Shown piece by piece: positions 1-64,000 of a DNA stretch of 64,000 nucleotides. Numbering within the stretch: the first letter of the stretch is position 1; every line of letters starts with the position of its first letter. A program made the translations under genes and the position numbers. Under the pieces are notes generated by a model. It was not told the origin of the DNA and made no database searches. It saw nothing but the letters and a program-made list of their open reading frames with translations. The stretch is from Xiphophorus maculatus (Eukaryota > Chordata > Actinopteri > Cyprinodontiformes > Poeciliidae): positions 30,629,717 through 30,693,716 of the forward strand of contig NC_036443.1 in NCBI RefSeq assembly GCF_002775205.1. The letters run 5' to 3'.

Positions 1-200
1 TGAAAACCTTCTCTTCTCTTTGTGGTTTGAATATCTGTTGTTAAAAACATTATTTTACTGGTTTTATTTAGCAATTATAGTTTTCTTGTCATTCAAATTT
101 TAACCAGATTTTAATTTGATGCTTACATCTCTAAGGAGCTTGAAGTAAAAATCCTGCCGTTTCTATTTGTGATTCATTTTGTTGTTTTTTTTTTTAACAG

Positions 201-868
201 GCTGGACGTGGTTTTCAAAAACCGAAAAGTTAGTTTTGCAAGTTTTAGTATGAACACAAGATTATTTAATCTGAAATTATGAAACATAAATTTTGCTTTG
301 GGTCATGGATAGCTGAACTTTTCAGTGTATTGATATTAATATGATCTGAATCTCTCATATAACAGAACCAGGGTCGTTTGCAGGAATAAGAACTGTTGTG
401 GCATGTGAGGGATCAGAGGCTCAAATATCGTGTGGTAAGGTTACTGGTTTTACTGGTTGTTCTGGAGCATTACACCATGAATACTTTCAGATTTCCAACA
501 TTTCGTCTTCTGTCTTCCAACAGCGAATGAGGATATATTTGTGATCGGTGCTATATATGGACGCAGCGATCGGATGACGTGCTCCTATGGGATACCTGCA
601 GAGCAGACGAAGAACACTAATTGTGCTACGAGGGCAGAATCCGTGTTTCAGAAGTACAGAGCTTCAATCTTTCCTAAAGGGTTTTCTAACTGGATATTAA
701 TTAACAAATCCAAGAAACGACAAATCACAATTTCTAGGAAACTGACCTTGATGTGAATCCACAGATGCGAGGGGAGATCAGCGTGCGCTGTCTTAGCCAG
801 CAGCGCTGTGTTCGGAGATCCCTGTGTTGGGACCTACAAGTACCTGGAGGTGCTATATCTATGTGAAA
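201..868 (+). CDS. Rhamnose-binding lectin R1 (SUEL domain), 5' end outside window
   Basis: Secreted lectin of the SUEL/rhamnose-binding lectin family, which binds L-rhamnose or D-galactose on glycans and serves in fish egg and mucosal defence (family knowledge). Coding exons seen: linker 201-228 (donor gttagt; a 10-nt version ending at 210 also keeps phase), A 366-434, B 524-653, C 765-868. Introns inside the domain are only about 90-110 bp and keep phase. The spliced domain holds all eight family cysteines (VACEG, ISC, MTC, TNC, QKC, SAC, DPC, YLC) and the motifs AIYGRSD and [13 protein letters not shown]. After exon C a gtgagt donor occurs, but without splicing the frame ends at TAA 883-885, adding SEFMV. 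Which end is used is unknown. Its signal exon should match the one at 13,998. Confidence 0.75.
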
Positions 869-3211
869 GTGAGTTTATGGTCTAACTTCACTAAAATATT
901 TCTAAAATTCAAGAACAACATTGAAAAGCATTAATGTCACATTTGTTTTATTCAGCTGATTTAAATTTCCTTTTCTTTATCTTGAAGAAACTCCATTAGT
1001 AGCAGCTTAATTTACCATGTTTTTAACCTGATTAACAAACCCAGCTTTTCAATTAGGAAATTAATTAGGTGAAATAATCTTTTTAGGATTCTCAATTCAT
1101 CCATATTTCCAAGGTTTCATTTTTTATTTTAAATTTTCATTCATATTTTGTTTTTTATATGTATTTATTTTATTTATTAATTTGTTTATTCCTGTTTTTT
1201 GATTCCTCGAATTTCTTTCTTTCTTTTTTAAATAAAAAACGTAAACATCCCATAATAAAATATCAAGACTCGGAGTTTGGTTGCCATGGCGATCCTGTGG
1301 AGCAGGTTTTGTCCAAACTCTGTAGTCTGGTTAAAACTTTTCCCTCATCCGCTTTAATGTTCCAGTCCAGCTCAGTAACACAGTCAGTAGCACTAATGCC
1401 TTGCAGCAACAAGGTCCTGGGTTTGAATCCTAGCCTGGGTCTTTCTGCATTTACTTAGAAAGAATATATTTAATTTTTACACCAAAGACAGAAAACCAGC
1501 CTTGACTCTCCAGAGGCCTTGTTGCAGCTTTAGAACTGGTGATATTTCACTTTCTGATGTCTAAAATGCATTCTGCTGAAACGATATTGTTAATATTTCC
1601 ATGTTTTCAGTTCCATTTGCAACTGAATGAAGCGACGATCAGATCTGCTGTGCTGAGGATGAAATGCATCATAATCAGTAACATCTACAGACGTTGTGAT
1701 CCACTGATGTGCAGCTTCATCTGTCTTCAGTTTCTTTTTATGTTTACTTAGCATTTTATTTGTTTTTCTTCTCCAATCTTCATCTTTTTTTGCTTCTATT
1801 TCAACTTTCCTCAATAAACCTAACTTGCATTTACATTTTGCTCAGTTTGTTTTGCTTTGTTCGCTACAAACAGCCTGATGGGGACGAAAACTTTGACAAA
1901 CTCCTTCCAAACTATGAAGGTAGTTTAAAAACTGTTTCCAGCCTGAATAGGAAGGAACATGTGGAGGAAGTTGGTTGAATGTCTGTGAGAACGCTGCCTG
2001 CTGTCATCTGGATCAGATCAAGATGGCCGCCAACCAGAAGTGACACATTTAGGATGTTTTTTTGTTTACACACAAAAACTAGCATTTTTATTTTTGCCAA
2101 ACGTTGCATATACTTTCACGCCATTAGTTTTACCTTCCATATTTAATGTGGTCATGGTTGGCTGAGGTTTGTGGGGCTTATTTACAAAAATGGAAAAATG
2201 CTTCATCCGACCTCCAAACTTTAAAAAGTTCCTAAAACATCACACTCTCATTCAAATGAGCTCAGATTTTTAGAATGCTTCTTTGGATTGTTCTCAACAT
2301 TTCATACACTCTATGTTTGGCCATATCTCAATATGCCTCACTCTGGGTTTTTTCACAAGTTTGTACTTAACACAGATATCTGTATCTTTCTCAATCTTTT
2401 GACTATCCTAACTAAATTGCTCCCAATAGTGGGACATGTCAGCCTTAGTTATTCTGCAAAGTTTGGCAACAGTCAAATTCACATTTATCTTGGGCAGCAG
2501 CATGTCTGAACATGAACATATTTTAGCCTCATCTAACTTTATCTAAGGGGAATTCCAAGTTTAAATGAACCTTATAAGCTATAATATTTATTTGACCATA
2601 GTAGGATTTGTATTTGGTTTATATTTCTGTTTTGTCACATTTCAATTTCATTCCTTTCTGCATTAAATCCTCTTCACATTCAACAGATCCTTGTAGGAAG
2701 TAATGCAAGACAGTTTAACTGACTGAGATCATCAATAAAGCACTGATGTACATTTCAACAGTACATTGCACCCAGTATACTGTTGCACATTGGCACTGTC
2801 CTGATGGAGAAAACAGGACAGAAAACAAGAACAGCTGATCCAAACGGAGAGTTCTCTACATCATCACAACAGCTGATAACCATGGAACCAACTGGACAAC
2901 AACAGCTGCACACTGCTGCACAGCAGATAACCAACCAGCTGGATATCTGACATGTGAAGAGACCAAACTAGCTCTACACCTGTCGTTTCCCAGAATGCAT
3001 CTGGCCCCTACCAGTAATCTGCTTTTACAGTATGGCTGCACTTTACCCTGAGTGTTGCTAGTGAAACTGAATCAAAAACATGGATACTAAAAATAAATTC
3101 ATACTGTTAAATTTATACAATTTTAAAGCACATTTTTACAGTTACTTGAATCATCTAAGCACAGCACTGACATATTTCCATAATCTGATAAAACCTGACA
3201 CATTCCTGCCT
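869..3211 (+). other. Spacer between R1 and R2
   Basis: No coding exon recognised. It holds T-rich tracts, AATAAA-like sites near 1233, 1814 and 2735, a SINE-like fragment near 1365-1452 and no convincing open frame. The same spacer follows R2, R4 and R5 almost unchanged. The R7 copy lacks two parts of it (see 28,964-30,200). An alternative 3' exon for R1 could lie here but cannot be identified from sequence alone. Confidence 0.6.
1365..1452 (+). mobile_element. tRNA-like SINE fragment
   Basis: Contains GGTTTGAATCC, close to the tRNA/SINE box B consensus GGTTCGANTCC, inside a context (GCAGCAACAAGGTCCTGGG, then CTGGGTCTTTCTGCAT) typical of a dispersed fish repeat. Only a fragment is present; box A is degenerate. 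Copies lie at the same relative place after R2, R4 and R5. Confidence 0.5.
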
Positions 3212-3399
3212 CACCCATCACCAACCTGGAGTTCTGGTCAGAAAACCTCAACAGGACGAATTGTTGCCTGGATAAAGACATTTTGTTCCTCTGTCAGATC
3301 ATCAGTGAAGGTTTATAAACCCTCCATTCCCTGGTTGAAGGCACACTGCTGCTAGTGAATCTGGTTTCTGCTGCTGCTTTGATTCTTCATCACAACAAG
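3212..3399 (+). promoter_or_regulatory. R2 core promoter, TATA box and noncoding exon 1
   Basis: TATAAA lies at 3314-3319. A noncoding first exon probably starts about 30 bp later and ends at 3399 (CAACAAG followed by gtaaaa). The block from CACCCATCACC to this donor is conserved in all seven units with a promoter in the window, even where the sequence further upstream differs (compare 13,632). Confidence 0.65.
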
Positions 3400-3635
3400 G
3401 TAAAATTTGACTGAACAAACCCAAAAAAAGCTGCTTACAATTCTGTTCTTCTAATATATGTTATGATAAATTCTAGTTCTGATTCTCAGAGACATGAAAA
3501 CTTGTTTCCATCATGTTTATATTGATGGATGAAATGTATGATTTGGTTCAGCAGCTTGTTGAAAATGTTGTAGAAAATCCTCTAATATTTTGAGTCATAT
3601 TTCAGAGTAACTGAATGTTTCTTATCTTCATACAG

Positions 3636-4653
3636 ATGAAATTTGTTCTTTTTACTTTGTTCCTTTGTGGATTCATCCTGGAAATCAATGTGAGTGAAAA
3701 TCTTCTCTTCTGTTTGCTGTTTAGAAAATCAGTTGTTAAAAATCTACATTTTGTGTTTTTATGTCTTTATTTTGACTGTATGTGAAACAGGCAGTGAAAC
3801 ACAGAAATGTGTCTGTATGAACAGCAGATAAACGATGATAACTTTATCTTCAATCAACTCTAAAAACTATGAAGACAAAAAAGTTTTTAAAAGTAATTAT
3901 TTTTTATATCTGTCTCTCTTGGTTAACAGGGAAAAAGTTCATCAGGAGGTTTGTGCTTTAATCTTTCTGGTGTTTTGAGTTCACAAGGTGGCGCTGCAGG
4001 TTTTAGTATGAAGACAAGCTGGGCATGAAGGCTGATGTTGAATGTTCATCATTTATTGGATCTAAAACTGTTAAACATGAATTTATCTTTAGTTCGTGGG
4101 TGTTTGGACTTTTCTGTGTCCTGATATGAATATGATCTGAATGTCTCATATGCAGCATGGCTCCCAGAGAAAAAATCCCTTGTTGCCTGTGAAGGAACAG
4201 TGGCTCGACTCCACTGTGGTAAGGTCACTGGTTTCACTGGTCGGTTCTGGAGCATTACACCATGAATACATTCAGGTTTCCAACATTTCCTCTTCGCTCT
4301 GGCAGAAGAAGGTCAGGCTATCTATGTGACCAGTGCTACATACGGACGCAGCAATCGGTTCACGTGCTACGTTGGGATACCTGCAGAGCAGACGAAGAAC
4401 ACTGATTGTGCTACAAGGGCAGAATCCGTGTTTCAGAGGTACAGAGCTTCAATCTTTCCTAAAGGGTTTTCTAACTGGATATTAATTAATAAATCCAAGA
4501 AACGGCAAATCACAATTTCTAGGAAACTGACCTTGATGTGAATCCACAGATGCGAGGGGAGATCAGCGTGCAATGTTTTTGCCAGTAGCTCTGTGTTCGG
4601 AGATCCCTGTGTTGGGACCTACAAGTACCTGGAGGTGATATATCTATGTGAAA
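3636..4653 (+). CDS. Rhamnose-binding lectin R2, hybrid unit
   Basis: Complete single-domain secreted lectin. Exons: signal 3636-3689 ([18 protein letters not shown]), linker 3930-3948 (GKSSSG), A 4156-4218, B 4306-4438, C 4550-4653. Every junction keeps frame: the linker is 19 nt and restores phase between the phase-0 signal exon and the phase-1 exon A. The domain has eight cysteines (VACEG, LHC, FTC, TDC, QRC, SAC, DPC, YLC), ATYGRS and [13 protein letters not shown]. If exon C is not spliced onward, the product is about 129 residues with stop TAA 4668-4670. The first part (exons 1 to early B) matches R3, while the rest matches R1, so this gene looks like the product of unequal crossing-over. 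Function as for R1. Confidence 0.8.
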
Positions 4654-6995
4654 GTGAGTTTATGGTCTAACTTCACTAAAATATTTCTAAAATTCAAGAA
4701 CAACATTGAAAAGCATTAATGTCACATTTGTTTTATTCAGCTGATTTAAATTTCCTTTTCTTTATCTTGAAGAAACTCCATTAGTAGCAGCTTAATTTAC
4801 CATGTTTTTAACCTGATTAACAAACCCAGCTTTTCAATTAGGAAATTAATTAGGTGAAATAATCTTTTTAGGATTCTCAATTCATCCATATTTCCAAGGT
4901 TTCATTTTTTATTTTTCATTTTCATTCATATTTTGTTTTTATATGTATTTATTTTATTTATTAATTTGTTTATTCCTGTTTTTTGATTCCTCGAATTTCT
5001 TTCTTTCTTTTTTAAATAAAAAACGTAAGCATCCCATAATAAAATATCAAGACTCGGAGTTTGGTTGCCATGGCGATCCTGTGGAGCAGGTTTTGTCCAA
5101 ACTCTGTAGTCTGGTTAAAAATTTTCCCTCATCCGCTTTAATGTTCCAGTCCAGCTCAGTAACACAGTCAGTAGCACTAATGCCTTGCAGCAACAAGGTC
5201 CTGGGTTTGAATCCTAGCCTGGGTCTTTCTGCATTTACTTAGAAAGAATATATTTAATGTTTACACCAAAGACAGAAAACCAGCCTTGACTCTCCAGAGG
5301 CCTTGTTGCAGCTTTAGAACTGGTGATATTTCACTTTCTGATGTCTAAAATGCATTCTGCTGAAACGATATTGTTAATATTTCCATGTTTTCAGTTCCAT
5401 TTGCAACTGAATGAAGCGACGATCAGATCTGCTGTGCTGAGGATGAAATGCATCATAATCAGTAACATCTACAGACGTTGTGATCCACTGATGTGCAGCT
5501 TCATCTGTCTTCAGTTTCTTTTTATGTTTACTTAGCATTTTATTTGTTTTTCTTCTCCAATCTTCATCTCTTTTTGCTTCTATTTCAACTTTCCTCAATA
5601 AACCTAACTTGCATTTACATTTTGCTCAGTTTGTTTTGCTTTGTTCGCTACAAACAGCCTGATGGGGACGAAAACTTTGACAAACTCCTTCCAAATTATG
5701 AAGGTAGTTTAAAAACTGTTTCCAGCCTGAATAGGAAGGAACATGTGGAGGAAGTTGGTTGAATGTCTGTGAGAACGCTGCCTGCTGTCATCTGGATCAG
5801 ATCAAGATGGCCGCCAACCAGAAGTGACACATTTAGGATGTTTTTTTGTTTACACACAAAAACTAGCATTTTTATTTTTGCCAAACATTGCATATACTTT
5901 CACGCCATTAGTTTTACCTTCCATATTTAATGTGGTCATGGTTGGCTGAGGTTTGTGGGGCTTATTTACAAAAATGGAAAAATGCTTCATCCGACCTCCA
6001 AACTTTAAAAAGTTCCTAAAACATCACACTCTCATTCAAATGAGCTCAGATTTTTAGAATGCTTCTTTGGATTGTTCTCAACATTTCATACACTCTATGT
6101 TTGGCCATATCTCCATATGCCTCACTCTGGGTTTTTTCACAAGTTTGTACTTAACACAAATATCTGTATCTTTCTCAATCCTTTGACTATCCTAACTAAA
6201 TTGCTCCCAATAGTGGGACATGTCAGCCTTAGTTATTCTGCAAAGTTTGGCAACAGTCAAATTCACATTTATCTTGGGCAGCACCATGTCTGAACATGAA
6301 CATATTTTAGCCTCATCTAACTTTATCTAAGGGGAATTCCAAGTTTAAATGAATCTTATAAGCTATAATATTTATTTGACCATAGTAGGATTTGTATTTG
6401 GTTTATATTTCTGTTTTGTCTCATTTCAATTTCACTCCTTTCTGCATTAAATCCTCTTCACATTCAACAGATCCTTGTAGGAAGTAATGCAAGACAGTTT
6501 AACTGACTGAGATCATCAATAAAGCACTGATGTACATTTCAACAGTACATTGCACCCAGTATACTGTTGCACATTGGCACTGTCCTGATGGAGAAAACAG
6601 GACAGAAAACAAGAACAGCTGATCCAAACGGAGAGTTCTCTACATCATCACAACAGCTGATAACCATGGAACCAACTGGACAACAACAGCTGCACACTGC
6701 TGCACAGCAGATAACCAACCAGCTGGATATCTGACATGTGAAGAGACCAAACTAGCTCTACACCTGTCGTTTCCCAGAATGCATCTGGCCCCTACCAGTA
6801 ATCTGCTTTTACAGTTTGGCTGCACTTTACCCTGAGTGTTGCTAGTGAAACTGAATCAAAAACATGGATACTAAAAATAAATTCATACTGTTAAATTTAT
6901 ACAATTTTAAAGCACATTTTTACAGTTACTTGAATCATCTAAGCACAGCACTGACATATTTCCATAATCTGATAAAACCTGACACATTCCTGCCT
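4654..6995 (+). other. Spacer between R2 and R3
   Basis: Near-identical to the R1-R2 spacer, including the SINE-like fragment near 5150-5236. No coding exon recognised. Confidence 0.6.
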
Positions 6996-7183
6996 CACCC
7001 ATCACCAACCTGGAGTTCTGGTCAGAAAACCTCAACAGGACGAATTGTTGCCTGGATAAAGACATTTTGTTCCTCTGTCAGATCATCAGTGAAGGTTTAT
7101 AAACCCTCCATTCCCTGGTTGAAGGCACACTGCTGCTAGTGAATCTGGTTTCTGCTGCTGCTTTGATTCTTCATCACAAGATG
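6996..7183 (+). promoter_or_regulatory. R3 core promoter, TATA box and noncoding exon 1
   Basis: TATAAA at 7098-7103. The first exon ends CACAAGATG before gtaaaa at 7184, unlike CACAACAAG in R2. Splicing this ATG onto the signal exon would place it directly before, and in frame with, the normal start codon (Met-Met-Lys). Confidence 0.6.
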
Positions 7184-7418
7184 GTAAAATTTGACTGAAC
7201 AAACCCAAAAAAGCTGCTTACAATTCTGTTCTTCTAATATATGTTATGATAAATTCTAGTTCTGATTCTCGGAGACATGAAAACTTGTTTCCATCATGTT
7301 TATATTGATGGATGAAATGTATGATTTGGTTCAGCAGCTTGTTGAAAATGTTGTAGAAAATCCTCTAATATTTTGAGTCATATTTCAGAGTAACTGAATG
7401 TTTCTTATCTTCATACAG

Positions 7419-9461
7419 ATGAAATTTGTTCTTTTTACTTTGTTCCTTTGTGGATTCATCCTGGAAATCAATGTGAGTGAAAATCTTCTCTTCTGTTTGC
7501 TGTTTAGAAAATCATTTGCTAAAAATCTACATTTTGTGTTTTTATTTCTTTATTTTGACTGTATGTGAAACAGGCAGTGAAACACAGAAATGTGTCTGTA
7601 TGAACAGCAGATAAACGATGATAACTTTATCTTCAATCAACTCTAAAAACTATGAAGACAAAAAAGTTTTTAAAAGTAATTATTTTTTATATCTGTCTCT
7701 CTTGGTTAACAGGGAAAAAGTTCATCAGGAGGTTTGTGCTTTAATCTTTCTGGTGTTTTGAGTTCACAAGGTGGCGCTGCAGGTTTTAGTATGAAGACAA
7801 GCTGGGCATGAAGGCTGATGTTGAATGTTCATCATTTATTGGATCTAAAACTGTTAAACATGAATTTATCTTTAGTTCGTGGGTGTTTGGACTTTTCTGT
7901 GTCCTGATATGAATATGATCTGAATGTCTCATGCAGCATGGCTCCCAGAGAAAAAATCCCTTGTTGCCTGTGAAGGAACAGTGGCTCGACTCCACTGTGG
8001 TAAGGTCACTGGTTTCACCGGTCGGTTCTGGAGCATTACACCATGAATACATTCAGGTTTCCAACATTTCCTCTTCGCTCTGGCAGAAGAAGGTCAGGCT
8101 ATTGTTAAGGAAATATGGCTATTTTTGATTGTTTAATATTGTTAAGCTAATGCCATGTGCGTTTAAGTAGATCAACATTCCTATTTGGACAAGCTGATGC
8201 AAGGTAGGAGTTCAGAGATAAACATTCTCCTGGCAAGGCTGTAACTTAGAGCAGCCATAAAACACTATACTCTTGAAAGGCTTTAAATTAGTAGGCCATA
8301 AAGAATATCTTCCCCGGCTCACAGGTCAGAGGTCGGGGGTTTCCCAGGAGCTCAGAGTTGCATCTGGAGTTGATCACAACTTAGGAATCTTGGAAACACT
8401 TAGGTTTAATTTCTGATACACCTTTTAAATATTGATAGCAATAGTGTGTTAGATTAAAGTATATTACCCAAGTTACAAGTACTAATCTAGTAAATGGAAT
8501 GTATTTGAAAATGTACTAACTATGACAATATCGGAATCAAAAGGGAATGGTTTGAATGTTATGTTTTACAGGTTGAAAAAAGACTTCTATCTCATTATTG
8601 TTTGTGATAAGGTAAAGATTCAAATCTTTGGAGAAGCTGACTGCAGAGGAGCAAGATAGGTTTTGTGAAAATAACTTATAACTTTAATAACTAAAATGAC
8701 TCTTGATATTTGTCATTAAAACTCAGGGGAAGGTCTAAGTTTTTTCCAAGGTAGCTCAGAGGTACGCCCTATTTGCATATATTAACAAAGAGAAACGCCT
8801 TCACTAGAAAAGGGAATGCTCAATAATAAGAATTCAGACAACTGCCCTGTTTTGCTTTTAAGCATCAGCTGTCTCCAAAGGCGCCTTTGTTCTTTTTCTT
8901 TTAATTCTTTTGTCTCAGGTAAAGAATGTACTTTTGTGTACTCTGAAGTTTCTTGTTAAATTCATACGGTGTTTTCTATTGAATTAAACTCTGTATCTCT
9001 GTGACGTCATTGTGCCTCGCCGTCTTCTTGCCAGCCGTGACGACATCCGCTCAGGACCCGGGCTAACAGGAGGAAAAGAGAGCCATGCTTTTTCCAAAAT
9101 TTAAGCTAACCTAATAAATTTCCTCCTTAATACTATCTATGTGACCAGTGCTACATACGGACGCACTGATAAGAAGACTTGCAGTGCTCGTAGACCGGCC
9201 GACCAGCTAAAGAACACTGAATGCTTCACATACGCAGAGGAAGTTGGTGAGAGGTACAGAGCTTCAGTATTTCCTGAAGGTTTATCAAACTGGATGTGAA
9301 TGAGTGAATGAGGAGGACTAAGAAAGGCAAATCGCTGACTTTGATCTGAATCCACAGATGCAACGGGAAACAGTGGTGTAAAGTCAAAGCCAGTAACTAT
9401 GTGTTCGGAGATCCCTGCTATGGAACCTACAAGTACCTGGAGGTGGAATATATTTGTTACG
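7419..9461 (+). pseudogene. Rhamnose-binding lectin R3, interrupted in exon B
   Basis: Exons: signal 7419-7472, linker 7713-7731, A 7937-7999, B in two parts 8087-8102 and 9137-9253, C 9358-9461. Exon B is split by a 1,030-bp insertion with a CTAT target duplication, so the normal domain is not encoded in one exon. The parts upstream of the insertion match R2. The parts downstream are a distinct, more diverged domain type: [48 protein letters not shown]. All eight cysteines remain if the insertion is ignored. A donor-like gtgagt follows exon C; unspliced, the frame ends at TAA 9485-9487. It is probably a pseudogene unless the insertion supplies a splice site. Confidence 0.65.
8103..9132 (+). 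mobile_element. Solo-LTR-like insertion in R3 exon B
   Basis: 1,030 bp begins TGTTAAGGA and ends TCCTTAATA (near inverted ends) and is flanked by CTAT at 8099-8102 and 9133-9136. The empty site in R2 has one copy fewer, so a 4-bp target duplication is clear. The body has promoter-like and poly(A)-like stretches (AATTAAACTCTG) and no long frame, as expected of a solitary LTR of an old retroelement. The family is not recognised. A non-autonomous DNA element is the alternative. It predates the 14-kb duplication, because block 2 has it at the same base. Confidence 0.5.
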
Positions 9462-9825
9462 GTGAGTTCAGGCTCTCACTTCACTAAAATCCTTCTCAAA
9501 ACAGGAACAGCTTCAACAAGTTGGTGCAACACAAACAGCAACTTTATGGATGTTGTTCCTGCTCATTTGAATGTTGTGCCTTTTCTAAACAAGAAGCCAT
9601 CAGTAGCAGCTTTATTCACTTTTTTGTTTAGCCTGATTAACAAACCCAGGATCTTAAATTGGTAAATAATTAAATACATAAGAAATTTGCTTTCCTTAAA
9701 CTTTAAAAAATACTCTGTGCTAAATTCAGTTGTTATTTTTATTTATCTCTTTGTTTTTGTTTCCTTTGACTCTTTCTTAGTTTAAAGATAGAAATCACCA
9801 TAATGTCATAAAAATTATTTCTTCA

Positions 9826-9965
9826 GGTTTGGACAACCCTGACCGCCCTCCTCATGAGACTGTCTTGGTCAGAGGCTTCTCCAGACTCGCTGTAATACAG
9901 ACTGCTACAAGAGATCTCTACTGCCAAAAGCCATCAGCACCTACACTGTAAAATCTAATTAGTTA
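9826..9965 (+). mobile_element. LINE 3' tail fragment (L1-like), + strand
   Basis: The translated pieces LDNPDRPPHETV and, one frame over, NTDCYKRSLLPKAISTY match the carboxy end common in fish L1-like reverse transcriptases (DNPDHPLHETV ... DRYRRSFLP). It sits just after a CAG, so it can be mistaken for a terminal lectin exon. Confidence 0.6.
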
Positions 9966-10189
9966 TCAATAACTCAAAAAGCATGTAAACTGACTGCCCT
10001 TAACAAAACAAGTACATAAAAGTACATATTTTAAGTTGCACCAACTAGTGCATCCTTTGGAGAGTACACTTACAGAGGAGTTAAAGCAGCTCAACCCATC
10101 AAGCACTTAAATCAAGAGCCACCTGCCTCAAATATCTATGCATAAATCAAAACAGGTTCCAATCTTCTGAGTCCAAATCCAAAAATACT

Positions 10190-10650
10190 TTATTGATTCC
10201 AAGTGGAAATTAAATGTTGTTGTAACTTATTAATTCAAATTTTTCAGTTCTTCTTGATGCTGACGGCTGTTGACAGGAATGATCTCCTATAGCAGTCTGT
10301 ATCACAGTAAATCTGAAGAAGCCTCTGACTGAACACACTCTTTTCCCAAGACAGTCTGAAGAGGTTGTCAGGGTTCATAGTTTCTTGATTTTATGAATAA
10401 TCCTCTGTGCATCATCATCATGTCCAGAGGTTCCCCAGTCGTGCCCAGAATAGAAGCAGAAGTCGCCTTCTTCATCAGGATGTTGATGAAGACTCTGGTG
10501 CTGCTGCCCCAACAGATGATGGCTGAAGACAACAAACTGAGAGAAGATCTGCAGCATCTTGTTGAAAACCTGGAAGGATCTTAACGTCCTCAAGAAGCTG
10601 ACAGAAAATAATCTGAATTACAATTAAACATAACAAATAAAGTAATATCA
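10190..10650 (-). mobile_element. LINE 3' end fragment (L1-like), - strand
   Basis: Minus-strand pieces RTLRSFQVFNKMLQIF, then LFRLSWEKSVFSQRLLQIY and DTDCYRRSFLSTAV, are the end of the same LINE family as at 9826 but in opposite orientation, about 250 bp apart, with interrupted frames. The pair makes an imperfect inverted repeat. Confidence 0.65.
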
Positions 10651-11129
10651 CAGATTATAGCTTTGAAAATCTTTTTATTTTTCTTCCTGTTGTATCAAAC
10701 TTAAAGACAGTTTTTCTCTCCAACTGCTTCTCTTTGTAAACTTCTTCAGCCAAAATAAAACAAAAAGCTGAAAGAGGAATATGTACATGTCCTTACTTTA
10801 AATAATTAAGTTTTTAAGATTAACAATGTATTCCTCTCATTTCACAGGAGCTAGGCTGGTAGCTGAACTCTGCTGGCAAACACCAAACTGTTAGCAAGCA
10901 ACCCTTGTCAGTGTTTGTAGTTAGTAACAAATATATCCATGAATGACTTTTTGTTATTTCACCTTCAATGAAACGCTGGTAAATACAAACTGAATGTTCC
11001 CATAACTGAGTGGCTCTTAGATGCTCATGTGAGAACTTAGCAAGCAGGTTATGTAGAAGTCACTGGGGCCACGACCAAGTGGAACTGGGAGAACTCAGAG
11101 TACAATAATCCACATGAACATCACATCTA

Positions 11130-11605
11130 GAAGTGGATATTAATGAATAGTTCTACATCACCCAGTTCTACAGTCATTCACTGAGAGAACAGACTTTAAA
11201 CTACTGCTGGTAGTTTATAAATCACTGAACGGATCAAATATCTGCTGCTGCAGGATCAACCTTCCAGACCTCTCAGCTTCTGTTTCTGGTTCTGCTCTGG
11301 ATCAGAACCAGAACCAAACATGGAGAAGCAGCATTCAGCTTCTATGCACCACAATTCTGGAACCAACTTCCAGAAAACTTCAAAACAGCCAAAACACTGA
11401 GCACATTTAAGTCAAGGCTAAAACCCACCTGTTTAAAGTTGCTTTTAACCATAATGAATGGAACACTGATCAACATGATATTGATGATTATTGATGATAT
11501 TTATGATCGCTCTGTTTTTATGACTTTTTGTTTTTCTGTTTTATGATGTAAAACGTTTTTTTGGTGAAATGTGCTATACAAATAAACTTGATCGATTGAT
11601 TTGCA
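11130..11605 (+). mobile_element. L2/Maui-like LINE 3' end
   Basis: The frame TKHGEAAFSFYAPQFWNQLP followed by ENFKTAKTLSTFKSRLK is the typical carboxy end of L2-clade reverse transcriptases. It ends in a CTTGATCGATTGATT tail after an AATAAA-like site. 5'-truncated. Confidence 0.75.
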
Positions 11606-11689
11606 ATAGACCACCAGAAGGCCCAAAACTCTGATAGTAGTTTTATGTTTTGATTCCTATATAACAGAAAACCCACACATGCACACGCC

Positions 11690-12156
11690 CACCGCACCCA
11701 TACATGCGCACACACACACACACACACATGCCCACACATGCACACACACACATATGTTTGTCTCTCTATCTTTGCAGGGACTTTCCATTGACTTCGATTA
11801 ATTTCTACAACCCAACCCTAACCAAAACTCAATACACATCCTAGTCCTAAACCTAACTCTTAACCCAAAAACACAATTTCCCCTTGTGGGGGCCAAGTCC
11901 TGGTCCCCACAAGGGGCAGTGTCTCCACAATGTAATATGTGTCAGGAAAATGGTCCCACAATGCATCAAATACCTGTTGCTCACACACTTGGTTGTGTGT
12001 GTGTGTGTTTGTGTGTTTCATTGACAGACCAAGCATTCAGTCACCATCACATACCTTACTGTAACCCAAAATCAGCATTTTACCTCATGGGGACCAAGAG
12101 ATGTCCCCACAATGTAGAGGGACTAAAGGTTCCCATGAACACATAAAAACCTGGTT

Positions 12157-12220
<64 letters not shown>

Positions 12221-12240
12221 CACACACACACACACACAGG
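11690..12240. repeat. CA/GT microsatellites around a dispersed GTGGGGACC repeat
   Basis: (CA)n at 11,700-11,752, (GT)n at 11,993-12,016 and (CA)n at 12,157-12,238. Between them lies a dispersed fish repeat with TTTGCAGGGACTTTCCATTG and paired GTGGGGACC/GGTCCCCAC motifs. The segment 12,017-12,158 is reverse-complemented relative to block 2 (26,087-26,228) and to the family member at 39.3-39.8 kb. Confidence 0.8.
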
Positions 12241-12299
12241 CCGGTCTGTCAGGATCTCCCAGGCCTTTTTCTCTCCACAGTTCGCTCCTGGGCTGCTGC

Positions 12300-13631
12300 A
12301 TTATTAACATAAGAAAAACTCCAGAGGACAAACAAATCTGGGTATTTAAATCTTATTTCTGAAAAGTAAAGAAAAGACTCACATGTTAGTTTTGCTTACG
12401 GCAGTAACTCAGGATTGTGCTCCTTGTGTTAATGGAGGAGTGTGTAAATGGCTTTGCATTGTTCAAGAGCCTTTCCTTCACTGAGGAGCTCAAGTAGTTG
12501 AAGAAAAACTCCAAGGAATCTTTAAAATAACGTGCAGAACGGCCAGGTCCACTTTAATTGTGACCAGAGTGAGTAAGGGGAAGGCTTGGGGTCAGAAGGA
12601 GGTCAATCCTGAAGCTACTTCTTCACATTTCTGATTATTAGAGCTTATTTAACCTTTTGCTGTTTCCTGGTTGTCAGAATGTTAACGTCAGGCTTAAGGT
12701 GTTAGTTTGGAAAAACCAGTTGGATTTTATGCTGTTGCTAAACAAAACTGTTCTTATTCTCCCTGAAATGTTTGCCTTAAACATTTTATCTTTGAGAAGA
12801 AGCTCTTATCATTAGATATCACACCATTCATACAAGATATTTATGCCTAAATCTTAATCCGTTTGTAGTTTATAGCATGTTGCTGATGCTTATGGGGATC
12901 TCATTCAACATAAATATTCATAAACATAAACATGAACCTCCAGTCCCAGACAAAGCAGCACAGACTCTGGTGCAGAAACATCCACATCACAGTTACAGAT
13001 AATTTTCTCTCTGTGCTTTTCCAGAATCCCAAGGCCTTAGAAACGACTTGGTGACCATTTCCAGACTCAAATAGCAAAGATTTATTTCTTCTCTCTTCCT
13101 AAATGTATTTACATCATGGCATGATAAATGAAGCTATATTTCAACAAAATCTATAGAGAGGATTGAAATTAATTCATCATTTAAAACAGCATTTTGTAGT
13201 TACTGGAATCAACTTTGCATGACACTGAAATTTGTCCACAATCTGACAAAACTGAGAAAAAGCAAATTCAGAAGGAATCGTTAGCTCCAACATGTTTCCA
13301 GAGATATTAGTAAGGTTTTAAATATTGAACTCATCCAAGAGTAAAATAACGGGATTTCATAGAGCAGATAAAGACATTAATGGTTTATGATTCCTGTATA
13401 AAACCAGAGAGCAGATGGAGACGGCTGACAGAATCACGATCCACATCAAGGCCAAGAATCTTTGTTAACAGAAAATCCCACCTGGCTGCTGCAGCCAGTA
13501 ACTAAAACCCAACTGGGTTTTTCCATCCCAACATTTTCAGTCTGGTGTACCTGCTAGCTGGGCTGGGGGCTATAAAGAGATGATCAGTGATTTATCAACA
13601 AGAATGAGGAGAAAAGGCTTCAGGTGTGACA
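12300..13631. other. Gene-less spacer before R4
   Basis: Unique-looking AT-rich sequence without a credible open frame or recognised repeat. A near-identical copy lies at 26,345-27,667. It is the upstream region of R4 (and of R7 in the second block), so distal regulatory elements may lie here; none was recognised. Confidence 0.5.
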
Positions 13632-13813
13632 CACCCATCACCAACCTGAACTTCTGGTCAGAAAAACTCAACAGGCTGAATTGTTGCCTGGATAAAGACA
13701 TTTTGTTCCTCTGTCAGATCATCAGTGAAGGTTTATAAACCCTCCATTCCCTGGTTGAAGGCACACTGCTGCTAGTGAGTCCTGCTGCTGCTTGGATTCT
13801 TCATCACAACAAG
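13632..13813 (+). promoter_or_regulatory. R4 core promoter, TATA box and noncoding exon 1
   Basis: TATAAA at 13,734-13,739; first exon ends 13,813 (CAACAAG, then gtaaga). Upstream of CACCCATCACC this differs from the R2/R3 promoters, so the shared block marks a conserved core of about 100 bp before the TATA box. Confidence 0.65.
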
Positions 13814-13997
13814 GTAAGATTTGACTTAAAACTGGAAAATTAATAGTAAGATTAAGTCTTGCAAAAAACTTTATGTTCATATTTATTAATTCAACTGTGC
13901 CATTTAGTTCAGCAGATTGTTGAAAATATTTCAGCAAATCATTGAGTTTTTCTCAGTCATATCTCAGAGTAACTGAATGTTTCCTATTTTCATACAG

Positions 13998-14924
13998 ATG
14001 AAATTCGTCCTTTTTACTTTGTTCCTTTGTGGATTCGTCCTGGAAATCAATGTGAGTGAAAACCTTCTCTTCTCTTTGTGGTTTGAATATCTGTTGTTAA
14101 AAACATTATTTTACTGGTTTTATTTAGCAATTATAGTTTTCTTGTCATTCAAATTTTAACCAGATTTTAATTTGATGCTTACATCTCTAAGGAGCTTGAA
14201 GTAAAAATCCTGCCGTTTCTATTTGTGATTCATTTTGTTGTTTTTTTTTTTAACAGGCTGGACGTGGTTTTCAAAAACCGAAAAGTTAGTTTTGCAAGTT
14301 TTAGTATGAACACAAGATTATTAAATCTAAAATTATAAAACATAAATTTTGCTTTAGGTCATGGATAGCTGAACTTTTCAGTGTATTGATATTAATATGA
14401 TCTGAATCTCTCATATAACAGAACCAAGGTCGTTTGCAGGAATAAGAACTGTTGTGGCATGTGAGGGATCAGAGGCTCAAATATCGTGTGGTAAGGTTAC
14501 TGGTTTTACTGGTTGTTCTGGAGCATTACACCATGAATACTTTCAGATTTCCAACATTTCGTCTTCTGTCTTCCAACAGCGAATGAGGATATATTTGTGA
14601 TCGGTGCTATATATGGACGCAGCGATCGGATGACGTGCTCCTATGGGATACCTGCAGAGCAGACGAAGAACACTAATTGTGCTACGAAGGCAGAATCCGT
14701 GTTTCAGAAGTACAGAGCTTCAATCTTTCCTAAAGGGTTTTCTAACTGGATATTAATTAACAAATCCAAGAAACGACAAATCACAATTTCTAGGAAACTG
14801 ACCTTGATGTGAATCCACAGATGCGAGGGGAAATCAGCGTGCGCTGTCTTAGCCAGCAGCGCTGTGTTCGGAGATCCCTGTGTTGGGACCTACAAGTACC
14901 TGGAGGTGCTATATCTATGTGAAA
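13998..14924 (+). CDS. Rhamnose-binding lectin R4
   Basis: Block-2 partner of R1, with all exons inside the window. Signal 13,998-14,051 ([18 protein letters not shown]), linker 14,257-14,284 (AGRGFQKPK; a 10-nt form ending 14,266 is also in phase), A 14,422-14,490, B 14,580-14,709, C 14,821-14,924. Eight cysteines, AIYGRSD and [13 protein letters not shown] are intact. Unspliced after exon C it stops at TAA 14,939-14,941, giving about 133 residues. The three exon differences seen from R1 all change the amino acid: Gly to Arg in exon A, Arg to Lys in exon B, Arg to Lys in exon C. Secreted sugar-binding protein by family. Confidence 0.8.
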
Positions 14925-17266
14925 GTGAGTTTATGGTCTAACTTTAAATATTTCTAAAATTCAAGAACAACATTGAAAAGCATTAATGTCACATTTGTTT
15001 TATTCAGCTGATTTAAATTTCCTTTTCTTTATCTTGAAGAAACTCCATTAGTAGCAGCTTAATTTACCATGTTTTTAACCTGATTAACAAACCCAGCTTT
15101 TCAATTAGGAAATTAATTAGGTGAAATAATCTTTTTAGGATTCTCAATTCATCCATATTTCCAAGGTTTCATTTTTTATTTTTCATTTTCATTCATATTT
15201 TGTTTTTATATGTATTTATTTTATTTATTAATTTGTTTATTCCTGTTTTTTGATTCCTCGAATTTCTTTCTTTCTTTCTTTTTTAAATAAAAAACGTAAG
15301 CATCCCATAATAAAATATCAAGACTCGGAGTTTGGTTGCCATGGCGATCCTGTGGAGCAGGTTTTGTCCAAACTCTGTAGTCTGGTTAAAACTTTTCCCT
15401 CATCCGCTTTAATGTTCCAGTCCAGCTCAGTAACACAGTCAGTAGCACTAATGCCTTGCAGCAACAAGGTCCTGGGTTTGAATCCTAGCCTGGGTCTTTC
15501 TGCATTTACTTAGAAAGAATATATTTAATTTTTACACCAAAGACAGAAAACCAGCCTTGACTCTCCAGAGGCCTTGTTGCAGCTTTAGAACTGGTGATAT
15601 TTCACTTTCTGATGTCTAAAATGCATTCTGCTGAAACGATATTGTTAATATTTCCATGTTTTCAGTTCCATTTGCAACTGAATGAAGCGACGATCAGATC
15701 TGCTGTGCTGAGGATGAAATGCATCATAATCAGTAACATCTACAGACGTTGTGATCCACTGATGTGCAGCTTCATCTGTCTTCAGTTTCTTTTTATGTTT
15801 ACTTAGCATTTTATTTGTTTTTCTTCTCCAATCTTCATCTTTTTTTGCTTCTATTTCAACTTTCCTCAATAAACCTGACTTGCATTTACATTTTGCTCAG
15901 TTTGTTTTGCTTTGTTCGCTACAAACAGCCTGATGGGGACGAAAACTTTGACAAACTCCTTCCAAACTATGAAGGTAGTTTAAAAACTGTTTCCAGCCTG
16001 AACAGGAAGGAACATGTGGAGGAAGTTGGTTGAATGTCTGTGAGAACGCTGCCTGCTGTCATCTGGATCAGATCAAGATGGCCGCCAACCAGAAGTGACA
16101 CATTTAGGATGTTTTTTTGTTTACACACAAAAACTAGCATTTTTATTTTTGCCAAACGTTGCATATACTTTCACGCCATTAGTCTTACCTTCCATATTTA
16201 ATGTGGTCATGGTTGGCTGAGGTTTGTGGGGCTTATTTACAAAAATGGAAAAATGCTTCATCCGACCTCCAAACTTTAAAAAGTTCCTAAAGCATCACAC
16301 TCTCATTCAAATGAGCTCAGATTTTTAGAATGCTTCTTTGGATTGTTCTCAACATTTCATACACTCTATGTTTGGCCATATCTCCATATGCATCACTCTG
16401 GGTTTTTTCACAAGTTTGTACTTAACACAAATATCTGTATCTTTCTCAATCCTTTGACTATCCTAACTAAATTGCTCCCAATAGTGGGACATGTCAGCCT
16501 TAGTTATTCTGCAAAGTTTGGCAACAGTCAAATTCACATTTATCTTGGGCAGCAGCATGTCTGAACATGAACATATTTTAGCCTCATCTAACTTTATCTA
16601 AGGGGAATTCCAAGTTTAAATGAACCTTATAAGCTATAATATTTATTTGACCATAGTAGGATTTGTATTTGGTTTATATTTCTGTTTTGTCTCATTTCAA
16701 TTTCATTCCTTTCTGCATTAAATCCTCTTCACATTCAACAGATCCTTGTAGGAAGTAATGCAAGACAGTTTAACTGACTGAGATCATCAATAAAGCACTG
16801 ATGTACATTTCAACAGTACATTGCACCCAGTATACTGTTGCACATTGGCACTGTCCTGATGGAGAAAACAGGACAGAAAACAAGAACAGCTGATCCAAAC
16901 GGAGAGTTCTCTACATCATCACAACAGCTGATAACCATGGAACCAACTGGACAACAACAGCTGCACACTGCTGCACAGCAGATAACCAACCAGCTGGATA
17001 CCTGACATGTGAAGAGACCAAACTAGCTCTACACCTGTCGTTTCCCAGAATGCATCTGGCCCCTACCAGTAATCTGCTTTTACAGTATGGCTGCACTTTA
17101 CCCTGAGTGTTGCTAGTGAAACTGAATCAAAAACATGGATACTAAAAATAAATTCATACTGTTAAATTTATACAATTTTAAAGCACATTTTTACAGTTAC
17201 TTGAATCATCTAAGCACAGCACTGACATATTTCCATAATCTGATAAAACCTGACACATTCCTGCCT
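14925..17266 (+). other. Spacer between R4 and R5
   Basis: Near-identical to 869-3211, with the SINE-like fragment near 15,420-15,507. No coding exon recognised. Confidence 0.6.
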
Positions 17267-17454
17267 CACCCATCACCAACCTGGACTTCTGGTCAGAAAA
17301 CCTCAACAGGACGAATTGTTGCCTGGATAAAGACATTTTGTTCCTCTGTCAGATCATCAGTGAAGGTTTATAAACCCTCCATTCCCTGGTTGAAGGCACA
17401 CTGCTGCTAGTGAATCTGGTTTCTGCTGCTGCTTTGATTCTTCATCACAACAAG
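17267..17454 (+). promoter_or_regulatory. R5 core promoter, TATA box and noncoding exon 1
   Basis: TATAAA at 17,369-17,374; first exon ends 17,454 (CAACAAG, then gtaaaa). Same core block as R2. Confidence 0.65.
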
Positions 17455-17690
17455 GTAAAATTTGACTGAACAAACCCAAAAAAAGCTGCTTACAATTCTG
17501 TTCTTCTAATAAATGTTATGATAAATTCTAGTTCTGATTCTCAGAGACATGAAAACTTGTTTCCATCATGTTTATATTGATGGATGAAATGTATGATTTG
17601 GTTCAGCAGCTTGTTGAAAATGTTGTAGAAAATCCTCTAATATTTTGAGTCATATTTCAGAGTAACTGAATGTTTCTTATCTTCATACAG

Positions 17691-18708
17691 ATGAAATTTG
17701 TTCTTTTTACTTTGTTCCTTTGTGGATTCATCCTGGAAATCAATGTGAGTGAAAATCTTCTCTTCTGTTTGCTGTTTAGAAAATCAGTTGTTAAAAATCT
17801 ACATTTTGTGTTTTTATGTCTTTATTTTGACTGTATGTGAAACAGGCAGTGAAACACAGAAATGTGTCTGTATGAACAGCAGATAAACGATGAAAACTTT
17901 ATCTTCAATCAACTCTAAAAACTTTGAAGACAAAAAAGTTTTTAAAAGTAATTATTTTTTATATCTGTCTCTCTTGGTTAACAGGGAAAAAGTTCATCAG
18001 GAGGTTTGTGCTTTAATCTTTCTGGTGTTTTGAGTTCACAAGGTGGCGCTGCAGGTTTTAGTATGAAGACAAGCTGGGCATGAAGGCTGATGTTGAATGT
18101 TCATCATTTATTGGATCTAAAACTGTTAAACATGAATTTATCTTTAGTTCGTGGGTGTTTGGACTTTTCTGTGTCCTGATATGAATATGATCTGAATGTC
18201 TCATATGCAGCATGGCTCCCAGAGAAAAAATCCCTTGTTGCCTGTGAAGGAACAGTGGCTCGACTCCACTGTGGTAAGGTCACTGGTTTCACTGGTCGGT
18301 TCTGGAGCATTACACCATGAATACATTCAGGTTTCCAACATTTCCTCTTCGCTCTGGCAGAAGAAGGTCAGGCTATCTATGTGACCAGTGCTACATACGG
18401 ACGCAGCAATCGGTTCACGTGCTACGTTGGGATACCTGCAGAGCAGACGAAGAACACTGATTGTGCTACGAGGGCAGAATCCGTGTTTCAGAGGTACAGA
18501 GCTTCAATCTTTCCTAAAGGGTTTTCTAACTGGATATTAATTAATAAATCCAAGAAACGGCAAATCACAATTTCTAGGAAACTGACCTTGATGTGAATCC
18601 ACAGATGCGAGGGGAGATCAGCGTGCAATGTTTTTGCCAGTAGCTCTGTGTTCGGAGATCCCTGTGTTGGGACCTACAAGTACCTGGAGGTGATATATCT
18701 ATGTGAAA
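17691..18708 (+). CDS. Rhamnose-binding lectin R5, hybrid unit
   Basis: Block-2 partner of R2. Signal 17,691-17,744, linker 17,985-18,003, A 18,211-18,273, B 18,361-18,493, C 18,605-18,708. I saw no amino-acid change from R2 in these exons; one exon-B codon differs silently (ACA to ACG). Eight cysteines, ATYGRS and [13 protein letters not shown] are intact. The signal exon, linker and exon A are of the R3/R6 type, while late exon B and exon C are of the R1/R4 type, as in R2. The end of the coding frame has the same ambiguity as R2. Confidence 0.8.
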
Positions 18709-21050
18709 GTGAGTTTATGGTCTAACTTCACTAAAATATTTCTAAAATTCAAGAACAACATTGAAAAGCATTAATGTCACATTTGTTTTATTCAGCTGAT
18801 TTAAATTTCCTTTTCTTTATCTTGAAGAAACTCCATTAGTAGCAGCTTAATTTACCATGTTTTTAACCTGATTAACAAACCCAGCTTTTCAATTAGGAAA
18901 TTAATTAGGTGAAATAATCTTTTTAGGATTCTCAATTCATCCATATTTCCAAGGTTTCATTTTTTATTTTTCATTTTCATTCATATTTTGTTTTTATATG
19001 TATTTATTTTATTTATTAATTTGTTTATTCCTGTTTTTTGATTCCTCGAATTTCTTTCTTTCTTTTTTAAATAAAAAACGTAAGCATCCCATAATAAAAT
19101 ATCAAGACTCGGAGTTTGGTTGCCATGGCGATCCTGTGGAGCAGGTTTTGTCCAAACTCTGTAGTCTGGTTAAAAATTTTCCCTCATCCGCTTTAATGTT
19201 CCAGTCCAGCTCAGTAACACAGTCAGTAGCACTAATGCCTTGCAGCAACAAGGTCCTGGGTTTGAATCCTAGCCTGGGTCATTCTGCATTTACTTAGAAA
19301 GAATATATTTAATGTTTACACCAAAGACAGAAAACCAGCCTTGACTCTCCAGAGGCCTTGTTGCAGCTTTAGAACTGGTGATATTTCACTTTCTGATGTC
19401 TAAAATGCATTCTGCTGAAACGATATTGTTAATATTTCCATGTTTTCAGTTCCATTTGCAACTGAATGAAGCGACGATCAGATCTGCTGTGCTGAGGATG
19501 AAATGCATCATAATCAGTAACATCTACAGACGTTGTGATCCACTGATGTGCAGCTTCATCTGTCTTCAGTTTCTTTTTATGTTTACTTAGCATTTTATTT
19601 GTTTTTCTTCTCCAATCTTCATCTCTTTTTGCTTCTATTTCAACTTTCCTCAATAAACCTAACTTGCATTTACATTTTGCTCAGTTTGTTTTGCTTTGTT
19701 CGCTACAAACAGCCTGATGGGGACGAAAACTTTGACAAACTCCTTCCAAATTATGAAGGTAGTTTAAAAACTGTTTCCAGCCTGAACAGGAAGGAACATG
19801 TGGAGGAAGTTGGTTGAATGTCTGTGAGAACGCTGCCTGCTGTCATCTGGATCAGATCAAGATGGCCGCCAACCAGAAGTGACACATTTAGGATGTTTTT
19901 TTGTTTACACACAAAAACTAGCATTTTTATTTTTGCCAAACGTTGCATATACTTTCACGCCATTAGTTTTACCTTCCATATTTAATGTGGTCATGGTTGG
20001 CTGAGGTTTGTGGGGCTTATTTACAAAAATGGAAAAATGCTTCATCCGACCTCCAAACTTTAAAAAGTTCCTAAAACATCACACTCTCATTCAAATGAGC
20101 TCAGATTTTTAGAATGCTTCTTTGGATTGTTCTCAACATTTCATACACTCTATGTTTGGCCATATCTCCATATGCCTCACTCTGGGTTTTTTCACAAGTT
20201 TGTACTTAACACAAATATCTGTATCTTTCTCAATCCTTTGACTATCCTAACTAAATTGCTCCCAATAGTGGGACATGTCAGCCTTAGTTATTCTGCAAAG
20301 TTTGGCAACAGTCAAATTCACATTTATCTTGGGCAGCAGCATGTCTGAACATGAACATATTTTAGCCTCATCTAACTTTATCTAAGGGGAATTCCAAGTT
20401 TAAATGAACCTTATAAGCTATAATATTTATTTGACCATAGTAGGATTTGTATTTGGTTTATATTTCTGTTTTGTCTCATTTCAATTTCACTCCTTTCTGC
20501 ATTAAATCCTCTTCACATTCAACAGATCCTTGTAGGAAGTAATGCAAGACAGTTTAACTGACTGAGATCATCAATAAAGCACTGATGTACATTTCAACAG
20601 TACATTGCACCCAGTATACTGTTGCACATTGGCACTGTCCTGATGGAGAAAACAGGACAGAAAACAAGAACAGCTGATCCAAACGGAGAGTTCTCTACAT
20701 CATCACAACAGCTGATAACCATGGAACCAACTGGACAACAACAGCTGCACACTGCTGCACAGCATATAACCAACCAGCTGGATATCTGACATGTGAAGAG
20801 ACCAAACTAGCTCTACACCTGTCGTTTCCCAGAATGCATCTGGCCCCTACCAGTAATCTGCTTTTACAGTATGGCTGCACTTTACCCTGAGTGTTGCTAG
20901 TGAAACTGAATCAAAAACATGGATACTAAAAATAAATTCATACTGTTAAATTTATACAATTTTAAAGCACATTTTTACAGTTACTTGAATCATCTAAGCA
21001 CAGCACTGAAATATTTCCATAATCTGATAAAACCTGACACATTCCTGCCT
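18709..21050 (+). other. Spacer between R5 and R6
   Basis: Near-identical to 4654-6995, with the SINE-like fragment near 19,205-19,292. No coding exon recognised. Confidence 0.6.
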
Positions 21051-21238
21051 CACCCATCACCAACCTGGAGTTCTGGTCAGAAAACCTCAACAGGACGAAT
21101 TGTTGCCTGGATAAAGACATTTTGTTCCTCTGTCAGATCATCAGTGAAGGTTTATAAACCCTCCATTCCCTGGTTGAAGGCACACTACTGCTAGTGAATC
21201 TGGTTTCTGCTGCTGCTTTGATTCTTCATCACAAGATG
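21051..21238 (+). promoter_or_regulatory. R6 core promoter, TATA box and noncoding exon 1
   Basis: TATAAA at 21,153-21,158. The first exon ends CACAAGATG at 21,238, as in R3, giving the same in-frame extra ATG when spliced to the signal exon. Confidence 0.6.
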
Positions 21239-21474
21239 GTAAAATTTGACTGAACAAACCCAAAAAAAGCTGCTTACAATTCTGTTCTTCTAATATATGT
21301 TATGATAAATTCTAGTTCTGATTCTCGGAGACATGAAAACTTGTTTCCATCATGTTTATATTGATGGATGAAATGTATGATTTGGTTCAGCAGCTTGTTG
21401 AAAATGTTGTAGAAAATCCTCTAATATTTTGAGTCATATTTCAGAGTAACTGAATGTTTCTTATCTTCATACAG

Positions 21475-23519
21475 ATGAAATTTGTTCTTTTTACTTTGTT
21501 CCTTTGTGGATTCATCCTGGAAATCAATGTGAGTGAAAATCTTCTCTTCTGTTTGCTGTTTAGAAAATCATTTGCTAAAAATCTACATTTTGTGTTTTTA
21601 TTTCTTTATTTTGATTGTATGTGAAACAGGCAGTGAAACACAGAAATGTGTCTGTATGAACAGCAGATAAACGATGATAACTTTATCTTCAATCAACTCT
21701 AAAAACTATGAAGACAAAAAAGTTTTTAAAAGTAATTATTTTTTATATCTGTCTCTCTTGGTTAACAGGGAAAAAGTTCATCAGGAGGTTTGTGCTTTAA
21801 TCTTTCTGGTGTTTTGAGTTCACAAGGTGGCGCTGCAGGTTTTAGTATGAAGACAAGCTGGGCATGAAGGCTGATGTTGAATGTTCATCATTTATTGGAT
21901 CTAAAACTGTTAAACATGAATTTATCTTTAGTTCGTGGGTGTTTGGACTTTTCTGTGTCCTGATATGAATATGATCTGAATGTCTCATATGCAGCATGGC
22001 TCCCAGAGAAAAAATCCCTTGTTGCCTGTGAAGGAACAGTGGCTCGACTCCACTGTGGTAAGGTCACTGGTTTCACCGGTCGGTTCTGGAGCATTACACC
22101 ATGAATACATTCAGGTTTCCAACATTTCCTCTTCGCTCTGGCAGAAGAAGGTCAGGCTATTGTTAAGGAAATATGGCTATTTTTGATTGTTTAATATTGT
22201 TAAGCTAATGCCATGTGCGTTTAAGTAGATCAACATTCCTATTTGGACAAGCTGATGCAAGGTAGGAGTTCAGAGATAAACATTCTCCTGGCAAGGCTGT
22301 AACTTAGAGCAGCCATAAAACACTATACTCTTGAAAGGCTTTAAATTAGTAGGCCATAAAGAATATCTTCCCCGGCTCACAGGTCAGAGGTCGGGGGTTT
22401 CCCAGGAGCTCAGAGTTGCATCTGGAGTTGATCACAACTTAGGAATCTTGGAAACACTTAGGTTTAATTTCTGATACACCTTTTAAATATTGATAGCAAT
22501 AGTGTGTTAGATTAAAGTATATTACCCAAGTTACAAGTACTAATCTAGTAAATGGAATGTATTTGAAAATGTACTAACTATGACAATATCGGAATCAAAA
22601 GGGAATGGTTTGAATGTTATGTTTTACAGGTTGAAAAAAGACTTCTATCTCATTATTGTTTGTGATAAGGTAAAGATTCAAATCTTTGGAGAAGCTGACT
22701 GCAGAGGAGCAAGATAGGTTTTGTGAAAATAACTTATAACTTTAATAACTAAAATGACTCTTGATATTTGTCATTAAAACTCAGGGGAAGGTCTAAGTTT
22801 TTTCCAAGGTAGCTCAGAGGTACGCCCTATTTGCATATATTAACAAAGAGAAACGCCTTCACTAGAAAAGGGAATGCTCAATAATAAGAATTCAGACAAC
22901 TGCCCTGTTTTGCTTTTAAGCATCAGCTGTCTCCAAAGGCGCCTTTGTTCTTTTTCTTTTAATTCTTTTGTCTCAGGTAAAGAATGTACTTTTGTGTACT
23001 CTGAAGTTTCTTGTTAAATTCATACGGTGTTTTCTATTGAATTAAACTCTGTATCTCTGTGACGTCATTGTGCCTCGCCGTCTTCTTGCCAGCCGTGACG
23101 ACATCCGCTCAGGACCCGGGCTAACAGGAGGAAAAGAGAGCCATGCTTTTTCCAAAATTTAAGCTAACCTAATAAATTTCCTCCTTAATACTATCTATGT
23201 GACCAGTGCTACATACGGACGCACTGATAAGAAGACTTGCAGTGCTCGTAGACCGGCCGACCAGCTAAAGAACACTGAATGCTTCACATACGCAGAGGAA
23301 GTTGGTGAGAGGTACAGAGCTTCAGTATTTCCTGAAGGTTTATCAAACTGGATGTGAATGAGTGAATGAGGAGGACTAAGAAAGGCAAATCGCTGACTTT
23401 GATCTGAATCCACAGATGCAACGGGAAACAGTGGTGTAAAGTCAAAGCCAGTAACTATGTGTTCGGAGATCCCTGCTATGGAACCTACAAGTACCTGGAG
23501 GTGGAATATATTTGTTACG
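21475..23519 (+). pseudogene. Rhamnose-binding lectin R6, interrupted in exon B
   Basis: Block-2 partner of R3. Signal 21,475-21,528, linker 21,769-21,787, A 21,995-22,057, B split into 22,145-22,160 and 23,195-23,311, C 23,416-23,519. The insertion and its CTAT duplication are at the same base as in R3, so the interruption was inherited through the 14-kb duplication. The diverged downstream domain ([20 protein letters not shown]) still has all its cysteines. Confidence 0.65.
22161..23190 (+). mobile_element. Solo-LTR-like insertion in R6 exon B
   Basis: Same 1,030-bp element as at 8103, flanked by CTAT at 22,157-22,160 and 23,191-23,194. It is a passenger of the block duplication, not a second insertion. 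Confidence 0.5.
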
Positions 23520-23883
23520 GTGAGTTCAGGCTCTCACTTCACTAAAATCCTTCTCAAAACAGGAACAGCTTCAACAAGTTGGTGCAACACAAACAGCAAC
23601 TTTATGGATGTTGTTCCTGCTCATTTGAATGTTGTGCCTTTTCTAAACAAGAAGCCATCAGTAGCAGCTTTATTCACTTTTTTGTTTAGCCTGATTAACA
23701 AACCCAGGATCTTAAATTGGTAAATAATTAAATACATAAGAAATTTGCTTTCCTTAAACTTTAAAAAATACTCTGTGCTAAATTCAGTTGTTATTTTTAT
23801 TTATCTCTTTGTTTTTGTTTCCTTTGACTCTTTCTTAGTTTAAAGATAGAAATCACCATAATGTCATAAAAATTATTTCTTCA

Positions 23884-24708
23884 GGTTTGGACAACCCTGA
23901 CCGCCCTCCTCATGAGACTGTCTTGGTCAGAGGCTTCTCCAGACTCGCTGTAATACAGACTGCTACAAGAGATCTCTACTGCCAAAAGCCATCAGCACCT
24001 ACACTGTAAAATCTAATTAGTTATCAATAACTCAAAAAGCATGTAAACTGACTGCCCTTAACAAAACAAGTACATAAAAGTACATATTTTAAGTTGCACC
24101 AACTAGTGCATCCTTTGGAGAGTACACTTACAGATGAGTTAAAGCAGCTCGACCCATCAAGCACTTAAATCAAGAGCCACCTGCCTCAAATATCTATGCA
24201 TAAATCAAAACAGGTTCCAATCTTCTGAGTCCAAATCCAAAAATACTTTATTGATTCCAAGTGGAAATTAAATGTTGTTGTAACTTATTAATTCAAATTT
24301 TTCAGTTCTTCTTGATGCTGACGGCTGTTGACAGGAATGATCTCCTATAGCAGTCTGTATCACAGTAAATCTGAAGAAGCCTCTGACTGAACACACTCTT
24401 TTCCCAAGACAGTCTGAAGAGGTTGTCAGGGTTCATAGTTTCTTGATTTTATGAATAATCCTCTGTGCATCATCATCATGTCCAGAGGTTCCCCAGTCGT
24501 GCCCAGAATAGAAGCAGAAGTCGCCTTCTTCATCAGGATGTTGATGAAGACTCTGGTGCTGCTGCCCCAACAGATGATGGCTGAAGACAACAAACTGAGA
24601 GAAGATCTGCAGCATCTTGTTGAAAACCTGGAAGGATCTTAGCGTCCTCAAGAAGCTGACAGAAAATAATCTGAATTACAATTAAACATAACAAATAAAG
24701 TAATATCA
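23884..24708. mobile_element. Paired opposed LINE tails, block 2
   Basis: Copies of the + fragment (23,884-24,023) and the - fragment (24,248-24,708) described at 9826 and 10,190. Confidence 0.6.
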
Positions 24709-25189
24709 CAGATTATAGCTTTGAAAATCTTTTTATTTTTCTTCCTGTTGTATCAAACTTAAAGACAGTTTTTCTCTCCAACTGCTTCTCTTTGTAAACT
24801 TCTTCAGCCAAAATAAAACAAAAAGCTGAAAGAGGAATATGTACATGTCCTTACTTTAAATAATTAAGTTTTTAAGATTAACAATGTATTCCTCTCATTT
24901 CACAGGAGCTAGGCTGGTAGCTGAACTCTGCTGGCAAACACCAAACTGTTAGCAAGCAACCCTTGTCAGTGTTTGTAGTTAGTAACAAATATATCCATGA
25001 ATGACTTTTTGTTATTTCACCTTCAATGAAACGCTGGTAAATACAAACTGAATGTTCCCATAACTGAGTGGCTCTTAGATGCTCATGTGAGAACTTAGCA
25101 AGCAGGTTATGTAGAAGTCACTGGGGCCACGACCAAGTGGAACTGGGAGAACTCAGAGTACAATAATCCACATGAACATCACATCTAGA

Positions 25190-25663
25190 AGTGGATATTA
25201 ATGAATAGTTCTACATCACCCAGTTCTACAGTCATTCACTGAGAGAACAGACTTTAAACTACTGCTGGTAGTTTATAAATCACTGAACGGATCAAATATC
25301 TGCTGCTGCAGGATCAACCTTCCAGACCTCTCAGCTTCTGTTTCTGGTTCTGCTCTGGATCAGAACCAGAACCAAACATGGAGAAGCAGCATTCAGCTTC
25401 TATGCACCACAATTCTGGAACCAACTTCCAGAAAACTTCAAAACAGCCAAAACACTGAGCACATTTAAGTCAAGGCTAAAACCCACCTGTTTAAAGTTGC
25501 TTTTAACCATAATGAATGGAACACTGATCAACATGATATTGATGATTATTGATGATATTTATGATCGCTCTGTTTTTATGACTTTTTGTTTTTCTGTTTT
25601 ATGATGTAAAACGTTTTTTTGGTGAAATGTGCTATACAAATAAACTTGATCGATTGATTTGCA
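25190..25663 (+). mobile_element. L2/Maui-like LINE 3' end, block 2
   Basis: Copy of the fragment at 11,130 with the same KHGEAAFSFYAPQFWN frame and tail. Confidence 0.75.
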
Positions 25664-25734
25664 ATAGACCACCAGAAGGCCCAAAACTCTGATAGTAGTT
25701 TTATGTTTTGATTCCTATATAACAGAAAACCCAC

Positions 25735-26235
25735 ACATGCACACGCCCACACGCCCACCGCACCCACACCTGCGCACGCACACACACACACACACACGCC
25801 CACACATGCACACACACACATATGTTTGTCTCTCTATCTTTGCAGGGACTTTCCATTGATTTCGATTAATTTCTACAACCCAACCCTAACCAAAACTCAA
25901 TACATATCCTAGTCCTAAACCTAACTCTTAACCCAAAAACACAATTTCCCCTTGTGGGGGCCAAGTCCTGGTCCCCACAAGGGGCAGTGTCTCCACAATG
26001 TAATATGTGTCAGGAAAATGGTCCCTCAATGCATCAAATACCTGCTGCTCACACACATGGTTGCGTGTGTGTGTGTGTGTGTGTGTGAACCAGGTTTTTA
26101 TGTGTTCATGGGAACCTTTCGTCCCTCTACATTGTGGGGACATCTCTTGGTCCCCATGATGTAAAATGCTGATTTTGTGTAACAGTAAGGTATGTGATGG
26201 TGACTGAATGCTTGGTCTGTCAATGAAACACACAA

Positions 26236-26276
<41 letters not shown>

Positions 26277-26285
26277 CACACAAAC
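25735..26285. repeat. CA/GT microsatellites around the dispersed repeat, block 2
   Basis: (CA)n-rich 25,739-25,820, (GT)n 26,064-26,087, (CA)n 26,227-26,284. The enclosed segment 26,087-26,228 has the orientation also found at 39.6 kb, so it is likely ancestral. Confidence 0.8.
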
Positions 26286-27667
26286 AGGCCGGTCTGTCAG
26301 GATCTCCCAGGCCTTTTTCTCTCCACAGTTCGCTCCTGGGCTGCTGCATTATTAACATAAGAAAAACTCCAGAGGACAAACAAATCTGGGTATTTAAATC
26401 TTATTTCTGAAAAGTAAAGAAAAGACTCACATGTTAGTTTTGCTTACGGCAGTAACTCAGGATTGTGCTCCTTGTGTTAATGGAAGAGTGTGTAAATGGC
26501 TTTGCATTGTTCAAGAGCCTTTCCTTCACTGAGGAGCTCAAGTAGTTGAAGAAAAACTCCAAGGAATCTTTAAAATAACGTGCAGAACGGCCAGGTCCAC
26601 TTTAATTGTGACCAGAGTGAGTAAGGGGAAGGGTTGGGGTCAGAAGGAGGTCAATCCTGAAGCTACTTCTTCACATTTCTGATTATTAGAGCTTGCTGTT
26701 TCCTGGTTGTCAGAATGTTAACGTCAGGCTTAACGTGTTAGTTTGGAAAAACCAGTTGGATTTTATGCTGTTACTAAACAAAACTGTTCTTATTCTCCCT
26801 GAAATGTTTGCCTTAAACATTTTATCTTTGAGAAGAAGCTCTTATCATTAGATATCACACCATTCATACAAGATATTTATGCCTAAATCTTAATCCGTTT
26901 GTAGTTTATAGCATGTTGCTGATGCTTATGGGGATCTCATTCAACATAAATATTCATAAACATAAACATGAACCTCCAGTCCCAGACAAAGCAGCACAGA
27001 CTCTGGTGCAGAAACATCCACATCACAGTTACAGATAATTTTCTCTCTGTGCTTTTCCAGAATCCCAAGGCCTTAGAAACGACTTGGTGACCATTTCCAG
27101 ACTCAAATAGCAAAGATTTATTTCTTCTCTCTTCCTAAATGTATTTACATCATGGCATGATAAATGAAGCTATATTTCAACAAAATCTATAGAGAGGATT
27201 GAAATTAATTCATCATTTAAAACAGCATTTTGTAGTTACTGGAATCAACTTTGCATGACACTGAAATTTGTCCACAATCTGACAAAACTGAGAAAAAGCA
27301 AATTCAGAAGGAATCGTTAGCTCCAACATGTTTCCAGAGATATTAGTAAGGTTTTAAATATTGAACTCATCCAAGAGTAAAATAACGGGATTTCATAGAG
27401 CAGATAAAGACATTAATGGTTTATGATTCCTGTATAAAACCAGAGAGCAGATGGAGACGGCTGACAGAATCACGATCCACATCAAGGCCAAGAATCTTTG
27501 TTAACAGAAAATCCCACCTGGCTGCTGCAGCCAGTAACTAAAACCCAACTGGGTTTTTCCATCCCAACATTTTCAGTCTGGTGTACCTGCTAGCTGGGCT
27601 GGGGGCTATAAAGAGATGATCAGTGATTTATCAACAAGAATGAGGAGAAAAGGCTTCAGGTGTGACA

Positions 27668-27852
27668 CACCCATCACCAACCTGAACTTCTGCTCAGAAA
27701 AACTCAACAGGCTGAATTGTTGCCTGGATAAAGACATTTTGTTCCTCTGTCAGATCATCAGTGAAGGTTTATAAACCCTCCATTCCCTGGTTGAAGGCAC
27801 ACTGCTGCTAGTGAGTCCTGCTGCTGCTGCTTGGATTCTTCATCACAACAAG
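27668..27852 (+). promoter_or_regulatory. R7 core promoter, TATA box and noncoding exon 1
   Basis: TATAAA at 27,770-27,775; first exon ends 27,852 (CAACAAG, then gtaaga). Near-identical to the R4 promoter because it is still part of block 2. Confidence 0.65.
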
Positions 27853-28036
27853 GTAAGATTTGACTTAAAACTGGAAAATTAATAGTAAGATTAAGTCTTG
27901 CAAAAAACTTTATGTTCATATTTATTAATTCAACTGTGCCATTTAGTTCAGCAGATTGTTGAAAATATTTCAGCAAATCATTGAGTTTTTCTCAGTCATA
28001 TCTCAGAGTAACTGAATGTTTCCTATTTTCATACAG

Positions 28037-28963
28037 ATGAAATTCGTCCTTTTTACTTTGTTCCTTTGTGGATTCGTCCTGGAAATCAATGTGAGTGAAA
28101 ACCTTTTCTTCTCTTTGTGGTTTGAATATCTGTTGTTAAAAACATTATTTTACTGGTTTTATTTAGCAATTATAGTTTTCTTGTCATTCAGTTGTTAACC
28201 AGATTTTAATTTGATGCTTACATCTCTAAGGAGCTTGAAGTAAAAATCCTGCCGTTTCTATTTGTGATTCATTTTGTTGTTGTTTTTTTTTAACAGGCTG
28301 GACGTGGTTTTCAAAAACCGAAAAGTTAGTTTTGCAAGTTTTAGTATGAACACAAGATTATTTAATCTAAAATTATGAAACATAAATTTTGCTTTAGGTC
28401 ATGGATAGCTGAACGTTTCAGTGTATTGATATTAATATGATCTGAATCTCTCATATAACAGAACCAAAGTTGTCCACACAATTACAAACTGCTGTGGCAT
28501 GTGAGGGATCAGAGGCTCACTTATCGTGTGGTAAGGTCACTGGTTTTACTGGTTTTTGTGGAGAATTACATCATGAGTACATTCAGATTTCCAACATTTC
28601 GTTTTCTGTCTTCCAACAGCGAATGAGGATATATTTGTGGTCAGTGCTATATATGGACGCAGCGATCGGATGATGTGCTCCTATGGGATACCTGACGAGC
28701 AGACGAAGAACACTAATTGTGCTATGATGGCAAATTCAGTGTTACAGAGGTACAGAGCTTCAATCTTTCCTAAAGGGTTTTCTAACTGGATATTAATTAA
28801 CAAATCCAAGAAACGGCAAATCACAATTTCTAGGAAACTGACTTTGATGTGAATCCACAGATGCGATGGGGAAACGATGTGCACTGTTTTTGCCAGTAGC
28901 TCTGTGTTCGGAGATCCCTGTGTTGGGACCTACAAGTACCTGGAGGTGATATATCTATGTTAA
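28037..28963 (+). CDS. Rhamnose-binding lectin R7
   Basis: Single-domain secreted lectin. Signal 28,037-28,090, linker 28,297-28,324 (10-nt option ending 28,306), A 28,462-28,530, B 28,620-28,749, C 28,861-28,963. With the 28-nt linker the product is 127 residues. It ends with TAA exactly after the eighth cysteine (EVIYLC), at the codon that is GAA in R1, R2, R4 and R5, so this unit has an unambiguous stop like classical RBLs. Eight cysteines, AIYGRSD and [13 protein letters not shown] are present. It differs from R1/R4 at many exon residues, for example LSTQLQTA in exon [19 protein letters not shown] in exon B and CDGETMC in exon C, and so is an older paralog. Confidence 0.82.
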
Positions 28964-30200
28964 AGTGAGTTTATGGTCTAACTTTAAATTTTTCTAAAAT
29001 TCAAGAACAACATTGAAAAGCATTAATGTCACAGTTGTTTTATTCAGCTGATTTAAATTTCCTTCCTTTAGCTTAAGGAAACTTTACCATGTTTTTAACC
29101 TGATTAACAAATCCAGCTTTTCAATTAGGAAATTAATTAACAGAAATATTTTTTATAATGATTCTAAATTCATCCATATTTGCAAGATTCCTTTTTTTTG
29201 CAGCGACGATCAGATCTGCTGTGCTGAGCATGAAATGCATCATAATCAGTAACATCTACAGACGTTGTGATCCACTGATGTGCAGCTTCATCTGTCTTCA
29301 GTTTCTTTTTATGTTTACTTAGCATTTTATTTGTTTTTCTTCTCCAATCTTCATCTCTTTTTGCTTCTATTTCAACTTTCCTCAATAAACCTGACTTGCA
29401 TTTACATTTTGCTCAGTTTGTTTTGCTTTGTTCGCTACAAACAGCCTGATGGGGACGAAAACTTTGACAAACTCCTTCCAAACTATGAAGGTAGTTTAAA
29501 AACTGTTTCCAGCCTGAACAGGAAGGAACATGTGGAGGAAGTTGGTTGAATGTCTGTGAGAACGCTGCCTGCTGTCATCTGGATCAGATCAAGATGGCCG
29601 CCAACCAGAAGTGACACATTTAGGATGTTTTTTTGTTTACACACAAAAACTAGCATTTTTATTTTTGCCAAACGTTGCATATACTTTCACGCCATTAGTT
29701 TTACCTTCCATATTTAATGTGGTCATTGTTGGCTGAGGTTTGTGGGGCTGATTTACAAAAATGGAAAAATGCTTCATCCAACCTCCAAACTTTAAACAGA
29801 ACGTCTCCTGGAGAAAACAGGATGCGTTCAAGAACAGCTGATCCAAACGGAGAGTTCTCTACATCATCACAACAGCTGATAACCATGGAACCAACTGGAC
29901 AACAACAGCTGCACACTGCTGCACAGCAGATAACCAACCAGCTGGATATCTGACATGTGAAGAGACCAAACTAGCTCTACACCTGTCGTTTCCCAGAATG
30001 CATCTGGCCCCTACCAGTAATCTGCTTTCACAGTATGGCTGCACTTTACCCTGAGTGTTGCTAGTGAAACTGAATCAAAAACATGGATACTAAAAATAAA
30101 TTTATACAATTTTAAAGCACATTTTTACAGTTACTTGAATCATCTAAGCACAGCACTGACATATTTCCATAATCTGATAAAACCTGACACATTCCTGCCT
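28964..30200 (+). other. Shortened spacer between R7 and R8
   Basis: Counterpart of the R1-R2 spacer with two segments missing (junctions near 29,190-29,205 and 29,795-29,815). No coding exon. Confidence 0.6.
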
Positions 30201-30388
30201 CACCCATCACCAACCTGGAGTTCTGGTCAGAAAACCTCAACAGGACGAATTGTTGCCTGGATAAAGACATTTTGTTCCTCTGTCAGATCATCAGTGAAGG
30301 TTTATAAACCCTCCATTCCCTGGTTGAAGGCACACTGCTGCTAGTGAATCTGGTTTCTGCTGCTGCTTTGATTCTTCATCACAACAAG
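30201..30388 (+). promoter_or_regulatory. R8 orphan promoter and noncoding exon 1
   Basis: TATAAA at 30,303-30,308 and first exon ending 30,388 (CAACAAG, then gtaaaa) are intact. The array breaks at about 30,619, a few bases before where the signal exon should start, so no lectin follows. It could still drive a noncoding or read-through transcript. Confidence 0.6.
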
Positions 30389-31084
30389 GTAAAATTTGAC
30401 TGAACAAACCCAAAAAAAGCTGCTTACAATTCTGTTCTTCTAATATATGTTATGATAAATTCTAGTTCTGATTCTCAGAGACATGAAAACTTGTTTCCAT
30501 CATGTTTATATTGATGGATGAAATGTATGATTTGGTTCAGCAGCTTGTTGAAAATGTTGTAGAAAATCATCTAATATTTTGAGTCATATTTCAGAATAAC
30601 TGAATGTTTCTTATCTTCACTTTTAGTGTTTTTATTTTTTTAACAATACACAAAAAAAACAATAATTATCCTTGACATTAATCTTTTGTAAATTTTTTAT
30701 ATTTATAATTTATAATTTTATTTTTTTTTTCAATGGGTGATCTTTATAGTTGAATTTGAGACACTTATTATGTTCTGGGTCAAATTGACCCGCTGATTAA
30801 GATCAATACAAGCGAGTCATGCAGAGCAGGGGGATCTGATGACTGCAATTGAGAAACACAGTTTTATATACAAATTATACTACAGTGGACATATAAAAAC
30901 CTTTTTCTTTTTTTACCCGACATTGGCATGTACAAGGTTTATACAGCCACCGTATTTATAGTCATGTCGGACAGTAGGGAGGTGCGAAGTGTATTCTTCT
31001 TCCTGGGGGGTTTAACAGAAAATAATTGAAGCTCTGCTATGGAGTGAGTTTGCTGCACTGAAAGTAAAGGGGCAGAATAATATT

Positions 31085-31272
31085 GCACGCTTCACTTTGC
31101 AGTTTTTTATTTGTTAAAACAGTTTAAAATATCCAATAAATTTCGTTCCACCTCACAATTGTGTCCCACTGATTCTTCACAAAATAATAAAAAAATATTT
31201 ATGTTTAAAGCCTGAATAGCAGCAAAAGGCTGAAAAGTACAAGGAGGTCAAATATTTTCGCAAGGCGCTGTA
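31085..31272 (+). mobile_element. Tc1-like transposon right-end remnant
   Basis: The stretch from TTTATTTGTTAAAAC through AATATCCAATAAATTTCG to TTTTCGCAAGGCGCTGTA matches the well-known right end of fish Tc1-like elements, ending at a TA. A possible left end (TACAGTGGACATATAAAAAC, 30,881) fits a different terminal type, so one full element is not certain. No transposase frame seen. Confidence 0.6.
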
Positions 31273-33976
31273 ATTCAAAATAAAACTAAATACAAGACAC
31301 ATACACACCAATTTACACTAAAAATAAAGACATAAATTATGTGAATATCCTACCTGTGATCAACCAGCTTGGTTTTTTATTTTGATCTGGAAGAAAATAT
31401 ATATTTAAGAGTCACATTGCCTCCCCTCATCCACAGCACTAATTATGTGCTTGGTAAATAAATAATCTGTACAGTCACTTGACTTGTGGTGCAGATTAAC
31501 GTGGACCTAATGACACACTGGTGCAGCGGTCCGGTGAGCTTTCCCACTTTAGCTTCAATGCTAGTTAATACACACACACACACACACACACACCCACACA
31601 CCCACAGAGGCATTATGCAACAGTTTTTAACACATATTTCCTCCAGATACAGTTGATATTTTGCAATGCTTAATGCAGCTTGACAAGTGAGCTGGTTAAC
31701 AAATTCAACATAAAGAAAGGCCAATACAAGCCTAATTTATGCACTTCTATTTCTATTTAAGTTAGTTTAGAACCAAAATCTGTAATTAATATTTATATCT
31801 GGAATTGTTTAGATTACTTTGGTGACTGTTAGACCCTCCCAATAATTTCAGTAATTAAGAACATTACGGGTGCTTGGTGGAGGTTTATTGATTTGGGCAA
31901 ATGTCCGGTGTGATGATGGGAGGTTTTTGTAAAATGATTTTTTTGATCACTCTTTGAACTTGAAACTTCAGATTAAGTAAGAGATTTTTAGTAATTATTT
32001 TGTCGATATTTTAACAAGAAATAAAGCATTTTTTTTCCAAACAATCAAGTCAGAAGTGCATGCAAGAATCAAACCACCCATCACCACCCACAGCCTTTAT
32101 TGGAAATGTTGTTTTTTGGAACCCAGAAGGCCACTAGTGTGTGTGTGTCTGATGAGAGCGCATTTGCAAAAACGGGAAAAGTGTGACAGCTTTGCTGAAA
32201 CACGTTCACTGGGCGGTGCGGAGCGGCGAGGAGACACAGGGGACCCGTATCCAATGGGGAAACTCGGATCGACAAGGGATGCCCTGTTTATCCTGGATCT
32301 TGATAGAACCTCATTATTTCAAGATAGTGACTCGAAATTTTGAGATTTTTAATTTTTTTTTACCAGAGTGGCAGAAACCATAAGATTAAGAGCAACCCAA
32401 AAAAATTGCAACCAAAGATTTCTGACATGCAAATAAATGTTTATGTTTTGCAAATAACTTTTTCACTTCATGAGACAAAAGTTAATGATTTTAATTTAAA
32501 AAATAGTTTTTAAACTATTTTTTTTGTTTTATAAAAAAAATCATTACAGTTCAAAAATTTTGATCAGTTAAATTTTTTTTATTTGAGATTAGGTTATTCT
32601 GATGGAATAATTATGAAACAAATTTAACTCCATGCTGACCAACATATTTGATGTTGATGGCACTCAGGGACTGAGGGAAGGAGGGAGCGGGAGATCGACA
32701 GGCGGATTACTTGTCACTCAAAAGCTGCTAATCTAGATGGAGATTATCAACATATTAATCCTGCAAGTTAATTTTAATGCACATACTAAATAATTACCAA
32801 TATATTTTCTTCCATATCGAAAGTTAAACTTCTCTTATTCATCATACAAAGTAAACATTTAAACCTGTATTTGCTGCAATGTTAATGTGTGAGACTCACA
32901 GAGCATCAGAACCCAAACGTCTCAGAAACTTTTATTACATCAGATCAATTTTACAAAGTCATAACTTGATCTGCACAATCATGAGGACAACAGCTGACTG
33001 GACGGATGTCCCTCCACAAGGAGGCAAGACGCAAAAGGTCAATGCTGGTTGTTAGCACAGTGCTGTAACCAAACATATTCATAAAAAGTTGAGTGAACGA
33101 AAGAAGTGTCATAGGATGAGACCCATAGTTGCAGGACTTCAAGCAAAAGGAGCCCAGACCAGGTGCTGAGAGCATAGAAACTGTCAAGTTTAAAGGTACA
33201 AAGTATTAATTTAGGGGTGAAAAGTATAATTCTGAGGGGAGTACAATTAATTTGTAGATAATTTGTAACTAGACAATTTTAATATTCTGTAAATTTTAAC
33301 CATATTTCATGTATTTGACCAATTTTAAACCAAAAATTCCAGAGGGAGTTTTTAATAGTCCAAATAGTGAGCTTAGCGATGGTCCTTTAAGTTTAAAGTC
33401 CTTTAACTCACAGTTTCAGTGCCTTTATGTAGCTGCTGTCTGTCAGCCAGTCTGTCTGTCCTGCTAGCTGTTCACCTGCCAGTGACCAATTAGCTGCTGA
33501 CTGACCTGATTAGACTCACCTGGTGGAGCGCCACCTGCAGGGCACCAAGTTGCCCTTACAGTAATAAACAGAGTTTTCAGAAGAAATTTCTGTTTAAAAT
33601 ATCTTTTATCATCAATCAGATGTAATATTCTACATTTTGGAGACACAAAATTTTGGGTTTTCATTCTATGTGAGTCACAATTATCAAATGCAATATGTAA
33701 TATTTATCTTTATGTGTAAGAAAATCTATACAATATAATGAGTATGATTGTCTGACATAAGGGAAATAAAATACTGAACTTTTCACAATAACTTTATTTT
33801 AAATGTGTTTGTTAATACAGTAAATGTATCTTCATTCTGTGACTCAAACAGCTTCAAGTCTGAACACCTTCAGCTGCCTCATCTAAAAACTCCTCAGCTT
33901 CACTCTGTAAACATTTCCTCAATAATACTTTATAATCTGTTTTTCACTTGAGAGAAAAACAAGATGGCAGACTCAC
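31273..33976. other. Gene-less stretch
   Basis: AT-rich sequence with a short (CA)n at 31,570-31,594 and a piece of about 40 bp near 32,668-32,705 resembling the Rex3-like REREIDRRI segment at 44,860. No lectin exon or other gene recognised on either strand. Confidence 0.5.
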
Positions 33977-34042
33977 TTTGACTCCGTTGCAGAGAACGCA
34001 GCTCAGAGAGAGGAGCAAAGCGAAGTAAAGAACTGAGGCCAT
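33977..34042 (-). other. Orphan signal-peptide exon
   Basis: On the minus strand a CCCTCAG acceptor is followed by ATG at 34,042 and 22 codons (MASVLYFALLLSLSCVL then CNGVK), then a gtgagt donor at 33,976. This is a good secretion signal with a hydrophobic core and phase-0 end. No matching downstream exon was found to the left as far as 30,620. It may be a relic of another lectin gene, or the first coding exon of a gene whose other exons I could not recognise. Confidence 0.45.
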
Positions 34043-34883
34043 CTGAGGGAGAATCAGCAGGAATATTCAGTTTTTCAGAAATAATGAATTTACAGAGCTG
34101 TCATATGTATTCACACCCAGCATTGCTAACTAGCCAAGGTTTATCTTTGTTCTTATCAAATAATGAAATAAAATTAAAAAATACAATGTTTGCATATTAT
34201 GTTTTCTTAAAATAAACAAGAAACAAAAAAAAACAACCAGAAAATCTCAAGCTTTGGGCTCTCAGTCTAAAGTCTGGCCCTGATCACTTAAGGATTTTCA
34301 GGTTTTGTTAATTTACAACCTCAAACATCTATGATGTTAATGTGATAGACAAACAGAAAGTGGATTAAAATGTTGAAGTGGAGGGAAATTTTAAATAGTT
34401 TTTTATTAAGCAAGCTTTTAGCAGGGATAAATGACGGACAAATTATCAGTGATTACAAATTAAGAATAAAAATAAAAATAATTAATAACCACCTTCATCC
34501 TATCCTAACTACTTTCCTATTGTCAAGAAAACTGGTATGGGGTTTGAGATCTATCCAGGTACACGCAGAAAAAAGGTGCATGGAGGCCTGAAAGAAATAA
34601 AGCAATCTTGTGTTTTGATTTATAATGATTAAGTTGAACATGTATGAGTACAATCTCTAATATGTGTATGTGTAATAAGTAACCACTAAATGATTCTGAA
34701 ATGTATTTCTGAATAATGACCATAATAGTGTTAACAAATAATTATGGATTGATGACTTATAATCTGACTTATAATCTGAAAGAGAAGTGATTAATTTTTT
34801 AATGTGTATCAGAGCTGAGAAGATTTGAATGATTTACAGTTAATTTAAATGGTTTTAATACTGAGTTGGATGTGGTAGAAAAG

Positions 34884-35904
34884 TGTTAACGGATAAAGAG
34901 GGGAGTTATAGAAAAGAAGGAAGTTGGAACAATACAGTCGGCAGGACGGGTGAGGCCCGGCTGACAGGAAATGTCGCAAGTTGGGGAACTTGTTACTGGA
35001 CTCAGTAAACAGGATGGGGGCCGGTACTTTCCACCGGAGAAGTAGCAGATGTTCAGGACGTCAGGCAGACCAAGCACACACACACACTCACAGTGGAGAA
35101 AAGTATAAAAGAGGGCTGAGATAAGAAAGCAACTGTTCTTTGTCCTCGGCGCTGGAAAGAAGTCAATACTGGGAAGCAGATTGAGGAAACAGCAACGGAC
35201 CGCACCCTGGAATCACGGGAGACTTGAGACTCCGCGCCGCCAAGAAGGGACAAGTACCGGACTCCCAAGCCCTGGTTCCTGATTCGACCGTCGGTCTTGC
35301 CTCAACCCAAAAATATTGCAACAGACTTGGAGAAAAGACAAAGGTCCCAGAGGGATGAAGAGCTGGGTTTTTAAAGGATTTAAATCTGTTCCACTTTGCT
35401 ACTATTCTAAAGAGGACTTTTCCACTTAAGGACAAAGATCCCGACCAAGGCTTCTGGAGGTACTTGTTGCTAAAGATCCATCAGCAACTGGGTGTGAGTT
35501 GAATCTGCCCCCCAAAAATCTATCTCAGAGTTTGTGACATAAGTGAGGGAAAGGAGACAGCATAGTATGATTATACACGTGGATTTTATTATACTGCTCT
35601 AGAATTATATACAACTGATTATCGATCTGTATGTCACATATCCTTGCTTAAGCTTGCTTAATAAATTTATACTATAAAATTCTAATGAGGTTGGTGGACA
35701 TTGGAATTAATTGAGTCACTTGATTATTTTTCTGTTCTTTTAATTGAAGTAAAACTAATGTACATGATTCTAGAAAACAGGAGGCTTCATAATATCCTTT
35801 GGTGAGTGTAGATAATGACCCTGGGACTTACATCTAAGTCACTAAATTTAATCTAGCCGGTTCCAAGAGCGAGTTATAATGTAGAAAGTGAGCTACCGTT
35901 AACA
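34884..35904 (+). mobile_element. LTR-like element, + orientation
   Basis: About 1,021 bp bounded by TGTTAACGG and CCGTTAACA (perfect 9-bp inverted ends). It has a TATA box (GTATAAAAGAGG, about 35,105), a poly(A)-type AATAAA near 35,660 and a GC-richer middle, consistent with U3-R-U5 of a retroelement LTR. No matching target duplication was clear (AAAG on the left, GAAG on the right). It is homologous to the element at 36.1-37.2 kb. Old fossil copy; family not recognised. Confidence 0.55.
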
Positions 35905-36087
35905 GAAGTGGTTATTGGAATTATGCAGCTGCGAGGGCTACTCAGCTGATTGTTTCTTAACTGTAAAGGGTCATAACTTCTGGATTGGAGGTAGTTAGAG
36001 CTAGACAAATCGCTTTCGCCACCAGTTTAAACAGATTATCTCTCAGAGAGTACTCTTAGGGTAATACCCAGGTCTCAGAGATTTTCC

Positions 36088-37193
36088 GGACCTGTTAGAC
36101 GGAGAACTGGTCAGTAGTCAGTCCAAAGGAGTTGTGATGAATAGGGCGGGGCTGGCTATTGCGCAATAACAAACACTATACTGTGTCACTAACATACTGA
36201 GCGAGGCTTTGGAGTGCAGTTCAACTCATACCCAGATGATGAAAGATCTCGGCAACAGAAATCTTCAATGTCCTTAGTCAGAGTCTTTGTCTTTGTACGG
36301 CAAAATCCTCTTCTGAATAGAAGCAAAGCAGAACTGGTTGTTGTCTTCCAAACACTCAGATCTTCATCACTCAGTGACCTTTGTCCATTCACCAAGTCTG
36401 TTGCAGCAGCCTTGAGATCTTTGGGTTGAGCACAGAGCAACGGTCGAATCAGGAACCATGGTTGAGGGTCGATGGAACATGTCCCTTCTAGCAGTGCAGA
36501 GTCTTCACCTCCCCGTGGTTCCAGTCCTCTGCTGATCTACTGTCTGCATTCTCTTGTTGATTGACTTCAGCAATGTGGACTAAGACCACTTTGTTCCTCT
36601 TTTCATGGGTTTTTATACTCTCTCATCCCATAGTTGTGTAAGGGGTGATGGCTTATGTGACTTCTCGAACGTTCGATGGCTTCGTGGAAAGCACTAAACC
36701 TTCCCACAGCAGTCAACACCTTGCTTACTTCTCCTTTTAGTTGTTTGTTCACTGACCATCTGGATTCACTTCTCTAATCTGGTTTCGAAGAAAACATTCC
36801 AGTTCCTGCTTTGGAGTCTCCCTGCCTTCCCACTCAGCTCAGACCCGTTACTGGTCCTGACTAATTATAACACAGTCTGGTAACAACATGTCACCATGCT
36901 TCACACAATTCATTATTACTTCAATTACAATTCTATGCATGCTGTATCATCACCATAAATTATTAAACATAATCATCTTTTTGATTTAATTCTTCAACAT
37001 AACTTATTTTAATAATCATCTGATTTTATTTCTATTCACCATTTATTCATCATGTTATTCATTTCTTGATCTGCTTTCCATTACATCAACTCTTTGTATA
37101 ATCATCAGTAATCAAAATATCAATCAGAATACAAGAATTCTTTTTCTGCATTTACCAGGAAAGATCTCACCATTCTATACCAGTTTTCACAAC
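36088..37193 (-). mobile_element. Related LTR-like element, - orientation
   Basis: The reverse complement shares long stretches with the element at 34.9 kb, for example AGAAGGGACA, TGGTTCCTGATTCGACCGT and CTCAACCC in the same order, and has a TATA box (GAGTATAAAAACCC, about 36,615). Outer limits are approximate. The short frames in it are not convincing genes. Confidence 0.5.
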
Positions 37194-37446
37194 AGAGGAT
37201 AATACCCTACTGTATAATATAACCGGTACCGTCTCATTTTGAACTCTCTCAAACCTGATGAACCACTAAGGTTTGATGAGTTATGTCCAAATCCACCTAA
37301 TACTTTATTGAGCCAAAAGGGAAATTGAAGAGTTAAAATTTATTATTTTATTTCTTAAACTGAGCTTCTTATAAAGACTTAAAAATTATTACAGTGTGGT
37401 TATGTTTTATTTCCATTTCAGTTCCACATTTATTTGGTTGGAAAGT

Positions 37447-37504
37447 CCGTCCGTCCGTCCGTCCGTCCGTCCGTCCGTCTGTCCGTCTGTCCGTCTGTCC
37501 GTCC
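37447..37504. repeat. (GTCC)n microsatellite
   Basis: About 14 units of a 4-bp repeat with GTCT interruptions. The open frames across it are artefacts. Confidence 0.95.
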
Positions 37505-38840
37505 CAGAGTATCATGCTGTAAAATGTATTTGCCCTGTTAAACATTTCTTCTGTTTCTCCTTTTTTTGTCATATTTTAATGTTTCAGATCATCTATTTTT
37601 AATTTTTAATAAAGAGTGAATCCCAGAAGCAGTTTTCAAACGATGATTTTAAAATCATGGCCCATCAGAGACAACAGCTTGTGAAAACTCAACAATCCCT
37701 CTGAGAAACAGCAGAACTGCTTTAGTTCAGTCACACTGGACGGTTCTGAGTATGAAGGACGTTCTTTTAGAGATCTGTCCACCGTCAGAGAGGTTCAGTA
37801 TGAGTTATTATTATATCTGCTGGTCAGGGAATAACCAGGTCTGGGTCAGGCTGCTGAAAACATGGAGTTTAATCAAACTACCAATAAATAAACAGAAAGG
37901 GTTTTTTTTCCTTACTGAATAAAATCATCATTTGAAAACTGCCTGTTGTGTTAATTCAAATTATTTTTGTACTATATTACAGTTAGTTTAATTATATGGA
38001 AGTTTAAATGTGACAAAAAAGTAAAAACAGAATCGGCCTGTGAGAGAAAAATACTTTTCACAAGTTGTAAACAAAAATGGTAGATTTAAATTTTAAAACC
38101 TTGGAAAGAGAAATATTGAGGGGAGATATGGTTTTTACTTTAAATTAAAAACAGTTTGAAGTCATCACATGTTTATTGCATCAATGTGACTTCAACTAGT
38201 TTACATGTGGTGCAGATTAACTACAGTCCAGCAGGGGGAGCTGTCCTTTTTTAGATTGGACTATGAATTATGTTTCCGTTCATAAACAGAGAGTAAAAAT
38301 GGCATAAATATTTAGTGTTTAAGGTTATTGTTATGATGTTTAAAGATGTTTTATTTACAAGTGCAGAACATATCAGTGTTGGCAGAGAAAGAGTTAGAAA
38401 AAAACAAAGGAAGCAAAAGAGAAAAAATAAAGAGAGAGAGGAAAAACAGAAAACAAGGAACAGGAAAAAAGAGAAAAAAGAAATAAAAATAACAAAAAAG
38501 GAGTTATTGTTAGGGGAATATTATGGGAGAGATTAAAATCTTACTATCATGTAAACTGTTAGGTATAATATAAAGTTTTAATATTTTAAGACTTTATCTT
38601 TAATTTCATAGCAGATAAACCAACACATATCCAGTGACATTAACAGAGAAACAAACTGATGAACCCAAATCTGCTTTAAAGTAATTTATAATAAAAAAAT
38701 GTTTTTATCTACAGCTGCTAAACTAAAAGCTTTGTTTTCACCTCTAAACCTTCATACTATATCATTTCTTTATTTATGTATTACTTGTCCCTCCGGTAAT
38801 TAAAATAAAATTCAAATTTCTCATCTGGAGAAACTTTGGG

Positions 38841-41800
38841 TTAATTTTGCTTCTCGGTGTAAAAGATCTTCCCATCAGGCTGGTTCTTCCAGCTCAGTCT
38901 GATCTCAGCCTTCACTGCCTGGTCCTGCAGCTTCTGCTGGAGCTGAAACACAACAATCAGACAAGTCAGGAACACACACTGAACACACACTGAACACACA
39001 CCAAACACACACAGAACACACACAGAACACACACTGAACACACACTGAACACACACTGAACACACACAGAACACACACAGAACACACACTGAACACACAC
39101 AAAACACACACCGAACACACACCGAACACACACCGAACACACACCGAACACACACCGAACACACACCGAACACACACAGAACACACACCGAACACACACC
39201 GAACACACACCGAACACACACTGAACACACACCGAACACACACAGAACACACACTGAACACACACAGAACACACACTGAACACACACCAAACACACATAT
39301 GCTTGTCTCTCTATCTTTGCAGGGACTTTCCATTGACTTTGATTAATTTCTACAACCCAACCCTAACCAAAACTCAATACACATTCTAGTCCTAAACCTA
39401 ACTCTTAACCCAAAAACAAAATTTCTCCTTGTGGGGGCCAAGTCCTGGTCCCCACAAGGTGCAGTGTCTCCACAATGTAATATGTGTCAGAAAAATGGTC
39501 CCACAATGCATCAAATACCTGCTGCTCACACACACCCCGACGTGTATTTTTTTGTGTGTGTGCGCGTGCGTACATGTGTTCTGTGTGTATTCATTGTGTG
39601 TGTTTGGTGTGTGGGGTGTGTGTGGGGTTGTGTGTGTGTGTGTTTGTGTGAACCAGGTTTTTATATGTTCATGGGAACCTTTTGTCCCTCTACATTGTGG
39701 GGACATTTGTTGGTCCCCATGAAAGAAAATGCTATTTTTGCTGTTTACAGTAAGGTATGTGACGGTGAATGAATGTTTGGTCTGTGAATGAACACCCGTC
39801 ACAACCACACACACCCACCCCCACACACGCACAACAAACACACACTGAACACACACACTGAACACACACCAAGCTCACGCCGAACAAACACTAAACACAC
39901 ACCAAGCACACGCCGAACAAAAACTAAACACACACTGAACACACACCAAACACTTGCTGAACTAGTTTCCATCTCTGTGTTAGCAGAGAGTAAATTCGTC
40001 ATTAGGAGATTATTGGTGATGATTTTACACATAAATGTTGCAGAATGTTTTATGAATATTTTATGATTAATCTGATTCGCAATCAGATTAATTTGTCTTC
40101 ACAATCCGAAGATTTGGATCAGCGGCCGCTTGTTGCATCTGGACTGACCTTCTGTCAACCAATGAGATAAATTCAAGCTGTTTTCACAGACGGTCGATGT
40201 AGGTGGAAACATTTTATTTTTATTCAGAGCAATATTTTTATTGGTTAATTAAAATGTTGTTACATGGTTTTAGTTACAGTTTACAAAACAATTTTCTTTC
40301 ATATTGCACGCTCAGTTTATTAAACAGGTAAGACAAAAAGTTTTTTTCACTTCATTGTTTGTTTATCCAGCTAAAAGCTGCGTGTCGAGACTCTTACCTC
40401 CTTCAGCAGGTTTTCCAGGATTGCAGGGTCGTTCAGACCCAGAGCCGAGTTTCCCACCAGCTTCACCTTCACTGTGTGTCGTGTGAAAGGTTCAGTGTCT
40501 TTAAGACAAACAAAGCAAACGTTTTATCAGATACATGGTCATTTCAGGTTTGTCGTCCTATTTTGTCCTTTGGTCCAACCCAACCACTGATGGCGTCTCA
40601 CCATGGTAGCAGACGAAGGTCTTCTCTAAGCCACATGGCCAGTCCTCCCACTGACCGGAGAGTCTGAAGTTTGCCACGGTGCAGTTTTCCACCCCACCTT
40701 GAGGCTCTCCTGATGCCCAGTAGGAAAACAGGAACAGGTTTCCGTTGGACCACTTCCAGGTGTCTTTGTAGAGACCGATCCAGACGGTCAGACCTGCAGG
40801 CCTCGCAGTCCTTATCTGCTCGTTCTCCTGCAGGCTCCTGACGCTGGCCAGGTCTGTGTAGTGCAGCCTGCAGTAGCTCTGAGCGTCGGTCCAGTTCATT
40901 GATGTGCTGATGTAGAAAAATTTTGCGGTCTGTCCTGGAAACAGACCAGAAGAGAACCAGAGAGACTGCTTGGAGACATGGGTTGAAACGTCTCCAGTTC
41001 CAGTTTTTAATTTGTTTTTGATTTGTGACACCTCCTTGCAATTAGTCAACAGTTAATCAAGTTTCTCTCAACACATTAATTTTTTTAAGAAATGGTTTAA
41101 AATCATTTATAGGGTGACCAAATGTCCTCTTTCCCCTGGACATTGTCTTCATTGATTGTCCTGGTTTGTGTTATTTTTCAGGGACCAGCAGGAATGTTTA
41201 AATCTCCTGGTGTGATTTTCTTTCAGCCGTCCAGAGCAGACAGAGCCGCTCTGCTGCTAAAGTTCACAAAACATGAGAGTAGCTTTATGGATGAAGCTAA
41301 AAATAAATTTTCTTCATAACATCCTGTTCACAACAGAGTGAGCGGCGCCGTGCAGCGTGTCCATACTGGCCTCCTGTGGGTCAGTATGGACACAGAATGT
41401 ATAAAAGGATTGTGCAAAATGAGAATTTATCTCTTAAACTAACAAGGATGATCAATTTTATTGTTACATTAAATATAATTTCAGACTTTGTGTTTCCCAA
41501 GGTTGGCTGAAATCATGACTTATTACCGCTAGAGGTTAATTTTCTAAGCTACAACTTTGTAACTATTGAGGATGCAATGATATGAAATTGCAGATTAATA
41601 TTGATATCTGATATTAATACTGCTTTAATTACTGTATTTACTGATATTTACCAATACTATATCTATTTCTCTGCATTTATTCATAAACAAACCTTAAAAA
41701 TGAAATTCAAACGGTTAATAAATCTGGATTTGTTATAAATTCTTACCGCTGGTGTTGGCACAGATGAATCCATAAAGCCACTGGCAGGGAGCGTCGTTCC

Positions 41801-43949
41801 AGTATCCATTATCATACATGTGAGTGCAGTCCACTGTGTACCAGGCGCTGTTTGGCTCACCAGCTGACCAGTATCTGTAGTTTCCATCTGCTCTGTAGAA
41901 ACCTCCGTCTGACAGCGACCATCTCCAGCTGATCACATCAAAGTACAGACCGATCCAGGCCTGTCGGACAGAACGACTTACAGCCACATCCAAACATCTG
42001 CCTGCTTTGAATATTGATCTACGTCACTTCCTGCAGGTCGGTGGGAGCAACATGGCTCCTGGTTGAATCGGCATAAATTCAGCCTGGAGTCAGTAATCTG
42101 GATTTTCTCTACCACTGGAAGCTTAGCTGAAATATTTCTACGCCACAAACTTGAAAAATGATTTCAGAAGAGAGTGATCATTGATGGTCAATTTTTAATT
42201 ATGCTGTGCTGATAGGTGTTGATCAAGTTGGGCTTTCATAAAACTGACCCAATTCAAAGGCTTCATCTTTGATGGCAGTCTCTCATTACAGAGTTCATGT
42301 TTAGGTGCAAATACTCTGAAATAAGATGACATTTACAATATGTTCATTAATTAAGATCAGTGTCAAAAGAAGCTGAAACTTGGTTGCTTCGTCTATTGGT
42401 GAGTTTCACCCAAAACCTTGAAAGTGTAATTTAAATATTTAAAGCACCAAATACTGCAGAGTCAGACCCAACATGTCTGTGCAGCAGTGGTTTGGATTCC
42501 AACTTTTATGAAATCATGAGTTTTCATGAGTCCAGGATTATGAATATAAGAGGCTGAAAAGTCTTTTTGTTGGAGAGAGCTTCAAAACAATCAGAGGAAA
42601 TAATAAAAAACAACCTTAAATCAACAAATAACTTTGGTCTTTACTGCATTTTTACTACATTTGAACAAATTCATATATCCCTGTCAGAGAGGAGAGAGTG
42701 AATCTGTCTGGATCTTTGGTCATCAGGCAGAGCAGAGGGAACTAGAATCTGTAGATCTACGTTTGAGGTGCCATTCTCATCTTACAGAGAAAATCCACAA
42801 ACAGGAAATTTGCATGACTTATCAGGAGGTGTTTACTCTGTTCAAGACAAACCTGGATCCTGCTGCTCAGGATCTGGAGGATTCAAATTGCAAACATCAT
42901 GCAAATGGATTTTAAAACCTTCGTTGTGGAGAGAGAAAAAAGTGAAAGTCTTTGCAGCATTAAACTAACAAAATGTTGGAATTAGTTCAGGAAAACAAAA
43001 AGTTTCCTCTCACAAAAATGTGAATGAGTTTGGTGAGCAGCAGTTTGAAACAACAGAGACTTAAACTAATTTCTCATCTTCACACGTGGTTCCAGTGAAA
43101 CGAAGGATGAAAACAGGAAAAAGGGGACAACAGTTGCATTTTTCTGGCCAATCACTGATTACTGATCTTTAGAAAGCTTTGCCTGACCTGATGATCACAA
43201 CATTGGCTGATATCATTTTTTGTCAGAAATGTTGCTAAATATAGTAAGAAAGTTGCTGAGTTGGCAGCAGTGAAGTGATTTTTGTAACTGTAAATGTGCA
43301 GACATGAGCTGGTGGGCCGGTCTGTCAGCCGAAGCCTCACTGCAGAGCAGAGGATAAGATTAGCTTCACATCTAAGCATGAGTTGATCACAGATCTCAAG
43401 AAATTAAGAAAACTGGTGTCAATAAATCAGCACACCTCCAGTTATTTCAGCTCACTGAATATTTTAAAAGAAAACAGAGGAAAATATGGAGTCTACGTCT
43501 GCAGTGGATCCCATTCTGCTCACGTCTGCCATGCCGTTCAGCATGGTCACCATGTTCAGACTGTCCACAGTGACCAGGTCCGTGTAGCGCTGCCTGCAGT
43601 AACTCTGCGCCTCGGTCCAGTTCTTTGGGTCATAGATGAAGTGGTACTGACGTACAGGGAGAGAGCAGACGGAGCCCAGAGCTGCCAAAACGCAAGCAGG
43701 AAGATTAAAATAAGAACAAAACATTTTCATGACAGAGATCTGTTATGGTTTTATCAATAGAACAAACATTGAAAATAAATTCTTAACGGTTTCCAAGCAG
43801 AGATCAACTTAGCTCATATGTTTTAAAAAAGGACACACACACTGAACACATACAACACATTCTGTGTGATTGTATAATTATATACTGGGAGTATAAAATT
43901 GAATCCACTTGCCTGATGCACTGAAGAGCCACAGAAGAATGTTTTCCAT
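38841..43949 (-). CDS. Two-CTLD secreted C-type lectin, gene 1
   Basis: Six coding exons: 43,949-43,913 (signal [13 protein letters not shown]), 43,681-43,497 and 41,960-41,747 (CTLD1), 40,934-40,602 (CTLD2), 40,498-40,398 and 38,942-38,841 (tail; stop TAA 38,841-38,843). All phases agree, giving 972 nt and 323 residues. CTLD1: [30 protein letters not shown] (EPN, mannose-type Ca site), YWNDAPC. CTLD2: [29 protein letters not shown] and WEDWPC, so its EPN position is EPQ. The tail ([32 protein letters not shown]) is shared with the neighbouring paralogs. No membrane segment, so probably secreted; likely a pattern-binding immune lectin (mannose-receptor-like annotations are usual in fish). The first intron appears to use a GC donor (CAG/gcaagt), where gene 2 has gtgagt. 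Confidence 0.88.
38963..39293. repeat. 11-bp minisatellite in last intron of C-type lectin gene 1
   Basis: About 30 units of ACACACNNGAA type (variants CTGAA, CCGAA, CAGAA). It starts some 20 bp from the last exon's acceptor. Because 11 is not a multiple of 3, all three minus frames stay open and spell Cys-Val-rich repeats with no support as protein. Confidence 0.95.
39297..39960. repeat. Dispersed GTGGGGACC repeat with flanking CA-rich arrays
   Basis: 39,297-39,795 is the same family as the repeat at 11.75-12.16 kb. 39,800-39,960 is a second CA-rich minisatellite with the same ACACTGAAC theme. It lies inside the last intron of C-type lectin gene 1. Confidence 0.75.
41263..41650. repeat. Intronic block shared with 47,165-47,553 (copy 1)
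   Basis: About 390 bp, in the intron between CTLD1 and CTLD2 of gene 1, is nearly identical by eye to a block at the equivalent place in gene 2. It has a short hairpin: GTCCATACTG and CAGTATGGAC separated by about 13 bp. Either a remnant of the gene duplication that has stayed similar, or a mobile element present before duplication. Confidence 0.75.
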
Positions 43950-44139
43950 CCTTGTAAATGTTGTGTAGTTCAGTTTGTGGCTGCAGACGTTTATCCTCTG
44001 GGTTTAAACACGTCATGCAAAATGATCAAGTTGAATGATTTGCGTTTGAGACGACAAGTGTTTATTCTGACAGATGCTGTAATGTCAAACCAAATAAAGC
44101 AGGTTTAAAATGACAAATGACTCATTTGACTCCTGAGGC

Positions 44140-45242
44140 TTTTCCTCCAGAGATCCTCCCAGTTCTCTGGAAAGGGCTCACATGGCAGTAGCCCAGGGCG
44201 CCGAGTCCGGGGGCGCCCAAACGTTGTTTTGTTTTAAGTGAATGTGTGTTTTTTAGATCCTCTCCATGGGCTGCCACCTTATCGTGGTGGAGGGGTTTGA
44301 GTGTCCCAGTGATCCCAACCAGTCTACGTGTTTTGTGGACCTGGAGAAGGCGTTTGACCGTGTCCCTCGGGGAGCACTGTGGGGGGTTCTCCAGGAGTAT
44401 GGGGTACCAGGCCCTTTGATACGGGCTGTCAGGTCCCTGTATGACCGGTGTCAGAGTCTGGTCCACATTGCCGGCAGTAAGTCGGGCTCGTTTCCGGTGA
44501 GAGTTGGACTCCGCCAGGGCTGCCCTTTGTCACCGATTCTGTTCATCACTTTCATGGACAGAATCTCTAGACCAGCCAAGGTGTTGAGGGGATCCAATTT
44601 GGTGGCCTTAGGATCTCATCTCTGCTTTTTGCAGACGATGTGGTCCTGTTGGCTTCATCGGGTCGTGATCTGCAGGTCTCGCTGGAGCGGTTCGCAGCCG
44701 AGTGTGAAGCGGCCGGGATGAGGATCAGTGCCTCCAAATCCGAGGCCATCATGGTCTTGAGCCAGAAAAGGGTAGAGTGCCTTCTCAGGGTCAGGGGGGG
44801 TGTCCTGCCCCAAATGGAGGAGTTCAAGTATCTCGGGATCTTGTTCACGAATGAGAGAAGAGGGGAGCGGGAGATTGACAGACGGATTGGCGCAGCGTCT
44901 GCCGCTAAGCGGGCACTGTACCGGTCTGTCGTGGTAAAGAGAGAGCTGAGCCAAAAAGCGAAGCTCTCGATTTACCGGTCGATCTACGTTCCCACCCTCA
45001 TCTATGGTCATGAGCTTTGGGTCATGACCGAAAGAATGAGGTCAAAGATACAAGCGGCCGAAATGGGTTTTCTCCCCAGGGTGTCTGGGCTCTCCCTTAG
45101 AGAGAGAAGCTCAGTCATCAGGGAGGGACTCAGAGTAGAGCCGGTGCTCCTTCACATCGAGAGGAGCCAGTTGAGGCTTTGGCATCTGGTCAGGACGCCT
45201 CCTGGACGCCTCCCTGGTGAGGAGTTCAGGTCCCACCAGGAG
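44140..45242 (+). mobile_element. Rex3/RTE-like LINE fragment
   Basis: Reverse-transcriptase pieces: FVDLEKAFDRVPRGALW, GLRQGCPLSPILFITFMDRI, then SKSEAIMVLSQKRVE, FKYLGILFT, REREIDRRIGAASAAKRALY and ELWVMTERMRSKIQAAEMGF. The YADD-region frame is shifted and both ends are truncated; the tail after PGRLPGEEFR is missing. The order and wording match the common fish Rex3-type RTE element. It lies in the spacer between the two complete C-type lectin genes. Confidence 0.8.
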
Positions 45243-45655
45243 AAGTTTAACATAAACTGAGCTGAACTAGAAATGATTTGATCAACGAACCAAAAGGGGA
45301 ACATTATCTGAATATGGCAAGACCTAAATGACAATAATAAACACAGAAAGGATCACAGAGGAAACACAAAATTAAACCAAAACCACTGAAACCAAAGGCA
45401 GATATGCATGAATTCAATAAGGTTACATGAATTTTACAAAAAAAGGAATCAAACTGAAAACTCAGATAAAAGCTATTTACACAGATCAGGTTTGAATAAT
45501 GTTTCAAACATGTTGAAGAACTGTGACTAGAAGAAAATCTATTGTCTCACATCAACACATCATTTTGCTGTTTAGTTAATATGGGTTTTACATATTTTTT
45601 ATTTTAAAAGATATAAGAAAAACTGAGAAAGTCTTCTCCTCAGCATGTCATCGTC

Positions 45656-48600
45656 TCACTGCAGGTCTGTTTCCTCCTCCTGGTGGAAGATTTTTCCATC
45701 CTGCTGTTTCTTCCAGCTCAGCTTGACGTCTGCATCCACGCTCTGCTGCTTCAGCTGCTGCTGGAGCTGAAGCACAACAGTCACTGAGCCTGGCCAGATT
45801 CATTCCAACATTTCACTGACACACTCCTAAGTTTGTCTGGATTCAAATAATATTTCAGCTTAAATGCTAAAACTCAAATTTCTGGGATCTTTTACCTCCT
45901 CCTTCATGTTTTCCAGGACCGCAGGATCGTTCAGATCCAGAGCCGAGTTTCCCACCAGCTTCACTTTCACCACTTGTGTTGTGAAGGACGGAGAGTCTTT
46001 AAAACAAATATTTATAACATTTTATTAGAGTTAAGGAGGGAAAATGTATTTTAGAAAAGATACTCTGGATACTGGATGTGAATGCTGTTTGCAGTGACAC
46101 TGTTCTGGCATCAGAGTAACAGAGTCAGTGTGTCGGGATTTTACTTAATCAAGTAGCTACTCTATGTTTCCTTCAACTCAAATTTGACTTTTCATCACAG
46201 TCATACCTGACGCCTTGAAATTTTCCTCTGTCTCTTTAAGAACCTCCTACACTTCCTGACACGCCCCTTTCAGACGTCATCACAACAATGCTACTCCATT
46301 AAACCGTTTACATAAATTCTTTGGAGTGTTGGTCTGAAAAATAGTTTGAGTTCAGCAGAGGTGCAGCGTTGCTGCTGCTAGTCTGAAGGAGCTGAGAGGG
46401 GAGGCTCAGGGAGAAGAGCTCTGTGGAAACTGGTGGCACTTTGTATGAGCAAATGTTTAGGCACCCTGAATGGTTTCCATGGAGATTCAAGGATTTCTCA
46501 AACATGCATGAAAGAATCAAGGCAACAATCCAGGTATGTTGTTGACGAGGGAATAACATTATAACATGATGTAAACGTTACCCTTACCGACCTCGTCCCA
46601 GTGTGAATGACACCATCGCTTCCTGATTCCTGCACCACATCAGGAAAATGCATAACTGTGATTCTTCTTCTACTCTGAGCTCCATCAGCCGCCACAATAT
46701 GAACCACAAACAACTCCAACCAGGAAGTGGCTCTGAAGAGGTTTTACCTTCTAGCATAAGAAACAAACCTTCACGTTTCCATTAAGCTCAGACCGATGAG
46801 CAGCTTACCATGGTGGCAGATAAATGGCTTCATTTCATCACATGTCCAGTCAACCCAGGCGCCAGAGCTGCCAAAGGTCGCAACGCTGCATGGCACAGTC
46901 TCAACATCAGGTTTGCCCTCTGCCCAGTGTTGAAACCCGTACATGTGTCCGTCCGACCACTTCCAGGTGTCTAGGTAAAGGCCGATCCAGCCATACTTGC
47001 CCTTTGGTATCCAAGATTCTATGTATAAGTTCTCAGACTGGTTTGTGGGAAAGGCCAGGTCTGTGTAATGTTCCCTGCAGTAGCTCTGAGCCTCCTCCCA
47101 GCTCATCCCAGCGTCGACGAAGAAAACCCCCGTCTCCTCTTCTGAAAATTATAGAAACTAGAATTACACAAAACATGAGAGTAGCTTTATGAATGAAGCT
47201 GAAAATAAATTTTCTTCATAACATCCTGTTCACAACAGAGTGAGCGGCGTCGTGCAGCGTGTCCATACTGGCCTCCTGTGGGTCAGTATGGACACAACGT
47301 ATAAAAAGATCGTGCAAAATGAGAATTTATCTCTTAAACTAACAAGGATGATCAATTTTATTGTTATTGTTACATTAAATATAATTTCAGATTTTGTGTT
47401 TCCCCAGGTTGGCTGAAATCATGACTTATTACCGCTAGAGGTTAATTTTCCAAGCTACAACTTTGTAACTATTGAGGATGCAATGATATGAAAATGCAGA
47501 TTAATATTGATATCTGATATTAATACTGCTTTAATTACTGTATTTACTGGTTTCTATCTGACTTACATGTTTACTAACAGCTGCTAACTGAACCCATGAA
47601 AAGATTTTCTTTACATCTAACTAACATCTAACTTCAAAATAAGAGCATGAATATAAAGGCCTGAAGACTTTTAATCTGTCAACAACCAAAACTTCAACAT
47701 GTCAAAATTTATTCAACTGGAAGTTTACAAAGCAGCCAGGTAAATTAGTCCTTTTTTGATTTTCTGCAATAAAATTTAAAGTGTTTGTGGTACTAATTTA
47801 GAAATATTTGTGATATTTATGCTTATTTATGACGGTAAATGCAACATTTTATTACTTGCTGTATAGATTATGGACTATAATCTGACATCAATGAAGACTG
47901 AGGCAGCTGTTTAGGGCAAGTAAGAAAGTTTTTGACAATTTTTGAGAAAAATCTGCAATAAACTCCCAATTATATATTAGGACAAAAAAGTGTGGAGATT
48001 TGTTGATTTTGTGTGAATTTCCACAATAACATCTCAAGAAACTGGAGGGACTGGGTCATATAATCTGGCAGTAAATAGATAAAAACTGCATTGCATATTT
48101 AAGCCACTCAGTGTTTAGTCTAGATTCTAGACTCTAGAATCTAGAGGGCCATACAAAAAGCTATGGTGGGCCAGATTTGGCCCTCGGGCCTCGAGTTTGA
48201 CACATGTGATATAGACATTGATTATTAAACACAAAGCAGGAAATGTGTATGATAAAGAAAAAAACATGATCTTTCTATTAATGCAGCTCATTAGTGGAAG
48301 TCTGCCAACCACTGCTGTTGATTCTTTGCTAAGAACATGTTTTAAAACCAGGGGCCCATCTCTCATTTCATTGGCTAAATTATAGTCCTAATAAAAGAAT
48401 CTTGAATCCTATTATATAATCACAGAAAACAGCAGAAAAACCTACAACAAACAAAACAAATGAAAACAAAAAATGCTGCAACTGCAGGAAATAGAAGCAA
48501 AGGATAAAATGCTGGAAAATATTAAAACAATAACACATATGAAAGGCTGCAAACTTGCTCCAGACCACTAGGGGGAGTCTGGAGCAGGTAATATTATCTA

Positions 48601-51600
48601 CAGAAAACATAAATATGTTTCTGTTTTATAAATATTGGAAAAGACTGCGTGTTTGAAAAAGACAAAGTGTAACACATTTTCTTTCTTAACATTCCATGAA
48701 ATCAGGTGTTCAACTGGAGGCTCGTGGGCCAAGTCTGGCCTGTCAGAACCATTTTGTGGTCCTCAAGATTATTGACGGCCGCTTAAGTACAGGTTCAAAA
48801 AAAACTTTTGTATGCTTAAATATTTTCTGATGATGATTATTTGATATTATTTGATGTGGGTCATACTTGGATGAGACAGTTGTGGGTCGGATTTAATGAG
48901 TTTCGTCTTTTTCCTTCTCCTTTTTGAACTGGATATGGAAGTTTTGTTTTATGTTTATCTATTATTATGATATACATTTATGTTTTCTTCTTGATTCTTC
49001 ATTCTTTCTGTGGCAATTTACTTGTTTAAAATAAAGATTTAATTTCAAAAAAATGATTTTTATTTGTGTAGTGCCAAATTATGAGTGTGAAAATATGTTA
49101 GTTATTAAATTTTATGAAGCAGAGAAGCTATAATATTATAAGAGTTTATTAATGGGTTTTATCAATACATTCTGCCATAATTACCTGTTGCTAAGCTTTG
49201 TGCCTGTTGGCCACTAAATGGTAAGAAGTATTTATAAAAAGTAGCTAACCTGTAATCAAGAAGCAGGAAGACAAAATGAAACTAAATTCTTACCTGACCC
49301 ATTGGAGCAAACTGGGTAATTGTTGTTTTCGCACAACGCATCGTACCACATCCCAGAGCTGTCCATCACCCCACAGGACGGCATGTACCAAGGGAGGTTC
49401 GGCTCGCTCCGCTCCCAGTTCTGGAAGTTCAGCTCCTCACTTTGGTAAAAACCTCCAGACAACCACTTCCATCTGATCTCATCATGGTACAAACCGATCC
49501 AGGCCTGCTGGAAACCAGAGCAGTTCGGTTACATTCAGCATCACATTTCTTTTACTGACATGTTGTTGTCTCTTCTACTGCGAACTCAGGCTTTCAATTC
49601 TAAAGAGTTACTGAACATCAGACTCTGGAAAACAAGAAACCTGTGAGCAGAGGAAACTGATACTAAGAGCAGCTCTGCTTCAACAAATTTTTACTAAAGT
49701 AAAAGTAAAGAGTAGCCTTCCAAGAAATTACTCAACATTAAAGAATTATCTGGTAAAAAGTATCCTGAAGTAACTGATCAAATGATCAATCATTTAAGAT
49801 TTACAAATTACATCATCAGATGGACCAAAATATAAAGCTAAGTGGAAATTTTGGTATTTTAAGGATAAAAGTGATAATAATTCAAATGAGTAACAAAAAT
49901 TAACAAAATCATGCAAAAGAAAAGAATTCTTACAAATCATTTTCTTCCAATAATAAATAACAAAACCTGCAGGTGCGTGTCTGCATTTTTTGTTAAAACA
50001 TGTTTGTTTTTAATTCAGTGAATAAATTTTACTTGAGTAAAAATTACAGTCCTAAAAGTACATTTTTCAAAAAAGTTACTCAAGTAAATGTAGCTAGTTA
50101 TTAACCATAAGTAATGATTCATGGCATTAGACCAGAGATTTTTCTCAGTGCTTCGATGGGCGTCAGTCGGGTAAAATAGAAAACCTCCATAAAATAAGAT
50201 ATAATATACCGGTACTCAAAAATTACTTTTAAACTCAGATTTAAAAAGTTTGTTATTAAATTTCAGTATTTTAGGTTCAAAAACCTCATTTATCAATACA
50301 GGATTCTAAAGTGTTCATGTATGTATTTTACTACATAATCTACTGTTTTACAACCTGATCAAATGCAAATAAAACATTAAACTCATAGTTGTTGTGTAAA
50401 CAAACAGAACATTGGATAAAAACTGTTAAGATATGATCATTGCTGTATTTTAGAACGATATGGGTTCTAATGTTCAAATCTTTGTCTCATCTCCACACAT
50501 GGATTAACTGCAACCCGTGAAGATTGTGCTGTTCCTCAGCCAGAGTGGCTTTTCAGTTACAGCTGCCTGACCTTTGACTTCTTTCTCAGAATTTCTCAGT
50601 CAGAATTGTTTCTGCAAATCTAGTCTCAAAACTCAAATCAAATAAATTAGAAACAGGCTGTCAGTGTGGATAAAGGGCACGTTTACAAACCCGACAACAA
50701 AGAAGAAATGACTGATTTTTGTTACACGCTGGCATCATAATAGTCATTCACAATAATGTTTGATTATTTATTTGGGTTTGACATAAACAAACAAAAGTCA
50801 GATTTTTTGTTTTTTGTGGACCTAATGGTCTTCCGTAGATCTGACTGAGTTTGTAAATAGAAACGTTTTTACATCTCCATATCTGGTGCAGACAGACGCC
50901 AAGAAGACTCACAGCTGTAAGGAAGCATCGACTCAAGGCGGCTGCAGAGAAATGAACACAATTATGACAGAAATATTGAAAAGATGCTTAATTTATTTCC
51001 CTACTTCCCATTTTTGCAAAACCGAACCAGAGTCCGGTTTTTGTCTTTATCTAGCGGTTTTAGCTTTAGTCAGTCCTTATTCTGCTCCTTGAATGCAGAG
51101 TGAATACATTTCCATTAGTTATCAGGAGTTCCTGGTACTGAGAGGCAGAGAGTCCATGGAGTCATTACCATTGCAAACCTGATGGAAGTAAATCTAAAAA
51201 GCTGGCACAATGACACAATCTAAGCCCAAGGATTAGAGGATTTAATGTGATATTATGGGAGTTTCTTCAGAGTTACTTTGCATTTTGACCTAGAGCTGCT
51301 GACACGGCCTGCCTTGCATATTAACTGGACCGTTCCCGTCTCAACAGCCTGTGCAGCTGCAACGGCCTCCTTCACTCATCTGAGTCGTGTCGCTACGTTT
51401 CTGCATCTTTCCTGCTGCTCCCTCATCTGGCTGCACCCTAAAGGCGGAGAGACACTGAGAAGCATTCAGATGTTTGTTCTCTGGTAGAAACATGCAAAAG
51501 TACATCAGATTTTCCAAAAATTACAGTGTTGACACGTTCAACCTGTTTCTGAGAGAACGAGTCGCAGATTAAGAGATGTCCTTCCTGGGTTTGGTCCACA

Positions 51601-53964
51601 CAGCGGAGTCGCTGCAGCGCAGACAGCTGGATGGAGTGCTGCAGGGCGTGCCTCCACTAAACTCCAACACGGCTGGACGGGTCAGATTATTCTTGACCCG
51701 AACCCAATGGAGGAGTCTGGGTTTGGTGTGGAAAAACACAGTGTTGACTTCAACTGTGTGGTGAATTAAAGCACCGACTGACAGCCAGACCTTCTTGTCC
51801 AACATCAGTGTCTGACCTCACAAATGGTCCTCTGGAAGATTGACCTAATATTTAGACTTAGACTTAGACTTACTTTATTATCATTTTTATTATCATATTT
51901 TCTCCCAAACCTTCTGGAAAACCTTTCTTAAATAACTGAAGTGGTTGTAGCTACATAAAATGGACAAACATCACATTAAGCTTGTTTTTATTCAATTAAA
52001 TACTTTTTTAACTAACTGGTATTTTAGAAAAGTATCAATGTGGTTTAAGGACGAACCAGAGTACAGAAACGGCTCTTTTAAAAATTGTAAATGATTTTAG
52101 TTGTAATCTGGATTCACACAAACTCTCAGTCTTTGTGCTTTTGGATCTGAGTGCAGCTTTTGATACAATGGACCAACAAATCCTTTTAAACGGATTACAG
52201 CATCTAGTTGGTTCTGGTTCTGCTCTTCAGTGGTTCAGCTCCTATCTCACAGATATAACTTTTATGGTCAGTACATGTTCCTCACAGATCCATGATGTTA
52301 ACTGTGGCGTCCCACAAGGCTCTATTTTAGATCCTCTACTTTTTCATTTGTACATTTGTACATAAATCTTATCTTATCTTATCTTATCTTATCTTATCTT
52401 ATCTTATCTTATCTTATCTTATCTTATCTTATCTTATCTTATCTTATCTTATCTTATCTTACATGTTGCTGTTACATGTTCAGGAACCGTGGAATCAGTT
52501 TCCACAGTTCTGCTGACGACACTCAGATTTCCATCTCGTTGCCTCGGGTCGACCTCCAGCCCATCACTGCACTTTTTAAATTGCATTTCAGACATAAAGA
52601 CCTGGATGGTACAGAACTTTCTCCAGCTCAACCAGGACAAAACATTTTAATCATTTACCAGAGGATCAGAAAGAAATTAGAATTCAAAAATTATGAACTG
52701 CATCTTTCAAACCTTCAAAACAAGTCAGAAGGCTGGGCGTTCTTCTTGACTCTGAGCTACTTTTACTCCACATATTAAACAAATAGTTAAAACAGGATTT
52801 TATCATCTAAAAAATAAAGCCAGAGTTCGGCCTTTTCTCTCCCTCGCTGACACTGAGACGCTGATGCTTTTCTTTCCATCCGTGTAGAAAACTGTAATGC
52901 TGCTTTCTGGTCTCCCAATGAAAACTCTGCTCAGCCTTCAGCTGTTACAAAACTCTGCTGCCCGAGTCCTGACCAGGACCAGAGGCCGGCTCACACCACA
53001 GCTGATTTAAAATCACTGCACTGGTTCCCAGTACGTCTCAGGACTGATTTTAAGATTATTTTACTGGTTTTTAAATGTCTTAATGGTCTTGCACCATCTT
53101 ACCTTGCAGAGCTGCTGTTACCGTTTGCACCCCTGCGGACCCTCCGGTTCTCTGGCACCGGACTGTTAACAGTTCCCAGAATCAGAACTCACTGATGGTT
53201 CTGACGCTTCTTTCCAGTATCATGGCCCGTTTGTGGAACCGTCTGCCAGAGAACCTCAGGGCTGCAGAAAGTGTTGCTGTCTTTAAGAGCTCAAAACCCG
53301 ACTTTTAACTGTATTTGCTGAATTTAATCATTTCTCCCAGTCTGTGCATTTTACATGCACTTGTGTGTTTTTCCATGTTGTGTTGAGGATTAATTATTTG
53401 TTTTTGTTTGTTTTTGTTGACCTGCAGCACTTTGAGCTGCTGTTGGTATGAAGGGTCTTTATGAATAAAATTGACTGATTGATTAAAGTTAATCTGTTCA
53501 GAATGAAAATATCATACAGGATGTGCGTAAAGCCAAATATAACAAATTTATTTTAAGATAATAAATATTGAAATGTGGTGGAAAACCCACAAAAAAAAAA
53601 TACTGTAACAAAGTCCCTGAAATAAGCTTTGCAAAGAAACAGAAAAAGTAACTTTACGACAGTCGTGGAGTCCATCTGCTGCAGATCGGCCATGTTGTTC
53701 AGGATCGTCATGACGTCTTGGTTGTCCACGGTAACCAGGTCGGTGTAGGTTTCTCTGCAGTAGCTCCGAGCGTCGATCCAGTTCTTTGGCTCGTAAATGA
53801 AATGGTAGTGACGTTCAGAGGAGACGGAGCTCAGAGCTGCAGGGAAGAAACATTTTCACATCAACATTTCTCCTGTAAAAACCATAAATCACAGAAATAA
53901 AACTTAAATGTCTTTGTTTACACTCACCTGATACAGCAGCAAAGAACCACAGAACTTTCTCCAT
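45656..53964 (-). CDS. Two-CTLD secreted C-type lectin, gene 2
   Basis: Exons: 53,964-53,928 (signal [13 protein letters not shown]), 53,836-53,658 and 49,507-49,294 (CTLD1), 47,141-46,809 (CTLD2), 45,996-45,896 and 45,766-45,656 (tail, stop TGA 45,656-45,658). Total 975 nt, 324 residues. Exon lengths are 37, 179, 214, 333, 101 and 111 against 37, 185, 214, 333, 101 and 102 in gene 1. CTLD1: [31 protein letters not shown] (EPN), MWYDALC. CTLD2: [29 protein letters not shown] with WVDWTC. Gene 1's early cysteine (GSVCS) is Ser here (SSVSS). Tail: [33 protein letters not shown]. The 4.15-kb intron splitting CTLD1 holds an L2-like LINE. Probably a secreted mannose-type lectin and a tandem paralog of gene 1. 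Confidence 0.88.
47165..47553. repeat. Intronic block shared with 41,263-41,650 (copy 2)
   Basis: Second copy, with the same hairpin, immediately upstream (in gene sense) of the CTLD2 exon of gene 2. Confidence 0.75.
48119..48145. other. Perfect 13-bp palindrome arms
   Basis: TCTAGATTCTAGA, one C, then TCTAGAATCTAGA: a perfect inverted repeat that can form a hairpin. It abuts a hAT-like end and may be subterminal sequence of that element. Confidence 0.9.
48140..48208 (-). mobile_element. hAT-type terminal fragment
   Basis: On the minus strand it reads CACATGTGTCAAACTCGAGG then CCCGAGGGCCAAATCTGGCC, a terminal sequence common in fish and other vertebrate hAT elements. A related opposite-facing end (CAGGTGTTCAACTGGAGGCT) lies at 48,702-48,790. 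Confidence 0.5.
48702..48790 (+). mobile_element. hAT-type terminal fragment
   Basis: CAGGTGTTCAACTGGAGG followed by GGGCCAAGTCTGGCC has the same type of terminus as 48,140-48,208. The two ends point away from each other, so they do not bound one element. Confidence 0.4.
49508..52039. other. Intron 2 of C-type lectin gene 2, left part
   Basis: No exon or recognised repeat beyond short AT-rich stretches. Short frames near 50,750-50,950, 51,280-51,490 and 51,570-51,800 have no recognisable domains and no supported splice context. Confidence 0.45.
52040..53490 (+). mobile_element. L2/Maui-like LINE, degenerate
   Basis: Reverse-transcriptase motifs [37 protein letters not shown] and [11 protein letters not shown], followed by out-of-frame pieces of the L2 carboxy end and a GATTGATTAAAG tail. 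5'-truncated with broken frames. Inserted in sense opposite to the host lectin gene, inside its 4.15-kb intron. Confidence 0.85.
52367..52461. repeat. (ATCTT)n microsatellite inside the LINE
   Basis: 19 perfect or near-perfect 5-bp units, lying between the reverse-transcriptase segments LLFHLYI and the ADD box. Confidence 0.97.
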
Positions 53965-54039
53965 CTCTGCAGATTCACTGGTCTCCAGTCTGACTGCAGA
54001 AATCCAGATTCCTACTTTTAATCTGAAAATGCAAAATCT

Positions 54040-54078
54040 TGGACAAACTATTTGCATTTCAGACGACAGACATTTATA
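54040..54078 (-). promoter_or_regulatory. Candidate promoter of C-type lectin gene 2
   Basis: On the minus strand TATAAA is at 54,078-54,073, about 110 bp before the ATG, with an octamer motif ATGCAAAT just downstream. The matching region of gene 1 (about 44,030-44,066) keeps the context GAGACGACA but has AATAAA in place of TATAAA and a changed octamer. Transcription start is inferred near 54,045. Confidence 0.45.
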
Positions 54079-54139
54079 ACGATGCTTTCCCTAATATCTA
54101 ACCGCATCAAACACATTTTACATCCCAAATCTCTCATTT

Positions 54140-55367
54140 GACTCCAGAGTCTTTGCTACCTGCCGTCCTCCTCAGGTGCATCTTCACCTGAGAGTCAGTC
54201 AGACAGCTGTGACCCTCAGAACCACTTATTGACCCGGAAAACATCCTGCAGTCAGATGTTGGGGGACTTAAACGTCGCCACCTGTTACTCCCTTCGATCT
54301 GGGCACCAAATATCGGATGCAAAATTGCCATGAAATATTATTTTAGTGAAAATGGAAAGGTTAAAAAAACCTTTAACTCCTTAAATGTCGAGATTTGACA
54401 TTTAAGATTTGAAATGTAGCTAAGATCACCTGACCAATATATAAAAATTAGCCACCTACTGTACATTACATAAAAATATCTTTCCCTGTTGGAAAATAAT
54501 AAAGATTGATATTTTAATTGGATTTCAAGTGACTCAAACTCCACTGAACTCTTCTGGACTTCATCTAAAAGGCAACTGAATATTTTCAGAGAAGATAAAT
54601 CATGAAAAGTAGAATCTGTTCCAAAAACACAGTTTGGCCAAATTTCATGTCCTTTCCATGAAAACAGCCAAAGGTAATGGAAATCAGAATTTAAAAAAAC
54701 ACACACACAAATACCAGTAAGTGATCATGAAGGCTCAATTAAAAATCTATAAAAATAATCAATAAAATACCATTTTAAAAATCCATATAATTTGTATTTT
54801 TACCAGAAGTGAAATGTGACCTGATATAAAAACACGTAGATGAGTTTAAATGATATTTCTGGTCACTATTTATTTTATCAGGACAGATCTAATCGTTTGG
54901 CTTTTATTTACTTTATTTCTTTTCTCCTTTTATTTCTTCAAGCCTACAAGAACAGGAATGTGGCTCCCCCTGGTGGACAGCTGTACACATGCAGATTCAA
55001 TTATTGAGTAAATGGGATTTATTTAAAGAGAGGAGCTTAAATTTAAATGTGGATAAGTTTTAATATGTAATAATTTATGCATCTTGTTCCTGAAGAAAGA
55101 AAACAGAGCAACAATTTGAACTGAATCTGAGCTTTTTATTGATCTATTAATCAAAATGTCTTCTTCTGGAGATTTATTATATTCAGAGCCACAAAGAATC
55201 ATTTTAACATTGTGTTAAATATTCTATATGAGCCACCTCAGTTAAGCAGATAAAATAATAAGACTTGGTATTACTCAAAGGATGGCATCACTGTCAGAAC
55301 AACGTGGGGTTTATGTGAGAAGAGCAGGAAAATAAGGTGATAAATCCTGTAAATCCGTCTGTTCCTG
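54140..55367. other. Gene-less spacer
   Basis: AT-rich sequence between C-type lectin gene 2 and the truncated gene 3. No repeat or coding exon recognised. Confidence 0.5.
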
Positions 55368-56306
55368 TTAGAATCCGTCTTCCTTCCTCTCTGGGTAGAA
55401 AACGTTTCCATCTGGTCGTTTCTTCCAGCTCAGCTTCAAGTTTTCTTTTCCTTCCTGATCGATCAGCTTCTGCTGCAGCTGAGACACAAACATTCATTTA
55501 ATAGAGACTTTTACACCTCCAGCTCCAAACTCAAACTACATCACTTGCTTCATTTGCTTTGCATTGGGTTTCCATCTAATATGACAAAAATTCAGTGAGA
55601 ATCAGATTATCAACCTATTTAATGTAACATAAATTAATAAAAATATCAAATCCTCCTCTGCTGTCCAACATTTAACACGTTTTATTACTTTAGTTCCACT
55701 GAATGGATAAAACGCATCCAGATCCAATGATCTGTTCCTCATTCAGACCAGTGATTCAGATCAATCAGGTTTTAAAGGGCCGCCAGGGGGCGCCAGTGGG
55801 CAGGTTGCTGCCTTATTAAATTGTCTGGAATTAGAGGAGCAGTCTTTCAGTGGGAGGCAGTGGAGGGAAGTAACGTAGTACAAATACTTCGTTACTGTAC
55901 TTAAGTACAATTTTCGTGTATCTGTACTTTACTATATATATATATATATTAGTTAATAAATAATTAATTTATCACTTAAATATTCACTTATTATTGTTTT
56001 GCTAAGTTAAAGTCAGTTTTGCTCTATTTGTTTCGTAGGATTCTCCAGTTAAGTTTCTATTAGTTTGTTCTTTTATGTTGTGTCTCCCCCATGTGGTAGC
56101 TTTACGTTACTGCACCCCAATTTAAGCCTTTTGTTGTGTTCGCAGGTCAGTTTTGTTTGTGTTCAGAGTTCAGTTGACTTCAGTTAAATTGGCCCCAAAT
56201 TTGTTACTTATCCTTTGAATTATTCTTGCATTAAATCTTTATGCTTTATTAACCATTTTTGGAAGAATTAAATTGAAACTTTTTCTACTTTGAACACTTT
56301 TGTATT

Positions 56307-56386
<80 letters not shown>

Positions 56387-57281
56387 CTGAGATAACTAAG
56401 GTTAACATAAATAAAGAATTAAAATAGAAAGTCTTGTATAAAAAAGTAAAACATCAGCAGCATTTCTGACCTAAGATGACTGACTGTCATGGTAACAGGA
56501 TTTGTTCCTAATAACATCCTAAAGAGGTTTGAACCCTGGACAAAGTGTTGGACAGGACTCACCTGCTGCAGCAGCTCTTCCTGCAGGGTGGAGTCGTTCA
56601 GATCCAGGTAGGAGTTTCTCACCAGCTTCAGCTTCACCACATGCTTCGAATCTTTGGAAACCCAACAGGCCCAGTTACATCGGTTCTGTTTCTGTTATAC
56701 TGGCTGTTTTGATGCTAAACTTTATTGGTGCCTTTCAAGAGCAAAATTTATAACTGTCTGAAATAACTTAAAACTGAAACTTAATGGCATCCTCTTGTTT
56801 ATTTCCAATTTAATACAATTCAGACTTTAAATTTATTATTTTTTTAAATTAATGTTTTTATGGATAAACAAATGGAAAGTTTGAGCTAAAGAGATGGTTT
56901 CTTTTTACCCAACCTCCCATTAAAACAAGAGAAACTGATTATCAGCTGATGCGGTTAGATGAACTGGTAGCTAAACTACTTACTGCTACTTATATTTGCT
57001 GTAAGTAACAAACAGTGAAACCTAAAACGTAGTGAAGAATATTTTACCACTGAAGCAAACAAACGCTGTCTTCCTGGTACAGTCCCAGTCCTCCCATCTC
57101 CTTTGGTAGCCAGGGTCAAAGTTTGCTACTGCGCAGGTTTCTTTAGCTGAATTGGGCTCATTGCTTGACCAGTAGCTCAGCCAGCCTTTCCTTCCATCCA
57201 ACCACATCCAGGGGCTTCGGAAAAGTCCAGTCCAGGCGAACTGTCCCTCAGGAATCAGCTTCCTGATCCCGTCGTTCTCCG
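55368..57281 (-). pseudogene. Third C-type lectin, 3' exons only
   Basis: Exons 57,281-57,048 (second half of a CTLD), 56,651-56,563 (VVKLKLVRNSYLDLNDSTL) and 55,478-55,368 (LSWKKRPDGNVFYPER, stop TAA 55,368-55,370). Phases agree with genes 1 and 2. The CTLD part keeps FAWTGLF, NEPNSAKETC (EPN) and RRWEDWDC, so the calcium-site residues remain. The first half of this CTLD (the SYCRxxYTDL part), CTLD1 and the signal exon are not found up to 63 kb. Genes 1 and 2 have no intron at this point in CTLD2, so this is best read as a truncated paralog. A gene with far-off, unrecognised 5' exons is the alternative. Confidence 0.6.
56308..56382. repeat. (AT)n microsatellite
   Basis: Long TA/AT dinucleotide run with one C interruption, in the last-but-one intron of the truncated lectin. 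A shorter run lies at 55,935-55,950. Confidence 0.95.
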
Positions 57282-57603
57282 CTGGAAACGCAACAGGAAA
57301 CGCAATTCGCATTTTGACAATCTGTCTTTTCCTGATAAATTGGCAAGTAAAAAATATTCAAACCAGTTTTGTTTACATACTGAAGATCTCAGGTTGCACG
57401 AGCATCCGAACCTTTATGTAGAAGAACGAACATTTAAAATCCTAACACTGATAATAAAAGAAAAACAGGTCCTATTACAAACTATCTAGTAGTATGAATA
57501 GTAGTTAACGCATATTATTTCTGTATTTATTCACTTGTACTTATTACACGCTGTTATTATTTCACAAAATACAACAAGGTACAAGACAAAAACTCATCTA
57601 AGA

Positions 57604-57630
57604 GCGCGCCCCACACTTTGGGAACCACTG
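57604..57630 (-). mobile_element. hAT-type terminal fragment
   Basis: The minus strand reads CAGTGGTTCCCAAAGTGTGG then GGCGCGC, the familiar end of vertebrate hAT (Charlie-like) elements. The partner end was not identified. Confidence 0.5.
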
Positions 57631-58087
57631 GACTAAGGAATCACAGAACAACACTCACACCGTCTGTGGTGAACGAAAAGGAACTTTATTTGATAACAAT
57701 GAAGGCACAGAACAGACTTTCCCTCCAGGTCCAGAGAGACGAGTTTGTATCTTCATTTTTTCTGACAGTTATGCAGAAAACAAACTGCAAATATGCAGGA
57801 AAATAGTTGAAATATTTGACAAAATGTAAAATAACTTCCTTTGCAGGTCCCAGATCATAAATATGCCCCAAAATAATATCAAACTGTAGGATTTCTACAA
57901 GCTCAGGCAACAAAACACAAAATAAATTTAGATTATAAAATATCCTATAATAAAACTTCAAAGACCAACATTTGAGTTCATATACAGATATGTGCCTTTA
58001 CGTCACAAACAATCCACTAAACGGACTTAATAAAAAAAAAACTTTACTCAGTTTCAGTTTGTTCTTACAGATCCACCATGGACACCA

Positions 58088-59338
58088 GGGGCCTCATGCA
58101 TAAGAGGCGCAGTTTTCACACTGAAACTTGGTACGGAAACATTTTGAAAAGTGCGGCGCACAAAAAACCCCGGATGCATAAAGCCGTGCGCGCGCACGTG
58201 GCCGCGCACCTTTCCTTTATAGATCCTAATTTGCCGGAAGCAGATCAGCTGCTGCTCCGCCTGTCGCCTCCATAAATACATCTGAATGTAAATTAGTATA
58301 AATACCCGGAAGTCTGCCGCCACGTCAAGCAGTAACCATGGTAACGTCCTTGTTCGAAGCAGTATAAGTATTTATAATAATAATTATATATTTTTATTTA
58401 AATTATGCTTTGAGGACATAATGTCACCTCACAAAAATAAAAAGACATTTTAAAGAAAAAAAAATCCAAATAAAGAAAATAAAGAGATCCTGCAAACGCC
58501 AGTTAGAACAGCAGCGCGTTCAGACAGTCAGAGTCTTTGAGTGGGAATGTGGACCTTTAATCTAAATACCAGATGCTTCATGTCCAGAAGGCGCACTCAC
58601 AAAGCGGGCGACTGCAGCTGGACCGGTACCGGTACCGCAAGCTCCAGGATGATCAGTCTGGATTAATCTGAACGCTCATAAACCATCATCAACATTTCCC
58701 AGCTGATCGATCTGATCGATCTGATCATCCTCCCCTTGGTGATGTTCTCCATCAGAGCCAAAGCTCCTCAGGTAGCGGCTCACCTTTACGTGTGACGCAT
58801 TCACACCCTGATCACCTTAAAAATAATCAAACCTGTTGATTATTTTTCCAACCCTGTTTGCTTCTTTTAGTCAGAATGAAATGACCCCGTTTTGCGCTTC
58901 GGCGCTCGGACCGATGCGTTTCATCTTTATGAGACAGAAACTGAGAAAAAGTATTATTTACATTCTAGTGAGGTTTTCACATCCTTTTATTTTCATTTTC
59001 TTTATTTTGTCTGCGTGTTAACTTATTGTCTGAGGATAAATGCGGTTCAGTTTCATCGTTTACATTTAAACAATAAAATATTAAAATCATGAAAATCATC
59101 GGTTTGATGCTTCTTGGTCTAAATAACTGAATGTTGTCAGATTTCAGTGGATTTATGTGAGTTTTGACTGTTTGTAGTTTGAATTTGTCCACAGAAAAAG
59201 TTTGCGTGGCTGCCGCACATTTTCACGCCAGCGAAAACGTGCGCGTATATTTACGCAAACCTTGACGCAAAGTAAGTTTTTATACACGCCAACGTCTGCG
59301 TAAAATATGGCGCACGCACGCTTTATGCACGAGGCCCC
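58088..59338. mobile_element. MITE-like element with 16-bp terminal inverted repeats
   Basis: GGGGCCTCATGCATAA at the left and TTATGCACGAGGCCCC at the right are inverted repeats with one mismatch. The 1.25-kb interior is CpG-rich near both ends (for example GTGCGCGCGCAC), with no transposase frame. The termini resemble PIF/Harbinger-type or IS4EU-type fish elements, but no target duplication was clear. Confidence 0.6.
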
Positions 59339-60920
59339 AGAACTTTAAAAACTTCCCTAAAACAGAATGAAATCTTAGTTTTCACCTCCTGAGAGTCAAA
59401 CACGTGGTTCTCTCCGCTCCTCTAACACTGACCTTAGTGAGAATAAAAGCAATTAGACATTAAATTAGTGCAAAACATGCAAAACAATGCCCACCGACTG
59501 GCAGGAAGCTGAAGCGGTTAGTAATGTTGCAGAACCTGCAGCTCAGAACCAATCAACATGTTGGAAAACTCAGCGGTCCCTGAGGTCCAGTTACGCTGCA
59601 GAACCTGACAGACCCGTCCAGTCTGCTTCTAGTGCATGTTTTCCAGTCACAGTAAATGAAAACATAAAGACAACAGAAGAAAAGTGCAACAGTGACGACG
59701 ATAATTCAAAATAACATTAAATGAAAAAGGAATGAGCCTGTTGGTCGGTGCGGCGCTCACCGGCCTGCTGGACCGGATCTGACAGGAAGCCACCATAAAA
59801 ACAGGCTTTACTCCAAAATCTGTCACACTTTATATTTTCACACTTTGTGGAAAATTACAGATCTATTGCCAGTTTGATCTGATAAACCAAGTATCTGCTT
59901 TTGGCAGGGACTATGATTGCTGTTCAAAACAAAGAAGCTCCTACTTTTATTTATTATTTTTATGGCTTCCTGTTATTTTAATGAACTTGTAAATAAATCC
60001 ATCTGATAAAACAACACTTCTAACTTCTACCAGAGGCCTGGCATCAGCATGCTGGCCGATTCAGGGGACAACCAGACTGATCACATCAGAACGATTAGAC
60101 TTCATGCAAATAAACACGTCAGTTTGAACGGCATCCTGAGCAAACCAACTTAGATCAACTTCATTATTCAGCTTATCTGGGTGGTAATTATCAATCATTT
60201 CACATTCTGTCTAATTGTGTACCTCAACAGAAAATATTACAGAAGGACAGAAAAGATTTGAACTGATCCATATTTGGTGGCATCACAATTAAAATTGGTC
60301 CATCGAGTTCAAACGGCTCCAGAAACAGAAGTGGGATGGGGAACCCGGACCGAAGATGTGCTCAGTGTAATTTATTATTTATGGCAATAAATGATGAAAG
60401 TGATGATATAAAGTAAAAATATTCAGTCTCTTTGGCATCACTGCACACAGCAAGAGCCTCAAACCTAAATACTAACATTAATGCTTGTTTACCATCATAA
60501 AGGGACATGAACACAGCAGCTGCTTTAAAAAGGTAAGCAGTTATGAAATTAATCAGAAATCTTAAATAATGAAATTAGAAATGGAAACACCCAAACATGC
60601 TGCTAATGTGGTTCAAAACTAAATAAATTAGATCTTGTTGTCATGATGAATGATGAACTGAGCAGTCAAAGCAAACAGCAGAGAAAACTCACCCAGATAA
60701 TCCCAGGTTATTTGTACCAAAACTAATCTTAGTGTTTAAATGTTGTTTCATTCAACCGTTGAATCATTTTAAATCCTCCAGCAGCAGAGAAACATCCGAT
60801 CTGAGGGCGTCTCCTCAGATCAGTGGTGCTGCTTTAGCTTAGCATTCAGATTGATAAACTATTACAGGTACGAGTGACTCAGTCCAGGCTTACAAATGAA
60901 TGTTTGGGCTGTCTGTATAT
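59339..60920. other. Gene-less stretch
   Basis: No recognised gene or repeat. A 75-codon + frame at 59,487-59,714 has no similarity I recognise and no splice or promoter context. Confidence 0.5.
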
Positions 60921-61571
60921 AACCATATATTTTCCGGAGTATAAGTCCCATTTATTTAGAAATTGTTAAACATGAGAGGGACTTTGTTCATATTAATGAT
61001 TTGATCTGGTGACTCGTTGTGTTCAGATGCTGTTTAGCAAACTCACAGTAACTGTCGGCTTTGGTTTGGCGTTTTCTATCTGGGCTCTAAATCTGGACGG
61101 TCTGGATCGGTTTCGCTCCGACAGCGAAGTGCGCAGCGGGGCGGAGCGGAGACGCATGCAGTAGACAGGGAACAGAGAGAGGCGGCTGCGTTGTATGAAG
61201 CCTTGAGAGTCCTTGGAGAAGGACTGCAACGCTCCAGCAGTTTCGACCGACAGACATGGCTGGCTAGACTCTCTGCGGTTGGGAAATCTGAGGAGGAAGC
61301 AGAGATCCTCAGAACAGCAGCAGCACATTCTGTTTGTTCAAACTGTTCCTCCAGCTCTGGCCACCTTCCTTTCAGCAAAGTCTCTTCTTTCCTCACGGCT
61401 GCAGACGGTCATGTTTGATCCTTGGATCGTATCCGTCAGTATGAGCTCATATTTAAAGGATCAGTCAAAAAAATATAACATCTATAAGTTAATCCTGACA
61501 GTAAAATGCAGAACCAGCCAAGCTTTATGAAAACTAGTGTGACTTATAGAACGGAAAATAAAATATGGTAT
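60921..61571 (-). mobile_element. Pogo/Tigger-like transposon remnant
   Basis: The ends are inverted: ACCATATATTTTCCGGAGTA then TAAGTCCCA at the left, and the complement of TGACTTATAGAACGG then AAAATAAAATATGGT at the right. The minus strand inside has RKEETLLKGRWPELEEQ, which resembles the segment after the first helix-turn-helix of pogo-like transposases (WRKxxxxL ... RWPELEE). The rest is not recognisable. GC-rich, with overlapping open frames on both strands that I do not regard as host genes. Confidence 0.45.
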
Positions 61572-63091
61572 ATCCACTAAAAATGACCGCATGTTGCCCA
61601 TCTACATCCAAAGCGAATATTTCTACATTTGTATTCTTTTTTTTCATTCCTCCTGAAAGGAGGAAGGTTCTGCTGGAGCTCCAGCTGATGAACCGGACCG
61701 TTCTACTTACTGGACACGGCATAAAACAGAGAATACACTTCTGCTTCTGGATAAAACAGTTAGGCTCTGACATATTTTAAAAACATCTCACAGACACAGA
61801 GGAACATCATGATTAATAAAATAAACTTCAGCCTCCTTCCTGATTGGTTGTCTTCAGGGTTTTAGAGGGAACCACGATTAGTTTCAATATCTATTTTAGA
61901 AGAAAAAGCAACCAGTTAAACTACAGTCGGTTTAGTTCTTCTAAATTTAAATGAAAGACTTGCCATGTTGTTTTTGCTGCAATGCATCCTGGGTAAATGA
62001 AGAATGCTATGTGATGTAGCATTAGCTCCTTCCAGTCAGAACATTGATTTTTGTGTTCAGCCCTTTTAACTTGAACTGGAGCTCATTGAAAGAGAAGCTA
62101 AGACAGAAATGATGACAGGAAATGAAAATGAGGACCAAACTGAGGAAGAGGAAAGAGTCGGCTGAAAAATCTGGTGTTTGTGCTGCTGCTGCTTGGAAAC
62201 ACCAACTGGAGAGTGAACACTGCAAAGACGTCCTGATAATAATCCAAACTGTTTACGACTAGAACTGGGGTGGAAACTTTTCTCAAATACGTCTGGATGG
62301 ACGTCTGCAAAGACTTACAGATGCTTCATCATCACTTTAAACCACCATTCGTTTTGTTCAATTTGTTTTGTTTTGGCTTTAGCTCCTGCTAACGGTGTTA
62401 GCTCCTGCTAAAGGTGTAAAGAGTAGATCAAAAGCTGATCACATTAGCTTGACCCAACAAATCTCATGGCAGATGAAAACCTGGTGGGCTCATCATCACT
62501 TCTTGTGTTTAGTTTTTAGACTCTAGTCATCTATATCTTTAAAAAACTAATAAATAGAATAAAACTGGCAACCTTCATAAGTGAAAAAAATTATATATGT
62601 TTTCTAAAATAATTTTAACTTTTACATCACAAAGCAACAACTTTTAGGTTGATAAGAAAATTAAAACCTATTTAGGCCAACATGTTCAACTAGTTGTGGA
62701 TCCCCTTTAAGGAATGTTGTGGATGTTTTGACCAATTATTTTATGCTTTTCTAAAATCTCCTCCTTGCCTACACACAAGCTCAGCATGTTCCTATAGAGA
62801 CAGTTCACTGCTGTCTCAGATGGTCTCCGTTAAGAAAATACAGTTTGTTTTCTGTGATCAATGCAAAAAATAAAGAAACATAAGAGAAAATCTCTAAACT
62901 GGAGTCTGTGAAGGCTCCGACTGCATGGACCTAAAGAAGAAGATCTCCCTCCTGCAGTCTGAAAGCTTCTTCTCTGCGGCTCTCAGATGCATCTTGTTGG
63001 TTTTGGGAATGCTTTAATAAAGTTAGAGACGAACCAAAGCCAAGGCTTGGAGGCCAGGCAGCGCGGGGCGGGGCGGCGCCATGGCGTCGGG
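61572..63091. other. Spacer and probable 3' UTR of CLCN6
   Basis: The part next to 63,091 is presumably 3' UTR of CLCN6 (minus strand). No clear poly(A) signal was placed. No other gene recognised. Confidence 0.45.
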
Positions 63092-63802
63092 TCAGATGGT
63101 GATGTAATGCTGTCGCAGTTTGGCCACCAGGAACTCGTGGGTTAAATTATGTCTTGTGATTATTCCAACAATCTGAAACAGAGATTTTGCTCAGACACAA
63201 CTAAAACGTCTCCGCAGCTGTACGTACAGGAAGCACCGATGTTTGAGAACTCACTTCTCCAACAGCGTTGACCACTGGAAGGTGTCGAAGGCCCATGGTT
63301 CTGAACAGGTTGAACACCTGGGAGATCCGGGTGTTTGGTGAAACCGTGTAGGGGCATGTGTTCATGTAGGGCGTCACATCCTAGCAACGCAGGGATCAAG
63401 GTTTTACCAGCAGCTCTAAATCAAACTGAACTTATTCAGCAGCGGGTCGGATCGTACCACTATCATCCGGGGATTGAGCATGGCCAGGTCCACTTCGTGG
63501 ATGTCCGGGTACCGCGGGTAATCTTCGGTCATTTCTGTGAACGACAGCCTGGGCTGAGTGGCGCTCTGCACAGACGGAGACTTCTGTCATTAACAGGGAA
63601 TAAAACACGGATCTTTGAACAAACGTGGATCAACGTCTGACTGACCGACTGGTTCTCGGAGTAGCAGACGCCTCGGATGAGCAGGTTGACGAGCTGGGAG
63701 CGCAGGATGAGGCCGTGGAAGGTGAGCGGTCTGAATCGCTCCTCCATGGTCCACTCCTCACTGGGAGACTGGTCTGGGTACAGGTTTGGGTAGGGAGCGT
63801 GC
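63092..63802 (-). CDS. clcn6: Chloride/proton exchanger 6, last four exons (partial)
   Basis: Late-endosomal Cl-/H+ antiporter of the CLC family; this part codes the cytoplasmic carboxy end with the second CBS domain. Exons in gene order: 63,802-63,646 (YPNLYPDQSPSEEWTMEERF to GVCYSENQS), 63,565-63,458 (PRLSFTEMTEDYPRYPDIHE to LNPRMIV), 63,380-63,255 (DVTPYMNTCPYTVSPNTRIS, VFNLFRTMGLRHLPVVNAVG) and 63,172-63,092 (IVGIITRHNLTHEFL, ending RQHYITI and TGA). The junctions fit the vertebrate protein exactly as I recall it (ENQSSA, MIVDVTPYM, VGEIVGIITRHN). This wording distinguishes it from CLCN7. The remainder of the gene lies beyond 64,000. Confidence 0.96.
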
Positions 63803-63950
63803 CTGAAGACAGAAACAGAACCAACATTATTCTGCTGGATGCTGTGAGAGAATAAAAACATTTTTTAAGTTGCAAACAGTTCAAATGTTATTGTCCCATA
63901 ACCATGTCTGAAGCACAGGCTTCGTTTTTATGTCATAAGGTTGATTAGGG

Positions 63951-64000
63951 CTTGTCCAACTGTCCAACAGTCGGATCTTGTCCGACTGTCCAACAGTCGG
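63951..64000. repeat. 26-bp hairpin-forming tandem repeat in a CLCN6 intron
   Basis: Two units of CTTGTCCGACTGTCCAACAG plus TCGGAT, running off the window edge. Each unit holds CCGACTGT and ACAGTCGG around a 3-base loop (first unit with one change). Confidence 0.85.

Follow-up and report, generated by a model that had tools for sequence, protein, structure and literature searches.

The 64,000-nucleotide stretch of DNA analysed here (the window; C1:30629717-30693716) opens inside an array of single-domain SUEL lectin genes. A profile search of its own assembly (704 Mb, 101 contigs) gave 44 exon-level matches to PF02140, 18 of which form one array at C1:30577855-30658676, with six on the minus strand and 12 on the plus strand. 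This array (C1:30577162-30658700) has two arms of opposite orientation, a centre at about 30.601-30.605 Mb and an X-hybrid-Y triplet in each arm. Its last seven plus-strand genes, R1-R7, fall in the window, R1 without its first exon. X-type genes (R1, R4 and R7 in the window; m1, m3X, m6X, p2X and p4X outside) alternate with Y-type genes (R3 and R6 in the window; m2Y, m4Y, p1Y, p3Y and p5Y outside). Three genes are hybrids: R2 and R5 in the window, and m5H on the opposite strand upstream of it. The features of the window that concern us are the following.

201-1630, plus strand: R1, X-type gene; exons 201-228, 366-434, 524-653, 765-868 and 1611-1630, exon 1 lying upstream of the window
566-4350, plus strand: tandem unit copy 1, from the R1 break site to the R2 break site, 3785 bp
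3636-3689, plus strand: R2 exon 1, signal peptide, Y-derived, 0/54 differences from R3 exon 1
3930-3948, plus strand: R2 linker exon, 19 nt, Y-type (the X-type counterpart is a different 28-nt exon)
4156-4218, plus strand: R2 exon A, Y-derived, carrying the ACEG glutamate (CSL3 Glu7)
4306-4438, plus strand: R2 exon B, Y-derived as far as the YGR codons and X-derived beyond
4331-4350, plus strand: putative crossover interval; 4344-4350 with an R1-like X parent, 4331-4350 with an m6X-like X parent
4351-9165, plus strand: tandem unit copy 2, from the R2 break site to the homologous site of R3, 4815 bp including a 1030-bp insert and a 4-bp target duplication
4550-4653, plus strand: R2 exon C, X-derived, with the DPC motif; 4577-4638 R7-like
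5395-5414, plus strand: R2 last coding exon, 20 nt including the stop, X-type; beyond the range of the preliminary description
7419-9461, plus strand: R3, Y-type gene with a solo LTR breaking exon B; range without the last exon
8103-9132, plus strand: solo LTR in R3 exon B, 1030 bp, multicopy element, CTAT on both sides
13998-15685, plus strand: R4, X-type gene, block copy of R1
17691-19469, plus strand: R5, hybrid, block copy of R2; break motif 18399-18405
21475-23519, plus strand: R6, Y-type gene, block copy of R3, with the same LTR at 22161-23190
28037-28964, plus strand: R7, X-type gene with TAA straight after the last cysteine codon

The R2 gene model has six coding exons and an open frame of 130 amino acids, and all five introns are GT...AG. 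In R7 (28956-28964), m3X, m6X and p2X a TAA immediately follows the codon of the last cysteine; the tail exon that R1, R2, R4 and R5 use would therefore go untranslated in R7, m3X, m6X and p2X, and in R7 the stretch holding most of it is deleted. Of the Y genes, m2Y, m4Y, p3Y and p5Y keep an open frame to the end of exon C. The frame is broken in p1Y, whose exon A carries one base too many, and in p4X, whose exon A is 70 nt long; these two are pseudogenes or sequence errors. A gene-less Y-type upstream region at window 29809-30619 represents a truncated next copy that ends just short of the place of the ATG. A second SUEL cluster lies at C1:30.28-30.30 Mb (loci L016 and L017). Near the array, C-type lectin domains (PF00059) occur in three minus-strand open frames (window 40558-41052, 46771-47148 and 57022-57357), and reverse transcriptase fragments (PF00078) at 44571-45260 and 52012-52365 are probably ordinary LINE-like repeats.

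Exon B of both R3 and R6 is broken after 16 nt by an insert with the ends TGTTAAGG and CCTTAATA, which was absent from the preliminary description. The two copies do not differ at any of 1030 positions. Scoring of 40 out of 475 candidates elsewhere in the genome gave 38 more copies of roughly full length, so at least that many exist, including at least four same-strand pairs 11.2-11.3 kb apart. Being multicopy, paired elsewhere, flanked by a target-site duplication and single here, the insert is a solo LTR of an endogenous retrovirus-like element. A frame read straight into it meets a stop after 11 codons containing insert bases; of eight AGs tested close to the end of the insert, one (exon start 9106) would give an open frame to exon C and is a candidate splice acceptor.

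Comparison of R2 with its neighbours revealed a sharp change of nearest relative within exon B. On the 5' side R2 differs from R3 at 0 of 179 exon bases (27 of 29 bases were covered in the last stretch of this count) and at 7 of 532 intron bases, which bears out the match of their 5' exons reported in the preliminary description. Identity between R1 and R2 on this side is 63.0% and 77.0% (windows R1 100-331 and 332-538). On the 3' side it is R1 that resembles R2, with 21 differences in 2856 noncoding bases and 16 in 212 exon bases, whereas identity of R2 to R3 falls to 68.9%; R2 is thus far from being equally close to R1 and R3 throughout. Late exon B and exon C had been matched to R1. They are X-type, as claimed, but their closest X gene is a different one: m6X for late exon B (5/88 differences from R2; R1 9/88) and R7 for the 4583-4653 part of exon C (1/71; R1 3/71). 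At 4550-4582, R7 is the gene most distant from R2 (8/33). Over 263 columns at the beginning of intron C, m3X, p4X and R1 are all identical to R2.

Read base by base, R2 tracks R3 to 4343 and R1 from 4351, with a few later exceptions. At 394 sites scored with R1/R4 and R3/R6 as references, R2 has 164 Y bases and 5 X bases before the switch; after it, 213 bases are X, 9 are Y and 3 belong to neither type. The last Y site is 4343 and the first X site 4351. We then used the 228 sites fixed among all 15 non-hybrid genes, a set from which the sites in one 29-nt piece were dropped (p4X being one base out of register there). R2 is Y at 105/105 of these on the left and X at 122/123 on the right, and its 227 X-or-Y sites are perfectly ordered, which was matched in none of 10,000 site shuffles. 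A third set, leaving out p4X and m1, comprised 272 sites separating six X from seven Y genes. The left-hand sites were Y in 123 of 123 cases and the right-hand sites X in 147 of 149, one of the two exceptions being 4369, which is of neither type; R2, R5 and m5H all agree at these counts.

The last Y site in the 272-site set is 4330, because the Y-like YGR codons are also present in m6X. This X-type gene lies directly upstream of m5H and carries the codons ACATACGGACGC in its exon B (C1:30600302 region); they are either a short conversion tract or a donor trace. When m6X was left out (289 sites; 139/139 Y on the left, 148/150 X on the right), the last Y site was again 4343. The crossover that had been proposed at the YGR codons near 4340-4352 therefore falls at 4344-4350 with an R1-like X parent. 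Its place inside exon B stands in either case, but can be narrowed only to 4331-4350 if the X parent was m6X-like.

Maximum-likelihood trees of the 5' and 3' segments, each built from 18 genes (support given as SH-aLRT/bootstrap), gave the same picture. R2, R5 and m5H fall within the Y clade in the 5' tree (100/100). In the 3' tree they stand among the X genes, grouped with m3X/m6X/p2X at 98.4/58, and the seven Y genes form a separate 100/100 clade. Only the hybrids change sides between the two trees. None of the 18 array genes in this one assembly is a reciprocal product with an X-type 5' and a Y-type 3' half.

Unequal crossing-over predicts that the extra copy equals exactly one X-to-Y interval, and the observed spacings fit. 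The distance between YGR sites in the hybrid-free X-Y pairs is 3776 bp (p2X-p3Y), 3779 bp (p4X-p5Y) and 3779 bp (m3X-m2Y). Within the triplets the steps are 3781 bp (m6X-m5H), 3782 bp (m5H-m4Y), 3785 bp (R1-R2) and 3784 bp (R4-R5), and those with the LTR in the Y gene measure 4815 bp (R2-R3) and 4818 bp (R5-R6). The order X, Y/X hybrid, Y and the 3.78-kb period of the preliminary description are thereby confirmed. From R1 939 to 4140, every one of 16 windows shows 98.5-100% identity between the two unit copies; identity is 92.0% and 96.5% in the two exon-bearing windows immediately to the right of the break, and 63-77% to its left. On a larger scale, a 9.25-kb X-Y period, one 3.78-kb unit and the 1.03-kb insert make up a 14.06-kb block that is present twice in the window. 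R2 and R5 differ at 12 of 3763 bases compared, and R4 and R5 are 99.0-100% identical in windows 14995-15598. About 186 bp are inverted between the block copies (window 11994-12179 versus 26065-26250; 97.8% identical on opposite strands), beside CA/GT repeats.

Taken at the level of the sequence, R2 is very probably a chimeric single-domain rhamnose-binding lectin gene born by unequal crossing-over between an X-type and a downstream Y-type gene, at the YGR codons of exon B. An X gene would have misaligned with the Y gene about 3.78 kb downstream (non-allelic recombination), and an exchange between the misaligned chromatids or homologues at the homologous YGR codons would turn an X-Y pair into X-hybrid-Y in one step. 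The sequence of R2 shows the two sources: its upstream region, signal peptide, linker, exon A and early exon B are of Y type, and late exon B, exon C and the last exon are of X type. Events would then have followed in this order: the crossover, copying of the triplet to both arms, entry of the LTR into a plus-arm Y gene, and duplication of the 14-kb block. We place the LTR after the crossover because the Y half of the hybrids spans the LTR site and is empty there, the Y gene behind m5H has no LTR, and the inserts of R3 and R6 are identical. Later gene conversion would have changed part of exon C. The direction from X-Y to X-hybrid-Y is one that we infer, and the pairs could be deletion products of triplets.

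R5 had also been put forward as a hybrid. It does show the same switch, but as a block copy of R2 it is not an independent hybrid, and m5H likewise looks copied. C4361 and A4369 are common to the three hybrids and present in none of the other 15 genes, which points to a single origin, so that R2, R5 and m5H would seem to descend from the same crossover. A common origin receives weak support from the 2 kb of upstream sequence. There m5H is the nearest gene to R2 and R5 (0.45% difference), but m5H itself stands nearer to p3Y and p5Y (0.35%), and bootstrap values on the branches of the hybrids are 43-59. Of the ten Y and hybrid genes whose upstream regions were compared, nine differ from one another by 0.00-1.01%; the tenth, p1Y, was set apart, its upstream 2 kb being 32% different from each of the rest. 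These low values are a sign of a homogenised array, so no absolute date can be given for the crossover.

Exon C bears marks of later exchange. T4577, T4580 and T4586 are common to R2, R5 and R7 and absent from the other X genes and from m5H. They fall in an R7-like tract of exon C found in R2 (4577-4638) and R5 (18632-18693), unlike m5H, and this tract is likely to reflect gene conversion. Conversion between genes after the crossover would be the simplest reading of the mixed relatedness to the X genes.

The present-day R1 is not the exact parent of the 3' half, because the exons it shares with R2 differ more than the noncoding DNA does (p 5.5e-10). Diversifying selection was considered as the explanation of these exon differences and rejected, many of the bases being common to other X genes (m6X and R7). 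Since they are shared in this way, donor variety and conversion explain part of the excess. Among six X genes, pN exceeded pS in 14 of 15 pairs (the exception being m6X-p2X), with none of the 15 significant (smallest Fisher p 0.15), and an exon excess over introns reached p < 0.05 in seven pairs and not in the other eight. These pairs exclude p4X, whose counts were inflated by misalignment. A pooled R4/R5 comparison of exons with noncoding DNA (ratio 1.0) was likewise set aside, because its intron C count (211 of 741) came from equal-length stretches with indels in them. Selection on X-gene exons is suggested by these sequence comparisons. The R1-R2 exon excess is real and mixes conversion, donor variety and perhaps selection.

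As conversion seems to be active in the array, judging from the R7-shared bases of R2 and R5 and the Y-like YGR codons of m6X, we asked whether it could have made the hybrid without any crossover, by overwriting the 3' half of a pre-existing third gene of pure Y type (or the 5' half of one of pure X type). Such an account needs a separate earlier duplication. It predicts neither that the extra copy equals one X-to-Y interval with its ends at the same codon, nor that the unit copies are nearly identical across 3 kb of intron and intergenic DNA, and we hold it to be very improbable. Even less credible is that the mosaic was assembled from collapsed near-identical repeats. The array is a long, highly similar repeat, and the broken frames of p1Y and p4X could be sequence errors, but the three hybrids sit on two opposite arms, each with its own differences (12/3763 between R2 and R5), and one of them precedes a Y gene without an LTR.

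The polarity could also be turned around: the hybrid would be the older form, and either its neighbours gained the X-type 5' and Y-type 3' parts or the X-Y pairs arose from X-hybrid-Y by deletion. Recombination between a hybrid and its neighbour, with deletion, does restore an X-Y pair, so hybrid-free pairs alone are no proof of polarity. However, the 3' tree puts the hybrids within the X genes and not beside them (the inner grouping at 98.4/58), the X-type 5' and Y-type 3' halves each occur in several genes on both arms, and at least two events are needed against one. We consider this order highly unlikely. All three rivals (conversion without crossover, an older hybrid, misassembly) were rejected as the main account, leaving unequal crossing-over as our preferred explanation.

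The predicted protein agrees with the claim of a new single-domain lectin with recombined halves. Besides its open frame, R2 matches SUEL_Lectin (PF02140) over profile positions 1-80 of 80 with 72.7 bits (R4 64.0 bits; cut-off 31.4). It has nine cysteines, one in the signal peptide and eight in the domain, which align with the eight of CSL3, four disulfides per domain being usual in this family, and it keeps ATYGR and a DPCxGTxKYL-type motif (YGR and DPCxGTxKYL as defined in PMC3269628). Its matches among solved structures are the three-domain rhamnose-binding lectin 5h4s, CSL3, CSL2 and latrophilin lectin domains. CSL3 contacts sugar through Glu7, Tyr27, Asn74, Asp79, Gly83 and Lys86, and Arg39 and Gln43 are key to its oligosaccharide specificity (PMC3269628); two long loops lie near the sugar site (PMC2430599).

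Aligned to CSL3, the hybrid takes the equivalents of Glu7 and Tyr27 from the Y side and those of Asp79, Gly83 and Lys86 from the X side. All five are invariant in the nine array proteins aligned, and five of the six primary sugar-site residues are conserved in R2. At position 74, R2, R4, m3X and R7 have Ser, and the four aligned Y genes and m6X have Asn. Position 39 is Ile in the hybrid and R4 and Arg in the four Y genes, as in CSL3; Gln43 is shared. The exchange point thus comes after the initial portion of the primary site and before the specificity positions 39 and 74. The hybrid should fold as a SUEL domain, keep the primary monosaccharide site and bind simple sugars, with an X-like oligosaccharide preference because positions 39 and 74 come from the X side.

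The hybrid is presumably expressed. In windows covering R2 3250-3399, near the presumed promoter, X and Y upstream regions are 96-98% alike (R3 and R6 columns right of about 4300 were left out of this comparison). Given this likeness, a Y-specific expression pattern is not implied by the sequence.

The geometry is that of classical fusion genes. In haemoglobin Lepore and anti-Lepore and in the red/green opsin hybrids, misaligned paralogues exchange within a gene, and the duplication product keeps both parents with the hybrid between them (anti-Lepore geometry). The lectin array differs from these in its gene family, in having three hybrid copies and in having one parent copy interrupted by an LTR.

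Among immune genes, the chicken BG genes offer a parallel: tandem same-strand genes of two lineages, in which hybrids with the 5' end of one lineage and the 3' end of the other are ascribed to unequal crossing-over or deletion, and in which cell and tissue expression is reported to depend on the 5' end (PMC4046983). The phylogenetic signal in the middle of the BG genes is described as scrambled (PMC4046983), whereas the lectin break can be placed to 7-20 bp and unrecombined parents stand in the same array.

Like CSL3 (PDB 2zx0), CSL2 (9vwi) and snakehead SHL, the array genes encode SUEL domains with YGR and DPC motifs and eight cysteines, and as in the SHL gene one domain is spread over three exons (PMC3269628). 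Unlike the two-domain CSL and SHL, they are single-domain. The accessible part of PMC3269628 describes no chimera broken inside the domain for SHL or CSL, and no hybrid rhamnose-binding lectin of this kind was found among the best-matching titles of the open-access literature. The crossover mechanism is textbook.

A broader role is conceivable but rather unlikely, the more so as the X and Y sequences near the presumed promoter hardly differ. Recombination at the YGR codons might be a reusable diversifier that puts the specificity loops (positions 39 and 74) of one type behind an upstream region, signal peptide and initial strands of the other. The hybrid might have been kept and multiplied for an X-type glycan preference in a new context, with the Y parents of the same blocks interrupted by the LTR. 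Given the exon-biased divergence and conversion tracts, the array would then act as a germline generator of lectin diversity.

The array shows clearly, in a natural setting, how a gene can arise by crossing-over within an exon. Because the hybrid, genes of both parental types and three unrecombined parental pairs have all been preserved in one place, the break can be placed to 7-20 bp, inside the motif that helps to form the sugar-binding site. This makes two ideas testable: that the swapped second part of a SUEL domain would shift glycan specificity, and that recombination may diversify a defence-type lectin array.
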